From: Vitis vinifera
Lineage: Eukaryota; Streptophyta; Magnoliopsida; Vitales; Vitaceae
Reading direction: 5' to 3'
Assembly: GCF_030704535.1 (NCBI RefSeq)
Contig: NC_081817.1
Location: forward strand, 24,491,001-24,555,000
DNA: 64,000 nucleotides
The notes below the pieces were generated by a model, which was not told the DNA's origin, searched no databases, and was given only the letters and a program-made list of their open reading frames with translations. Both the position numbers and the translations under genes were made by a program. Positions within the stretch are counted from its first letter, which is position 1; each line of letters opens with the position of its first letter. Of this stretch, positions 1-64,000 are shown piece after piece.

Positions 1-431
1 CCAAGGACAAAGTATTTCAAGTTGGAGATGAACTATGTAATGTAGCTCAAGCCTTAAGCTAAGCTAGGAATTCATGTTCCTTTTATCACTTCCTTTGATT
101 TAAGCTGCTAAAAGTATTACGGTTGATTCTTATACATGCAGTCTTCAAATACACGGCGGGACGGCACAATGTCTTCAAAGTGAATGGTACGGCCTTCACG
201 AACTGCACTATGCCACCAGCAAATGAAGCTCTTACCACTGGAAATGATGTAATTACAATGGCCACCCCTGGAAGGAAGTGGTACATTTGTGGTGTAAACG
301 ACCATTGCGCCAACTATGGACAGAAGCTTGCCATCACTGTATTGGAAGAGTTGGCATCTCCTGCACCGGCCCCCTCCATCCCCACAGCACCAGCATCTAG
401 CTCTCCTCATGGGATCTTTGGGTCCGGGTAG
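1..431 (+). CDS. Phytocyanin copy A, 3' part (exons 1..36 and 142..431)
   Basis: This is the downstream part of a small secreted blue copper protein; the signal peptide and first strands lie before the window. Exon 1 ends at 36 (GT donor at 37) and exon 2 starts at 142 after an AG, a phase-1 intron of 105 bp placed as in copies B and C. The cupredoxin site is complete: His of RHNVF, Cys of YICGV, His of NDHC and a Gln in YGQKL, so it is of stellacyanin/mavicyanin type. The split codon gives Phe where B and C have Val. A short Pro/Ala/Ser tail follows, then a TAG at 429-431 where B and C have a Tyr codon. The same frame would continue to a TGA at 477-479 and encode the hydrophobic GPI-signal tail seen in B and C, so this copy should lack the anchor signal. 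The family role is electron transfer or cell-wall and signalling functions; nothing here narrows it. Confidence 0.85.
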
Positions 432-2787
432 CATCTTCAGATGGCAGCCATGGTTGCTGTTGCATTCCTAGCTGTTTGACCTGTTTTTACTCCAGAAGAA
501 CCTTAGATCACCTAGTCTTAAGAAATTTATTCTGTTTTATGGTTTTTTTATTCAATTATTTTTTATATGAGTGAAAGAAAATGGTATGTTGGAAATATGA
601 AAGATGGAAGAGAGAAATGAAGATGAATCTATTGTGAAATGAATTTAGTCACAATCTCACATTTTATAATGCTATTATTCTATTCTAATTTCAAACTTCA
701 AATATATATGCTTACTTGAGTTTCAAATTTTGTGTCTTTAACTTGAACATGCCAGTATACAATTCAAATTTGTGTTTTGAACTAGTAATCTTTAGAGCAA
801 AATTACCAACCTAAACTAATACATTAGTATTACTAATTAGAATAAATTACAAAAACCGCTCATGTAATTCACTCTTACCTTAATTTTGTCTCGGAATTTT
901 TTTTTCTAGGTAATGTCAACCTTAAAATATGCTCAAATGTCAAATAAGTTTTTCTATTAATTTTTTTTTTTTTTTTAAAAATGGATGGAGAAACCCCTAT
1001 GACAAGTAGTATACAAATTAAACATATCCAAACATATAATATACAGACTCACGTCAATGTTTATATGCTTGTCACATGGGTTTCTTCGTCCATTTTTTTT
1101 TTATGAAAAATCTTAAGAAAGAGCTTATTTGATATTTAAGCATAGTTTAAGAGTGATTTTCATTACAAAACAAAATTTAGGGGTTAAATTGAGAGATGGG
1201 TAAAAGTATAAGGCTGGTTTTATAATTTACTATAACAATTACTCAAGATTGCTATTTTATAAGACTTTATATCATTGTGTTCTAAGTAATTGGGAGTGGT
1301 ATTCATGTTTCTTTTATTATATTAGAGTCAAGTGCCTAGTTTTTCCTAAGCTTTTGCAGTGTCTTGTATATTTGTGTGTAGGAATGAAGTTAGAGGGAAA
1401 GCGTGTGTTGAAAAGTATTGTTTAAAGCACAAAATGATCCACATATGAAGATTTACTCACCTCACTTGGCAAGTTTAGGCAGCAAATGGACCACATTCAA
1501 CGTAGCAAACTCACCTAAAGTACACCTAGGGTAGAGTAGGGGTGGGGTAAAGTACCCCAACACCTATTATGTTTCCTTAGAATTTCTCAAAACCTATATT
1601 TTTTTCTTCAAATAATTTTCAATAATAAATAAAAATCATATAAATACAAGTCACATGCAAATGCTTTAATACTCTCCAACACAAATTTATAAAAACAAAT
1701 TCTTTCTTCATATATTTCCAATTACTTGATATCTTTATCAAATTGAGCATAAAATTATTTAAGAATATCCAAAAGATAATTACACCAATTTCAACTCATA
1801 TTTCATCCATTCAACATACATGCTCCAATAATATATGATATCAATAATTGGAAATAAATCAAAAAGTAGAATGAGAGAATGAGAGACAATGACACCAGAT
1901 TTTAGGTGGAAAATCTCTTAAGAAATAAAAGTCCATGGGTATACAAGTGATCGAAAATATCCACTATGAAGAACAAAAACTGAATAATACAAAGTTTTAT
2001 TTAATTCAGGCCACCAATCATTTCTGAACCACTTAATTAATACTTTTCTATTTTAACTTCACGCCTTCTTTCGAAGTACACTTGAAGTCCACACCAAACT
2101 CAATATTAGTATCTTCTTGAATCCACACAAGAAGAAAATGAGTTTTTGGAAGTCTTAAGTAGTATATTTGAATGTCCTATTTATTTATTCTCGATAAATA
2201 ACAAGTATGAAGCCAAATTTCAATTCCTGGCTTCTAATTTCATATTAGCCTAAAATTTTGAATTTTCATAGTTTATCATAGATTTGAACTTTATTAGCCA
2301 AAGGACATCTTTAAATCCAAAAATTGGGTGGAAAATATGTTCTTCTTACCATTCTCAAGCTATGATTATTTATTTATTTTAAATATTATTAAAATACGAT
2401 CGTTTGCAAAATATTAAGATCTTTTCAATAAAAATTATCACTTGAAACCCATCTCTTAAAAAAAATGAATTTACTTTAAATTACTAAGCATGTGACCATT
2501 GATCTTGTATTTTTGTTCTACATAAAAAATAAAAAATAAAATCTTTTTTATACAAAACTCATAACATGGATTTCATCAGGCATAAAATTACTGTAACTTT
2601 AGAAATGTTTTTTTTTTTTTTTTACTTTTTTATTTTTATAAGAGAATGATATTTTAAAAAATAAAAACCACGGTACTTGTGCAGAATGATCTTTCAAGTT
2701 AAATGATTTACTGTGAAGCAAGCAAAGTAATGCACGCCCAGAATTTCTAAGTGTCTACCTGTGTCTTGTTTATCACTTTTTTTTATT
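432..2787. other. Intergenic, AT-rich, no gene seen
   Basis: I see no coding segment or structured RNA. The first ~180 bases after the copy A stop resemble the 3' UTR of copy B (34900-35045), so the transcript end probably lies there. Poly-T runs occur near 900, 960 and 2608. Roughly 1620-2190 belongs to a dispersed repeat described separately. Confidence 0.6.
1620..2190. repeat. Dispersed repeat related to 52200-52740
   Basis: Many matching stretches are shared with 52200-52740: aatatccaaaag, cataCATGCT, a tagaatgagag block, and a gacaatgacaCCAGATTTT / gtggaaaatctc block. They lie in the same order and strand with small indels. No coding capacity is visible. It may be a decayed LTR or other non-coding transposon; the family was not identified. 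Confidence 0.5.
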
Positions 2788-2792
2788 GAAAC

Positions 2793-2965
2793 TGTTAATG
2801 TATATTATGTTATGGGCTTTAGGCCCAGTTAGGTTACTTGTATAGTACACTTTACTTGTACCGCACACATATTACTTGTACCGCACACATATGCCTCTTA
2901 TATAAAGGCACTGATGTATATTCTTTGATGAAGGAATAGAATACAATCATTCAGTATTTCTAACA
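2793..2965 (+). repeat. 5' LTR of copia element
   Basis: The 173-bp repeat starts TGTTAATG and ends CTAACA. TATATAAA at 2899-2906 is a likely promoter TATA box. A short internal direct repeat (CTTGTACCGCACACATAT) occurs twice just upstream. It matches 32973-33145 except for 3 substitutions. Confidence 0.95.
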
Positions 2966-2977
2966 TGGTATCAGAGC
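2966..2977 (+). other. Primer-binding site, initiator Met-tRNA type
   Basis: TGGTATCAGAGC directly abuts the LTR end. This is the standard plant copia primer-binding site, complementary to the 3' end of initiator methionine tRNA. Confidence 0.95.
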
Positions 2978-3364
2978 CACTGCTCTGACCTTTTCTTAGC
3001 AGTCTTGTCTTCATTAGTGTGACTTCCTTTCTTTTACTAAACGCTTCCGCCATCACAACTACCGCCGCAGCCTCTTGCCGTTGGACCTCCGATGTCATCC
3101 AGCCGTCGTCCTTGGGTTTCGGACCCGCAGTCGCCGTCGTTAAGGAGTTTCACACTGCACAGACCAGTGCTCTTTGCATCACTGCTGCGAATATTGCTCC
3201 GATTTCATTTTTGAAGGTACCACTAAGATCGTCCAGTGCCGATCTACACATTCGTGGAATCCTCGCCGCCATCGGAGACTGCACACACTGCTCGAAGATT
3301 CTGCGCCTCTCATCACGCGCCACTCGCGCCGCCACGCGCTCTCACGCGCCCAAGCCTGGTCTGC

Positions 3365-3501
3365 TGACGTCATCATCTCTGCCACGTTAGCCCTAGCTGC
3401 GTCAGCATCCACTGATCTGCTGACGTCATCTCCACGTCATCCTATGGCTTCATCCGTTGACCGTTGACCAACCGTTGATCGTTGACTTTTCCAGGGTTGA
3501 C
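3365..3501 (+). promoter_or_regulatory. Cluster of TGACGTCA and TTGAC motifs in copia leader
   Basis: The untranslated leader between primer-binding site and gag holds two perfect TGACGTCA palindromes (3365-3372, 3421-3428) and four TTGAC cores (3457-3461, 3464-3468, 3482-3486, 3497-3501). TGACGTCA is a bZIP/TGA-factor site and TTGAC is the W-box core bound by WRKY factors. Clustering is seen; regulatory use is inferred. Confidence 0.4.
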
Positions 3502-3582
3502 TTTTTCTGTCCAGGTTCTCCTTACCCAGTTTTTCGTGTAGATTTCATTTTTGCAGTCCGTTCTTGCATATTGTGTCTCTAA

Positions 3583-4400
3583 ATGGATAAAAAGGATGTT
3601 TTTCTTCCTCGTCCCATCAATGCTGTATTGGAGGGGAATAAAAATTACTTATCCTGGTCTCAAGCTATGCGCAGTTTTCTTAAGAGTTGCATGCTCTGGC
3701 ATTATTGTACTGGTGCAATGACTATTCCTGTCAAGGGAGCAAGTGAAGAAGATGCTGTCTTTCTTAGTTGCATGATTGAATGGGATAGTCATAACCACAT
3801 GATCCTCACATGGATTCGGAACACTTCCATTCCCTCTATTTCCAATCTATTGGGCAGCTTTGACGATGCAAAATTTGCATGGGATATGTTGACCAAAAGG
3901 TACTCCACTACTCATGGATCCAGAAATATCAGTTAGTGGTTGAATTGCATCAACTCAGGCAAGAACCGGGGCAATCCATCAATGACTATTATGATCAGCT
4001 TCGCTTCATTTGGGACTAAATTGACCTTTCTGATCCAACTTGGGCATGCTCAAAAGATGCTTAGCAATATGCTTCCATTAGAGATGAGTTTCGCCTCTAG
4101 GAATTCTTGATGTCACTTCACAAGGACTTTGAGCCCATTCGTGGTTAGCTGCTAAATTGCAGTCCTGCTCCCTCTCTTGATACTGCTGTAAATGAGTTGG
4201 TTAGAGAAGAAGCTCGTCTTGCAACCCTTCAAGCCCAGAATAAGCTCAATGTTTTGGCTATTACTCCATCTACTTCACTCATAGAGCAACCTCAGCAATC
4301 AGGTGATTTTTCTGGCTCTAGCAATCGTCGCAAGCAGACAAAAAAAAAGTTCTGCAACTATTGCAAGAGTCCTGGCCACACCATTGAGACTTGTTATTGT
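3583..4400 (+). pseudogene. Copia gag (capsid and nucleocapsid), broken
   Basis: The reading frame opens at ATG 3583 with a copia gag N-terminus (LEGNKNYLSWSQAMRSFL, which matches the family pattern N-[YF]-x-x-W-x-x-x-[MF]) and stops at 3936. Similarity continues past further in-frame stops to about 4196. The open stretch from 4197 carries the nucleocapsid zinc knuckle CX2CX4HX4C (4353-4394). The protein would package element RNA; with several stops it cannot be made whole. Confidence 0.85.
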
Positions 4401-5251
4401 CATAACAAATCTACTGCTGATGTTGCTAATACTGAGCCTACTCCGCCAACGGCTTCCACCTCAGCTGAGTCCCAGTCTTCTGGATCTCCTATCAACCTCT
4501 CCTCCACTGAACTACAGGAGATCATAGCTCAGGCTGTTCGTATGGCTGGTAATGCATCTCTTTCCACTGCCTTATCTGTTCTACCTGGTAAGTCTCAAAC
4601 TTGGCTTTTTGATTCTGCCTACTGCAATCACATGACACCTCACTCATCCCTGTTCTCCAACCTTGACCCTGCACCACATCCTCTAAATATTCATATAGCT
4701 GATGGTTCCACCATGCATGGGAATAGTTTAGGTTTTGTTTCAACCTCTAATCTTTCTATTCCTGGAGTCTTCCATGTACCTGCCTTATCCTATAATTTGT
4801 GCTCTGTGGGACAATTAGCTGAACTAGGTTATCGCCTTATTTTTTACTATTTTGGGTGTATTGTGCAGGATCCGAGGATGGGGCAGGAGCTTGGGACCGG
4901 TCCTAGAGTTGGGCGTATGTTTCCCATGAACAATCTTCATCTTCCACCTGTTGCTCCTATTTCTGTTGCTGCTACTACGGCTGCAGTTTCTTCCTTACCT
5001 TCTCTTGCACTTTGGCATTCTCGTCTTGGTCATGCACCATCTTCTCGGGTACAATAGTTAGTGTCTAGGGGTCTGTTGGGTTCTATGTCTAAAGACAATT
5101 TTGATTGCACTTCATGTCAGTTAGGAAAACAACCAGCTTTGCCTTTTAATAACAGTGAATCCATTTATAATAGTATTTTTGAGTTAATTCATTCTGATGT
5201 TTGGGGACCTTCTCCTGTTGCTAGTATTGGTGGATCCCGATATTTTGTTGT
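4401..5251 (+). pseudogene. Copia protease and 5' part of integrase, truncated by insertion
   Basis: The frame open since 4197 continues to a TAG at 5055-5057. The protease site reads D-S-A-Y from 4611 where the active family motif is D-S/T-G-A, so the catalytic turn is damaged. The GAG-pre-integrase segment (LWHSRLGH, then CTSCQ) supplies the HHCC zinc site. The core starts with LIHSDVWGP, the first acidic residue of the DDE triad. The domain stops at 5251 where the Athila-like element is inserted and resumes at 30478. Confidence 0.85.
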
Positions 5252-6940
5252 TGATTACTACTCAAAAAGGGCTATTTGATAGCTTGTAATTAACTCTTTT
5301 AAACACTTTTGAGTAGTAATTATTTCCCTTTAACCCAATTAACATATTAAGGACCTTTGCAATCGCTTCTAATCACTTTGTGTAAGTTTTGGTGTTTTTG
5401 TTAGTAATTTGATCACCAAAGCAATCCAAGATGGAGGAGAGTTATTTGGAATCCATGGTAAAGCAATGGAAAGCTCAGGAACATGAAGAATCAGAGCTTT
5501 GAAGCCTTAAAGTCCTTTACCATAACCAATCCGGAATGTAAGGAGGAGAAGTAAAAAGAGAATCTACCTTGAAGCATTCTTGATGACAGTCATTTCAGCC
5601 ACTTTTGGAGTACTTCCTAAAGTCCAATTTATGCATGCTTTATGTTGTTTCGAAGATCGGGAAGTCAAAAATCCAATGCTTCAAACGGTTCGCAAATCAG
5701 AGTTGAAATGAATAAGTTAGAGCCAATGGAAGCAGATCACTCCAAGCTGAAGGCCAATTTCGCAGGGCTGCGAAATCAGCCTTTGGCTGCGAAATCAGCC
5801 TTTGGCTGCGAAATCAGCCTTCAGCTGCGAAATGATTTCGCAGCCATCTTGTTCGTCTGCGAAATTTCGCAGCCATTTTGTGCGCCTGCGAAATTCTCCT
5901 GAGTGCTTCCAGATATTTGCGACCAACGTTTTTTGTTATTTTGCCTCAGATATTTGTTGTCTAAATCCCAATTCTCTCCTTGTAATCCACCAATTAGATG
6001 ATTCCTTAGTTGTTAAGCAAGGATACAAGGGTAAACAACCTGTTATATATTGTTTTGTAATTTTCATTTTAAAAACGTCGGGGAACTTTCTCCAGAGACG
6101 AACTTTTGTAAATTTGACACTTAGTGAAATACGAAGTATCTTTTGCTTTCTTTTTCTCTCTACTATTTTCTATTTTCTTAGTAGCCAAACATCCTTGGAG
6201 GATGAAATCCCCAAGGATGAGAGGCTAAAACCTTTTAGTTTCTTGAAGTAATGGATGCCATGTGAAGCTCCCGTGTCAGGATGGAGATTTCCAAGCCATG
6301 AATGTAAGTAGCTGAGCGTCATAAATGTTTTCATTCAAAGTAAAGTTTTTAATCCCTCTGACTTGCTTTGAATGGCCAATACTTGATAACCTTTTGGTCT
6401 CAGTGGATTCTTATTGTTAGATCCACTGACGTTCATTAGTTATTTCCTACGAGCCATTGTATTGCAAGTCGAGGAGATGACCTATATCATTAAAAGAGCA
6501 TTTATGAGGTTCAGCTACCCTTTTTGTAAGTTTTCAAGGACTAAAACTCAGTTGTTAAACACATACCGGTTCGGGAAGTAAGCATCACCTGAGTTGCTTC
6601 CCCAACTCGAGGTGAAAAGTTCCAAAATCTCCATTTTTACACAGTGAGTTAAGCATGGCTATCCAAAGCTTTGAGAAATTTCTTTTTCCATCTTTTAACC
6701 TATTTTCATGTTAGTTTAATTTACAACACCTTCATCTTTTTATGTTTTCATCTTAACCTAATTTTTATTAAGAAAAGTTCACTCCATCCTCCGAACTTCA
6801 CCAGTTAAAGTAAAAACCCTTCCCAGTGTTCGATCCTAGAGCCACTATGCTATAGTAGCTTTGCTACTTTAGTGTAAGAACCTTAGGTATAAATTTTGTT
6901 GATACCCTTACATGCCAAGCTACCAAGAGTCGGGTTATCA
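5252..6940 (+). repeat. 5' LTR of Athila-like element (1689 bp)
   Basis: The boundaries are fixed by TG/CA ends, the TSD on the left and the primer site on the right. A TTCGCAG/CTGCGAA cluster lies at about 5758-5895. The LTR is 38 bp longer than its partner because a 19-bp unit (GGCTGCGAAATCAGCCTTT) is present in extra copies at about 5766-5830. The ORF-like stretch at 5802-6251 is not a gene; the same frame occurs in the 3' LTR. Confidence 0.95.
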
Positions 6941-6942
6941 AA

Positions 6943-6960
6943 TGGCGCCGTTGCCGGGGA
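6943..6960 (+). other. Primer-binding site, Asp-tRNA type
   Basis: TGGCGCCGTTGCCGGGGA lies two bases after the LTR end and is complementary to the last 18 nt of plant tRNA-Asp(GTC). Athila elements use this primer. Confidence 0.9.
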
Positions 6961-7224
6961 AGGTGCTACTTCACTGTGAATATATCAGCCGGAGGTAACT
7001 TGTGACACTTTTCATGAGTAAGGTGAATTCTATCTCAATTTTCATTTACTAACCTTTTATTTTAGTTTTAGAACATTTTTAACTTAGTTTAGATAAGTTT
7101 CTTTTAGCTTTTAACTTTCATTTTTAGTTTATTTTTCATACTCTGTTTTTCCTTCCGCATGCTCTGTTTTTTTTTTCCTTTTTCTTTGTTTTGTTTGTTT
7201 ACTTTGTTCCAGCTGAATCCGTGC

Positions 7225-8421
7225 ATGCCCTATTGGATTAGAGACCAAGAGGGAAGGTTAGTGCGGATAGAGACTCCACGAGCTATTGAATTAGAGATTA
7301 TTTTAGAAGTCATGGAGAATCAGCCAGAGGATCAACATTCACAACACGGGCAGGGGAATGATCTGAACTTGTATAGGTCCATGAGGGACAGGATGCACCC
7401 TCCGAGGATGAGTGCACCATCTTGCATCATTCCTCCTACAGAGCAATTGATTATCAGGCCACACATCGTGCCTTTGCTTCTTACTTTCCATGGGATGGAA
7501 AGTGAAAATCCATATGCGCACATAAAGGAATTCGAAGATGTGTGCAATACTTTTCAAGAAGGGGGAACAACTATTAAGCTTATGAGGTTGAAGCTCTTTC
7601 CATTCACATTAAAGGACAAAGCCAAGATATGGCTCAATTCCTTGAGGCCGAGAAGCATAAGAACATGGACAGAACTTCAAGCTGATTTTTTGAAGAAGTT
7701 TTTCCCTACTCACAGAACAAATGGATTGAAGAGACAAATCTCCAACTTCTCAGCACGTGAGAATGAAAAATTTTATGAATGCTGGGAGAGGTATATGGAA
7801 GCCATCAATGCATGTCCTCACCACGACTTTGATACATGGCTTTTGGTGAGCTATTTTTATGATGGCATGTCATCTTCAATGAAGCAGATATTGGAGACAA
7901 TGTGTGGGGGCGATTTCATGAGCAAGAACCCTGAGGAGGCTATGGATTTCCTAAGTTATGTCTCAGAGGTTTCCCGTGGATGGGATGAGCCCACTAACAG
8001 AGAAATGGGGAAGAGGCCAGTTCAGCAAATGTCAAAAGGGGGGATGTACAATCTGAGTGAAGACATGGAGATGAAAGCCAAGGTAGCTGCCATGGCTAGA
8101 AAAATAGAGGAAATGGAGTTGAGAAAAGTTCACGAAGTCCAAGCTATTTCAGAACCTCAACAACCAGCCAATTCTTGCTCCATATGTCAATCGTTTGAAC
8201 ATATGGTGGAAGAATGTCCCACCATTCCGACAGTAAGAGAAATGTTTGGGGAACAAGCTAACTTGATTGGCCAATGGAAGCCAAATTCAAATGCTCCCTA
8301 TGGCAACACGTACAACTCTAGCTGGAGGAACCACCCAAACTTTGCATGGAAGCCAAGGCCAAACCCATATCAATCGCCAGCCCAAATCAAGCCAACAGAG
8401 TCAAGGTCAATCCTCAGTTGA
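7225..8421 (+). pseudogene. Athila-like gag
   Basis: I start at ATG 7225 (MPYWIRDQEG) because the upstream in-frame ATG at 7159 only adds a poly-Phe stretch from T-rich leader. The retrotransposon capsid domain runs from about 7440 to 7960 (FHGMESENPYAHIKEFE, then a W-LNSL and F-KKFFP pattern). A nucleocapsid knuckle CX2CX4HX4C lies at 8176-8217. The frame ends at 8421, but the continuing gag-pol sequence lies in the +1 frame from about 8400. In the nested relative the same junction is in one frame, so this is a frameshift lesion and not a family-wide recoding site. Confidence 0.88.
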
Positions 8422-10357
8422 GCAAGCACTCATAAGCCTTAGCAAGGTTATGGGTGACTTTGTGAGTGAGCAAAAATCCATCAACTCTCAACTAAATCAG
8501 AAGATTGACAACGTAGAGAGTACATTGAACAAGAAGATAGATGGGATGCATAATGAGTTGTCTCAGAAAATTGACAACATCCAATATTCCATCTCAAGGC
8601 TCACAAATTTGAACACTGTCAATGAGAAAGGGAAGTTTCCCTCTCAGCCTCACCAAAATCCTAAGGGGATACATGAAGTGGAATCCAAAGACGAGGATTC
8701 TTCAAAGGTGAGAGACGTGCAAGCTATTATCACTTTGAGAAGTGGTAAGGAAGTGCATCAGCCGGAGCATGATCAGAAGAAAGCCAAAGAAGACAAGGCT
8801 GATAGAAATGAAGAAAAGAAGAATGAACGAAAGGGAAAGGAAGTTCAGATGAAAGAAAGCATCATTCCTAGCATGGATGAGGAACCTCAAATTCTTTTAA
8901 AGGAAGGCATGATGAAGAAGCACATGCCTCCTCCATTTCCTCAAGCCTTGCGTGGGAAGAAACCGATCAAGAATGCTTCTGAGATTCTTGATGTGCTAAG
9001 ACAAGTGAAGGTGAATATTCCTTTACTTGATATGATCAAGCAAGTACCCACATATGCAAAGTTTTTGAAGGACTTGTGCACTGTGAAAAGAGGACTCAAT
9101 GTTACAAAGCAAGCCTTCCTAACCGAGCAAGTGAGTGCTATAATCCAATGCAAGTCTCCAATCAAATACAAAGATCCGGGGTGTCCTACAATCTCAGTTA
9201 ATATTGGAGGAACCCAAGTGGAGAAGGCATTGCTTGATTTGGGGGCAAGTGTTAACCTGCTTCCATACTCTGTATACAAGGAGCTGGGGTTGGGAGAACT
9301 CAAGTCAACATCGATCACCCTATCCTTAGCTAACCGATCAGTGAAAATCCCCAGAGGGGTAATAGAGGATGTATTGGTTCAAGTTGACAAATTCTACTAT
9401 CCAGTAGATTTTATGGTGCTTGATACGGATCCCATTGTCAAAGGGATCAACTATGTTCCAATCATCCTCGGAAGACCATTCCTTGCAACATCCAATGCAA
9501 TCATCAATTGTAGGAATGGGGTCATGCAACTCACTTTTGGGAATATGACATTGGAACTCAACATCTTCCATCTATGTCAAAAGCACATCCATCCTGAAGA
9601 AGATGAGGGCCCAGAAGAAGTTTGTATGATAGATACCCTGGTGGAGGAGCATTGTAATCAGAGTATGCTTGATCAGTTTGAAGAGAATCCAGATGAAAGC
9701 CATGAAGATCTTGATGATGGGTTAGCTGAACCCATGGGAATGAATGCCGTTATGTCAAACTGGAGACAAAAGCCAGTGATCCTCCCTTTGTTCAAGGATG
9801 AGGAAGAGATGAAAGAAGCTAAGGATGCAATCCTTAAGCTTGAATTGAAGACCCTTCCTGCCGAGTTGAAGTATGCTTACTTGGAGGAAGGCAATAAAGC
9901 CCCGGTGGTAATTTCTTCTTCTTTAACCGTTTCACAAGAGGACAATCTTCTTAGAATCCTTAGAAAGCACAAGAAGGCCATCGGATGGCAAATTTCTGAT
10001 TTGAAGGGGATAAGCCCATTGATTTGCACGCACCATATTTATATGGAGGAGGGAGCTAAGCCAACTCGTCAGCCACAGAGAAGATTGAATCCTCATATGC
10101 AAGAGGTAGTGCGGGCTGAAGTGTTGAAGCTTCTTCAAGCGGGCATCATTTACCCCATTTCGGATAGCGCTTGGGTGAGTCCAACCCAAGTTGTTCCAAA
10201 GAAGTCCGGGATAACCGTAGTCAAGGGGGAAAATGGAGATGAAGTGTCCACACGCCTCACAACTGGTTGGAGGGTGTGCATTGACTACAGGAAGCTAAAC
10301 GCAGTAACGAGAAAGGATCACTTCCCTTTACCTTTCATGGATCAAGTCCTTGAGAGA
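8403..10357 (+). pseudogene. Athila-like gag C-terminus, protease and N-terminal RT
   Basis: The frame begins with a coiled-coil-like linker (KKIDGMHNELSQKIDNIQYS pattern) and a Lys/Glu-rich spacer. The aspartic protease follows with D-L-G-A-S from 9236 and a partner ILGRPFL near 9467. RT starts around 10040: the template-grip segment, WVSPTQVVPKK, and a YRKLNAVTRKDHFPLPF block are recognisable. It ends at 10357 inside RT where the antisense element is inserted; RT resumes at 19067. The protease has D-L-G rather than D-S/T-G, which occurs in this lineage and need not mean inactivity. Confidence 0.88.
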
Positions 10358-12421
10358 TGATTCGTCCCTAGCAGCGGCAGTGGCAATGACACCATCTGAT
10401 TCGGGGTTCGATCCCCGGCAACGGCCCCATTTGATTCGTCCCTAGCAGCGGCAGTGGCAATGGCACCATTTGATTCGAGGTTTGATCCCCGGCAACGGCG
10501 CCATTTGATTCATGCCCAATTGGTGTCTCAGCTGATTCGTGTCCAGCTGGTGCTCCTTGATTGAGGGATTGATCAACAAAATTTATAACCTATTACACCA
10601 TATACTAGGGTAGCAAAGACAAAGCTACTATAGCATAGTGGCTCTAGGATCGTTCACTGGGATGGGTTTTCACTTCACAAATGATATCAATTCAAAGCTG
10701 GATTGGTGCCTTTTCATTTCAAGGTTAGCTTTAAAAGAAAACATAAAGATTTTTGAATGAAAAAGGTTTAGGTTTTAAGCTAACTAAAAAGAAAGTAATG
10801 GGAATTACTTATGAAGAAAAGTGTTTCTTGGAGTTCAGATCACTAGGCTCGTTCCTCATACAAAATGGAGAGTTCCGGTCACTTGTTTATTTTCCTCGCA
10901 TTAGAGAATTAACATATAGTTCCTTCTCCAACCGGTGTTGTACAGATGCTTCCCATTAATGGGTTCAAACACTAAATCCCTCTCACTGATGCAACTTGCA
11001 AGGGTTCATGCCTCTCACGAGCACTTACCATTCAAGGTGATCTTTAACCTTGGATTACCCGTCAAAAGCTTGCAAGAGATAACTAATGGATGTCTCCTTA
11101 GAGTCCAAAAGCTTACCAAGTGTTGGCTATTCTAGAAAATCCTACCTTCAAGTCACCTCCCAAAGGCTCGCAAGGGGTAAACTAGTGCATTTCCATGGTT
11201 GGAAATCACTTGCCTTACCAAGTGTTGGCCCAGGTGATTTAAAGGCGTTTTAAGTTAACTTAAAAACATAGAAATCACTAACGGGTTACACTTTCTCTTC
11301 ATTAAAAACTAAAACAACAAAACTTCCAAATTATGTATGTGGAAACTTACCCGGCTTTCCTTACTCCAAGAGACAAAAAGCTTAGCCTCTCATCCTCTGT
11401 GGAAAAATCCTCAGAGTTTGGTTGGCTAGAAAGTGAAAATGAAAGAGAAGACAAGAATATATATGAAAAACAGAGCAAGTGCTCTGTTCGTTGATTCTAT
11501 ATATTGGATTACATATATGATTACATTGGATGCAAGGGAATATATATAGAGGAGTTTTTCCAACCTTCCTAGCTAAGAAATCTTGTGGTTGGTGGCTTAC
11601 AAGGAGAAGAATGGAAATTTATACAAAAATATCTGAAGAAAATATCTAAAAGAGTCGGTGCAAAAATATCGGGAAGCTTCAGGCACATTTCGCAGGTGAA
11701 AATGGTGTCTGCGAGATTTCGCAGACACTCAAGAGGGCTGCGAAGTATTTTCGCAACAACAAGTTAAACTCGCAGGGCTGCGAAATTGGCTTCCACCTTG
11801 AGGTTCTCAGTGTTCCAGCTTGCGGCATGTATCGGGTAGCTTCAGGAGGAATTCCATAGCACTGTACAAAAAGGCTGCGAAATTCTCGCAACAAAAGGCT
11901 GATTTCGCAACACTTTGGAGTGATCTGCTTGCAATGGCTGTAACTCCTTCGTTTCAACTCCGAATCGCGCACCGTTTGAAGCATTGGATTCTTGACTTCC
12001 TGAGCTTTGAAATGGTATATAGAATGTAGAAAATGGACTTCGGGAAGTGCTCCAAAAGTGCGCATGAAGACTGCAGCTGCTTGTCCTCTGTTTTCTTCAC
12101 TCTGTTTTCCTCTTCTCCTTGCTTCTCTCCTTGCATACTTTGAACGACTTTGGCAAAGGGCTATGGAGCTCCAAAGCTTGGTTCTTCATGAATTTGAGCT
12201 TCCAAAAGCTTTGCCATGAACTATATACAATTCTCCCTCATTCTTGGATTGTTTTGGTGATCAAATTACTAACAAAAACACCAAAACTTACACAATTTGA
12301 TTAGAAATGATTGCAAGGGTCCTTAACATGTTAATTGGGTTAAAAGGCAATAACTACTACTCAAAAGTGTTTAAAAGGATTAATTACAAGCTACAAAATA
12401 GCACTTTTTGAGTAGTAATCA
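10358..12421 (-). repeat. 3' LTR of gag-only element
   Basis: Read on the minus strand it starts at 12421 with TGATTACTACTCAAAAAG and ends at 10358. Its end (10358-10515 on the plus strand) is a ladder of Asp-tRNA primer-site-like modules. A TTCGCAG cluster sits at about 11685-11910. ORF-like stretches at 10753-10959, 11679-12065 and others recur in the partner LTR and are not genes. Confidence 0.93.
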
Positions 12422-12433
12422 CTCCCCCCAACC
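12422..12433 (-). other. Polypurine tract of gag-only element
   Basis: The minus strand reads GGTTGGGGGGAG immediately before the LTR start. It is identical to the host element tract at 28815-28826, and the preceding bases (GACTAGCAATATGTC) also match. Confidence 0.85.
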
Positions 12434-14165
12434 GACATATTGCTAGTCCCTTAGCAATGAAGGAGAGAAAAATAAAAATAAACAATACTATAATTTACAA
12501 CATCATGCTGATCAAAAAACAGTTTTCAAGTGGCATGATGATCTAACTCTCACATGGAACATTAAAGAAATAAAACTCAAACTTCAACAAGAGTTATCAA
12601 ATAACTTGTCTAATCACAATTCTTAAAGAGAAGGCATTATGCAAATTTAAGCTTTAAAATCATTTCCACTTCCAAAGGATCAAACCTTACTCTTCCACAA
12701 AAATCTAAGTGTTATTTATTAGTTTCCGAATATAGTATGTTGAACTAATCTCTCCCCCCAACCTAGTTCTTTTTCAAAGCTTAGCAAACTAATCAACCTC
12801 CAATAGGCTAAGAACGCACCTCTTTTTTTCACAATTTTTTTTCATTGTAGGAGTATAAGGCTTAAGGGTATTCTTTTTTAAATTGTCCATGTAACGGGGG
12901 TCCATCGATGACTCCCAACCAATTAAGGTTTAGGGCATCAAGTTTTAAGGATCTTTCAACCACTAACTCCTCGGATTTCACCCCGGACTTTTGAGAATGA
13001 ATTTTTAATACCCAAGCACCTACAGTATGTTAAACTCCACCTATCCACCCTTGTAACGAGCATTGAGGTCGGTGACTCCCAACCAATGAAGGCTTAGGGC
13101 ACCAGGCTTAAAAGATTTTCACCATATACCCCTCAAACCTTGCTCGGGTTTCAAGGCAAGCAAACATTTTTTCTTTCTTTTTTTTTTTTCTCTTCAAAGA
13201 CTCATTGGCCTTTTATAAGGTGTCCCAACACTATTAAATAAGGTCAAAGGTACCAAGTCTAAAATTTTCCTAAGTCAAGAGGGAAATAGTTTTTCATCTT
13301 ATACTCGGAACCTATTGTGCACAGTGTGTGGATAGCTTAAAGTGGAAGAACTAAGGTTGACTTCAATAGAAGTTTCAACAATTCATCAACTTTAATAAGC
13401 ATAATACAAAATCTAAGTCAAGTAAAAAGACAAAAATTCAATTTCTCCTATTTTAGTTTGAAAATTTTTCCTTGATAACCATGGAGAGTAGAGAAAAAAA
13501 AACTTAAAAAATTTTAAATTAAGCAAAAAACAACTAAATTACCAAAATAACTTAGCATTCTTAACAATACTTACTTCCTCAACTCTCCCCCCAACCGAGC
13601 TGAACATTGTCCTCAATGTGACAAAAGCGATTAAAAAATAGGGAGGAAGTGGTACCTCATGAGTAACATGGAGTCTAAGTCATATAGGAGAAACCACATG
13701 TTTCAAAAAAAACATAAGAGTTAGTGAGTAGAAGAAATAGAAAAATGCCAAGTTTAAACAAAAATGATGTCTATGTATGATGCATCATCAGTAATACATC
13801 CAATCCCAGAATATAAGACATCAAAACATGGAGCTATGTATACTAATATAATATGTAAAGACCAAAAAATAAAGAGATGATCAAGTAATGGTAAGGTCCT
13901 GTGGAGCTGATGCGTCTGTGGTGGCCTCTTGAATGGGTTGGATCAGGACTTTGGCCTCTGTTCAGGTAGTCTCCTTAGATGGCATAGTCTCCTCAACTGG
14001 AGCTCTCAGTTGGTAGCTATAGGATTTGATGGTTTAAGGAGGTTAGAAATGGAGTGAGAGACTTTGTGTGTGTGATCTCAAGGTGCTCGGGGCTCTCTTC
14101 TTCAGATGCATGGTTGTAGGGCTCTGTTGGCATTTTAGCAACTTCCCTTGGCTTTGCAAAGTGTT
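12434..14165 (-). other. 3' non-coding region of gag-only element
   Basis: No gene is seen. On the minus strand it parallels the host 3' non-coding segment (27780-28812), with the same order of landmarks such as the gattggttgggagtcatcga block and a purine-rich stretch. A second polypurine-like motif lies at 13585-13596. The part at 13890-14165 is less clear and may hold a scrap of the third ORF. Confidence 0.6.
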
Positions 14166-14169
14166 TTCA

Positions 14170-15400
14170 CCAACCTCCCTCAATTACGCAAGTCAATTTC
14201 GCAATTTGAAGGCCCTTTTGAAGCTTGGAGGTGATTTCGCAGCCATTTTGAAGCTTGGAGATCATTTCGCAGAAAAGTGGCATGGTCACAGACCATTTTT
14301 GAAGCTTGGAGCATTTTCGCAGCCATTTCAAAGCTCAAAAGTGATTTCGCAGCCCAAAATTGATTTCGCAGCTCAAAAGTGATTTCGCAGCCATATCGCA
14401 GCTTCGAAATGAAGGGAACTATGCTGCAAATGGCACTCGTGTGCCAAAAATTGGTTTCGCAGCTGCGAAACACCCTTCCAAATGGTGTCTCGGCTGCGAA
14501 ATTCCCGTTCAACTTTGCGCGCTTGTCTTCAAACGGCTATAACTTCTTCATTTCACCTCCAAATTGCATACCGTTTGAATCGCTGGATTCCTGACTTTCC
14601 AAGCTTTGAAACGAGATATCGTATACATAATTTGAGCTCCAGAAAGTACTTCAAAAATGTGTCCAACAGTAGCAAAATTGAGGTGCGACATTTCCGTTCA
14701 TGGTTTGCACAATCATCTTCAAATGGCCATAACTTTTCCGTTTCAAATCCAAATCAAGTACCGTTTAAAGCTATGGACTTCTGACTTCCCAAGCTTTCCA
14801 ACGAGATATTGCATGCATAATTTGAACTTCGGGAAGTGATCGAGATGTGTCCAACAGTTGCCGAAATGGAGGTGCGGCTGTGAAATTGGGATTTTTCACT
14901 TTTTGGGACTTCGCAGCCATTTCGCAGCTGCGAAATGAGGGTCACTGTGCTGCGAAATGGCACTCGTGTGCCAAAAGTGCTTTCGCAGCCGCGAAATCCT
15001 CTGCGGAATGGGACTTTGGCTGCAAAAAAAAAAATGAATTTTTTTTTTTTTTTTTTTTTTTGTTTTTTTTTTTTTTTTGGTTTCGCAGCCATTTTCGCAG
15101 CTGCGAAATGAGGTTCACTGTGCTGCGGAATGGCACTCGTGTGCCAAAAGTGCTTTCGCAGCTGCCAAACACCCTTCCAAATGGAGCTTTCCCTACGAAA
15201 TGGAGGATTTCATGCTTTGATGGTTCGTAGCCGCTTTCGCAGCTGCGAAATGGGGGCTCCTGTGCTGCGAAGTGGCACTCGTGTGCCAAATTTGGTTTCG
15301 CAGCTGCGAAATGCCCTCGCAGAGACTTCTACAGTGTTGCGGAATGGTTTGGCAACAAAATGCTGATTTCGCAGCGGCTGCGAAATTTCGCAGACCCCTG
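14170..15400 (-). repeat. TTTCGCAGCTGCGAAA palindrome and hairpin array in gag-only element
   Basis: Dozens of TTCGCAG/CTGCGAA half-sites occur, several joined as the perfect 16-bp palindrome (for example near 14456, 14920, 15096, 15237, 15296). A second motif, TGGCACTCGTGTGCCA, able to form a 6-bp stem with a 4-nt loop, recurs near 14430, 14958, 15130 and 15268. Two ~170-bp modules (about 14500-14670 and 14690-14850) resemble a segment of the element's own LTR (11930-12060). An A/T homopolymer block lies at 15016-15078. Confidence 0.85.
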
Positions 15401-15640
15401 TTTTTCCCCTGTTTCTCCCCTGTTTTCGCTCCGTTTGACTCCGATTTTGCTCCGATTTTTTTTTCTTCAATTTCTTTGCAATTCCTCTTGATTTTGATCA
15501 TCCAAAAACCTATATTACATCAAAACAAATTAGAATTAAAGCATTGAAATCAAAATTAAAGCATTGAAATCAAAATTAAAACAAGTAAAAAGCAAAACAA
15601 GAAGATATGGACTAGCTAGTCTTTAAAAAGACTAAGTCCA

Positions 15641-16777
15641 TCAAAAAATTTGATCCTGATTTAGCTTGCCCGGATCCCATATAAAGTTTGCATCTCTCAC
15701 TTGAGACTTGGTCTGTATGATTTTGTCATACAAAGCTTGGAGAAAAGGTGAAGGCATGTGTTTCTTCATTTCTTCCTTGATGACTATCCTCTGTGGTTCT
15801 CTTTGTACATTAACATCATAGCCATCTTTCTCTATGCTTTTCCCCTTTTTCTTTCCTTTGATTTCCTCCCTCTTTTCTTTCTCTGTTTCACTCTCTACCT
15901 TATGCTCTAGCTTGCATGTGGGCAGATCAACCTCTTTACCACTCCTCAGAGTGATCACTTCTTTGACTTCCTTCTTTTGTGAAGGTTTTCCCTCCTTAGC
16001 CTCCATTTCATGGATACTCATAGAATTTTGATAAGGTTGAGAAGGAGAGTTTTCTTTCTCTTGCACTGTGTTGAGGTTGGCAAGCCTTAAGATTGAATCT
16101 TGGAGAATATCTAACTTATGAGATAGATCATTTTGCATTTCATCCATCCTTTTATTCAACATACTCTCCACTCTATCAATTCTTTGATCGACTCGAGCAT
16201 TGGTGGCTTCTTGCTTTCCAATAAAATCTCCCATTACCTTGGTGAGATTAGCTATTGCTTATTCAAGACTTGAAGCTTGCTGTGGTGCTTGAGCAGGTTG
16301 CTGATACTGAGGTGGCTGTGGTTTCCAAGAGAAATTTGGATGGTCCCTCCAATTGGAATTGTAGGTGTTGCAATCACCAAACATTTCCCTCTCGGATGGA
16401 ATGGTAGGACACTCATCCACCAAGTGCTCATATGATAGACAAATGGCACAAGGCATAGCTTGCAATGGTGTTTGAGAGATGGCTTGCACTTCTTGCATCT
16501 GGTTCATTTCTAGCTCTTCCAATCTCCTTTCCATAGCTGCAATCTCTGCCTTCATGTTCATACCATCATTCAAAATATACATCTCACCCTTAGCTTTAGG
16601 TTGAGACATCATTCTTCCCATATCTCGAGCATTTGGTTCATCCCATTCTCTTGAGACTTCAGCCACATAACTCATGAAGTTCATGGCTTCCTCTGCTATG
16701 GTATTCAATATGGCATGCACAACTAGCAACTTGTGAATTAAAAACAAAGAACACAAAAGAAAACAAAAGAAAAACAA
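15641..16777 (-). pseudogene. Gag remnant of gag-only element
   Basis: On the minus strand, the open stretch from 16777 joins capsid sequence late in the domain (EEAMNFMSYVAEVSREWDEP), so most of the capsid domain is deleted. The zinc knuckle CX2CX4HX4C (CAICLSYEHLVDEC) survives near 16430-16475. The frame stops at a TAA near 16259-16261 where the host relative has a Gln codon, then continues in the same frame from 16234 with the coiled-coil linker (RIDRVESMLNKRMDEMQ) and a Lys/Glu-rich spacer, ending at 15641. Sequence is lost before the protease. It is unlikely to make functional capsid. Confidence 0.85.
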
Positions 16778-16940
16778 TTCAAAGAAAGAAAATTAAGGTA
16801 AACTAAAAACTAAATAAAAGGTATACTAAAATATGAACAATAAAGAAATAAAAAGAGTTAGTAAAAAGAAAAGAAAAGTCACCAAACTTGTGATGAAAAT
16901 CACAAGTACTCTCAAAAGATCATATCACTGCAAAGTGGCA

Positions 16941-17002
16941 CCATCCCCGGCAACGGTGCCATTTGATTCGTCCCTAGCAGCGGTAGCGGCAACGGCGCCA
17001 TT
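16941..17002 (-). other. Primer-binding site pair of gag-only element
   Basis: Read on the minus strand, the LTR end is followed by AATGGCGCCGTTGCCG, matching 14 nt of the Asp-tRNA complement, then diverging. About 40 bp further is a second copy, TGGCACCGTTGCCGGGGA, matching 17 of 18 positions. Either could prime; the second has the longer match. Confidence 0.7.
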
Positions 17003-19066
17003 TGATTCGTCCCTAGCAGCGGCAGTGGCAATGACACCATCTGATTCGGGGTTCGATCCCTGGCAACGGCGCCATTTGATTCGTCCCTAGCAGCGGCAGT
17101 GGCAATGGCACCATTTGATTCGAGGTTTGATCCCCGGCAACGGCGCCATTTGATTCATGCCCAATTGGTGTCTCAGCTGATTCGTGTCCAGCTGGTGCTC
17201 CTTGATTGAGGGATTGATCAACAAAATTTATAACCTATTACACCATATACTAGGGTAGCAAAGACAAAGCTACTATAGCATAGTGGCTCTAGGATCGTTC
17301 ACTGGGATGGGTTTTCACTTCACAAATGATATCAATTCAAAGCTGGATTGGTGCCTTTTCATTTCAAGGTTAGCTTTAAAAGAAAACATAAAGATTTTTG
17401 AATGAAAAAGGTTTAGGTTTTAAGCTAACTAAAAAGAAAGTAATGGGAATTACTTATGAAGAAAAGTGTTTCTTGGAGTTCAGATCACTAGGCTCGTTCC
17501 TCATACAAAATGGAGAGTTCCGGTCACTTGTTTATTTTCCTCGCATTAGAGAATTAACATATAGTTCCTTCTCCAACCGGTGTTGTACAGATGCTTCCCA
17601 TTAATGGGTTCAAACACTAAATCCCTCTCACTGATGCAACTTGCAAGGGTTCATGCCTCTCACGAGCACTTACCATTCAAGGTGATCTTTAACCTTGGAT
17701 TACCCGTCAAAAGCTCACAAGAGATAACTAATGGATGTCTCCTTAGAGTCCAAAAGCTTACCAAGTGTTGGCTATTCTAGAAAATCCTACCTTCAAGTCA
17801 CCTCCCAAAGGCTCGCAAGGGGTAAACTAGTGCATTTCCATGGTTGGAAATCACTTGCCTTACCAAGTGTTGGCCCAGGTGATTTAAAGGCGTTTTAAGT
17901 TAACTTAAAAACATAGAAATCACTAACGGGTTACACTTTCTCTTCATTAAAAACTAAAACAACAAAACTTCCAAATTATGTATGTGGAAACTTACCCGGC
18001 TTTCCTTACTCCAAGAGACAAAAAGCTTAGCCTCTCATCCTCTGTGGAAAAATCCTCAGAGTTTGGTTGGCTAGAAAGTGAAAATGAAAGAGAAGACAAG
18101 AATATATATGAAAAACAGAGCAAGTGCTCTGTTCGTTGATTCTATATATTGGATTACATATATGATTACATTGGATGCAAGGGAATATATATAGAGGAGT
18201 TTTTCCAACCTTCCTAGCTAAGAAATCTTGTGGTTGGTGGCTTACAAGGAGAAGAATGGAAATTTATACAAAAATATCTGAAGAAAATATCTAAAAGAGT
18301 CGGTGCAAAAATATCGGGAAGCTTCAGGCACATTTCGCAGGTGAAAATGGTGTCTGCGAGATTTCGCAGACACTCAAGAGGGCTGCGAAGTATTTTCGCA
18401 ACAACAAGTTAAACTCGCAGGGCTGCGAAATTGGCTTCCACCTTGAGGTTCTCAGTGTTCCAGCTTGCGGCATGTATCGGGTAGCTTCAGGAGGAATTCC
18501 ATAGCACTGTACAAAAAGGCTGCGAAATTCTCGCAACAAAAGGCTGATTTCGCAACACTTTGGAGTGATCTGCTTGCAATGGCTGTAACTCCTTCGTTTC
18601 AACTCCGAATCGCGCACCGTTTGAAGCATTGGATTCTTGACTTCCTGAGCTTTGAAATGGTATATAGAATGTAGAAAATGGACTTCGGGAAGTGCTCCAA
18701 AAGTGCGCATGAAGACTGCAGCTGCTTGTCCTCTGTTTTCTTCACTCTGTTTTCCTCTTCTCCTTGCTTCTCTCCTTGCATACTTTGAACGACTTTGGCA
18801 AAGGGCTATGGAGCTCCAAAGCTTGGTTCTTCATGAATTTGAGCTTCCAAAAGCTTTGCCATGAACTATATACAATTCTCCCTCATTCTTGGATTGTTTT
18901 GGTGATCAAATTACTAACAAAAACACCAAAACTTACACAATTTGATTAGAAATGATTGCAAGGGTCCTTAACATGTTAATTGGGTTAAAAGGCAATAACT
19001 ACTACTCAAAAGTGTTTAAAAGGATTAATTACAAGCTACAAAATAGCACTTTTTGAGTAGTAATCA
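17003..19066 (-). repeat. 5' LTR of gag-only element
   Basis: Same length as 10358-12421. The visible differences are two in the primer-site ladder (about 17060 and 17070) and two adjacent ones near 17715. It ends on the plus strand with gagtagtaatca directly before the AGAGA duplication. Confidence 0.93.
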
Positions 19067-20010
19067 AGAGAGTATCTGGGCATCCTTTTTATTGCTTCTT
19101 GGATGGGTATTCCGGGTATTTCCAAATAGAGATTGATGTGGAGGACCGGGAGAAGACTACCTTCACTTGTCCATTCGGCACCTATGCTTATAGGCGGATG
19201 CCTTTTGGATTATGCAACGCTCCTGCTACCTTCCAAAGATGCATGCTTAGCATCTTCAGTGACATGGTTGAACGAATCATGGAAGTCTTCATGGATGACA
19301 TAACTGTGTATGGGACTTCTTTTGAGGATTGTTTGTCACATCTTGAAGATGTTTTGAAAAGATGCATAGAGAAAGACCTCGTACTCAATTGGGAGAAGTG
19401 CCATTTTATGGTAAATCAAGGTATTGTTCTTGGGCACGTAATCTCAAAGAAGGGTATAGAGGTAGATAGAGCTAAGGTGGAACTAATTGTGAAGTTGCCA
19501 CCTCCCACCAATGTAAAAGGAATAAGGCAATTCCTTGGGCATGCCGGGTTCTATAGGAGGTTTATAAAGGATTTTTCCAAGATTGCCAAACCTCTTTGTG
19601 AATTATTGGTGAAGGATGCCAAGTTTGAGTGGGATGATAAATGTCAAAGGAGTTTTGAGCTTCTTAAGCAATTCTTGACATCAGCACCCATTGTGAGAGC
19701 ACCAAATTGGGAGTTTCCATTTGAAGTGATGTGTGACTCAAGTGATTATGCCATTGGAGCTGTTTTGGGACAAAGAGAAGATGGTAAACCTTATGTGATC
19801 CACTATGCAAGCAAGTCTTTGAATGATGCTCAAAGGAATTACACCACTACTGAGAAGGAATTACTTGCTGTGGTGTATGCTTTGGATAAGTTCAGAGCTT
19901 ATTTGATAGGGTCTTCCATTGTGATATTCACGGATCATTCAGCTTTGAAGTATTTGCTAACCAAGCAAGATGCCAAGGCTAGGTTGATTAGGTGGATACT
20001 TTTGCTCTAA
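19067..20010 (+). pseudogene. Athila-like RT (C-terminal part) and RNase H
   Basis: RT resumes at the insertion point. FLDGYSGYFQI holds the first catalytic Asp and VFMDD (19288-19299) the catalytic pair; thumb and connection follow. RNase H (about 19710-20010) shows FEVMCDSSD, HYASKSL, TEKELLAVVYAL and FTDHSAL. The frame stops at TAA 20008-20010, where lineage members keep a Gln codon; the downstream sequence continues in the same frame. This single change separates RT-RNase H from integrase. Confidence 0.9.
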
Positions 20011-21450
20011 GAGTTCAACCTCCAGATCAGAGATAAGAAAGGTGTTGAGAATGTGGTAGCTGACCACTTGTCAAGGCTCAACATTGCTCATGACACCCAT
20101 GGACTTCCCATAAATGATGATTTCCCTGAGGAATCCTTGATGCTTGTGGAGGAAGTGCCATGGTTTGCACACATTGCCAATTACTTGGTCACGGGAGAAA
20201 TACCAAGTGAATGGAGCTCTCAGGACAAGAAGAATTTCTTTGCCAAGGTCCATGCATATTATTGGGAGGAGCCTTTTCTCTTCAAGTATTGTGCGGACCA
20301 AATTATAAGGAAGTGTGTGCCTGAACAAGAGAAGCATGGGATCCTATCTCATTGCCATGAGAATGCATGTGGATGCCACTTTGCCTCTCAAAAGATGGCA
20401 ATGAGAGTTCTTCAATTGGCTTTTTGGTGGCCCTCACTTTTTAAGGATGCCCATGAGGTAAGTAAAGGATGTGATAAGTGCCAAAGACTAGGCAAGCTTT
20501 CAAGGAGAAACATGATGCCTTCGAACCCCATCTTGATAGTGGATCTTTTTGATGTTTGGGGCATAGACTTCATGGGACCTTTCCCTATGTCTTTTGGCCA
20601 CTCCTACATCTTGGTAGGAGTTGATTATGTTTCAAAGTGGGTTGAAGCTATACCCTGTAGAACCAATGATCACAAAGTGGTTCTCAAATTCCTAAAAGAA
20701 AACATCTTCTCGAGGTTTGGAGTGCCTAAAGCAATCATCAGTGATGGAGGCACTCACTTTTGCAACAAGCCCTTTGAAGCTCTTTTGGCCAAGTACGGAG
20801 TCAAGCATAAGGTAGCTACACCTTATCATCCTCAGACGAGTGGCCAAGTAGAGCTAGCCAACCGGGAAATTAAGAACATCTTGATGAAGGTGGTGAACAC
20901 CAATAGGAAAGATTGGTCTGTTAAGCTCCTTGATTCCCTATGGGCGTATAGGACGGCTTATAAGACTATCCTTGGGATGTCACCGTACCGTCTTGTTTAT
21001 GGCAAAGCTTGCCATCTTCCCGTTGAGATTGAGTTCAAGGCATGGTGGGCCATTAAAAAGCTCAACATGGATTTAACTAAGGCTGGGCTAAAGAGGAGTT
21101 TGGATTTGAATGAGCTTGAGGAATTGAGAAATGATGCCTATCTCAACTCAAAAATAGCTAAGGAAAAGCTAAAGAGATGGCATGATCAGTTGGTGACCAA
21201 GAAAGAATTTTTCAAGGGACAAAGAGTCTTGCTATATGACTCTAAGCTTCACCTATTTCCGGGAAAACTCAAATCAAGGTGGGTAGGGCCTTTTGTCATC
21301 CACCAAGTACACTCACATGGAGTAATTGAGTTACTCAACTCAAATAGTGCAAAGACCTTCAAAGTCAATGGCCATCGTCTCAAGCCATTCATTGAACCAT
21401 TCAAGCAAGACAAGGAGGAAATCAACCTCCTTGAGCCACAGAAAGCCTAA
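20011..21450 (+). pseudogene. Athila-like integrase
   Basis: The frame runs uninterrupted from the end of RNase H (VADHLSRL) to 21450. An HHCC zinc domain is visible ([10 protein letters not shown], later CDKCQRLG). The catalytic core has D in [10 protein letters not shown] in ISDGGTHF and E in [16 protein letters not shown], so the DDE triad is intact. The C-terminal GPY/F-type module RWVGPFVI is present; no chromodomain is seen. This is the best preserved coding block of the element, but it depends on an upstream frame that has a stop. Confidence 0.92.
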
Positions 21451-21659
21451 TCAGAAAAGGGTTAGATGGGCTTGGTTTCACCAATGTCCATATTTTTGTT
21501 TAAGTTTACTAATTTGAAAGCTTTATTAATTCTTTTGATTTTAATTTTGGTTTAAAGTTTTGTTAATTATTTGTAACTTCATCTTTTTGAATGATCTTTT
21601 GTAGGAGGAATTGCAAAGAAAATGAAGGAAGGTCCCAGGGAGCAAAAAGGAGCTCAAAA

Positions 21660-22065
21660 CCAAGAAATTTCAATGGTCTGCGAAATTTCGCAGCCCAAAA
21701 TAGCCCCCTGCGAAAATGGCCCTCCGCTGCGAAATAAATTTCGCAGCCCAACACCCTCCTCTGCGAAAATTTTCGCAGCTGCGAAACCACCTCTTGGCAC
21801 TCGTGTGCCATTTCGCAGCACAGTAACTCCATTTCGCAGCTGCGAAATGGCTGCGAAATCCCCAAAGCGTTAAATTTTCAATTTTCGCAGCGATAGCCTC
21901 ATTTCGCAGGGTGTTTCGCAGCTGCGAAACACCCCTTTGGCACTCGTGTGCCATTTCGCAGCACAGTAACCCAATTTCGCAGCTGCGAAATGGGCTGCGA
22001 AAAGGGCCCTCCTCTGCGAAAATGCCCTTTTGTTGCGAAATCCACCCTCGGCTGCGAAAATTAAA
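21660..22065 (+). repeat. TTTCGCAGCTGCGAAA palindrome and hairpin array after integrase
   Basis: The perfect palindrome occurs near 21773, 21833, 21914 and 21976 among many half-sites. TGGCACTCGTGTGCCA recurs near 21796 and 21936. Order and spacing match the reverse complement of the array in the gag-only element (14170-15400), so the array is a shared lineage feature between integrase and the third ORF. Confidence 0.85.
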
Positions 22066-22419
22066 ACGACTTTTAGCATTCAGTTTTTAAACGGTATAAA
22101 TTCCAAATTTCTAATAAAACCGGTCATTTGAACTTTAAATAGTACCAGAGAAGACCCAAAAACAGAGCAACCTTCCATCTTCTCCCTCTCGCCTGAACCT
22201 CAGCCGCGCGCACCTCCGCCCATCTCCGCCGGCCCGCCATGGCAAGAACCCGAGGAGCTAAGTCCTCCCCCCCGTCAAGCCGTACGAGGGTTTCATCAAA
22301 GACCCCTGTCCAAGGCTCCACATCCGAGCCTCCGCGACCACCGCGCGTCCCACCTCCAGTTGAGGGCGCACCAATGAGCCCTCCGGTCAGGCGCTATCAT
22401 ACACGGGCGAGTAGCCAGC

Positions 22420-25400
22420 TGTAGACCCTCAATTTTGTCCCTTTAGCACATGTCTTTAAAATTCATTTTCAATGCTCCACAATAGTTCCTTGGTGGCCCA
22501 TGGCTACTCATACCACTTACCTTTTTCTGAGTCACCTCGGAGATTTTGGTTGAGGGATTATTTGATCCCTTATTGTGACCCTTGGCAGCCCTAACTTAGA
22601 CTTAGGCTTTTCTTGTTTTTTTAGGATAGCTTTTAGATACACTTAGCCCATTAGGCACTACCCTAGGCCCACTTAGTCTCACCTTAGGCCCGTTTAGGCA
22701 CACTAGGCCTACGAAGACTTTTATTTTATTTTATTTTATTTTATTTATTTATTTATCTATTTTGTTTTTAATTTTAATTTTATGATTATCATTCACTTTT
22801 TATTGGTTATCTTCCTCTTTATATTATTTTCCTTAACTTATTTATTTATTTATTATTTTTACCATTTTTTAATTTATTTACTTATTTATCTATACATGCA
22901 ATTATTTAACTTCAAAAATTTCATGTTTTTTGCAAGGAAACTTACCATTGGAGTTTAAGGAAGATGGGACTCTCCTTGGAAGGTTTTGGAGGGGAATTTG
23001 AAATTGGGAAGATTGCTTTTGATTGGAGGATTTAAAAAAAGAAGAGAAGAAGAAAGGAAGGAGGAGAATTTTCCTTTTTGGAAACAAATTTAGGTCTTGA
23101 GGGGTGATATATATAGGTGAGAAAAGGAAAAGAATAGGGAGATTTTTTTGGGGGCAGAGCACACGGAATTTTGAAAAAAAGCAAGGGACTTCGAACGGAG
23201 ATCGTGCTGTCATTTAATCATCAAGAGAGGATTTTCTCTTTGACTTCAAAGGTTAGTTTTCTATATAGTACTTTTATTTAGCTTAATTCTTTAGTTTAAA
23301 TAATCATATCGAATAAAGTTTGTATTTTTAATCCCAATTAGTTTGATTTTAACTTGTTTTTTAGTTTAAATGTATTTTGTTGATTTTAATTCTTAAGTTT
23401 AAATAATTGTATTGAATAAAGTTTGTATTTTTAATCCCAATTAGTTTGATTTCAATTCATTTTTAATCTAAATGCATTAGTTGATTTTAATTCTTAAGTT
23501 TAAATAATTGTATTGAATAAAGTTTGTATTTTTAATCCCAATTAGTTTGATTTCAATTCATTTTTAATTTAAATGCATTAGTTGATCTTAATTCTTTGTT
23601 TTAAATAATCACGTTAAATAAAGTTTGTATTTTTAATCCCAATTAATTTGATTTCAATTCGTTTTTTAGTTTAAATGTATTTTGTTGATCTTAATTCTTT
23701 AGTTTAAATAATCATATCGAATAAAGTTTGTATTTTTAATCCCGATTAGTTTGATTTTAATTTGTTTTTTAGTTTAAATGTATTTTGTTGATCTTAATTC
23801 TTGACTTTAAATAATCACGTTAAATAAAGTTTATGTTTTTAATCTCAATTAGTTTGATTCCAATTCGTTTTTAGTTTAAATACATTTTATTGATCTTAAT
23901 TCTTAAGTTTAAATAATCATATCGAATAAAGTTTGTATTTTTAATCCCAATTAGTTTGATTTTAACTTGTTTTTTAGTTTAAATGTATTTTGTTGATTTT
24001 AATTCTTAAGTTTAAATAATTGTATTGAATAAAGTTTGTATTTTTAATCCCAATTAGTTTGATTTCAATTCATTTTTAATTTAAATGCATTAGTTGATCT
24101 TAATTCTTTGTTTTAAATAATCACGTTAAATAAAGTTTGTATTTTTAATCTCAATTAGTTTGATTTCAATTCGTTCTTAGTTTAAATACATTTTGTTGAT
24201 CTTAATTCTTAAGTTTAAATAATCATATCGAATAAATTTTGTATTTTTAATCCCAATTAATTTGATTTTAATTTGTTTTTAGTTTAAATGTATTTTGTTG
24301 ATTTTAATTCTTTACTTTAAATAATCACGTTAAATAAAGTTTGTGTTTTTAATCTCAATTAGTTTGATTTCAATTCGTTTTTAGTTTAAATACATTAGTT
24401 GATCTTAATTCTTAAGTTTAAATAATTATGTTAGATAAAGTTCATGTTTTTAATCCCAAAATAGTTTATTTTTAATTTATTTGTTAGTTTAAATATGTAT
24501 GTGATTTTAATTTATTAGTTTAAATAATCATGTTAGATAAAATTTATATTTTTTTAATTCTAAATTAGTTCAGTTTTAACCTATCTTTTAGTTTAAGTAT
24601 ATTTGTGATTTTAATTCATTAGTTTAAATAATCTTGTTAGATAAAGTTCATATTTGAAATTCCGATTTAGTTTAGCTTTTATTTATTTTTAATTTGGATG
24701 TGTTTGTAATTGTAATTTAGTAGTTTAATTAATCTTATTAAATAAAGTTCATGTTTTTAATTACAATTTAATTTAGTTTTAATTTGTTCTCCACTTGTAT
24801 GTGTTTGTGATTTGAATACATTAGTTTAATTAATCCCGTTAGATAAAGTTTAATCTTGATTTAATTTATTTTTTTAGTCTAGAGGCATTTATGTGTTTAG
24901 TTAATCTTATGTTAATTATGGATCGTTATTCTCAATTTATGCGCTTCTTGAATCCTTGTTGCTAATTCTTGATGGATATTTCATTAGCTTATTTGATCTA
25001 AATATTAATAATTTATTGCTTTGATAGTTTCCTTTTTGTTCAAAGGCCATTGGAAAATCATGAAGATTGGCCTCTACCATCACCATTATCATTTTTGTTA
25101 ATTACTAAAAAAAAATTTTTACTTTGAGGTTTCATTTTTGTTTTGTTGGGTATTTTATTTTTTATATTTTATTTTTTCCAAATTAATTCCTTTTATTTTA
25201 AAATAAAATACTTTTCTAAAAAAAAAATCATTTTAAAAATCTATTTCAAAAACTCATTTAGAGTCCTCAGGATCAAAATCTCTTTTTTTTTATTATTTAA
25301 AAATAATATGCAACCATATCTTGTTCGGTTTGCATCCTTCTCGGTTTTCAACAAAAATTTTGGTTTTGAACAAAAACACGAATCAAAGCTTGTGGTCCCA

Positions 25401-26296
25401 AATAATGGGATGATTCTGGGCTAAATTCGTGTATATCAATTGGGGAATTGGTGAAACCCCTACATAAGAAAATCTTTTCAAAAATTATTTTTGTTGCCAT
25501 TTTTGTCACTTGTTGAAATTATGTCTATCTTTTTAGGAATTGTATATAAGATGTGTGTGATAATTAATGTTTTCATATACTTTGATAATTTTTGTTATGC
25601 TAATTAGATAACAAGCATGCTAGGGTTTCTTTATTTTATTATTATCTAATCCCTCATGTCTTATGGGAGCGCATTGTAAGTTATTTATGCTATCCAGGTA
25701 CGCCCCCCCTATCGCCTACTTTCTAAATTTTGTAAATAATCGTGTCACTATGAAGTATGCATATATTTGATAATCCTTAGGTGTTTAGATGTATGTTTGA
25801 TTCACTATGATTAAATACATGTTGTGTGTTATACTTCTATACTAACTCTGATGTTTTATGATAGCGCTTGAGAAGCGGTCCGGGTACGCATCCTAACCTT
25901 TTTTTTATGGCAATTTGATCTTGTTTAGCATGCAAATTTTTTGAAATCACCTAGCCTACTTAGGTATCCATAATTAACCGATTAATTGTCATATTCCCCT
26001 TAACTTAATTAGTAGAGACCTCTTTAGGGCTTAGAGGGGTGCTACCTCCTAGAGGTACCTTCCCAATAAGTAACCTGATCCCCAGACCAAGACTTGGGTT
26101 TTCAAAGACACGCTTTTCCAAAAATTATGGAGTCATTTTTTTTAGGGTTTTATTTCTTGTTTTATTTTCCCTTCAAAAATAAAAATAAAATAAGTGGCGA
26201 CTCCAACTTTTTTTCAAAAAATCAAATTTTCACAAATAAATAAAAAGCGAGTCTCGCCGATCGAGTGGGGACGCACGTGAAAAATGCGGGTACACA
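22420..26296 (+). mobile_element. Solo LTR (3.88 kb) of a Tat/Ogre-like gypsy element
   Basis: The insert starts TGTAGACCCTCAATTTTGTC, ends GGGTACACA and is flanked by CCAGC (22415-22419, 26297-26301). It has no second LTR, internal domain or element ORF. Its right end carries GTGGCGACTCC and CGAGTGGGGACGC strings that I associate with long LTRs of Tat/Ogre gypsy elements; this family call is recall only. The simplest reading is a solo LTR left by recombination between two LTRs. Short ORFs at 22902-23213 and 25143-25424 are AT-rich chance frames. Confidence 0.82.
23270..24890. repeat. Tandem array, ~102-bp unit, about 15-16 degenerate copies
   Basis: The landmark aataaagttTGTatttttaa recurs near 23312, 23415, 23516, 23616, 23720, 23823, 23924, 24027, 24127, 24229 and 24331, then more degenerate copies to about 24845. 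Early units fall into variant types by the bases before the landmark (catatcg, ttgtattg, cacgtt). The array sits inside the solo LTR. Confidence 0.85.
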
Positions 26297-27439
26297 CCAG
26301 CCACCCAAGAAGAAAGCTAAGGTATCTGAGCCCACGTTAATTGATTTATCAGAGCCAGAAGAGCCAGCTATAGAGCCTCAGCCGTCTCCGCCATCTCGTC
26401 CAGCTTCAAGGTCTCGGCCGTCTCAGCCGTCTCAACCGTCTCAGCCAGCTTCAAGGTCTCGGCCGTCTCGGCCGTCTCAGCCGTCTCAGCCAGCTTCAGG
26501 GTCTCGGCCGTCTCGGCCGTCTCAGCCGTCTCAACCAGCTTTAGAGCCTCAGCCGTCTCGGCCGCCGCCTACAGATTCTCAGATCCCCTCCGGCATGACT
26601 CCTGAGATGATTATCAAGCGCCCCATGCTCACTCAGCCGCCCATAGAGGGTAATTTAGACTGCAGGGCTAGGCCTTTCCACTCTGAGCTCTGTTTTGACG
26701 TGGCCGCTTTCAGACTTCAGCCCCAGCTCAGGGACTCCTTCCATCTGCTCCAGAGGTATCATATGGAACAATTGCTTACTCCAAGGGATTTCTTTTATCC
26801 CCGTGTGGCAATGGATTTTTATCAATCCATGACCACACACCATGTCCGAGATCCTATTGTCATCCACTTCACCATAGACGGACGTCATGGTATTCTAGGA
26901 GCTAGGCACATAGCAGAGACATTGCGCATTCCCTACGAGCCAGCTAGGCCAGAGGATTATCGAGTATGGACTAATCCTTCCCCGAGCGACATAGTTCGTA
27001 TTCTGTCCAGAGGGGCATCCACAGGCCAGTATCTACAGAGGAAGGAGCTCCCTCCTAGCATGTTTTTCATAGATGCTCTTCTCCTGCCACACCACGGCCT
27101 CCCTCTGCTTCTCCTGCCACACCACAGCCTTCCCCTGTTTTTTCAGCCACATCACAGCCCTCCTCTTCAGCAGAGCCGAGGACTACCATATCCATTTCCG
27201 AGTACAGAGCTCTATGTCACACTTTGCAGACATTGACCACTTCACAGAGCACTCTTACTCAGGAGATGACAGCTCTTCGTGCTCATCAGGAGCAAATTAT
27301 TGCTACTCAGACTCAGCATAATGCCATTCTGAGGCAGATTCAGAGCCATCTGGGTATTCCATTAGCTCCTCAGCACCAGATGCCTGCCCCCTTAGAGCCC
27401 ACAGAACCGACTCCAGGAGACACAGAGACATCCACTTGA

Positions 27440-28812
27440 GCCATTATCTTCACATCATCATCACCCATCTACTTGATCATTTCCATAGTTTACTTTATGT
27501 ATTTTCTTTATGCACTTTCTTATTATAGTAGCACTTGCAATCCCATGCTTTTGTTATGATATATTTTGGGATTGGTTGTATTACTTGTTATCATCTTTAA
27601 TGTACTTTCATGAAGTAATACAACTCTATCATTTTTTTGCATACTCTTGGTATTATTTTATTTTTATTCCTCTACTCATATCTATTTTCTTTTTGAAACA
27701 TGTGGTTTCTCCTTATCTACTCAAATTACATCCACTCAGGAGGCACCACTTCCTCCCTGTAATTTCAATCGCTCATACCACATTGAGGACAATGCTCAGC
27801 TTGGTTGGGGGGAGACAGTTGAGGAAGGAAGTTTTTTATTATTATTATTGTTAATACTAAATTTTTTGGTAATTTAGGTTACTTTTGTTTAATTTTAAAA
27901 TTTTTCTCTATGGTTGTTAAAGATAATTTCTCAAAAATAAAATAGGATAAGTCGAGTTTTAACTTAATTATTTAAGTCTTTGAGTTTGTTTTATGCTTTC
28001 AAAGTTAAAGCTCTCTTTGATTTTGAACTTATTTCTTCCATTTCAAGCTTTACACACACAGTGCACATTAGATCCCGGATATATGATGTAAAACTTTCTC
28101 ACCTTCTAAGCTTAGGAAAATTTTGACTTGGTTCATTACTTAACCTCTTTTTAATAGTGTTGGGACACCTCAAAAAGACCAATGAGTCTTAGAAAAAGAA
28201 AAAGAGAAAAAGAAAAAGGAAAAGTGAAAAAGAAAAAGAAAAAGAGAATAAGCTTCTATTCTTTCCTTGAAACCTAAGCATGATCCGAATGGGTGGCGAA
28301 AGCCTTTAAAACCCGATGCCCTAAACCTTGATTGGTTGGGAGTCATCGATCCTCTGCTTGCTACATAGGTGAATTGGTTAAAGTTTAGTGAGTAAAAAGA
28401 ATTGTGAATAAGAAGGTGCGTTCCTAACCTATTAAGAGTTGGTTAATTTTGCCTTTGTTCGAGAAAAGCTTAGGTTGGAGGGTGAGGATAGTTGTATATA
28501 CTATATCCGGAGCCTAATCTCGTTAACACTTAGCTCATTATGGAAGAGTTTGATTTGGAACCTTGAGAGTAGAGATCTTTTGATACTTAATTGCATAATC
28601 TCCACTCTTTGTACTTTTTGTTTAAGTTTTAGCTTTGACAGCTCCTATTGCATTTTGAATCTTCATATCTTTAGTTCACCATGTGAGATGTGTTTTGATA
28701 TCGGTCATGCCACTCAATTATTTTTTTGGAATGATTTGCATGACCTCTTTTATGTTTACTACTTTGTTTGCTTAGTTTTTCTCTCCTTAATTGCTAAGGG
28801 ACTAGCAATATG
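27440..28812 (+). other. 3' non-coding region of Athila-like element
   Basis: No gene is seen. It contains a second polypurine-like tract (27801-27816), a (GAAAAA)-like purine run (28193-28252) and segments mirrored in the gag-only element. The ORFs at 27510-27854 and 28439-28864 are low-complexity and run into the LTR. Confidence 0.6.
27801..27816 (+). other. Internal second polypurine-like tract
   Basis: TTGGTTGGGGGGAGAC shares its 12-base core with the true tract at 28815-28826. The gag-only element has the same core at the equivalent place (13585-13596, minus strand). Confidence 0.55.
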
Positions 28813-28813
28813 T

Positions 28814-28826
28814 CGGTTGGGGGGAG
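28814..28826 (+). other. Polypurine tract of Athila-like element
   Basis: CGGTTGGGGGGAG ends directly at the first base of the 3' LTR, the expected plus-strand primer position. Confidence 0.88.
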
Positions 28827-30477
28827 TGATTACTACTCAAAAAGGGCTATTTGATAGCTTGTAATTAAATCTTTTAAACACTTTTGAGTAGTAATTATTT
28901 CCCTTTAACCCAATTAACATATTAAGGACCTTTGCAATCCCTTCTAATCACTTTCTGTAAGTTTTGGTGTTTTTGTTAGTAATTTGATCACCAAAGCAAT
29001 CCAAGATGGAGGAGAGTTATTTGGAATCCATGGTAAAGCAATGGAAAGCTCAGGAACATGAAGAATCAGAGCTTTGAAGCCTTAAAGTCCTTTACCATAA
29101 CCAATCCGGAATGCAAGGAGGAGAAGTAAAGAGAGAATCTACCTTGAAGCATTCTTGATGACAGTCAGTTTAGCCACTTTTGGAGTACTTCCTAAAGTCC
29201 AATTTATGCATGCTTTATGTCGTTTCGAAGATCGGGAAGTCAACAATCCAATGCTTCAAACGGTTCACAAATCAGAGTTGAAATGAATAAGTTAGAGCCA
29301 ATGGAAGCAGATCACTCCAAGCTGAAGGCCAATTTCGCAGGGCTGCGAAATCAGCCTTCGGCTGCGAAATGATTTCGCAACCATCTTGTTCGTCTGCGAA
29401 ATTTCGCAGCCATTTTGTGTGCCTGCGAAATTCTCCTGAGTGCTTCCAGATATTTGCGACCAACGTTTTTTGTTATTTTGCCTCAGATATTTGTTGTCTA
29501 AATCCCAATTCTCTCCTTGTAATCCACCAATTAGATGATTCCTTAGTTGTTAAGCAAGGATACAAGGGTAAACAACCTGTTATATATTGTTTTGTAATTT
29601 TCATTTTAAAAACGTCGGGGAACTTTCTCCAGAGACGAACTTTTGTAAATTTGACACTTAGTGAAATACGAAGTATCTTTTGCTTTCTTTTTCTCTCTAC
29701 TATTTTCTATTTTCTTAGTAGCCAAACATCCTTGGAGGATGAAATCCCCAAGGATGAGAGGCTAAAACCTTTTAGTTTCTTGAAGTAATGGATGCCATGT
29801 GAAGCTCCCGTGTCAGGATGGAGATTTCCAAGCCATGAATGTAAGTAGCTGAGCGTCATAAATGTTTTCATTCAAAGTAAAGTTTTTAATCCCTCTGACT
29901 TGCTTTGAATGGCCAATACTTGATAACCTTTTGGTCTCAGTGGATTCTTATTGTTAGATCCACTGACGTTCATTAGTTATTTCCTACGAGCCATTGTATT
30001 GCAAGTCGAGGAGATGACCTATATCATTAAAAGAGCATTTATGAGGTTCAGCTACCCTTTTTGTAAGTTTTCAAGGACTAAAACTCAGTTGTTAAACACA
30101 TACCGGTTCGGGAAGTAAGCATCACCTGAGTTGCTTCCCCAACTCGAGGTGAAAAGTTCCAAAATCTCCATTTTTACACAGTGAGTTAAGCATGGCTATC
30201 CAAAGCTTTGAGAAATTTCTTTTTCCATCTTTTAACCTATTTTCATGTTAGTTTAATTTACAACACCTTCATCTTTTTATGTTTTCATCTTAACCTAATT
30301 TTTATTAAGAAAAGTTCACTCCATCCTCCGAACTTCACCAGTTAAAGTAAAAACCCTTCCCAGTGTTCGATCCTAGAGCCACTATGCTATAGTAGCTTTG
30401 CTACTTTAGTGTAAGAACCTTAGGTATAAATTTTGTTGATACCCTTACATGCCAAGCTACCAAGAGTCGGGTTATCA
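28827..30477 (+). repeat. 3' LTR of Athila-like element (1651 bp)
   Basis: It matches 5252-6940 with scattered substitutions, mostly in the first 600 bp, and carries a single 19-bp unit where the 5' LTR has three. It is followed by the GTTGT duplication and resumed copia integrase. Confidence 0.95.
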
Positions 30478-31449
30478 GTTGTTTTTATTGATGATTATTC
30501 TCGTTATAGTTGGATTTTTCCTATGAAATCTCGTTCTGAAATTTTACCAATATATTGCAATTTTGCAAAAATGGTTGAAACTCAATTCTCCAAACGTATC
30601 AAAACCTTTCGATATGATAATGCTCTTGAATATACTCAATATGCGTTTCAAGCTCTGTTACATTCCTATGGCACTATACATCATTTAACTTGTCCAGGTA
30701 CCTCTCAGCAAAATGGTCGAGCCGAAAGAAAACTTCGTCATATTCTTGACACTGTTCGTGCTCTACTTCTTTCTGCCAAAGTTCCTGCCTCATTTTGGGG
30801 TGAAGCTAGTCTTCATGCTGTTCATGCAATTAACCGCATTCCAAGTGCTGTCATCCATAATCAGACTCCGTATGAGCGTCTCTTTGGGTCACCCCCTGAC
30901 TATCATCACCTTCGCTCATTTGGATCTGCTTGTTTCGTTCTTCTTCAGCCTCATGAGCACAACAAACTTGAGCCTCGATCTAGACTCTGTTGTTTCCTTG
31001 GTTATGGCGAAACTCAAAAGGGGTAGAAGTGTTATGATCCTGTCTCTCATCGTCTTTGTGTTTCTCGTAATGTTGTCTTTTGGGAACACCGATTGTTTGT
31101 TGAACTCTCTCACTTTCGTTCTTCCTTGACTAACTCCTCTGTTTTAGAAATCTTTCCAGATGAGTCTCTTGTTCCTTTTACAAATACTTTTGATCCTCCT
31201 TTGGATTTCTCTCCAGATATCTTTGATGCTTCTCCTAGACAGGTTGCAGATGAACAGATTGATGACGAGCTACCCCACCTTGAGCCTGGGTCCCCTGCTC
31301 CTACTCTGCCTGAAGATCCTCCATAAGACATTCCACCTCGCCATTCAACCCGGGTAAGATCCATTCCTCCACACCTACTTGACTATCATTGTTACACTGC
31401 CTTTGCTACACTTCACGAGCCTCAAACCTATCGTGAGGCCTCTACTGAC
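30478..31449 (+). pseudogene. Copia integrase, 3' part, and linker
   Basis: Sequence resumes with FIDDYSRYSW. The second acidic residue is in FRYDNALEY, where TDNGGE is usual, and the third is E in SQQNGRAERKLRH. The C-terminal part (FGSACFVLLQPHEHNKLEPRS, FLGYGETQKG) runs to a stop near 31024-31026. A Pro/Asp/Ser-rich linker between integrase and RT follows (31093-31326) in a shifted frame, ending at a TAA. Confidence 0.85.
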
Positions 31450-32959
31450 CCTTTATGACATATTGCAATGAAAGAGGAACTTGATGCATTAACCAAAAAC
31501 CATACTTGGGACCTGGTTACTCTCCCTCCTGGACAGTCTCTGGTTGGTTGTAACTGGATCTATAAGATCAAGACTCGCTCTGATGGATCCGTTGAGCGCT
31601 ACAAGGCTCGTCTTGTTGCCAAAGGTTTTACATAGGAGTATGGGATTGATTATGAAGAGACTTTTGCTCCAGTTGCTCGTATCTCATCTGTTCGTGCTCT
31701 CTTAGCTGTTGCTGCTGCTCGTAAATGGGATTTTTTTCAGATGGATGTTAAAATGCCTTCCTTAATGGGGATCTGAGTGAAGAAGTCTATATGCAACCTC
31801 CTCCTGGTCTCTCTGTTGAATCAAACAAGGTTTGTCATCTTCGACGTGCACTTTATGGTCTTAAACAAGCCCCACGAGCTTGGTTTGCCAAGTTCAACTC
31901 CACTATTTTTCGCTTGGGTTACACTGCCAGTCCGTATGATTCTGCCTTATTTCTTCGTCGTACTGATAAAGACACTATTTTGCTTCTTCTATATGTGGAT
32001 GATATGATCATAACTGGTGATGACCTTAGTGGCATTCAAGAACTCAAGGATTTTCTCAGTCAACAGTTTGAGATGAAATATCTTTGACATCTCAGCTATT
32101 TCTTGGGTCTTGAAATTACTCATTCCACAGATGGTCTTTATATTACTCAAGCCAAGTATGCTTCTGACCTGTTGTCTCAAGCTGAACTCACTGACAGCAA
32201 GACTGTTGACACTCCAGTTGAACTTAATGCGCATCTGACACCCTCCGGGGGGGGGGGGGGGGGGGGGGGAAACCATTGTCTAATCCTTCTCTTTACAGAT
32301 GATTGGTTGGCAGCTTAGTTTATCTCACAGTTACTCGTCCAGACATCTCCTATGTTGTTCATCAGGTGAGCCAGTATCTGTCTGCTCCACGATCAACTCA
32401 CTATGCTGCTGTTCTGCGCATTCTTCGATACCTGAAGGGTACCCTTTTTCATGGCCTTTTCTACTCAGCTCAGTCTCCTCTTGTACTCCGTGCATTCTTT
32501 GATGTTGATTGGGCAGGAGATCTTACTGATCGCAGGTCCACTACAGGTTATTGCTTCCTCCTTGGTTCTTCTTTGATTTCTTGGAGAAGTAAGAAACAAA
32601 CTTTTGTGGCCCGCTCCAGTACTGAAGCAGAATATCATGCCCTTGCTGATACCACATTTGAGCTACTTTAGCTAAGATGGATTCTTAAGGATTTGGGTGT
32701 GTCCACCTCCTCTGCTACTCCTCTTTATTGTGACAACCAGAGTGCCATTCATATTGCTCACAATGATGTCTTTCATGAACAGACTAAACACATCGAGATT
32801 GATTGTCATTTTATCCGTTATCATCTTGTCCATGGTGCTCTTAAGCTTTTCTCCGTCTCCTCCAAAGATCAACTTGCAGATATCTTCACCAAGTCACTTC
32901 CTAAGAGACGCACTCGTGATTTAGTTGACAACCTTAAGTTGGTCTTACATCCATCTTGA
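31450..32959 (+). pseudogene. Copia reverse transcriptase and RNase H, broken
   Basis: RT is recognised by W-DLVTLPPG, YKARLVAKGF, QMDVK, ALYGLKQAPRAWF and the catalytic LLLYVDD (31992-32003). Lesions include a TAG after the GFT motif near 31633, a frame change near 31750, a TGA near 32087, a run of 23 G at 32247-32269 that shifts the frame, and a TAG near 32669. RNase H reads on from about 32480 ([36 protein letters not shown]) and ends at 32959. Confidence 0.9.
32247..32269 (+). repeat. Poly(G) tract, 23 G
   Basis: An uninterrupted run of 23 G lies in the RT to RNase H connection, where the family has a short Gly-Gly stretch. It shifts the frame. Its length may be unreliable in assemblies. 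Confidence 0.9.
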
Positions 32960-32972
32960 ATTTGAAGGGGGC

Positions 32973-33145
32973 TGTTAATGTATATTATGTTATGGGCTTT
33001 AGGCCCAGTTAGGTTACTTGTATAGTACACTTTACTTGTACCGCACACATATTACTTGTACCACACACATATGCCTCCTATATAAATGCACTGATGTATA
33101 TTCTTTGATGAAGGAATAGAATACAATCATTCAGTATTTCTAACA
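32973..33145 (+). repeat. 3' LTR of copia element
   Basis: It is preceded by the purine tract gaaggggg (32964-32971). It differs from the 5' LTR at three positions, in ACC(G/A)CAC, CTC(T/C)TAT and AAA(G/T)GCA. GAAAC follows at 33146-33150. Confidence 0.95.
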
Positions 33146-33150
33146 GAAAC

Positions 33151-34185
33151 ATATGCTAATAAATTTGCATGTAGACATTATAAATATACTGGTATTTGAC
33201 TCTTGTTCTTAATTTCTTGATGTAGGTAGAGATGCCGAGGAGGCATACATTCAAAGTACTCCACTGGTCTCAAATATGTATTGAAATTGCATTATCAAAA
33301 TCCGATTTCCTTTTTTTTTTTTTAAAAGAACAATAAAAAGTAAAGGATGAAAGAGAAAGAGAAAGAGATTATTTTGAACAAAAGTTTAAAAAGAAAAGCT
33401 AAAATGCACATTAGTTTGGTGAAAAAGGTTGTTTATAACCCCAAAAGGTTGAAAAATTGGTGATGAAATCATTGGACTTTCTTGCCTTGTCGTATTTGTA
33501 TTGAAGGAATCTGATACCCGATGTTTCAAGGCATTACATTGAAACTTTAATCCTTGGTTAGATCATGATGTCCAATACTATATACTAAGCTAGGGTACAA
33601 AGTTACAATGTCATATTTAGTATTTCATCACATAATGAAGCTTCAAAATATTGTTCCACATGAATTTGATTCATAAAATTTTCCATTTAAAAAAAGTCGT
33701 AGATGCTCATTATCAACCATGGAAACTCAGGTGGAGTCGTTGATTAAAAGTTCGATATTGCTAGCTTGCTAAATGTTCTAAGAGACTCCCAATATAATCA
33801 GCCTAGGTTAAGGTCATGTAAATTGAGTTTGAATTGGGACTTTTGTTGTTTCACTTTCTAGTTGTGTAAGTATGGCCTAGTGTCCAAGCCGGCCAGAATA
33901 ACTTCTTCAAGAGACTTCCATTTGTACTACTTTCAAAATTAATCACTATTTAATTCATACCTAAAACACACTAGTGATTGCTCAAAGAAATTATGTGTAT
34001 ATATGTCTAGGCCAAAGGAAACCATAAAAAGAAATATGTTTTTATAATTGTCATACAACATTAGGCATGGCATAACTGCGTACCAACCAAAGGTTTCTCC
34101 GGCAACACCCTTTGGCCAGCTGACCCAGCCTGTTCATGTTGTTTTTAAGGTTTTCAATGAAATTCTGCTGGTTACAACATTTAGC
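33151..34185 (+). promoter_or_regulatory. Upstream region of phytocyanin copy B
   Basis: There is no gene. From about 33870 onward the sequence is collinear with the region upstream of copy C (about 40262-40603), including the tccaagccggc, ttccatttgtact, acattag-catggcataac and ctgacccagcctgtt blocks. Such conservation between diverged duplicates suggests a shared promoter, though recent duplication alone could explain it. Confidence 0.5.
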
Positions 34186-34193
34186 TATAAATA
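34186..34193 (+). promoter_or_regulatory. TATA box of phytocyanin copy B
   Basis: TATAAATA lies 103 bp upstream of the start codon. The surrounding GCTATAAATAGACCCTTAA is identical before copy C. Confidence 0.7.
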
Positions 34194-34295
34194 GACCCTT
34201 AATTTAGACCCAAAGATGAAAATCACCTGTTCAAGTAACCATTGAAACTGAACATTAGAAGAAACTTGGTGACTACTCAACTTCAATAAGCTCCA

Positions 34296-34899
34296 ATGGC
34301 TTCTAAGCGGTTTGTTGGCACCATGGCAATCTTGGCATTTGTTCTTCCTGTTGTGGCCATGGCAACTGAATTTACTGTTGGAGATGACCAAGGATGGACC
34401 ATTAATTTCGACTATGAAGCCTGGGCCAAGGAGAAAGTATTTCATGTTGGAGATAAACTAGGTAATATAGTTCAAGCCTTAAGCTATGATTTCATGTTCC
34501 TTTTATCACTTTCTTTTATTCCAACTGCTAAAAGTATTATGGTCAATTCTCATACATGCAGTCTTCAAATACACGACGGGACGACACAATGTCTTCAAAG
34601 TGAATGGTACGGCCTTCACGAACTGCACTATACCACCAGCAAATGAAGCTCTTACCACTGGAAATGATGTAATTATACTGGCCGCCCCTGGAAGGAAGTG
34701 GTACATATGTGGTGTAAACGACCATTGTGCCAACTATGGACAGAAGCTTGTTATCACTGTATTGGAAGAGTCGGAATCTCCTGCACCGGCCCCCTCCAAC
34801 CCCACAGCACCAGCACCCAACTCTGCTCATGGGATCTCTGGGTCCGGTTATCAACTTCTGATGGCAGCCATGGTTGCTCTTGCCTTCCTAGCTGTTTGA
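34296..34899 (+). CDS. Phytocyanin copy B, stellacyanin/mavicyanin-type, GPI-anchored (exons 34296..34461 and 34562..34899)
   Basis: The gene encodes a 167-residue blue copper protein. A phase-1 intron (34462-34561, GT-AG) splits the Val codon before FKY. Residues 1-23 are a signal peptide, with cleavage likely after AMA. The plastocyanin-like domain spans about 24-124, with copper ligands H64, C105, H110 and Q116; Gln as axial ligand marks the stellacyanin/mavicyanin class. C77 and C111 should form the usual disulfide. Residues 125-150 are Pro/Ala/Ser-rich (SPAPAPSNPTAPAP), an arabinogalactan-like glycomodule. The hydrophobic end (LLMAAMVALAFLAV) is a GPI-attachment signal, so the protein should sit on the outer plasma membrane. 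The family mediates electron transfer or cell-surface roles; its partner is unknown. Confidence 0.93.
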
Positions 34900-35424
34900 T
34901 GATCTATTTTTATTCCAGAAGTACCTTTGATCATCTAGTTTTCAAGAATTTTCTTCTAGTTTATGGTTTTTTTATTCAATTATTTTTTATATGATTGAAA
35001 GAAAATGGTATCTTCGAAATATGAAAGATGGAAAAGAGAAATGAGGATGAATATCCGTTGAGACAGTCTTACAATTTTATTTTATTTTTGAAGTTTATTG
35101 ATGTTTTTATACCTTGCTGTTTTATTTTTATTTAATCAATATAATATAAAGTTAATGTCGCAGTATGAAGAAATAATGTCAGCCTATATATAGAAGCCTT
35201 TAGATTATTGAAGAATGATGAGTTATACTTTCATAGACCACTCAAAGAATGGGAGGATATTTTTAATTTGCTTTCCACTTACAGAGACTTATGCTTTGTT
35301 TGGATTATGAAAATAATTAGGAAAGAATTTTTATTTTTATTTTTTAAAAGGAAGAAATCTCACATTCTCTTATTAGGTTTAATGTAAGAAAATTAGAAGG
35401 AAAATCAAATTCAATAAAATTTAT
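34900..35424. other. Intergenic, 3' flank of copy B
   Basis: The first ~150 bases resemble the 3' flank of copy A, consistent with a shared 3' UTR. The rest is AT-rich with no gene. Confidence 0.5.
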
Positions 35425-35790
35425 TTGGTTTCAAATCCTTTACTATCAGATGAACTTCCTCCCCTAGTTTGGTGTGATAACAAAAGTGCAGCTGCCCTAG
35501 CTGCCAATCCGATCTTCCATGCTCGCTCAAAACACATTGATATAGATCTTCATTGTATTCTTGATAAAGTCCTTCATAAAACCCTTAATACGTATATTCC
35601 CTCATCTGGTCAGGTCGCCGATATCTTCACCAAGCATATTCCAAGCTTACAATTCTCCACCTTTTATATCAAACTCTCCATTGTCCCATGCCCTATAACT
35701 GAACAACATAACATTACTAGGAGTAGTAACTGAACCTCAAGACTTGCATCAACAAGAACAGACTACCAGAAGTAGCAACCACACCTCAAG
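35425..35790 (+). pseudogene. Copia RNase H 3' fragment
   Basis: The open frame at 35425-35733 shows VWCDNKSAAALAANPIFHAR, SKHIDIDLH and VADIFTKHIP, the last ~80 residues of copia RNase H. Upstream parts are missing, so this is a 3' end scrap. The following sequence starts LTR-like (TGTTAATGATTAG near 35817) and contains the tandem duplication listed next. Confidence 0.8.
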
Positions 35791-36050
35791 ACCTGCAACA
35801 ATATGAATAGACTATTGTTAATGATTAGTTAGACTGTTATCAAGAACTGCTAAAGCAACAACTGCAGTTATAAGGATTTGTATATATATATATATGTAGT
35901 AGGCTTCAGAACAAAGTAAGACTTGCAACAATATGAATAGACTATTTTTAATGATTAGTTAGACTGTTATCAAGAACTGCTAAAGCAACAACTGCAGTTA
36001 TAAGGATTTGTATATATATATATATGTAGTAGGCTTCAGAACAAAGTAAT
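35791..36050. repeat. 130-bp tandem duplication
   Basis: 35791-35920 and 35921-36050 are nearly identical. Each contains the gaatagactatt, ctgttatcaagaactgc and aaggatttg blocks, a (TA)n run and aggcttcagaacaaagta. It probably duplicates part of a decayed copia LTR. Confidence 0.85.
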
Positions 36051-37839
36051 CAATAATAAATATTCCTATGATTGTTTTTTGGCTCAAACAAAAAATCATT
36101 CCTTGGTAACTCGTAGCCTACTATGAATAGTGGCAATGATTGTCGAGGGTGGCCCTAGAGGTGGAAGGAGGAGTCTCTCTTTGTTATCTTATTCTTCTTG
36201 TTGTAAATCCCCTTCTTATCCATGAACTCCTTTAACTTCCCACTTTTTACAAACTCTTTTATATGTTGTTTTGGACTTCAATACTTGTCGGTCCGATTCC
36301 CTCGATCCTCATCGTAGTCGCAATACTTATGAGGCTTGCACTCCCCCACTATGACTGAAAAGGGTTTGGATGGTCAAAATCCTTTCAGTGACTTAATTTC
36401 TTAGAGGATGTGTTAGTAGGACACTTTCTATAGCATATAGTTGGGTTTGGAACGATTTTCTAGATGAAAGTTAATATTTTCTCTAGTTCGCTTCTTCTCT
36501 TCCCTTTCAATTTGAGACATATCTTTCATATTACTTCCCGACTAGTTACGAATTTGACCCAATGATGCTTCAATAAGGAGGGCACCATAGGAGGTAGCTT
36601 TCTTTATCACTGAGACTTCAGGTCTTCTCTGGCATGGCCTGTTTCCTTGCTTTAGCAAATAATCCCTATATGGTTGTCCGTGTTGAATTAGAGAGTGAGT
36701 TCATGAGGTTTGTACCCTTTGGAAGTCCTTTGAAAACCATCATCACTGCTTGCGTGGTGCATCACCAAACTTGAGATATTTCAATGTTAAATCACTGCAA
36801 ATATGCATGCCTGTATTAACTCTCCTACACCTTTTGCTTCCAACCCCTTTTCCTATCAAATAGAGTGAATATAGTATGCTATAAACACAACTTCCAAAGC
36901 TTAAGATTAATTCGGACAAGCGTTGATGGAACCATAATAATGTTGGTACCTTCAGACATAAGGGGAAGGCTTTGCATAATAAGTGGTTATGTACCATCAC
37001 TTGGCATAAATGCATTAGATACTTGTGGGGATCACTAGTACTGCTAAACATGTTGAACTTCGAGAGAACAAACTCATTGTCGTGGCCTCCTAATGGAGAA
37101 TGTCATGAGTAAATGGTGTTAAGACAATCTCTCACAAGACATGAAGACGATGAGCTCTACATTACCTTCATGTACCAATAGTGGAGTCTTATTTGGTCCA
37201 CCCCAGTTGTCTATTAAGGCCTTCCTCTAAGACAACAAGGTCATGCACCTCAGAAAATGTTTTGATCACTTAGAATCAACAAACCATTTTCTTGATCATT
37301 TTCTCTGTAATGTTACTTTTTTTTCTTTATTTATTTATTTATTTTGCATGCAACCCTTTGAATTTCACATTTTCTTGAGCTAACACCCTTGTTTCTTTTC
37401 ACTAGCTCATCTATTATTGGCAAGGTTTCCTTGTTTTCTTTCCTCATCCTCTTTTCCATTGTGGTTATCTACTCTTAGAGTTGTAGGAAAGCTGAAAGGT
37501 CCTCATGCAGTCACTTGCCACTTGAGTAAGTTTGCATTATGACTATCATTTAGGTTTTTCTACCATTTACCATAGACAACATCAATGTGTTTCACCCTCT
37601 TTAAAATGTAGCAACTCTATCCTTGAATATGACCTATCTTTGTGATATATAAGAAGATAGAGTGGGGATTTGATTGACCCTCTTTGATGGTCAGGTCAGT
37701 CCTCGATCATTAATAAAAGGACAAACAAATAGGAATAGAGTATATGAGGGAATAAAGACTAGGACAGTTTATGTGTACCCTGTCTTGGTCTAGCCTTAGG
37801 GTTTTATACTACCTTAGTTTAGCCATTAATTTTAGAAAG
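36051..37839 (-). pseudogene. Decayed Ty3/gypsy gag remnant
   Basis: On the minus strand the frame at 37051-36743 resembles a gypsy capsid segment: DPHKYLMHLCQVM, then LLCKAFPLCLKVPTLLWFHQRL, a pattern seen in Tat-like gag. Similarity is patchy and broken by stops; flanking sequence down to about 36120 may be later gag. From 37280 to 37839 I see no domain. No LTR pair was found. Confidence 0.4.
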
Positions 37840-39640
37840 TGTTATGATAAAACCCTTAAAAACATGACATGATGTAATAATAATAATAATGGATTTATTA
37901 TTCATTAATGAGATTCCAATTTCCTCAATTTATATGTCCTATCAATGCATTATCCTATTAAAGCATTTAAGTTTGATATCTTTTGCATTGCACATGATTT
38001 AGGTGTACTAGGAGTTGTACAGAAGATCGAAGTCATAAGTTTTTTGTAAGTATTTAATTTGTCATAGCTAATTCATGAATTTAGACAATTTATTTGAGGT
38101 TGTAATGCACTACCTCCTCATTAAAAGGATAACTTGTCTTGGTTATCGAGATACATTTCCTATGGTGAGTGTACTAGTGTGTATGGTAAGTTATGACATT
38201 AACTATCAAGTAGTTATGAGCTCTTAGCCTTGAGAGGACACTAAGCTTGTGCTAAAGTCATTAATGACTTTGCCTTATAGGTGAGACCTTAAGGTGGTCA
38301 AATATTTCTCATAAATTAGGTCATTGTTAATGAAGATTAGTGGCAAAAGGTATAGTCAAGATAGGCACCATGACATCTCATGGGTTTGAAAAAACATGTC
38401 CCTTTGGGTGATCCTAAGGACATGTGATCAAGAAATATATAGTTGTAGTAATTCCTTAATTAGAATTTGATATATGTTCTTTGTGAGTTAGAGTATGCTA
38501 GTTGATAACATAATAGGAAGATTTAAGAGTACTTAAAGATTGTAAAGACAATTTTGAGAGATTGATAGCATATACCTAATTAGATTATACACACCAATTC
38601 ATGGGGAACCTACATATGGTGAATAGTAAATCACATACCTGAGTTATTGTATCTTATTGTAATATCATAAGATACTAGAGTGTAGTTGACTCTCTGTAAT
38701 GAGATTTTGAGTTAACTTCAAATTTGGATTCTAAGGAAGCCAATAATTTTTCTATGGGTCCTAGTAGTCTTTGCTCAAACTCGTATTTCTTGATAACATG
38801 TTTACTGAGGGTTATTTGGATTCTTTATTCATATGTGTATATAAGAGCCTTTTAGTTAATGTGCAAGGTTGCACAAGAGCTTGTGAATGGTCTCTATGGA
38901 TTGGGTTAATTGATTAATTGAAACTTAATAAGATTAATTAATCAATTAGTTACTTAATAGATTAAGTACCTAAGCCCAAGATGGGCTCAAGTCGTTTAAG
39001 CTCACTAGAAGCTCTCTTAGGGGTTTAGGGTTTTACTCTTGCTATTACTGTCTTCCCATTCACTTTAGAGAGGAGAGCCTTAGGCTTTGCTTGATAACTA
39101 TTTTTAAAAATAATGTTCTATTCTTTAGGCAAAAAGAAGGAAAATATGTTTGAAAGCCAAAAAACAGAAAATATGATATTTTTAGAGATCATCTTTTAGT
39201 TATTTTCAATTTTTTCGAAGGGTTATTTTAAAAAGTAATTATACAAATATGAAGAATGATTAAAAATAAAATACTATGAATAAAATTTAATTTCAAGATA
39301 TAGAAAATAGATTAATAACATTTCAAGATCCAAAACAAATTTTTGTACTACAAAACATCAATGAATAATTTTTAAAAATTATTTTTTAGAACTGTTTTGA
39401 AAACATTTCCCTAGTAGAGCCTTAGCCACCACCCCTCTGTGAGGCTACTACCACCTCAAGTGCTAGGAACCAAGGAAAAGCTAGCAATCAAGTGGAAGCT
39501 CTCTCAGTTTATGAGACTCTTCATTGATTGGAAATGATTTGGCAACATCCATATCTCAGTTAATGCACTATGAAGTTGTTGATCTAAGGTTTTAATATGC
39601 ATATGCTTCCGCTTGTTAGATTTAGGGTCTTACAATGTTT
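37840..39640 (+). repeat. Non-coding LTR-like segment (possible solo LTR remnant)
   Basis: No coding potential is seen. A TATATAAG (38838-38845) followed by transcript-like sequence, the style of the segment, and an end near gggtcttaca (39630s) suggest an old LTR. I could not find a convincing 5-bp target duplication. It is interrupted at 39084-39415 by a small element. Confidence 0.35.
39084..39415. mobile_element. MITE-like insertion with 10-bp target duplication
   Basis: About 332 bp of AT-rich DNA is bounded by AGAGCCTTAG on both sides (39074-39083, 39416-39425). The ends can pair imperfectly (ttgataactattttt versus aaaatgttttcaaaacagtt). There is no coding capacity. A 10-bp duplication suits a Mutator-type non-autonomous element better than hAT (8 bp); the terminal repeats are weak. 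Confidence 0.55.
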
Positions 39641-40603
39641 TTGCATACACCCTATCGCCCAGGGAAGGGAATGGAGATATCTAGGTAACCCAAACAAAAA
39701 GTTTGATTATATCGGTTGTTGAATAGCTTTGTTACTTTGTATCACATACCTCATTAATGCATCATCAGGTAATGATAGTGAGATCCTTGATTTAGGGATA
39801 AGGCTGCATGCACTGTGTATTATGTGTGAAGTTAATTGCTTTTAAAGCCTATCTTATCATAACCTTGGGAAAATCCGATCCCATTTTGATACATGCTTTT
39901 TAGTATATAGCTAGGCTTCTACTAAAGATGGTATAGTTGCTAATACATCAGGCTGACATGCAAACGTGATAGGAAAATCCTTAAAAGCTTTTGCATTACA
40001 TGCCTCCTTAAATTTATTTTAAATTTTTTAGGACGTTGAAACTAATTAAAGTAGTATTGCTTCCAATTTTGCATTTGACATGCCGTTACATAATTAATTT
40101 CCATTCAAATTTTCTGTAACATGCGTGATCTAACCATGACATGTGTTTTTAAGAATAAAACGCATATCTGAGTCATGGATCATAAAGTGGTAGAGATTGC
40201 TTCATGAACAACTTAGATTAATTAAAAGGTCGTCCAAATTTTTGTGGTCCCATTTTTTCTATTTGCCTTTTTCCAGCCTAGTCTCCAAGCCGGCAAGAGT
40301 CACCCTCTTAAGGGAGTTCCATTTGTACTTCTAAAGTTAACAATTAGCCATTGTTTAATAATTTATGCCAAAATCATGACTCCGGTTCAAAAAAATTATC
40401 GTTCTTTATTTGATAGTATGTTTGGACAAAGGAAATCGCTTAAAGAAGAAAATTCTTTGTTTTGTAACTATTGTCCAACATTAGCCATGGCATAACTTCG
40501 TTCGAACCAGAGTTTGACCTGGCAACACGCTGTGGCCTGCGGACCCAGCCTGTTTCTCATGGTTGTTGAGGCTTTCGATGAAACTCCGAGCTAAAAAAGT
40601 TGC
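39641..40603 (+). promoter_or_regulatory. Upstream region of phytocyanin copy C
   Basis: There is no gene; the 83-codon ORF at 40244 is non-coding by comparison with copy B. The part after about 40262 is collinear with the copy B upstream region. Confidence 0.5.
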
Positions 40604-40611
40604 TATAAATA
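40604..40611 (+). promoter_or_regulatory. TATA box of phytocyanin copy C
   Basis: TATAAATA lies 91 bp upstream of the start codon, in the same GCTATAAATAGACCCTTAA context as copy B. Confidence 0.7.
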
Positions 40612-40701
40612 GACCCTTAAATGGACATCAGTGCAAGTCGGAGAAACACATTGAAGCTGGTATAAAGAAACTTTACCACTAATCAACTTCAATCAGCTCT
40701 A

Positions 40702-41367
40702 ATGGCTTCTAAACATTTAGCTGCCCTTGCAATCTTCACAATTCTTCTTCCTGCTGTGGCCATGGCAACTGAGTTTACTGTTGGAGATGATCAAGGTTGG
40801 ACCATTAATTTCGACTATGTAGCCTGGGCCAAGGACAAAGTCTTTCATGTTGGCGATAAACTAGGTAATGTAGCTCAAACTATCACTTTCTTTTCCCTTT
40901 ATGACTTCTTTTAATTCAACAAGCTAAAGATATTGTCGTCAATTCTCATACATGCAGTCTTCAAATACACGGCGGGAAGGCACAATGTCTTCAAAGTTAA
41001 CGGTACTGCCTTCACGAACTGCACTATACCACCAGCAAATGAGGCTCTTACCACTGGAAATGATGTGATTATACTGGCCACCCCTGGAAGGAAGTGGTAT
41101 ATTTGTGGTGTGAACGACCATTGTGCCAACTATGGACAGAAGCTTGCCATCACAGTGCTGGAAGCGTGGGTGTCTCCTGCATCAGCCCCCTCCACCCCCG
41201 CAGCATCAGCTCCCTCCACCCCCACAGCGCCAGCTCCCTCCACCCCCACAGCGCCAGCCCCCTCCACCCCCGCAGCAACAGCACCCAGTTCTGCTTATGG
41301 GATCTCGGTGTCTGGGTATCAGCTGCTGATGGCAGCCATGGTTGCTGTTGCTTTCCTAGTCGTTTGA
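40702..41367 (+). CDS. Phytocyanin copy C, stellacyanin/mavicyanin-type with extended Pro-rich tail (exons 40702..40864 and 40958..41367)
   Basis: The gene encodes 190 residues. A phase-1 intron (40865-40957, GT-AG) is placed as in copies A and B. Signal peptide 1-22; cupredoxin domain about 23-123 with ligands H63, C104, H109 and Q115 and disulfide C76-C110. The tail after residue 124 is much longer than in copy B because a 24-bp unit encoding an APSTPxAx octapeptide is repeated four times (41185-41280); these Ala/Ser/Thr-Pro repeats are classic targets for hydroxyproline arabinogalactan addition. A GPI signal (LLMAAMVAVAFLVV) ends the protein. It lies 5.8 kb downstream of copy B in the same orientation, with a closely similar promoter. 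Cell-surface copper protein; specific role unknown. Confidence 0.93.
41185..41280 (+). repeat. Coding minisatellite, 24 bp x 4
   Basis: Four in-frame copies of a 24-bp CCCTCCACCCCC-centred unit differ at a few positions. They account for most of the 23-residue length difference from copy B. Confidence 0.9.
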
Positions 41368-42321
41368 TCTGCTTTTTCTCCGGGAGTACCTTTGATCATC
41401 TAGTTTTCAAGAGATTTCTTTGTTTCATTGTTCTTTTATTCAATTATTTTTTGGACTGAAAAATGCGATGTGAGATGAAGTTTGAGTGGAAATGAAACAT
41501 CCAATTTTTTTTGTTTCTATCGTTCTAATTTATTTCTTTGATTTTTCTTTTCATTCTTTTTATCTAATTTAATTCTTTGACTTTTCACACTATCTTTCTA
41601 ATAATTTATAAGGCATACTTATTTGTTTGCGATTTTTTTCCTTCATATTTACTGCAAAGAGCATCAGAATTGGACATGTGTCTGCACTTCTTTACTGAAC
41701 TTTTCGAAAATAATGAAGCTTAACATGGACTGAGTTCGGATCAGTACATACTTTCCTTATGTTCCCTTTGAAATATTAAATGGTACAAACTTTTGCATGT
41801 TGGTCACAAAACATAGTGCAGGTTGCTGTGTATGCCCATTTGAGTTTCAACACTCTGCACATCTCTCTATCTTCTTTTAATGCTAGAACCACTCCACGAA
41901 TTCTGTCAAACATCCATCAATTGGGTAACAGAATCATCTTTTTGCATTGTCATTTTAGAGTGTGATCTGCTACCTTCTTTCTGTTACTTGTTTCCAGATT
42001 GATGCCACTTGTATGTGATTGAAGGAGACTTGAACGAGCATGACAGAATTGTTGGTGAACTGTGTGCGTGAGACAATGAGGGACTATCTGAATTTGATTG
42101 ATTTAGGTCTCAAAAATAAGCATGCAAGAAGGTAGGACATGGTAGTGGCAGTTAGAATTTTTTGCTAGTTCTTGGTTTTACATTACCAAGTTGTAATTGA
42201 AATGATGAGCATTTCATTCTTATTTTACCGTCTGGTTTGTATGGAAGAGATTGATGCTCATCACTTAGAGAAAGGATTTGGTGAAAATGACAACACTCCC
42301 TTAAGTCTGTTATTGATTTTG

Positions 42322-42352
<31 letters not shown>

Positions 42353-42481
42353 ACTATTACTTATTGATTTTGATATATATAGCTATTACAAGAAGGATTA
42401 GTTAGTTACTTATAGTCTAAGTTGGCATAACAAACTCTTAACAAACTTCCTAATAGGTATAAGCTTAATTTAACTGTATCA
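41368..42481. other. Intergenic, 3' flank of copy C
   Basis: No gene is seen. It includes the copy C 3' UTR, an (AT)n microsatellite at 42322-42348, and from about 42390 a probable LTR scrap of the antisense copia fragment that follows. Confidence 0.5.
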
Positions 42482-43608
42482 CTAATATACCCCTCGCATG
42501 CTAAACGATGGTACTAAGTGAAAGCTTGTTACACAGGAAAAGAAAACGAGAAATAGACAAAGGCTTAGAAAAGACATTAATTGTTTGCTCTTTATATGGA
42601 ATATAACAAACATCCACTTCATTGTTGAGCACTTTCTCAAGCATGAATTGAATATCAATCTCGATATGTTTAGTTTTGGCATGAAAAATAGGATTTGAAG
42701 TAACACAATAACACTAATGTTATCACACCACCACATGAGGGTTTTTCAAGAGAAAGACCCAACTCATGAAATAGAGATTGAATCCAAATCAATTTTGTAG
42801 TGGTAGAAGTTGAAGCACAATATAGGAACCAAGACTTTTTTTATTGAAGAATTGACTGACACACTTTGACAACTAGATTGAGAAACACTAGGCTCTTGTA
42901 GCAGAGAAAGCAAGGCCTTGAACATAGAAGATGACTTGGACTATGAAGATTGTGATTGTGTGAGATCAAGTTGATAGAGACCATTCCTAAGAGCTCGTTC
43001 CACCATAATTTTCTTTGAAGCTTTGTCCTTGCTTAGACAGTAGTCATGACAGAATTCAATTAAAACATTATTATATTTTTTAAATTGAGAAATACTGAAA
43101 AGATTTTTGGTTATGTGTGGAACATGTAAGATGTTATTAAGGAGAAGAGGTTAGAAGAATTTTTGTAGGGTAAAAAGGAATTTCCAAATTGAGAAATAGC
43201 AAGTTTAAAACCATTACCAATGTAATCTACATTGATAGTCAGATTGTTCATATCGACAGTGGTGTGGTTTGTCGCGCTACTATTGACATACCACTCGTGA
43301 TCTGCAAAGTTAGAGGTGAAAGCAATATTTGCCTGATAACTAGTCAAATCAACACTTGAAAAGCTAATATCAAACCTTTTGTAGCATTTAACAACCACAT
43401 GACCAATCTTGCCACAAAGTTGACAGATTGGCTTGTTGCCATGACTAGAACCACCATTGTCAAGGCCATGATGACCACGGAAATGAGAGTTACCACCATG
43501 ATTGGCATTACTCAATACAACAAGAAAAGATTTGCGATAAGCAACATTAGTAGAGGGAGAATTTTGCAAATCAGTTGGCAAAAAGACCAATTGATGTTGA
43601 ATCATCAT
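42482..43608 (-). pseudogene. Decayed antisense copia fragment
   Basis: On the minus strand, 43608-43111 encodes late gag with a zinc knuckle CX2CX4HX4C (CQLCGKIGHVVVKC) and protease-like WYVNSSATNHTT, with D-S-G-A degraded. Then 42736-42482 holds RNase H scraps (WCDN and a following FHAK-like stretch) in shifting frames. Integrase and RT are deleted between them. A purine stretch (GCGAGGGGTAT, minus strand near 42490) marks the probable 3' LTR junction. No 5' LTR was found. Confidence 0.7.
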
Positions 43609-46255
43609 TTCATGAGTCTATATGACAAATTGAACCTCTTGAAGAGTGAGAGCATCGTTTCTTGAAGTAAGATTAACAATGATTTACTCATATTCAGGAT
43701 AAAATCCAATAAGAATATAAAGAATAAGATCTTTATCAATAATGACCTAACCAATAGAGTTAAGATTGTCAGTCAAACCTCACATCTTAAGAATATACTC
43801 CTCTACACTAAGAGCTCATTTCTTCAATGTCTATAACATCATACAAAGTTGCATCACTTTGGCCTTCGATTGAGACCAAAAAAGTTATTCACGTATGGAC
43901 CAAAGTTCAATAGTAGTAGCACAATGATTGACATGATTGAGCCTTGATTCACTCATCAATAAAAGAATCTAGCTTAAGTTTGATCTTGACCTCTTCTTGA
44001 AGTTCAATCAAGAAGAAAATGAGTTTTCACCCAAAACCTAAATAGATAAGAAATTGAAAGATGAATGGAATAGAAGAATCAACCCATTTTTTTTTAAGGA
44101 AATCTATTGGAATATAGTTTGGAAATCAAGATGAAAAGGGAATTTTCTTAACAACCAAACACCCTTAATTAGATAAGGACAGAGAGACCTCACGAGAGAA
44201 GGAGAATGGCTATAGGTATCTCTTCCCCAAAATAGGAAGCAATTTTAGGTTGTAAATGGAAAGAAGCCCTTGATCTCGTGGTTAAGAAAAAAATAAAAAA
44301 TAAAACCAACTTGAATTGATTTGATCAAAACCTGGATCGATCTTGGAACATGACATTTAAACACTTAGACAAAAATAGTTGTCCCGGTTTCCTCAACTCT
44401 TTTTAGAAACAAATAGTTCTAGAAGAAACATTTTGAAAAAATTTGGTTGATTCCATCTCATCCATCTACAACCTCAACTATATACCTTGGTCTCTTAGTA
44501 AATTCAATATCTTTATCTTCATTAGGCTAGTAGTTCGAGGAAGGATTTGGAAAAATTGAGTTAGGAAATACTTAGGAAATTTTTCTGGAATTGCTGATCT
44601 AGCTAAACACTCATAAAAACATAAATACTTGTATTACTTTATCATAAAGTTTCCCTTATTGTTTTTGAGTCTTTACAAAATCATCAAAAAATATCCAGCT
44701 GGGTGTGGACAATGTGTAGCTGGATGTTGTCAATGCCAATGCAGTTGTGCTTGTAGAGACAAGTCTCAAGTAGAGAAGAAGCATTGCTAAAGAACAAGTG
44801 AGAATAATGTGCTCTCTATATGTCTTTTAAGTGTGTGTGTGTGCGTGTGTGTGTTTTTTTTTTTTTTTTTTTTATCTTTAAATATTTTCTCTGAAAACAT
44901 AGTTTTGAGAAGACATAAAACAACCATGTGTTTTAAGTCACCATTTGTCAAACACGTTTTTTTAAGTGTTTTTTTTATTCTAACGAACAGAAACCACAAT
45001 TCCCTACAAAGCCTTTATATTCCTCACAATGCTCTCCATGGATAGTTTATGCTATCATGAAGAAATAATTCGGATATTGATGAGTACAAGAAGCAACACA
45101 TAGCTTATCACAACTTTTAATCTCTACAAAGATGAACATGATGCTTCCATCACTAAGGTACAGATGATAGTAATCACTTCATCTTCTTTAACTGAATCAC
45201 AATTTTTTTGGTAGTTGAGTGTGAATTTCTAGTAGGGTTTTTGCATTGAAGCAACTTCAAGGAAGCATTAGTAGATCTTTAATTAGATTTACAAAAGTAG
45301 TACTTGTATGCAACATTCCAACTAGTCCTTTCTACACATTGTTAATGAGTAAAAAAATGCATGCAATTCATATTTGAGTCTTTATCTATTTTTAGGGAAA
45401 CTTGATGAACTTCCAATCTATAGGCACTTGATGCTTGCATTGCATGAAACCTTTTGTTGCATCAAAAACCCTAAAAAATGCTTTGCAAATGTGAAATTTC
45501 CATAGCTAGTACTAGTAGAAACTAATGATTTCAAGAACCCGATTGAATTATGTTATTTACATATTTCACAACAAAAAGAGCAAATTCGATTAAGATATAC
45601 TTACTTTGTGTGATTGCTATGAGACTTGAGAAGGACTAGAAGGTGATTAAAGAGCTATTCTACAAGAGGAACAATGTCTCTCTTGATGATGTGGTAGTCA
45701 AGACACTTCAAGCATTACAAGGATGGTATAAATATGTTTTTTTTTTCACATGCTTGTTAATGTATGGATTGAAGCAATTTAGGCTAGATTAGTTGGATTG
45801 ACATCAACTTTAGAGCTTGAGCTGATTTGAGATATCACTCAATTAGATTAATTAATGTACAACCTAAACTTAAAGTAGGGTTAAAAGTTTATGATTTGGT
45901 TCCCAAAAGAAGTCGGCCAATTAACCTAATGCCCTAAAGGCCATTATGCTATGAAGATAGGTTTTTTGAAATTAAATGATACTGTCACACTCTCTCCTGA
46001 ATCCAAATAGAATATTATTGTATAACCATGCTTTATAATATAATGATATTGTCCCACACTATCCTTAATCAATTAAAAGACATGCTTTGGAACTCAGTCA
46101 TACTAGAATTAATGATTTATTAAAGTTTTACTTCATAGTAACACCACACTTATTATTACACTTTGCTCTTACAAACATGGGAAAATAAAGCATAAGTAGA
46201 GTTTGATTCAAAGAAAAAGAACAAGTTCATCAAGAGGCATTTTTAATCACTTCCA
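43609..46255. other. Downstream flank of proximal annexin
   Basis: There is no gene. From about 43985 it is collinear with 52690-53520 and 58305-59851 in the second unit. A (GT)n then T-run microsatellite lies at 44831-44873, at the point where the second unit holds a copia insertion. Confidence 0.6.
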
Positions 46256-48506
46256 TTAACTAGCTCTTTCGACCAACGTGACTAAGAAATCTTTATAATT
46301 TCCCAGAGCTACATCTTTGATCTTCTTGGTTAGAGGAGTTCCATATCGGTTGTTATATTCCTCAGCAATGACCTTTATATCAACATTGGCTCGGGTTACA
46401 ATAACTCGAGTTAGGGCTTCTTTTTCATTCTTGTTTGCACTAGCTTTCATTGCCGAATCTAAAATCTAAGATTAAAAAAAAAATAGTCCAAGAAATGCTT
46501 CAACAAAAAAGTAAAAAGATCATTTTTGTAATGTGTTATAGTGAATTTATCTCACCTTACTGAAATACATCGGAGGAGCATACAAGCAATAAATCGTGTC
46601 CTTCAAACTTGGCTCATCAAGATCCTAAACAATGAGGAATTATATTAAAATTAATATTTTTGAAACCTAATTCGTCGAAAAATGAGTTCTAATAAATATT
46701 AAAAAGAAAAGAATTGTTCAAAGTAACACAAGAATGAGAATAGTTTTTTTTTTTATAAGAATTTATAAAAAAAAAGACTAGAGTTTATAAACAATATAAT
46801 GAATAAGAATAAAAATAGAGTAAAAAAAGGCACATGAGTGGATCGCACAAATAATGTTCCATGATTCAAAACAATATGTTTTTCCTTATAATTGTTATGT
46901 TCATAATTTTACATGTTAAACTATTAGCAAAATATATATTTCAATTTAATTACTTCTTAGAATGTATTTAGTATGTGAAAATAGAATAAAAATAAAGATA
47001 AATCATAACATCATGTAAAAGAGAAAAATCAAAATCCAAAAAAAAAGAAAGAAAGAATTTTGCATCCACAAGATTGAAATTTTAATTTCATTTCTATATT
47101 TAATAAGTAATTTGGACTTAGAAATGAATAGGAAATGGAATAGGTTCCTTTTATTCCCATTCCCATGTTCTATTCTAGTGTTTCAAATATTACATAATTC
47201 TTTTTTAACTCTTTTGAAGTGAAAAAGTGATAAAAGTAGAGGAAAATGGAAGAGAAGGAAATACAAGAAAGAGGGAAAAGGAACAAAGAAAGAGAAAAGA
47301 AGAACACAAGATAACAAATACTAACTTTTAAGTCTAATACTAATTAACTTTCATTTTTTTTTTCTTTTTTCACTTTATTCATTTATTAATGTATAAGTAA
47401 AGAATAAAGAGTGCCTTTGATATGCATGAATTGAAATATGATAGGAATATTGGATGACATGTATTATGTAAAAAAAAAAAATCAGTTTTTTTTTGTAATA
47501 ATTTTTTTTATTATTGTTATTTTTTATTTTTAAGAAAAAGTGTGTTTTTTATGCATTCACTCATGTAAAAATAAGGAAAAAGTGTGTTTTCATATACTTG
47601 TGTAAAAATAATTACAAAATAGGAATTTTGTAAAAATAATTCAAGTTTTATGCACTCATCCAGTCAAAGGTAGTACCTATAATGGTCAAAGGTAGCATTT
47701 ATATAATTAAAATGTAGTATTTGAATTATCAAAGATGTAATTTGACCAAAAAGTGCATGAAATACTAATTTATTTTAGATAACTACTTGAAATTTGTATT
47801 TTATAAACTAGAGTTCCTATTTTGTGGTTTTTTTCATATAAATGTATGGAAACATGCTTTTTTTTTTTTACTTCTTATTTCCATTTTTGAAATAATTCAA
47901 ATGTAATAATGATTGGAAAATAGAATGGATTTCCTATTCCTATTTCATATTCTAATGTTTCAAATAGGCCCTTCATATTCTAATGTTTCAAACAGGCCCT
48001 AAGAATCAACAAATATAATATCATGATTATGTTATACCTCTTCAATGTTCTTGTTAAAAGTCTCCTTGTAACATTTGAAGATGGCCTTGAGATGAGGCTT
48101 GCTTCTTGTTGCTAGAATCCTTACAGTCTCTTCATCTTTGAATAGCTTCTTCTTTTCACCATGTCTATTAATGGCTATACCAAGTTTTATAGCCTCTGAT
48201 CTAACTGCCACATCATTAATTCGTGATCCTTCATATTTGTACGTACTTACAAGTGCTACCAAAAGCTGTTGATACAAGAAGAAATTTTTCATTACATTAT
48301 TTCATGTTGATAATAATATTTGTTGCATGGTTTCTTTATGTGGTCATGAGTTTTTTAGTTATCATTAGAGAGAATGTGTTTGATTAAAGATCTCCAAAAT
48401 CAAAGATGTGGGAGGGAAAGAACTATGTTTGGTTGGTGGGCAAAATGGGCTTTCAAGTTTTAAATTGCGATATGTAATGGGCTAGGTTCAGCAAGAAGAA
48501 GACTTA

Positions 48507-48822
48507 GAGGGTGTTTGTTTTTTTAGTTTTTGGCTGAAAATAATTTGCTTTCAGACTTTAAGTTGTTTGTTTTTCTACTTTTCGTCACTTATTATAAATT
48601 TTTGGCTGAATAGAAAAAACTAAAATTTGGCTGAATAGAAAAAGCCAAAATATTTGGCTTTTCTAAATGGAAAAAGTATTATGTTGTTTTTCATTATTTT
48701 TTAATGCTTAATAGAAATAAAATATTACAAAAACAAACAACCTAATACTTAATAATATTAAGCACTATTTAGTTTTAATCTATATTTAAAATTAAGCTAA
48801 AAAAACAAAAAACACCTTATGC
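48507..48822. mobile_element. MITE-like element in annexin intron 3 (proximal copy)
   Basis: About 316 bp has inverted ends: ggtgTTTGTTTTTTTAG on the left and the reverse complement of ggtgttttttgttttttta on the right. It is flanked by TTA, which would fit a PIF/Harbinger-type 3-bp duplication. The distal gene lacks this segment within a larger missing stretch. Confidence 0.5.
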
Positions 48823-49011
48823 CTTTTGGTCCATAAATGAACTTCAAATTGGATCCAACATATGATAAAGCTTGAAGTCCAATTTATTATGGTTGGGCTC
48901 AAGGGTTGTGGTACAGGTTCTTGGATGGAGTTTTTGAAGTGTTGGACCAAACTAAAATGAAATCTCAACTATTGAGTTGATATTTGATGATACTGATAGA
49001 TAATTAAACTA

Positions 49012-49577
49012 AAGAGCCTATTTGACAGTGATTTTAGGAAGTGTTTCTAACATTTTTAACTCTTAAAAATTTATATCATTCAAGTGTTAGAAATACTAGA
49101 AATGTTTTCTAAAATCACTATCAAACGCACTCTTGATTATGTTTGACAATAGTTGTAGGAAGTGTTTTTAGCCTAAAAAGTGTTTTTGAAAAAAAAATTA
49201 GATGATTGGTAAAATTTAGGAAACACTTCTAAAAATATGAAAAATCACTTGTAGTATTGAAAAGTCACTTATAATATTTTTTAGAGAAACACTTGATAAA
49301 TGATTTTTGTAAAAATACTTCCAAAGAAAACACTTCCACTAAAAATACTGAGTAAAAACACTGTCAAACACACTTTAAGAGCGTATTTAACAGTGTTTCT
49401 TCTTGAAGTGTTTTTAGTAAAAGTGTTTTATTTACAAGTGGTTTTAGATGATTTTTTAATTTTTTTGAAGTGTTTTCTAAATTTTTTCAAACAATTGATT
49501 TTTCTTCAAAAAAAAGTTTTATTTTTTCTTTTTATACTAAAAGTGCTTTATAGAAACATTATCAAACGAACTCTTAA
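49012..49577. repeat. Three tandem inverted-repeat units in annexin intron 3 (proximal copy)
   Basis: Units at about 49012-49134, 49135-49379 and 49380-49577 each begin near TATTTGACAGTG and end near its complement (CACTGTCAAACACAC). Inner flanks pair too (AGGAAGTGTTT with AAACACTTCC-type strings). They look like short non-autonomous DNA transposons. The same three lie in order in the distal copy. Confidence 0.65.
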
Positions 49578-51017
49578 GTCACCTTTCAAATATGACCAAG
49601 TTGCTTTGTAAATACAATCATCTTGCATAATTATGATCATGTAATTCTTGATAGGTTCATTAACATGACTATATATATTACCTCTCACAGTATACTAACC
49701 AACACTGCACCATATAAAACTCCATTATTGAGAAAAAGACACAATTATAGGACTTTCTAAGAGTCCAACTAATGGGGACAAAAAAAAAGTTCGACACTCC
49801 AATTGTAGAAGAGTAGGCTCAAAAGATCATTTGCAATTGCATATGCTTAGGCCCAACCATCATTTATGGAGAAAATATATGTTAGAAAGAAAGACAAACG
49901 CCATCTTTTTAAGAAATAATTAGTCAAAATGCTTCAATAAATTAATAAGATAGAAATGCTCTTTACTTGATAAAAAGTGCATAATATCTCACTAATCTAA
50001 GTCAAATTTTATTTTCAAATAAAACAACTAAAAATAATGCTCATGTACTACAAATATAGTTTGATGCAAAAAAGAAAAAAAAAAGAAGAAAAAAAACGTT
50101 ACTAAAAGTAGTACTAAACTAGCGTTCGATGCCTTCAACTCGGGAAGCAACATCTTCCTCAATGGATTCACCGTAGAGGGACTGGTATGCTTTCCTAGCT
50201 CCTAAGAGCTCGTCTGATGATCTGGTGCATGCAAGTTAAATGAGTAAGCCATATGCTTGAGGGCGTCCGTCCAAAGCCTTCCTTGCCATGCGAGCATTTC
50301 TTTCCCAAGGATGCATGGTCCATTGCACCACAACATCCCGACCACAAAAATGTTAAAAAATTAATCATATTATTGCAAAAACCAATATTTAAGTCATCAT
50401 TTGTCTCCCTATCTTTTGTAATTCGCTTGTAATTTTTGTTTTCTCATAAGAACTAATTTTTTTTTATGATAAAATAATATATAAATATCTTTAATTTTAT
50501 GTTTTGCATAAATACCTAATTTTAGATTGGACATATAGATACCTGAAAACGCAGAAATTCCTCTACTAGAAATGCAATATGATAATCTTGCCATCTCTCA
50601 AACAAGAAGTATTTATCCTTAACAAAGATGGAAGACTTTTCATTCTTAAAAGCTGTCAAGTCTTCTGGATGCCATTTTACTAAGATCTCTAGCATTGATT
50701 TCTCGTCAACTCCAAGTATTCCTGGAAATATAAATCAAGATTATTTCAACCTTCTAATCAATATTAATAATGAAAGAACAAAGAAACAATTTGAAATCAT
50801 ATGGGACATGAGATCATATGAAATCATTCATATTGTCACAAAATTTCACTAGAATTATTAAGAAAATAACACGCCACAATAAGTACAACTAGAGTAAAAA
50901 ATTTGAATGTAAAAGAATGCAATTGTTTGTGATTTAGAAAAAAATAAAGTCAAGGGAGAAGGAGAAAGAACCAGAGAAAGCCTTTGCGAGAGTGCTACTC
51001 TCATTTGGCAAAGACAT

Positions 51018-52689
51018 AATTTTTTTCCCCTTTCTTCGTTTGTTTTCTTTTTCCTTCTTTTAATGGAGGCAACAAGAATGGTGGCCTTCTTTACCTCCAT
51101 CATGGTATTAATTTTATAAGTAAGTTAAGGGGTATTTAGGGTAAGTAAGAAGACTAAAAAATGGAATGACTTGTGGGAGGGGGGAAAATGTCTTAATTGC
51201 ATGTCAACATCATAGTGTACTTGCATTCATGTATGGGATTCTTAAGTTATTTTTGAAGTTTTATCCATTTTTTAGACTTGAATATTTTCAATTTGATTTT
51301 GGGCCAGACTTGAGAGTGGTTTTAGCTACTACAACTATTTTTATAGAGAATTATTTAGTGTCTATGTAAATAAAAAAGCAGTAATTTTGATAATATTCCT
51401 GGTAATATCAATTTTTTAGAAGAAGCATTTACCGATAGGACTAGTTTAAGAATCATTTCAAGAGATTCTTAAAAAATTTTAAAGTAATTTTTAAAATTTT
51501 ATCAAATAACTAATTTTAATAAAATTTCCAAAATCATTCCACTTTTTTTTTTTTTTTTTGTACAAGTGTCCATTAAATAAAGTGATTTTAACTTAAACAT
51601 CCTCTCATAATCAATTTTTTAAAACCTTTTCTTCTACACATTATTGTAAAAAATTAACTTAAAATATTATTATGTCCCCATAAAATTATTTAATGAGATA
51701 TTATCAAGAGAAAGGTCATTAATGACATTAATAAATCATAGAAAAAAAAAGGATGAAACATGTGTTTGATTTTCTACTTTCTTTTATTGGATGGAAAAAA
51801 TACTCAAAATATTTTATAGAAAAGGAGTTGGAAGAAGGAGAACATGGAATGCACAAAGAAAAATATTATTTTATTTTATCAACCTTAGTCCATTTTGTCT
51901 ATTCCACAACGTCTTTGTTGAATTAAAAATCGAAGGTGAATCTTAATGATGAACTACACCTAGAGAGAGAACGGGGGGTGGGTGAATAGGTGATTTTATA
52001 AATACCTTTTGAATCTGTATAAAATCACTTATTCGCCCTTTCCAAGTCCCCCGATCCCCTAACATATATTATCATTCCCTTTGAATCGTCACAATTTATA
52101 TTCCTTTCTTTTAACAACTATTTATTTATATTCCTTTCTTTTAACAGCTATTCAACAAAGGATAAAGAATGTCACAAGCAAGAATGAATGCAATAATACC
52201 CTCCCACAGTTTATAAATGCAAGTCACATGCAAATGTTTTAACACTCCCTAATTACATTAATTCATAAGAACAATTATCTTCCTAATACATTTCCAATTA
52301 CCTCTTGATATTATTAACAATATGAATAAAAAATTATTCAAGAATATCCAAAAGGTAATTACACCCATTTCAGCTCATATTTCATCTTTTCAACATACAT
52401 GCTTAAGTAACAAATGATATCTAACATTGGAAAGGAATTAAATAGTAGAATGAGAGCAAAATAGACAATGACACAAGATTTTACGTGGAAAATCTCCTTA
52501 GAGATTAAAAAAACTATGAATCTACCAATGATAAAAAATTCCACTATCAAGAGTAACCAATGCGTAGAAGGTTTTACTTAACTCAAGTTTGCTAATCTTT
52601 CATGGACTGTTTAATCAACACCTTCTCACTTCAGCTGCATGCCTTCATCTTTTGGAACATTCTTGGAGTCCTCACCAAGCTTGACCTCG
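51018..52689. other. Upstream flank of proximal annexin and unit junction
   Basis: No gene is seen. It should hold the annexin promoter but I identify no confident TATA box. A T-run is at 51544-51559. The dispersed repeat shared with 1620-2190 occupies about 52200-52689. Confidence 0.5.
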
Positions 52690-52740
52690 ACTTCTTCTTG
52701 AAGTTCAATAAAAAAGAAAATGAGTTTTCAGCCAAAACCT
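52200..52740. repeat. Dispersed repeat related to 1620-2190
   Basis: Collinear with 1620-2190 as described there; it overlaps the start of unit 2 of the segmental duplication, so it may have helped set the junction. Confidence 0.5.
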
Positions 52741-53520
52741 AAATAAATATGAAATTGAAAGATGGATGGAATAGAAGAATCAACCCATTCTTTAAGAAAA
52801 TCTGATGGAAAACAATTTGGAAATCAAGATCAAAAAGATAATTTTCTTAACAATTAAACACCCTTAATTAGATAAGGATAGAGAGAGCTCAAGAGGGAAG
52901 GAGAACGGCTGCAGGTATCTCCTCCCAAAATAGGAATCAATTTTAGGTTTTAAATGGAATGAAGCCCTTGATCCAAAGGTTAAGGAAACATAAAGAAAAA
53001 AGCAATCTGAATCGATCTTACCAAAATCTAAATCGATATTGAAACAAGGCATTTAAACACTTAGACAAGAAAAGTTGTCCTGACCTCCTCAACTCTTTTA
53101 AGAAATAAATAGTTCTAGAATAACTAATTTGAAAAACTTGGTTGATTCATTTCATCCATCTACAACCTCAACTACATCCTTTAGTCACTTAGCAAATTCA
53201 GCATTTTGATCTTCATTAGGCAAGTAGTCCAAAGAAGGATTTGGAAAAATTGAGTTAAGAGGCACTTGGGAAATTTGTCCAAAATTATCAACCTAACTAA
53301 ACACTTACAAAAACATAAATACTTGTATTACTTTATCATAAAGTTTTCCTTATTGTTTTTGGGTCTAGAAAAATCATCAAACAATTTTTGGACAAGGTGT
53401 AACTAGATGTTGCCAATGCCAATAGAGTTGTGCTTGTGGAGATGAGTCTCAAGTAGAGAAGAAGCATTGCTAAAGAACAAGTGAGAATGATGTGCTCTCC
53501 ATATGTCTTTTAAGTGTTTT

Positions 53521-53755
53521 TGAAAGATATTAAGAGGAGTAATTGCTGAATTATTGATATATTTCAATTAAATACATTGAATGGGGTTTATATATCATAA
53601 ACATCCCAAACGGTTACAAAAAAATATCCCACAAAATGTGGTCAAGTCAGTTACAATGAAAACAAACATTTGAATACATTTGAATACATCAGAAATAATC
53701 TGTTACAATAGAAAACTAACAACTAAAGAATAGCTCCTATGATTGGGCTTCAATA
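53521..53755 (-). repeat. 3' LTR of antisense copia element
   Basis: 235 bp. It carries an extra 10-bp tandem copy (atttgaatac near 53665-53690) not present in the 5' LTR. The adjoining purine-rich acaagggcat on the minus strand is the likely polypurine tract. Confidence 0.88.
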
Positions 53756-54609
53756 TGCCCTTGTAAGATGGCAATTCCATCTAAAATGCCAATCTTGGAG
53801 CGAAGAAAAAAGAACCGACCTTTGGAGAGAGGTTTAGTAAGGACATCAGCCAATTGGGAGTGAGTGTTAATATGAGAAACTTTAAGAGAACCATCAACAA
53901 CTTTTTCCTGAACAAAGTGGTAATCCAACGCGATGTGCTTCATTGGACTATGGAATAGCGAATTTACACAAAAATATGTGGCACTTAAATTATCACAATA
54001 AATAGTAGGAGATTGTTGATGAGTGATACTAAGCTCAGAAAGGAGATGAGAAACCTAAGTGACTTCAGCAGCGGTAGAAGCGACAGCCCGATACTCGGCC
54101 TCTGTTGAAGAACAAGCTACCGTCTTCTGTTTCTTTGAACACCAAGAGATTGGATTACCACCAAGGAAAAGAACAAAAGTAGTGGTAGACTTGTAAGAAT
54201 CTTGGTTGCCAGCCCAATCGACTTCGGAATAAGCTCGAAGATCAGGAGGTGGAGTGACATCTGAATAATCTTGAAGATGGAGAGGTTGTGGTCATCGAAA
54301 AGTGAGACTAAGATGTATTGTATGTTTGAGGTAACATAACAACCTTTTAGCTGCAGTCCAATGAGTTTGAGTGGGGGCATGCATGAATTGGTCAAGTTTG
54401 TTGACGACGAAAGCAATATCAGGACAAGTGAGCTGGAGATATTGAAGTCCACCAACCAAGCTCCGAAATTGAGTAGCATTAGCTGGAGGAGAACCATCAT
54501 TGAGAGTTAGATGACCAATTGAAGACATTGGGGTGGAAGAATCCTTTATGCCTTCCAAATGAAACTTTGCTAACAAGTCACGAACATATTTATGTTGAGA
54601 TAAAAACAT
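53737..54609 (-). pseudogene. Copia RT C-terminus and RNase H
   Basis: On the minus strand, 54609-54292 encodes the RT connection (QHKYVRDLLAKFHLEG, LTCPDIAFVVNKLDQFMHAP) and 53943-53737 the RNase H end (KHIALDYHFVQEKVVDGSL, LADVLTKPLS). Between them the frame shifts near 54292, and an in-frame stop lies near 54058. This would degrade the RNA strand during replication; it is no longer one frame. Confidence 0.85.
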
Positions 54610-54630
54610 GCCATCAGAAGTGGAAATGAC

Positions 54631-55284
54631 CTAAACTCCCAAGAAGTAGCTCAAATGACCAAGATCCTTTAGGGAAAAATGATGAGCAAGAGCATCAACA
54701 AACTTCCAAATGGACTGAGAACAATTTCTTGTTACAAGTAAATCATCCACATATACCAGAAAATAAATTGTGACTGACCGACATTGATAGATGAATAATG
54801 AAGTATCAAATTTAGAATTGATAAACCCAAAGTTGAGGATAAATGTCTTTAACTCCGTGTACCAAGCTCGAGGGGCTTGTTTCAAACCATAAAGAGCCTT
54901 TTGCAAGCGACAAACATTATTAGGATTATTCTGATCAACATACCTAGGTGGTTGAGCCATGTAAACATCCTCAGTTAAATTTCCATGAAGAAAAGCATTA
55001 TTAACATCAAGTTGTGAAATAGGCCAACTGTTACTCAAGGCAATGGATAGAACAACTCGAATGGTGGTTGGCTTAACAATTGGGCTAAAAGTGTCATTAT
55101 AATCGACCCTAGGGCGTTGATGGAATCCTTTTGCAACAAAACGGGCTTTGTATCGAGAAATAGAACCATCCAGATTTCGTTTGATATGAAACACCCATTT
55201 ACACCCCACAATGTTATGGTTGGAAGGAGGAGGTACAAGAACCCATGTACGATTGCAAGCAAGAGTAGCAAGCTCATCATCCAT
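54631..55284 (-). pseudogene. Copia reverse transcriptase
   Basis: A 217-codon open stretch on the minus strand shows NIVGCKWVFHIKRN, YKARFVAKGFHQ, QLDVNNAFLHG, ALYGLKQAPRAWY and the catalytic YVDD (FLVYVDDLLVT). Palm and fingers are intact. It ends just after HLSYFLGV at a stop codon, and the following RT segment begins at 54609. Confidence 0.9.
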
Positions 55285-56560
55285 GGCAGCACACCATTTG
55301 GGATCTTGAAGAGCTTGAGAGGCATTAGTAGGCTCAAGGGACGCAGGAAACGGATGTTTGGTGACATGAAAACTTGTCGTAAAGCCAAGAAACTGTTTGG
55401 GACAATGGAATTTTGAGAACGGGTTACAATTCGATGAGATGGCTCGGGTGAAGGATTGGACCCTTGGGTTTGGGTAAGTGGTGACAAGGACAAAGATGGA
55501 GAGGAAGTATTAGAGGAGTTAGAAGACAAAGAGAGAGAGAGAGGAAGATGAGAGATCATACCTTGGAGTAGCATCACACACCGAGAGAGGAGCTGAAGTC
55601 ATAGTAGATGGACTGGAACTAGCAGGAGAACATGATGAGAGCAACTCCTGATTAGGCGGTGTGGTAGTGGAAGAAGATCCTTGGTACGGGAAAGATTCGG
55701 AGAGAGTGGGAACCACAAAAAAGAAGGTTGGATAGCAGCAAGAGCTGGGGAACACGAAGACCAAGTGGAAACAACTTGGTCAAGATCTGTAGGCGAAGTA
55801 TTTGAGGCAAGAGGAAATTGATGTTCGATGAATTGGACATGACGAGAGATGTACACACGATTGGAAGACAAGTCTAAACACTTATAAGCATTGTGAGTGT
55901 TGGAATATCCTATAAAGACACAGGGCTTGGAGCGTTTATCAAGTTTATGATCAGAATAAGGACACAACCAAGGAAAACATAAGCACCCAAAAGCTCGTAA
56001 CTTATCATAGTTTGGCAGCTGTTGAAAGAGAGACTCAAAAGATGTTTGATGTTTAAGAACTGGAGTGGGCAAACGATTGATTAAGTATGCAGCAGCAAGG
56101 AAAGCATGAGACCAATATTTTAAAGGTAGAGAAGCTTTGTGGAGCATGGCCAAACATGTTTCAACAATGTGACGATGTTTCCTTTCAACAGAGCCTACAT
56201 GTTCGGGTGTGTAAGGGGGAGACACTTGATGTTGAATACCTTGTGATACAAAGTAGGACTTAAGACTTTTATATTCAGTGCCACCATCTGTGTAAAGAGT
56301 TACCAATGATGCTTTAAAGTATTTTTCGACCATAGACTTGAATTTGGGAAAAACTGTGTAAACATTAGACTTGTAAGCCATAGGAAATAACTAGACATAT
56401 TTTTTAAAATAATTGATGAAAATAAGATAGTACCGAAAGCCATCAATTGATTCAATTGGGGAAGGCCCCCATACATCCGAATAAACTAAATCAAGAGGAC
56501 CACAACTTTGAAGTGAAGAAACTCCAAAAGGCAACTTGTGGCTCTTATTACATAAACATC
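55285..56560 (-). pseudogene. Copia integrase and linker
   Basis: The main open stretch is 56381-55599 on the minus strand. Second and third acidic residues of the DDE triad are in YTDGGTEYKSL and TPEHVGSVERKHRH; the first (SDVWGPSP) lies just upstream, near 56470, before an in-frame stop. The C-terminal region shows LRAFGCLCFPWLCPY and FIGYSNTHNAYKCLD. A Pro/Ser-rich linker in shifted frames leads into RT. Confidence 0.88.
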
Positions 56561-58017
56561 ACTCACAAAAGAAACTGTGGAATGACTCAGTGGGATAAAT
56601 TGGAAGATTATGTTTACAAATTAAAAACTGAAAAATACGAGATGATGGATGTCCTAAATAATGATGCCAATTGGCAAGTGATGTCTTAACACTAACACAT
56701 GCTTGTTTAGGAGAGGTACCCACTGCGTTTCCCTCGTTAGGCCAAGGCCACTCATACACATCATCCTTTCTCTGCCCTTAAGTGAGACGTGCCCCCGTTT
56801 TGAGATCCTTGACAACAAAAGAAGAAAAAAAAAACTCAATAGAAGCATTGTTGGTTTTACACAACTTAGAGACAGAAATTAAGTTTTTCCTTATGGAGAG
56901 AACACATAACACATTAGACAAAAAAAAAAGACTTAGAAGGAGCAGGGAGTTTAGAAGAACCAGTGTGAGTAATTTCGAGGCCTGAACCATCACCCAAGAG
57001 AATGTCATCAAGACCTTCATAAGGCTGGTGGTGGGAAAGATTAGTTAAATCGCCAGTAACGTGATGGGAGGCATCAGAGTCCACAATCCAATTTGAAGAC
57101 GATGAGTTCCCAAAAGAGGTGTGATGAACCTCTAGCTGTTGTTGTAGGAGCCTCTTGGCTGAATTGCATTGTCTGGCAGTATGCCCATTTTTCTGACAAA
57201 ATTGACATACAACATTGGAGTGAAACTAATTGTTATGGTTACCATTGTTGTTGAACTTTCTTCCTTGGTGATTGCGGTTATTAAAGAACCTCTTCCCATT
57301 ATAACTTTGTCCATTGCCATATCGAGGTTGGTGTTGCCAAGACTTGTGCGAGTATTATTGATAGTGACATATGAACCACCACGTGACTCTTCTCTTTTCA
57401 AGAAAGCTTCATGTTCTACCAGCTTGTCATGAAGTTCTTCAAATGAAACAGGAGTGTCTCGGGCTCTTATTGCAGTATAAATCTCCTTAAAGCCATTACC
57501 AAGGCCATTGAGAGCAAAAATAGTCAGATCATCATCACTTAAATGAGTGTCAATGAGAGCTAGATCATCAACAGTTCCTTTGATGGTTTGAAGATACTCT
57601 GCAATAGAACGAGTATTGCAAGTGATGTTGGTAAGCTTCTCCTTGAGATTCATTACTCGTGATTTGGATTTGTTAGCATAAAGCTTGTGAAAGAGATGCA
57701 AGGATTGCGTGAAGGAGCAACTTGTCTTGCCTAGTCCAAATAGCGAAATTTGAAGTTGAAATAGTTGTTCCATCTTCGACAATAATTTCCTTGGATGGGC
57801 ATGTCTTAGTCCCATCAAGAAATCCCATGAGGTCATAACCATATAGTAGGGCGTCAAATTGTGCTTTCCAATAGGGAAAGTTGTTGTTGTTCAATTTGAT
57901 GGGTAGTTGGGTAGTTGCATTAATGGAGATAATTCGATCAAAGCAAGAAGTAGAAGAGATGAGTGATACATTGGTTCTGCTGGTTGTGTTTTCGGCCATG
58001 GTGCAAGATATTTGCAA
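56561..58017 (-). pseudogene. Copia gag, protease and integrase zinc domain
   Basis: Gag starts at ATG 58017 or the inner ATG (MAENTTSRTN) near 57999 and has the copia capsid pattern (LPIKLNNNNFPYWKAQFDAL). A frame change near 57700 leads to 57857-57132 (LKEKLTNITCNTRSIAEYLQ, FEELHDKLVEHEAFL). The zinc knuckle near 57170-57210 falls across another frame change. A protease-like segment (56990-57110) and GAG-pre-integrase (LANWHHYLGHPSSRI, near 56640) follow. Confidence 0.85.
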
Positions 58018-58067
58018 AGAGAGGTTTTGGATAAATAAAAAAAAAAAAAACTCGTTAGAGTCTTTAC

Positions 58068-58080
58068 TGCTCTGATACCA
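58068..58080 (-). other. Primer-binding site of antisense copia element
   Basis: The minus strand reads TGGTATCAGAGCA directly after the 5' LTR end, the initiator Met-tRNA site. Confidence 0.93.
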
Positions 58081-58304
58081 TGAAAGATATTAAGAGGAGT
58101 AATTGCTGAATTATTGATATATTTTAATTAAACACACTGAATGGGGTTTATATATCATAAACATCCCAAACGGTTACAAAAAAATATCCCACAAAACGTG
58201 GTCAAGTCAGTTACAATGAAAACAAACATTTGAATACATCAGAAATAATATGTTACAACAGAAAACTAACAGCCAAAGAATAGCTCCTATGATTGGCTTC
58301 AATA
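58081..58304 (-). repeat. 5' LTR of antisense copia element
   Basis: 224 bp, matching 53521-53755. The plus strand starts TGAAAGATATTAAGAGG and ends GGCTTCAATA. TATATA near 58152 on the plus strand may be the minus-strand promoter element. Confidence 0.9.
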
Positions 58305-59851
58305 GTTTTTTTATCTTTAAATATGTTCTTTGAAAACATAGTTTTGAGAAGACATAAAACAACATTGTTTTTTAAGTCACCATTTGTCAAACATGTTTTT
58401 AAGTGGTTTTTATTCAAAAGAATGGAAACCACACTTCCCAACATAGCCTTTATATTCCTCATAATGCTTTCCATGGATAGTTTATGCTATCATGAAGAAA
58501 TAATTTGGATATTGATGAGTACAAGAAGCAACACATCGCTTATCACAACTTCCAACCTCTACAAAGATGAACATAGTGCTGCCATCACTAAGGTGCGGAT
58601 GATGGAAATTACTCCATCTTCTTTAATTGGGCCACAATTTTTTTTTTTTTTTGGTAGTTGAGTTAGAATTTCTGGTAGGGTTTTTGCATTGAAGCAACTT
58701 CAAGGAAGTAATAGATCTTTAATTAGATTTATGGAAGTAGTACTTGTGCGCAACATTCCAACTAGTCCTTTATACACATTGTTAATGAGTAAAAAGTGCA
58801 TGCAATTCATACATGACTCTTTACCTATTTTCAAGAACTTGATCAGGGACTTCCAATCTATTTTTTAGGAACTTGACCAGGGACTTCCAATCTATAGGCA
58901 CTTGATACCTACATTGCATGCAGCCATTTGGTGCATCAAAAACCCTAAAAAATAATTTGCAAAGGTGAAGTTTCCGTAGCCAGTACTTGTTGAAACTAGA
59001 TTGTCTTGATTACTAGTAAAATTCTAATGATTTCAAGAGCACCCAATCCAATTGTGTTATTTGAGTATTGCATAACAAAAAGAGAAAATTTGATTTAGTT
59101 ATACTTACTTTGTGTGATTGTTATGAGACTTGAAGGTGATCAAAAAGCCATTTTCTGATTAATTAAATTTTATGGCTAAAAATAATTGCTCATAGACTTA
59201 GAGCAACAAACTCGCCAAAAAAAAAAAAAAAACAATTATGGAAAAAAAAATCTTCTATCACAAGATACTAATTTTTAATCACAAATTAGTTTATGACAAA
59301 ACCTCATATTTGTTGTAGTGGCATTACAACGATGGAATAAGTAAGTTTCTTTTTTTTGCATGCTTGTGAATGCATCGATCGACATGATTAAGGTTGACTT
59401 AGTTGGATCGACATCAACCTTAGAGCTTGAGTTGATTTAAAATATCACTTAATTCAATTGATTAACGTACAATTCAAACTTAAAGTAGGGTTCAGAGTTT
59501 ATGATTTGGTTTGGAGAATAAGTTGGCCAATTAACCTAATGCCCAAAAGGCCATTTTTAAAAAAAAAAAAAGAAAAAGAAAATGCTATGAAGATAGGTTT
59601 TTTGAAATTAAATGATATTGTCACACACTATCCTTAATCCAAATAGAATATTATTATATAACCATGCTTCAATCAATTAAAAGACATGCTTTGGAACTCA
59701 ATCATACTAGAATTAATGATTTATTAAAGTTTCACTTCATAGGAACACCACACTTTTTATTATTACACATTGCTCTTGCAAACATAGGAAAATAAAGCAT
59801 TAGTAGAGTTTGATTCAAAGAAAAAGAACAAGTTCATCAAGAGAGGCATTT

Positions 59852-62022
59852 TTAATCACTTCCTTTAGGCAGAGCTCTTTGGACCAACGTGACCAAGAAA
59901 TCTTTATAATTTCCAAGAGCTACATCTTCAATCTTCTGGGTTAGAGGAGTTTTATATTGTCTATCATATTCCTCAGCAATGTCCTTCATATCAACATTGG
60001 CTCGGGTTACAATAACTCGAGTTAGGGCTTCTTTTTCATTCTTGTTTGCATTAGCTTTCATTGCTGAATCTAAAATCTAAGATTAAAAAGAAAAAAAAAG
60101 TTTAAGAAATGCTTTAACAAACAAAAATAAAAAGATCATTTTTGTAATGTGTATAGTGAATTTATCTCACCTTACTGAAATACTGTGGAGGAGCACACAA
60201 GCAATAAATTGTGTCCTTCAAACTTGATTCCTCATCAAGATCCTAAATAAATTAAATACGGAGGAATTACATTAAAATGAATATTTATGAAAGCTAATTC
60301 GAGGAAAAATGACTTCTAATAAATATTGGAATGAAAAGAATTGTTCCAAGTAACATGAGAATGAGAATTGTTGTCCTAATTATTTATTTATTTTTTAAAA
60401 AAGAGAATTTATAAAACAAAAAATAATAAAAATAGAGGAAAAAAATTGCACAAATAATGTTCCATGATTTGAAATAATATGTTTTTCCATATAATTTGTA
60501 TGTTCATGATTGTACATGTTAAACTATTGGCAAAGTATATATTTCAATCTAATTACTTCTTAGAATGTATTTGGTATCTGAAAATAAGAATAAAATAAAG
60601 ATAAATCATAACATCATGTAAAAGAGGAAAACCAAAATTTGAACAAGATAGAATTTTGCATTTGCAAGATTGAAATTTTACTTTCATTCCAAGTAATTCG
60701 GACTTAGAAATGAATAGGAAATGGAATGGTTTTTTATTTTATTTTTTATTTTTTATTTATTTTTCATTCCCATTTTCTATTCTAGTGTTTCAATTATTAC
60801 ACAATTTTTCTTTAATTTTTTCTAAGTAAAAAAGTGATAATAGCAGAGGAAATGAGACAATAGCAGAGGAAATGAGACAATAGGGACATATTCTCTCAGA
60901 GAAAAAAGTGATAATAGTAGAGAAAATGGGACAATAGGGACATATAAGAAAGAGGAAAAAAGAACATAGGATAACAAAGAAGGTAACAAATACTAACTTT
61001 AAGTCTAATGCTAATTAACTTTCACTTTTTTTTTCTTTATTTCACTTTATTCATTTATTAATATATAAGTAAAGAATAAAAAGTGCCTTTGATATGCAGG
61101 AATTAAAATATGATAGGAATGTTGGATCACATGTATTATCTTAAAAAAAAAGGGAATTCAAAATTTTTTTGGTAATAATTTATTTTTTTACTTCTTATTT
61201 CTATTTTTGAAATTATCCAAATGTAATAGCGAATGAAAAATGGAATAGATTTCTCATCCCCATTTCATAGTCTAATATTTCAAACAGGCTCTAAGAAGTA
61301 ACAAATATAATATCATAATTATGTTATACCTCTATAATGTTCTTGTTAAAAGTCTCTTGGTAACATTTGATGACAGCCATGAGATGAATCTTGCTTCTTG
61401 TTGTTAGAATCCTTACGATCTCTTCATCTTTGATTAGCTGCTTCTTGTCACCAATACTAATGGCTTTTTCAAGTTTTTGAGCGTCCAATTTAATTGCCCG
61501 ATCATTAGTTTTTGATCCATCATATCTGTATGAACTTACAAGTGCTACCAAAAGCTGTTGATACAAGAAGCAATTTTTCATTACATTATTTCATGTTGAT
61601 AATAATATTTGTTGCATGGTTTCTTTATGTGGCTATAAGGTTTTAGTTATCATTAGAGAGAATGTGTTTGATTAAAGCTCTCCAAAATCAAAGATGCAGG
61701 ATGGAAAAAACTATGGAAAGGGTTGGACCAAACTAAAATGAAATATCGACTATTGATTTGATATTTGATGATACTAACAAATAATTAGACTAAGAGTGCG
61801 TTTGATAGTGATTTAGAAAACGTTTATAGTATTTCTAACACTTAAATGATACAAATTTTAAAGTATTAAAAAGTTTGGAAACACTTCCTAAAATCACTGT
61901 AAAATGGGCTTTAATCTATTTAACAGTAATTTTAGGAAGTGTTTTTAACGTAAAAAGTGTTTTTGGAAAAAAATTTTGACGTTTGAAAAAATTTAGGAAA
62001 TATTTTTAAAGATTTGAAAAAT

Positions 62023-62058
<36 letters not shown>

Positions 62059-63933
62059 TGAAGAAACACTTGATAGACGATTCGTCTAAAAACACTTTAA
62101 TTAAAAATACTTTGAGTAAAAACGCTACTAAATGCACTTGAAAATGTATTTGGCAATGTTTCTATTTGAAATACTTTTAATAGAAGTGTTTTGTTTACAA
62201 GTATTTTTAGGTAATTTTTTAATTTTTGAAAAGTATATTCTAAATTTTTCCAAACAGTTGATTTTTCTTCACAAATGGTTTTTATATATATATATATGTA
62301 CAAGTGCTTTTTAGAAGCACTATCCAACAGACTCTAAGTTACCTTTCAAATATGACCAAGTTACTTTCTAAATATGATCATCTTGCGTAATTATGATCAC
62401 ATTAATTCTCGATTGGTTCCTTAATATGACTATATATATTACCAGTCATACTAACCTAACCAAGACTGCACCACATAAAACTCCTTTATTGAGAAAAGAC
62501 ACAATTATAGGACTTTCTAAGAGTCCAACTAATGGGGTTTTAAGGCTCAAAATAGGTGGCTTAAACCCAAAAAAAAGTTCCAAACTCCAATCGTACAAGA
62601 ATAGGCTCAAAAGATTATTTGCAATTGCATATCCTTGAGCCCAACCATCATTTATGGAAAAAAATATATGTTAGAAAGGAATATGAATGCCATTTTTCTT
62701 AAGAAATAATTGGTCAAAATGCTTCAAGAAATTTATAAACAGAAATGCTCTTCACTTTATAAAAAAATTGCATAATATCTCACTAATCCAGGTCATTTTT
62801 TTTTTCAAATATAACAACTAAAAATATGATCATATACTTGTACTAACCTGGCGTTCGATGCCGTCAACTCGGGAAGCAACGTCTTCCTCGATGGATTCGC
62901 TGTAGAGGGACTGGTATGCTCTCCTAGCTCCCAAGAGCTCGTCTGATGATCGAGTGCATGCAAGTTCAATGAGTAGGCCATATGCTTGTCTGCCTCTTTT
63001 CAAAGCCTTCCTTGCCATGCGAGCATCTCTTTCCCAAGGATGCATGGTCCATTGCACCACAGCATCCTGACCACAAAAATGTTAAAAAAACTAGTCATAT
63101 TATTGCAAAAACCAATCTTAAGTCATCTTTAGTCTCCCTGTTTTTTGTACTTCCATTGTAATTTTTATTTTCTTATAAGAATTAATTTTTTTTATGACAA
63201 TTAATATATAAATATCTTTAATTTAATGTTAACATAAATATCTAATTTTGTATTTGATATATAGATACCTTAAAACGCTTAAATTCCCTTTTTAGAAATT
63301 TAAGAAGAAATTCTTCACATTTCTCAAACGGGAAGCGTTCATCCTTCAAAAAGATGCCAGAAGTTTCATTCCTAAAAGTTGACAACTGTTCTGGTTGCCA
63401 TTTTACTAAGATCTCCAGCATTGATTTCTCGTCAACTCCAAATATTCCTGGAAATGTAAATCAAGATTATTTCAACCTTCTAATAAATATCAATAATGAA
63501 AGAACAAACAAACAAACTGAAAAATGTTTGAATATGGGAGTTATGTAACATTTACTCTCCAGATCTGATATTGTATCTAAATTCAAAATTGTTATATTAA
63601 TTTGTAGACTGTATTCATTAACCAGTGGGGAGAAAAAACCATAGTGTAAATTGCAAAAAAAAAAAAAAAAAAAAAAAAAAAGGAAGAAAAGAGAAAGAAA
63701 GAAAAAAAAGAAAAAAGTTTCATATGGGACATGAGATCATATATATGTAATCATCCTTACTGTCACAAATTTTCACTAGAATTATTAAGAAAATAATAGA
63801 TGAATGAGTAGAAAGTATATTGTAAAAGAAGGCAATTGTTTGTGATTTAGAAAAAAACAAAGTTAAGAGAGAAGGAGAAATTACCAGAGTGAGAAACAGA
63901 GAAAGACTTTGCAAGAGCATCTGACGAAGACAT
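59852..63933 (-). CDS. Annexin D4-like protein, distal copy, intact (6 exons)
   Basis: Exons on the minus strand: 63933-63885, 63447-63269, 63066-62848, 61554-61330, 60242-60171, 60076-59852; all introns are GT-AG, and the total of 969 nt gives 322 residues. The start ATG (MSSSDALAKSFS) is the first in a frame that joins exon 2 in phase 1. Four annexin repeats are seen: repeat 1 at about 17-76 (GVDEKSMLEILVKW), repeat 2 at about 77-149 (VVQWTMHPWERDARMARKAL, SSDELLGARRAYQSLY), repeat 3 at about 150-225 (ALVSSYRYDG, VRILTTRSKIHL) and repeat 4 to the end (LTRVIVTRANVD, NYKDFLVTLVQRAL). The MHPWERDAR block and exon layout fit the annexin D4 group of plants. Canonical calcium loops GxGTD are absent, as in that group, so calcium-dependent membrane binding may be weak or use other sites. 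Confidence 0.92.
61796..62337. repeat. Three tandem inverted-repeat units in annexin intron 3 (distal copy)
   Basis: Units at about 61796-61913, 61914-62140 and 62141-62337 correspond one to one with 49012-49577. Terminal strings (TTTGATAGTG, ATTTAACAGT, CACTATCCAACAGACTC) are more diverged. An (AT)n run at 62025-62056 interrupts the second unit. Confidence 0.65.
63655..63719. repeat. Poly(A)/purine run in annexin intron 1
   Basis: A run of more than 20 A is followed by a GGAAGAAAAGAGAAAG purine stretch. It is absent from the proximal copy, where intron 1 is 187 bp shorter. Confidence 0.8.
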
Positions 63934-64000
63934 AATTGTTTTCCCTTCTTTGTTTGTTTGTTTTTTCCTTCTTTTGATGGAGGTAACAAGAATGGTGTCC

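Follow-up and report, generated by a model that had tools for sequence, protein, structure and literature searches.

During standard reverse transcription, both LTR copies come to end with the sequence immediately upstream of the primer site, and the sequence downstream remains leader. Each family is usually taken to have a fixed LTR end, which serves in the detection, classification and dating of elements. Voronin and Pathak reportedly examined HIV-based vectors carrying two primer-binding sites in 2004, with frequent dual initiation according to the title of that work. In the grapevine family described here, a single RNA likewise holds several tRNA sites, but these form a natural array and are not two engineered sites, and the choice among sites appears to be recorded in integrated copies.

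Athila-lineage gypsy elements (Diaspora, Calypso) resemble the present locus in the gypsy domains of its outer element and in the use of a tRNA-Asp primer site. In the part of its description that was available (PMC1142308), Diaspora has a single primer site, which lies 5 bp after the LTR and is complementary to 18 nt of tRNA-Asp; in the grapevine family, in contrast, each junction of a tandem array is followed, 2 nt later, by a site, and the LTR end is variable. In one survey of plant LTR elements, 6% had tRNA-Asp sites, as given in the accessible portion of PMC6317226. For Cereba and Quinta, the available sections of PMC11302176 describe a non-autonomous partner that keeps LTR termini and primer site. 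The inner element studied here is similarly a probable non-autonomous member with LTR termini and primer site kept, but its helper is a putative one, and the array is found in the non-autonomous element, whereas the outer element has a single site. Neither a natural tandem primer-site array nor a sliding LTR end was found in the open-access literature, as far as our partial coverage of it extended.

A nested gypsy element and its module array

The locus lies in a stretch of 64,000 nucleotides of Vitis vinifera (assembly GCF_030704535.1, contig NC_081817.1, positions 24,491,001 to 24,555,000), which was analysed as a whole and is referred to as the window. Within it, an inner element is inserted in a related outer one, with the following features.

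5252..30477, plus strand: related outer gypsy element that holds the inner insertion, with LTRs at 5252-6940 and 28827-30477
17003..19066, minus strand: 5' LTR of the inner element, 2064 bp, 99.8% identity to 10358-12421, with TCTCT target duplication
10358..12421, minus strand: 3' LTR of the inner element, 2064 bp, ending in GAATCA, with two 74-bp units
19067..19071, no strand: upstream copy of the target site duplication TCTCT, exact
10353..10357, no strand: downstream copy of the target site duplication TCTCT, exact
16259..16792, minus strand: gag remnant of the inner element, 46% identity over 187 aligned positions to the gag ORF of the outer element

The LTRs of the inner element start with TGATTAC and end with GAATCA (minus-strand reading). 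Because TCTCT is repeated exactly on both sides of this LTR pair, the LTR end falls at 17003 (10358 in the 3' LTR), the position at which the initial annotation had placed it. The outer element encodes gag, protease, RT, RNase H and integrase domains, its RT being 98% identical to a Vitis vinifera protein, and has a single ordinary tRNA-Asp primer site at 6943. In the window copy of the inner element, whose internal ORFs were the ones checked for pol domains, none of the three had a match in Pfam, one of them being the gag remnant, and no pol domain was found in them. Judged by this copy, we infer that the inner element is a non-autonomous partner of gypsy type; its polypurine tract and LTR start agree with those of the outer element, and together with the common primer site they would be consistent with a helper relationship between the two. 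ARAGORN predicted no tRNA gene within the window.

The array begins at junction 0, the last conserved LTR motif (GGGCATGAATCA), and runs outward as A35, B39, A35, B39, LTR end, a 39-nt module and site P, with a repeat unit of 74 bp (A35+B39).

17116..17150, minus strand: module A1, 35 nt, within the 5' LTR, TGGCGCCGTTGCCGGGGA, 18/18 to tRNA-Asp, former primer site
17077..17115, minus strand: module B1, 39 nt, within the 5' LTR, degenerate site TGGTGCCATTGCC with 6/18 mismatches
17042..17076, minus strand: module A2 (A'), 35 nt, within the 5' LTR, former primer site, 17/18
17003..17041, minus strand: module B2 (B'), 39 nt, last of the 5' LTR, GAATCA at the LTR terminus
16964..17002, minus strand: current primer-site module, tRNA/B hybrid, 39 nt, with 14 nt as in tRNA-Asp and then B sequence
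16944..16961, minus strand: last primer site P before the leader, TGGCACCGTTGCCGGGGA, 17/18 (TGGCACC), not adjoining the LTR end here
10471..10505, minus strand: module A1 of the 3' LTR
10432..10470, minus strand: module B1 of the 3' LTR
10397..10431, minus strand: module A2 of the 3' LTR, with the substitution TGGGGCC, unlike that of A2 in the 5' LTR
10358..10396, minus strand: module B2 of the 3' LTR, ending at the LTR terminus

Every module terminates in GAATCA, mirroring the LTR start TGATT, and a ready LTR end therefore precedes each A. The initial annotation had described at least four tRNA-Asp-like modules inside the LTR and two more after its end, and four and two were borne out at the 17003 junction, as was its statement that both LTRs share the ladder, the 3' LTR carrying the same four modules. 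The primer-site matches of 14 nt and then 17/18 that it gave were recovered at 16964-17002 and 16944-16961. The present primer site does not plainly continue this ladder: it is a tRNA/B hybrid, and the expected A module is absent.

Sites of the type TGGCGCCGTTGCC (13 nt, at most 2 mismatches) occur nine times in the window, eight in the inner element and one in the outer, versus 0.12 expected, a count that was reached in 0 of 100 shuffles. All matches were made to a presumed plant tRNA-Asp sequence. Against this sequence, the common A form is complementary over 26 nt (26/26; 0/2000 shuffles) and the common P form over 19/19, so that the family has a tRNA-Asp primer site as Diaspora does; by analogy, the Diaspora site supports tRNA-Asp as the probable site type. 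Seven segments were tried in the shuffle-based scoring of tRNA similarity. Scored alone, module A beyond its first 18 nt gave a match that 13% of shuffles reached, and the tail of B held a weaker second tRNA-Asp match (0.3% of shuffles; 2.6% for the whole of B).

Older rungs upstream of junction 0 were looked for and rejected: a 27-nt GAATCA element at 17151-17177 had no tRNA similarity (its score was reached by 95% of shuffles), and a 60-nt stretch further upstream had none either.

LTR ends at different junctions across the family

Copies were collected by two genome searches, one with the array as query (49 matches; 40 of 560 first-look candidates scored), which favoured long arrays, and one with the LTR body, blind to the array (40 matches; 40 of 3495 first-look candidates scored); the sample is part of the genome's copies and not a census. 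For each element, n denotes how many 74-bp units precede the last site on the 5' side, and k how many the 3' LTR holds. The following were left out: L013 (no duplication, and a 3' tail that breaks off inside a B module), L025 (its second LTR, only 3.6 kb away, may belong to another element), L010 (incomplete 3' end), L014, L028 and L035 (without an identified 3' partner), L041/L042 (opposite strand), L049 and L050 (no LTR found), and a minus-strand LTR in L012, whose start follows a polypurine tract.

The A35+B39 array recurs family-wide in this Vitis genome. Target duplications supported 39 LTR ends (35 exact, four with one mismatch), from 27 paired elements and 12 solo LTRs. Duplications were exact in 20/21 elements of the first paired set (L019 after a one-base shift), with one mismatch in L026; in 5/6 of the second paired set, with one mismatch in L078; and in 10/12 solo LTRs, with one mismatch in 2/12, the unit number of solo LTRs being one that could have changed during their formation by recombination. 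One set of 33 LTR tails comprised seven pairs, eight single 0-unit LTRs and 11 tails without a duplication test (L083, L085, L094, L095, L096, L099, L100, L103, L105, L106, L109), the latter being outside the 39 ends, as are three single 0-unit LTRs with no LTR start in the sequence examined (L086, L097, L110). The pair L101/L102, for which only the last two duplication letters were available, is counted among the 28 pairs below and outside the 39 ends. By unit number, the supported ends fell into k=0 (9), k=1 (16), k=2 (10), k=3 (3) and k=4 (1), which means that the family has termini at 0-4 units rather than one fixed LTR terminus beside one primer site.

The 28 paired-LTR elements showed n>k in 14 cases, equal numbers in 12, the window copy with an extra half-unit, and the reverse in one. 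Discordant pairs thus stood at 14 versus 1 (sign test, p=0.0005). Given as n/k, they are distributed as follows.

2/2: L009, L016, L017, L021, L022, L033, L043
1/1: L079, L081, L087, L091
0/0: L102, the simplest state, with junction 0 and then P directly
2/1: L015, L023, L024, L026 (with an extra terminal A), L029, L045, L047
3/1: L011, L012, L019, L020
2/0: L027, L039
1/0: L093 (pair L093/L092)
Window copy: 5' side with two units and the hybrid module, 3' LTR with two units
Reverse case: L107/L108, 5' side with B+P, 3' LTR with A+B

Eleven elements combine k=1 with n of at least 2; the single unit of their 3' LTR was nearest to unit 1 of the 5' side in 10, and tied in the remaining one. Insertions of this family end at different junctions, with target duplications, and the units in each 3' LTR are the first ones of that element's 5' array. 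The last 286-360 bp before the array were free of mismatches (gaps uncounted) in seven pairs with n>k (L012, L015, L020, L027, L029, L045, L047), which indicates that the discordance is not due to age. On the 5' side, the LTR end directly precedes a full tRNA-Asp site in 26 of the 28 pairs. The module immediately following it is an A module (14 pairs), P (12 pairs) or the hybrid (the window copy), that of L107 not being assignable. The A and P modules in this position have 0-1 mismatches in 18, compared with 5-8 in 135 B modules (hybrid excluded).

Probable priming at alternative sites

These patterns would be accounted for if the array consisted of tandem cassettes, each made up of an integrase-ready end GAATCA, two nucleotides and a tRNA-Asp primer site. 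In each round of reverse transcription, the tRNA would prime at any full site, that is, an A module or the terminal P; the sequence upstream of the chosen site would become LTR in both copies, that downstream would stay leader, and the LTR end would move outward or inward by 74 bp per step. Priming at site j gives k=j-1, and n should therefore be at least k, with a 3' LTR made up of the first k units. Both predictions of internal priming, the inequality and the identity of the first unit, agree with what was observed (14 versus 1; 10/11, with one tie). Since the 3' unit is nearest to 5' unit 1 in 10/11 elements, priming most likely took place at a different site from one insertion to another, with an LTR end that slides both ways. 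We regard it as very probable that multi-site tRNA priming on a cassette array, and with it a sliding LTR end, explains the family structure in this gypsy family of grapevine. The choice of tRNA site as the cause of the LTR-end position is suggested by the arrangement of integrated sequences, and, as far as LTR ends speak to it, initiation may occur at either site on one RNA.

The single reverse case, L107/L108 (G000:C3, about 11169290-11177170), speaks against a sliding end unless a later deletion or a second template occurred. It is young, with an exact target duplication (ACTTA) and LTR bodies identical over 110 bp.

The initial annotation had read the ladder as stepwise outward growth, in which a local duplication of the LTR-end/primer-site segment is followed by a lasting move to distal priming, with module number rising along the phylogeny. 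The part of it by which former primer sites become LTR was upheld: such sites lie inside LTRs, LTRs with 0, 1, 2, 3 and 4 units exist, L102 has its single site right after junction 0, and LTR ends lie at different GAATCA junctions in different copies (28 pairs), which was the check proposed in the annotation itself. The one-way direction of growth was not upheld, because 0-unit LTRs with 1 or 2 units behind them (L027, L039, L092/L093) show that the LTR shrinks too. The combination k=0 with n=2 is contradictory under lasting distal priming, and the 11 elements in which a one-unit 3' LTR goes with two or more 5' units count against it as well. When k was placed on the LTR-body tree, 8 changes were needed, compared with a mean of 7.9 after shuffling (18 LTRs, the two without an assigned k forming a group of their own). 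The expected rise of module number along the phylogeny is therefore missing, which rules out stepwise growth as a phylogenetic trend, and since k changes as often as in shuffles, the LTR end must be re-set often. Overall, we consider stepwise outward growth improbable.

A fixed primer site, with the 74-bp array altered after integration by tandem-repeat slippage or unequal crossing over, is very improbable. The array is indeed a tandem repeat, its units are more alike within an element than between elements (3.26 versus 3.94 differences; permutation p=0.003, 26 elements), and L107/L108 may be a case of such a change. Slippage should, however, be symmetrical, yet n>k was found 14 times and the reverse once; random contraction would not favour unit 1, to which the single 3' unit was nearest in 10/11 elements and tied in one; and discordance is present also in LTR pairs otherwise free of mismatches over the compared stretch. 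Asymmetry and unit identity together rule it out as the main cause. Scarcely credible is a fixed distal primer site with reverse transcriptase passing over units during strong-stop synthesis and the LTR thereby becoming shorter: jumps that keep the register seem to occur at GAATCA-like motifs (see the second array of L020 below), but skipping predicts n=k, with both LTRs shorter and the distal site directly next to them, and does not account for the intact units that follow the LTR end in 14 elements.

Under priming at alternative sites, the LTR end in this family seems to depend on which tRNA site was used in each cycle, and LTR length and apparent boundary would therefore differ between sister copies. 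Tools that pair LTRs or require an adjoining primer site may misplace the boundary of such elements, and may also call the extra leader units an insertion. Because insertions keep the record, the family would represent a natural experiment on primer-site choice, tRNA inheritance and second-strand transfer, questions that in plants otherwise need engineered two-site vectors.

Possible site renewal, array turnover and other repeats

Sites with a mismatch amounted to 3/26 among used and 17/52 among unused sites (one-sided Fisher p=0.037), the used counts excluding L107 and the window hybrid and the unused ones including those of the window. Before six elements were added, the values had been 2/20 versus 15/47 (p=0.052, or 0.108 with the window hybrid taken as a mismatch), and in the youngest pairs they were 0/13 versus 5/28 (p=0.13). 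The difference is no more than suggestive of used sites being cleaner, as if copied from the tRNA. Two individual cases are clearer. Both LTRs of L012 and of L029 have T14 in module 1, and the used module 2 has the tRNA letter. At the used site of the window, the B-specific positions 4, 9 and 14 are all tRNA letters and the rest is B; among 125 loci examined, a tRNA/B hybrid occurred only at L001, which is the window locus. With less support than for the choice of site, we infer that tRNA sequence replaces that of the used site, and that array length changes during strand transfer. According to the available part of PMC5371799, the site copied from the tRNA is not retained in Ty3.

The LTR of the window copy ends in B and B follows A elsewhere, and a third A probably therefore once stood between this B and the hybrid. 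Priming would have occurred at that third A module, after which the tRNA-copied plus-strand end would have annealed one module too far, onto B; such a slipped transfer would delete the A module and leave the 14-nt tRNA/B hybrid. The window's primer site would then be the product of a plus-strand transfer slipped by one module.

The greater likeness of units within elements implies that arrays turn over locally. It is conceivable, although on balance doubtful, that the array is both made and kept by reverse transcription, through tRNA capture, cassette gain and loss by slipped transfer. The plus-strand stop is placed at m1A58 in the accessible text of PMC13191261. Here, the plus-strand end would acquire copied tRNA sequence, with read-through beyond the point, 18 nt in, at which copying normally stops, and this sequence would be captured beside the LTR end; read-through is proposed because A modules match 26 nt. 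A cassette could be gained by initiation at two sites or by transfer to another strand, where the new n would equal the k of the LTR-giving strand plus the units left on the receiving strand, and lost by a slipped transfer of the kind proposed for the window copy. If this were true, each integrated copy would record the primer site used and the course of second-strand transfer.

A second array, of four 74-bp units, is found in L020 (G000:C2, about 517730-518043), about 1.8 kb into the leader. Its site is of the GAGTCAAACGGAGC type and resembles the GAATCAAATGGCGC junction, and we read the second array as the result of template switching at this short likeness of GAGTCAAACGGAGC and GAATCAAATGGCGC. 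An array at this leader position was absent in 16/16 other loci with both flanks, the flanks being incomplete in 6/22. In L026 (G000:C16:18337500), the 5' array ends in an A fused to the leader at AATGGTGCCA, a stretch common to B and leader, and P is gone.

Several other repeats were noted in the window. The LTR and leader of the inner element contain many TTTCGCAGC/GCTGCGAAA repeats in both orientations (11573-11800, 14380-15317, 18218-18445), which may form hairpins, and a block resembling them lies at 21771-22002. Self-comparison of the window revealed an array of tandem repeats, roughly 100 bp each, at 23239-24866, and long direct duplications of about 75-87% identity within 43976-51086 and 52677-64000, for example 45712-47531 versus 59321-61208.
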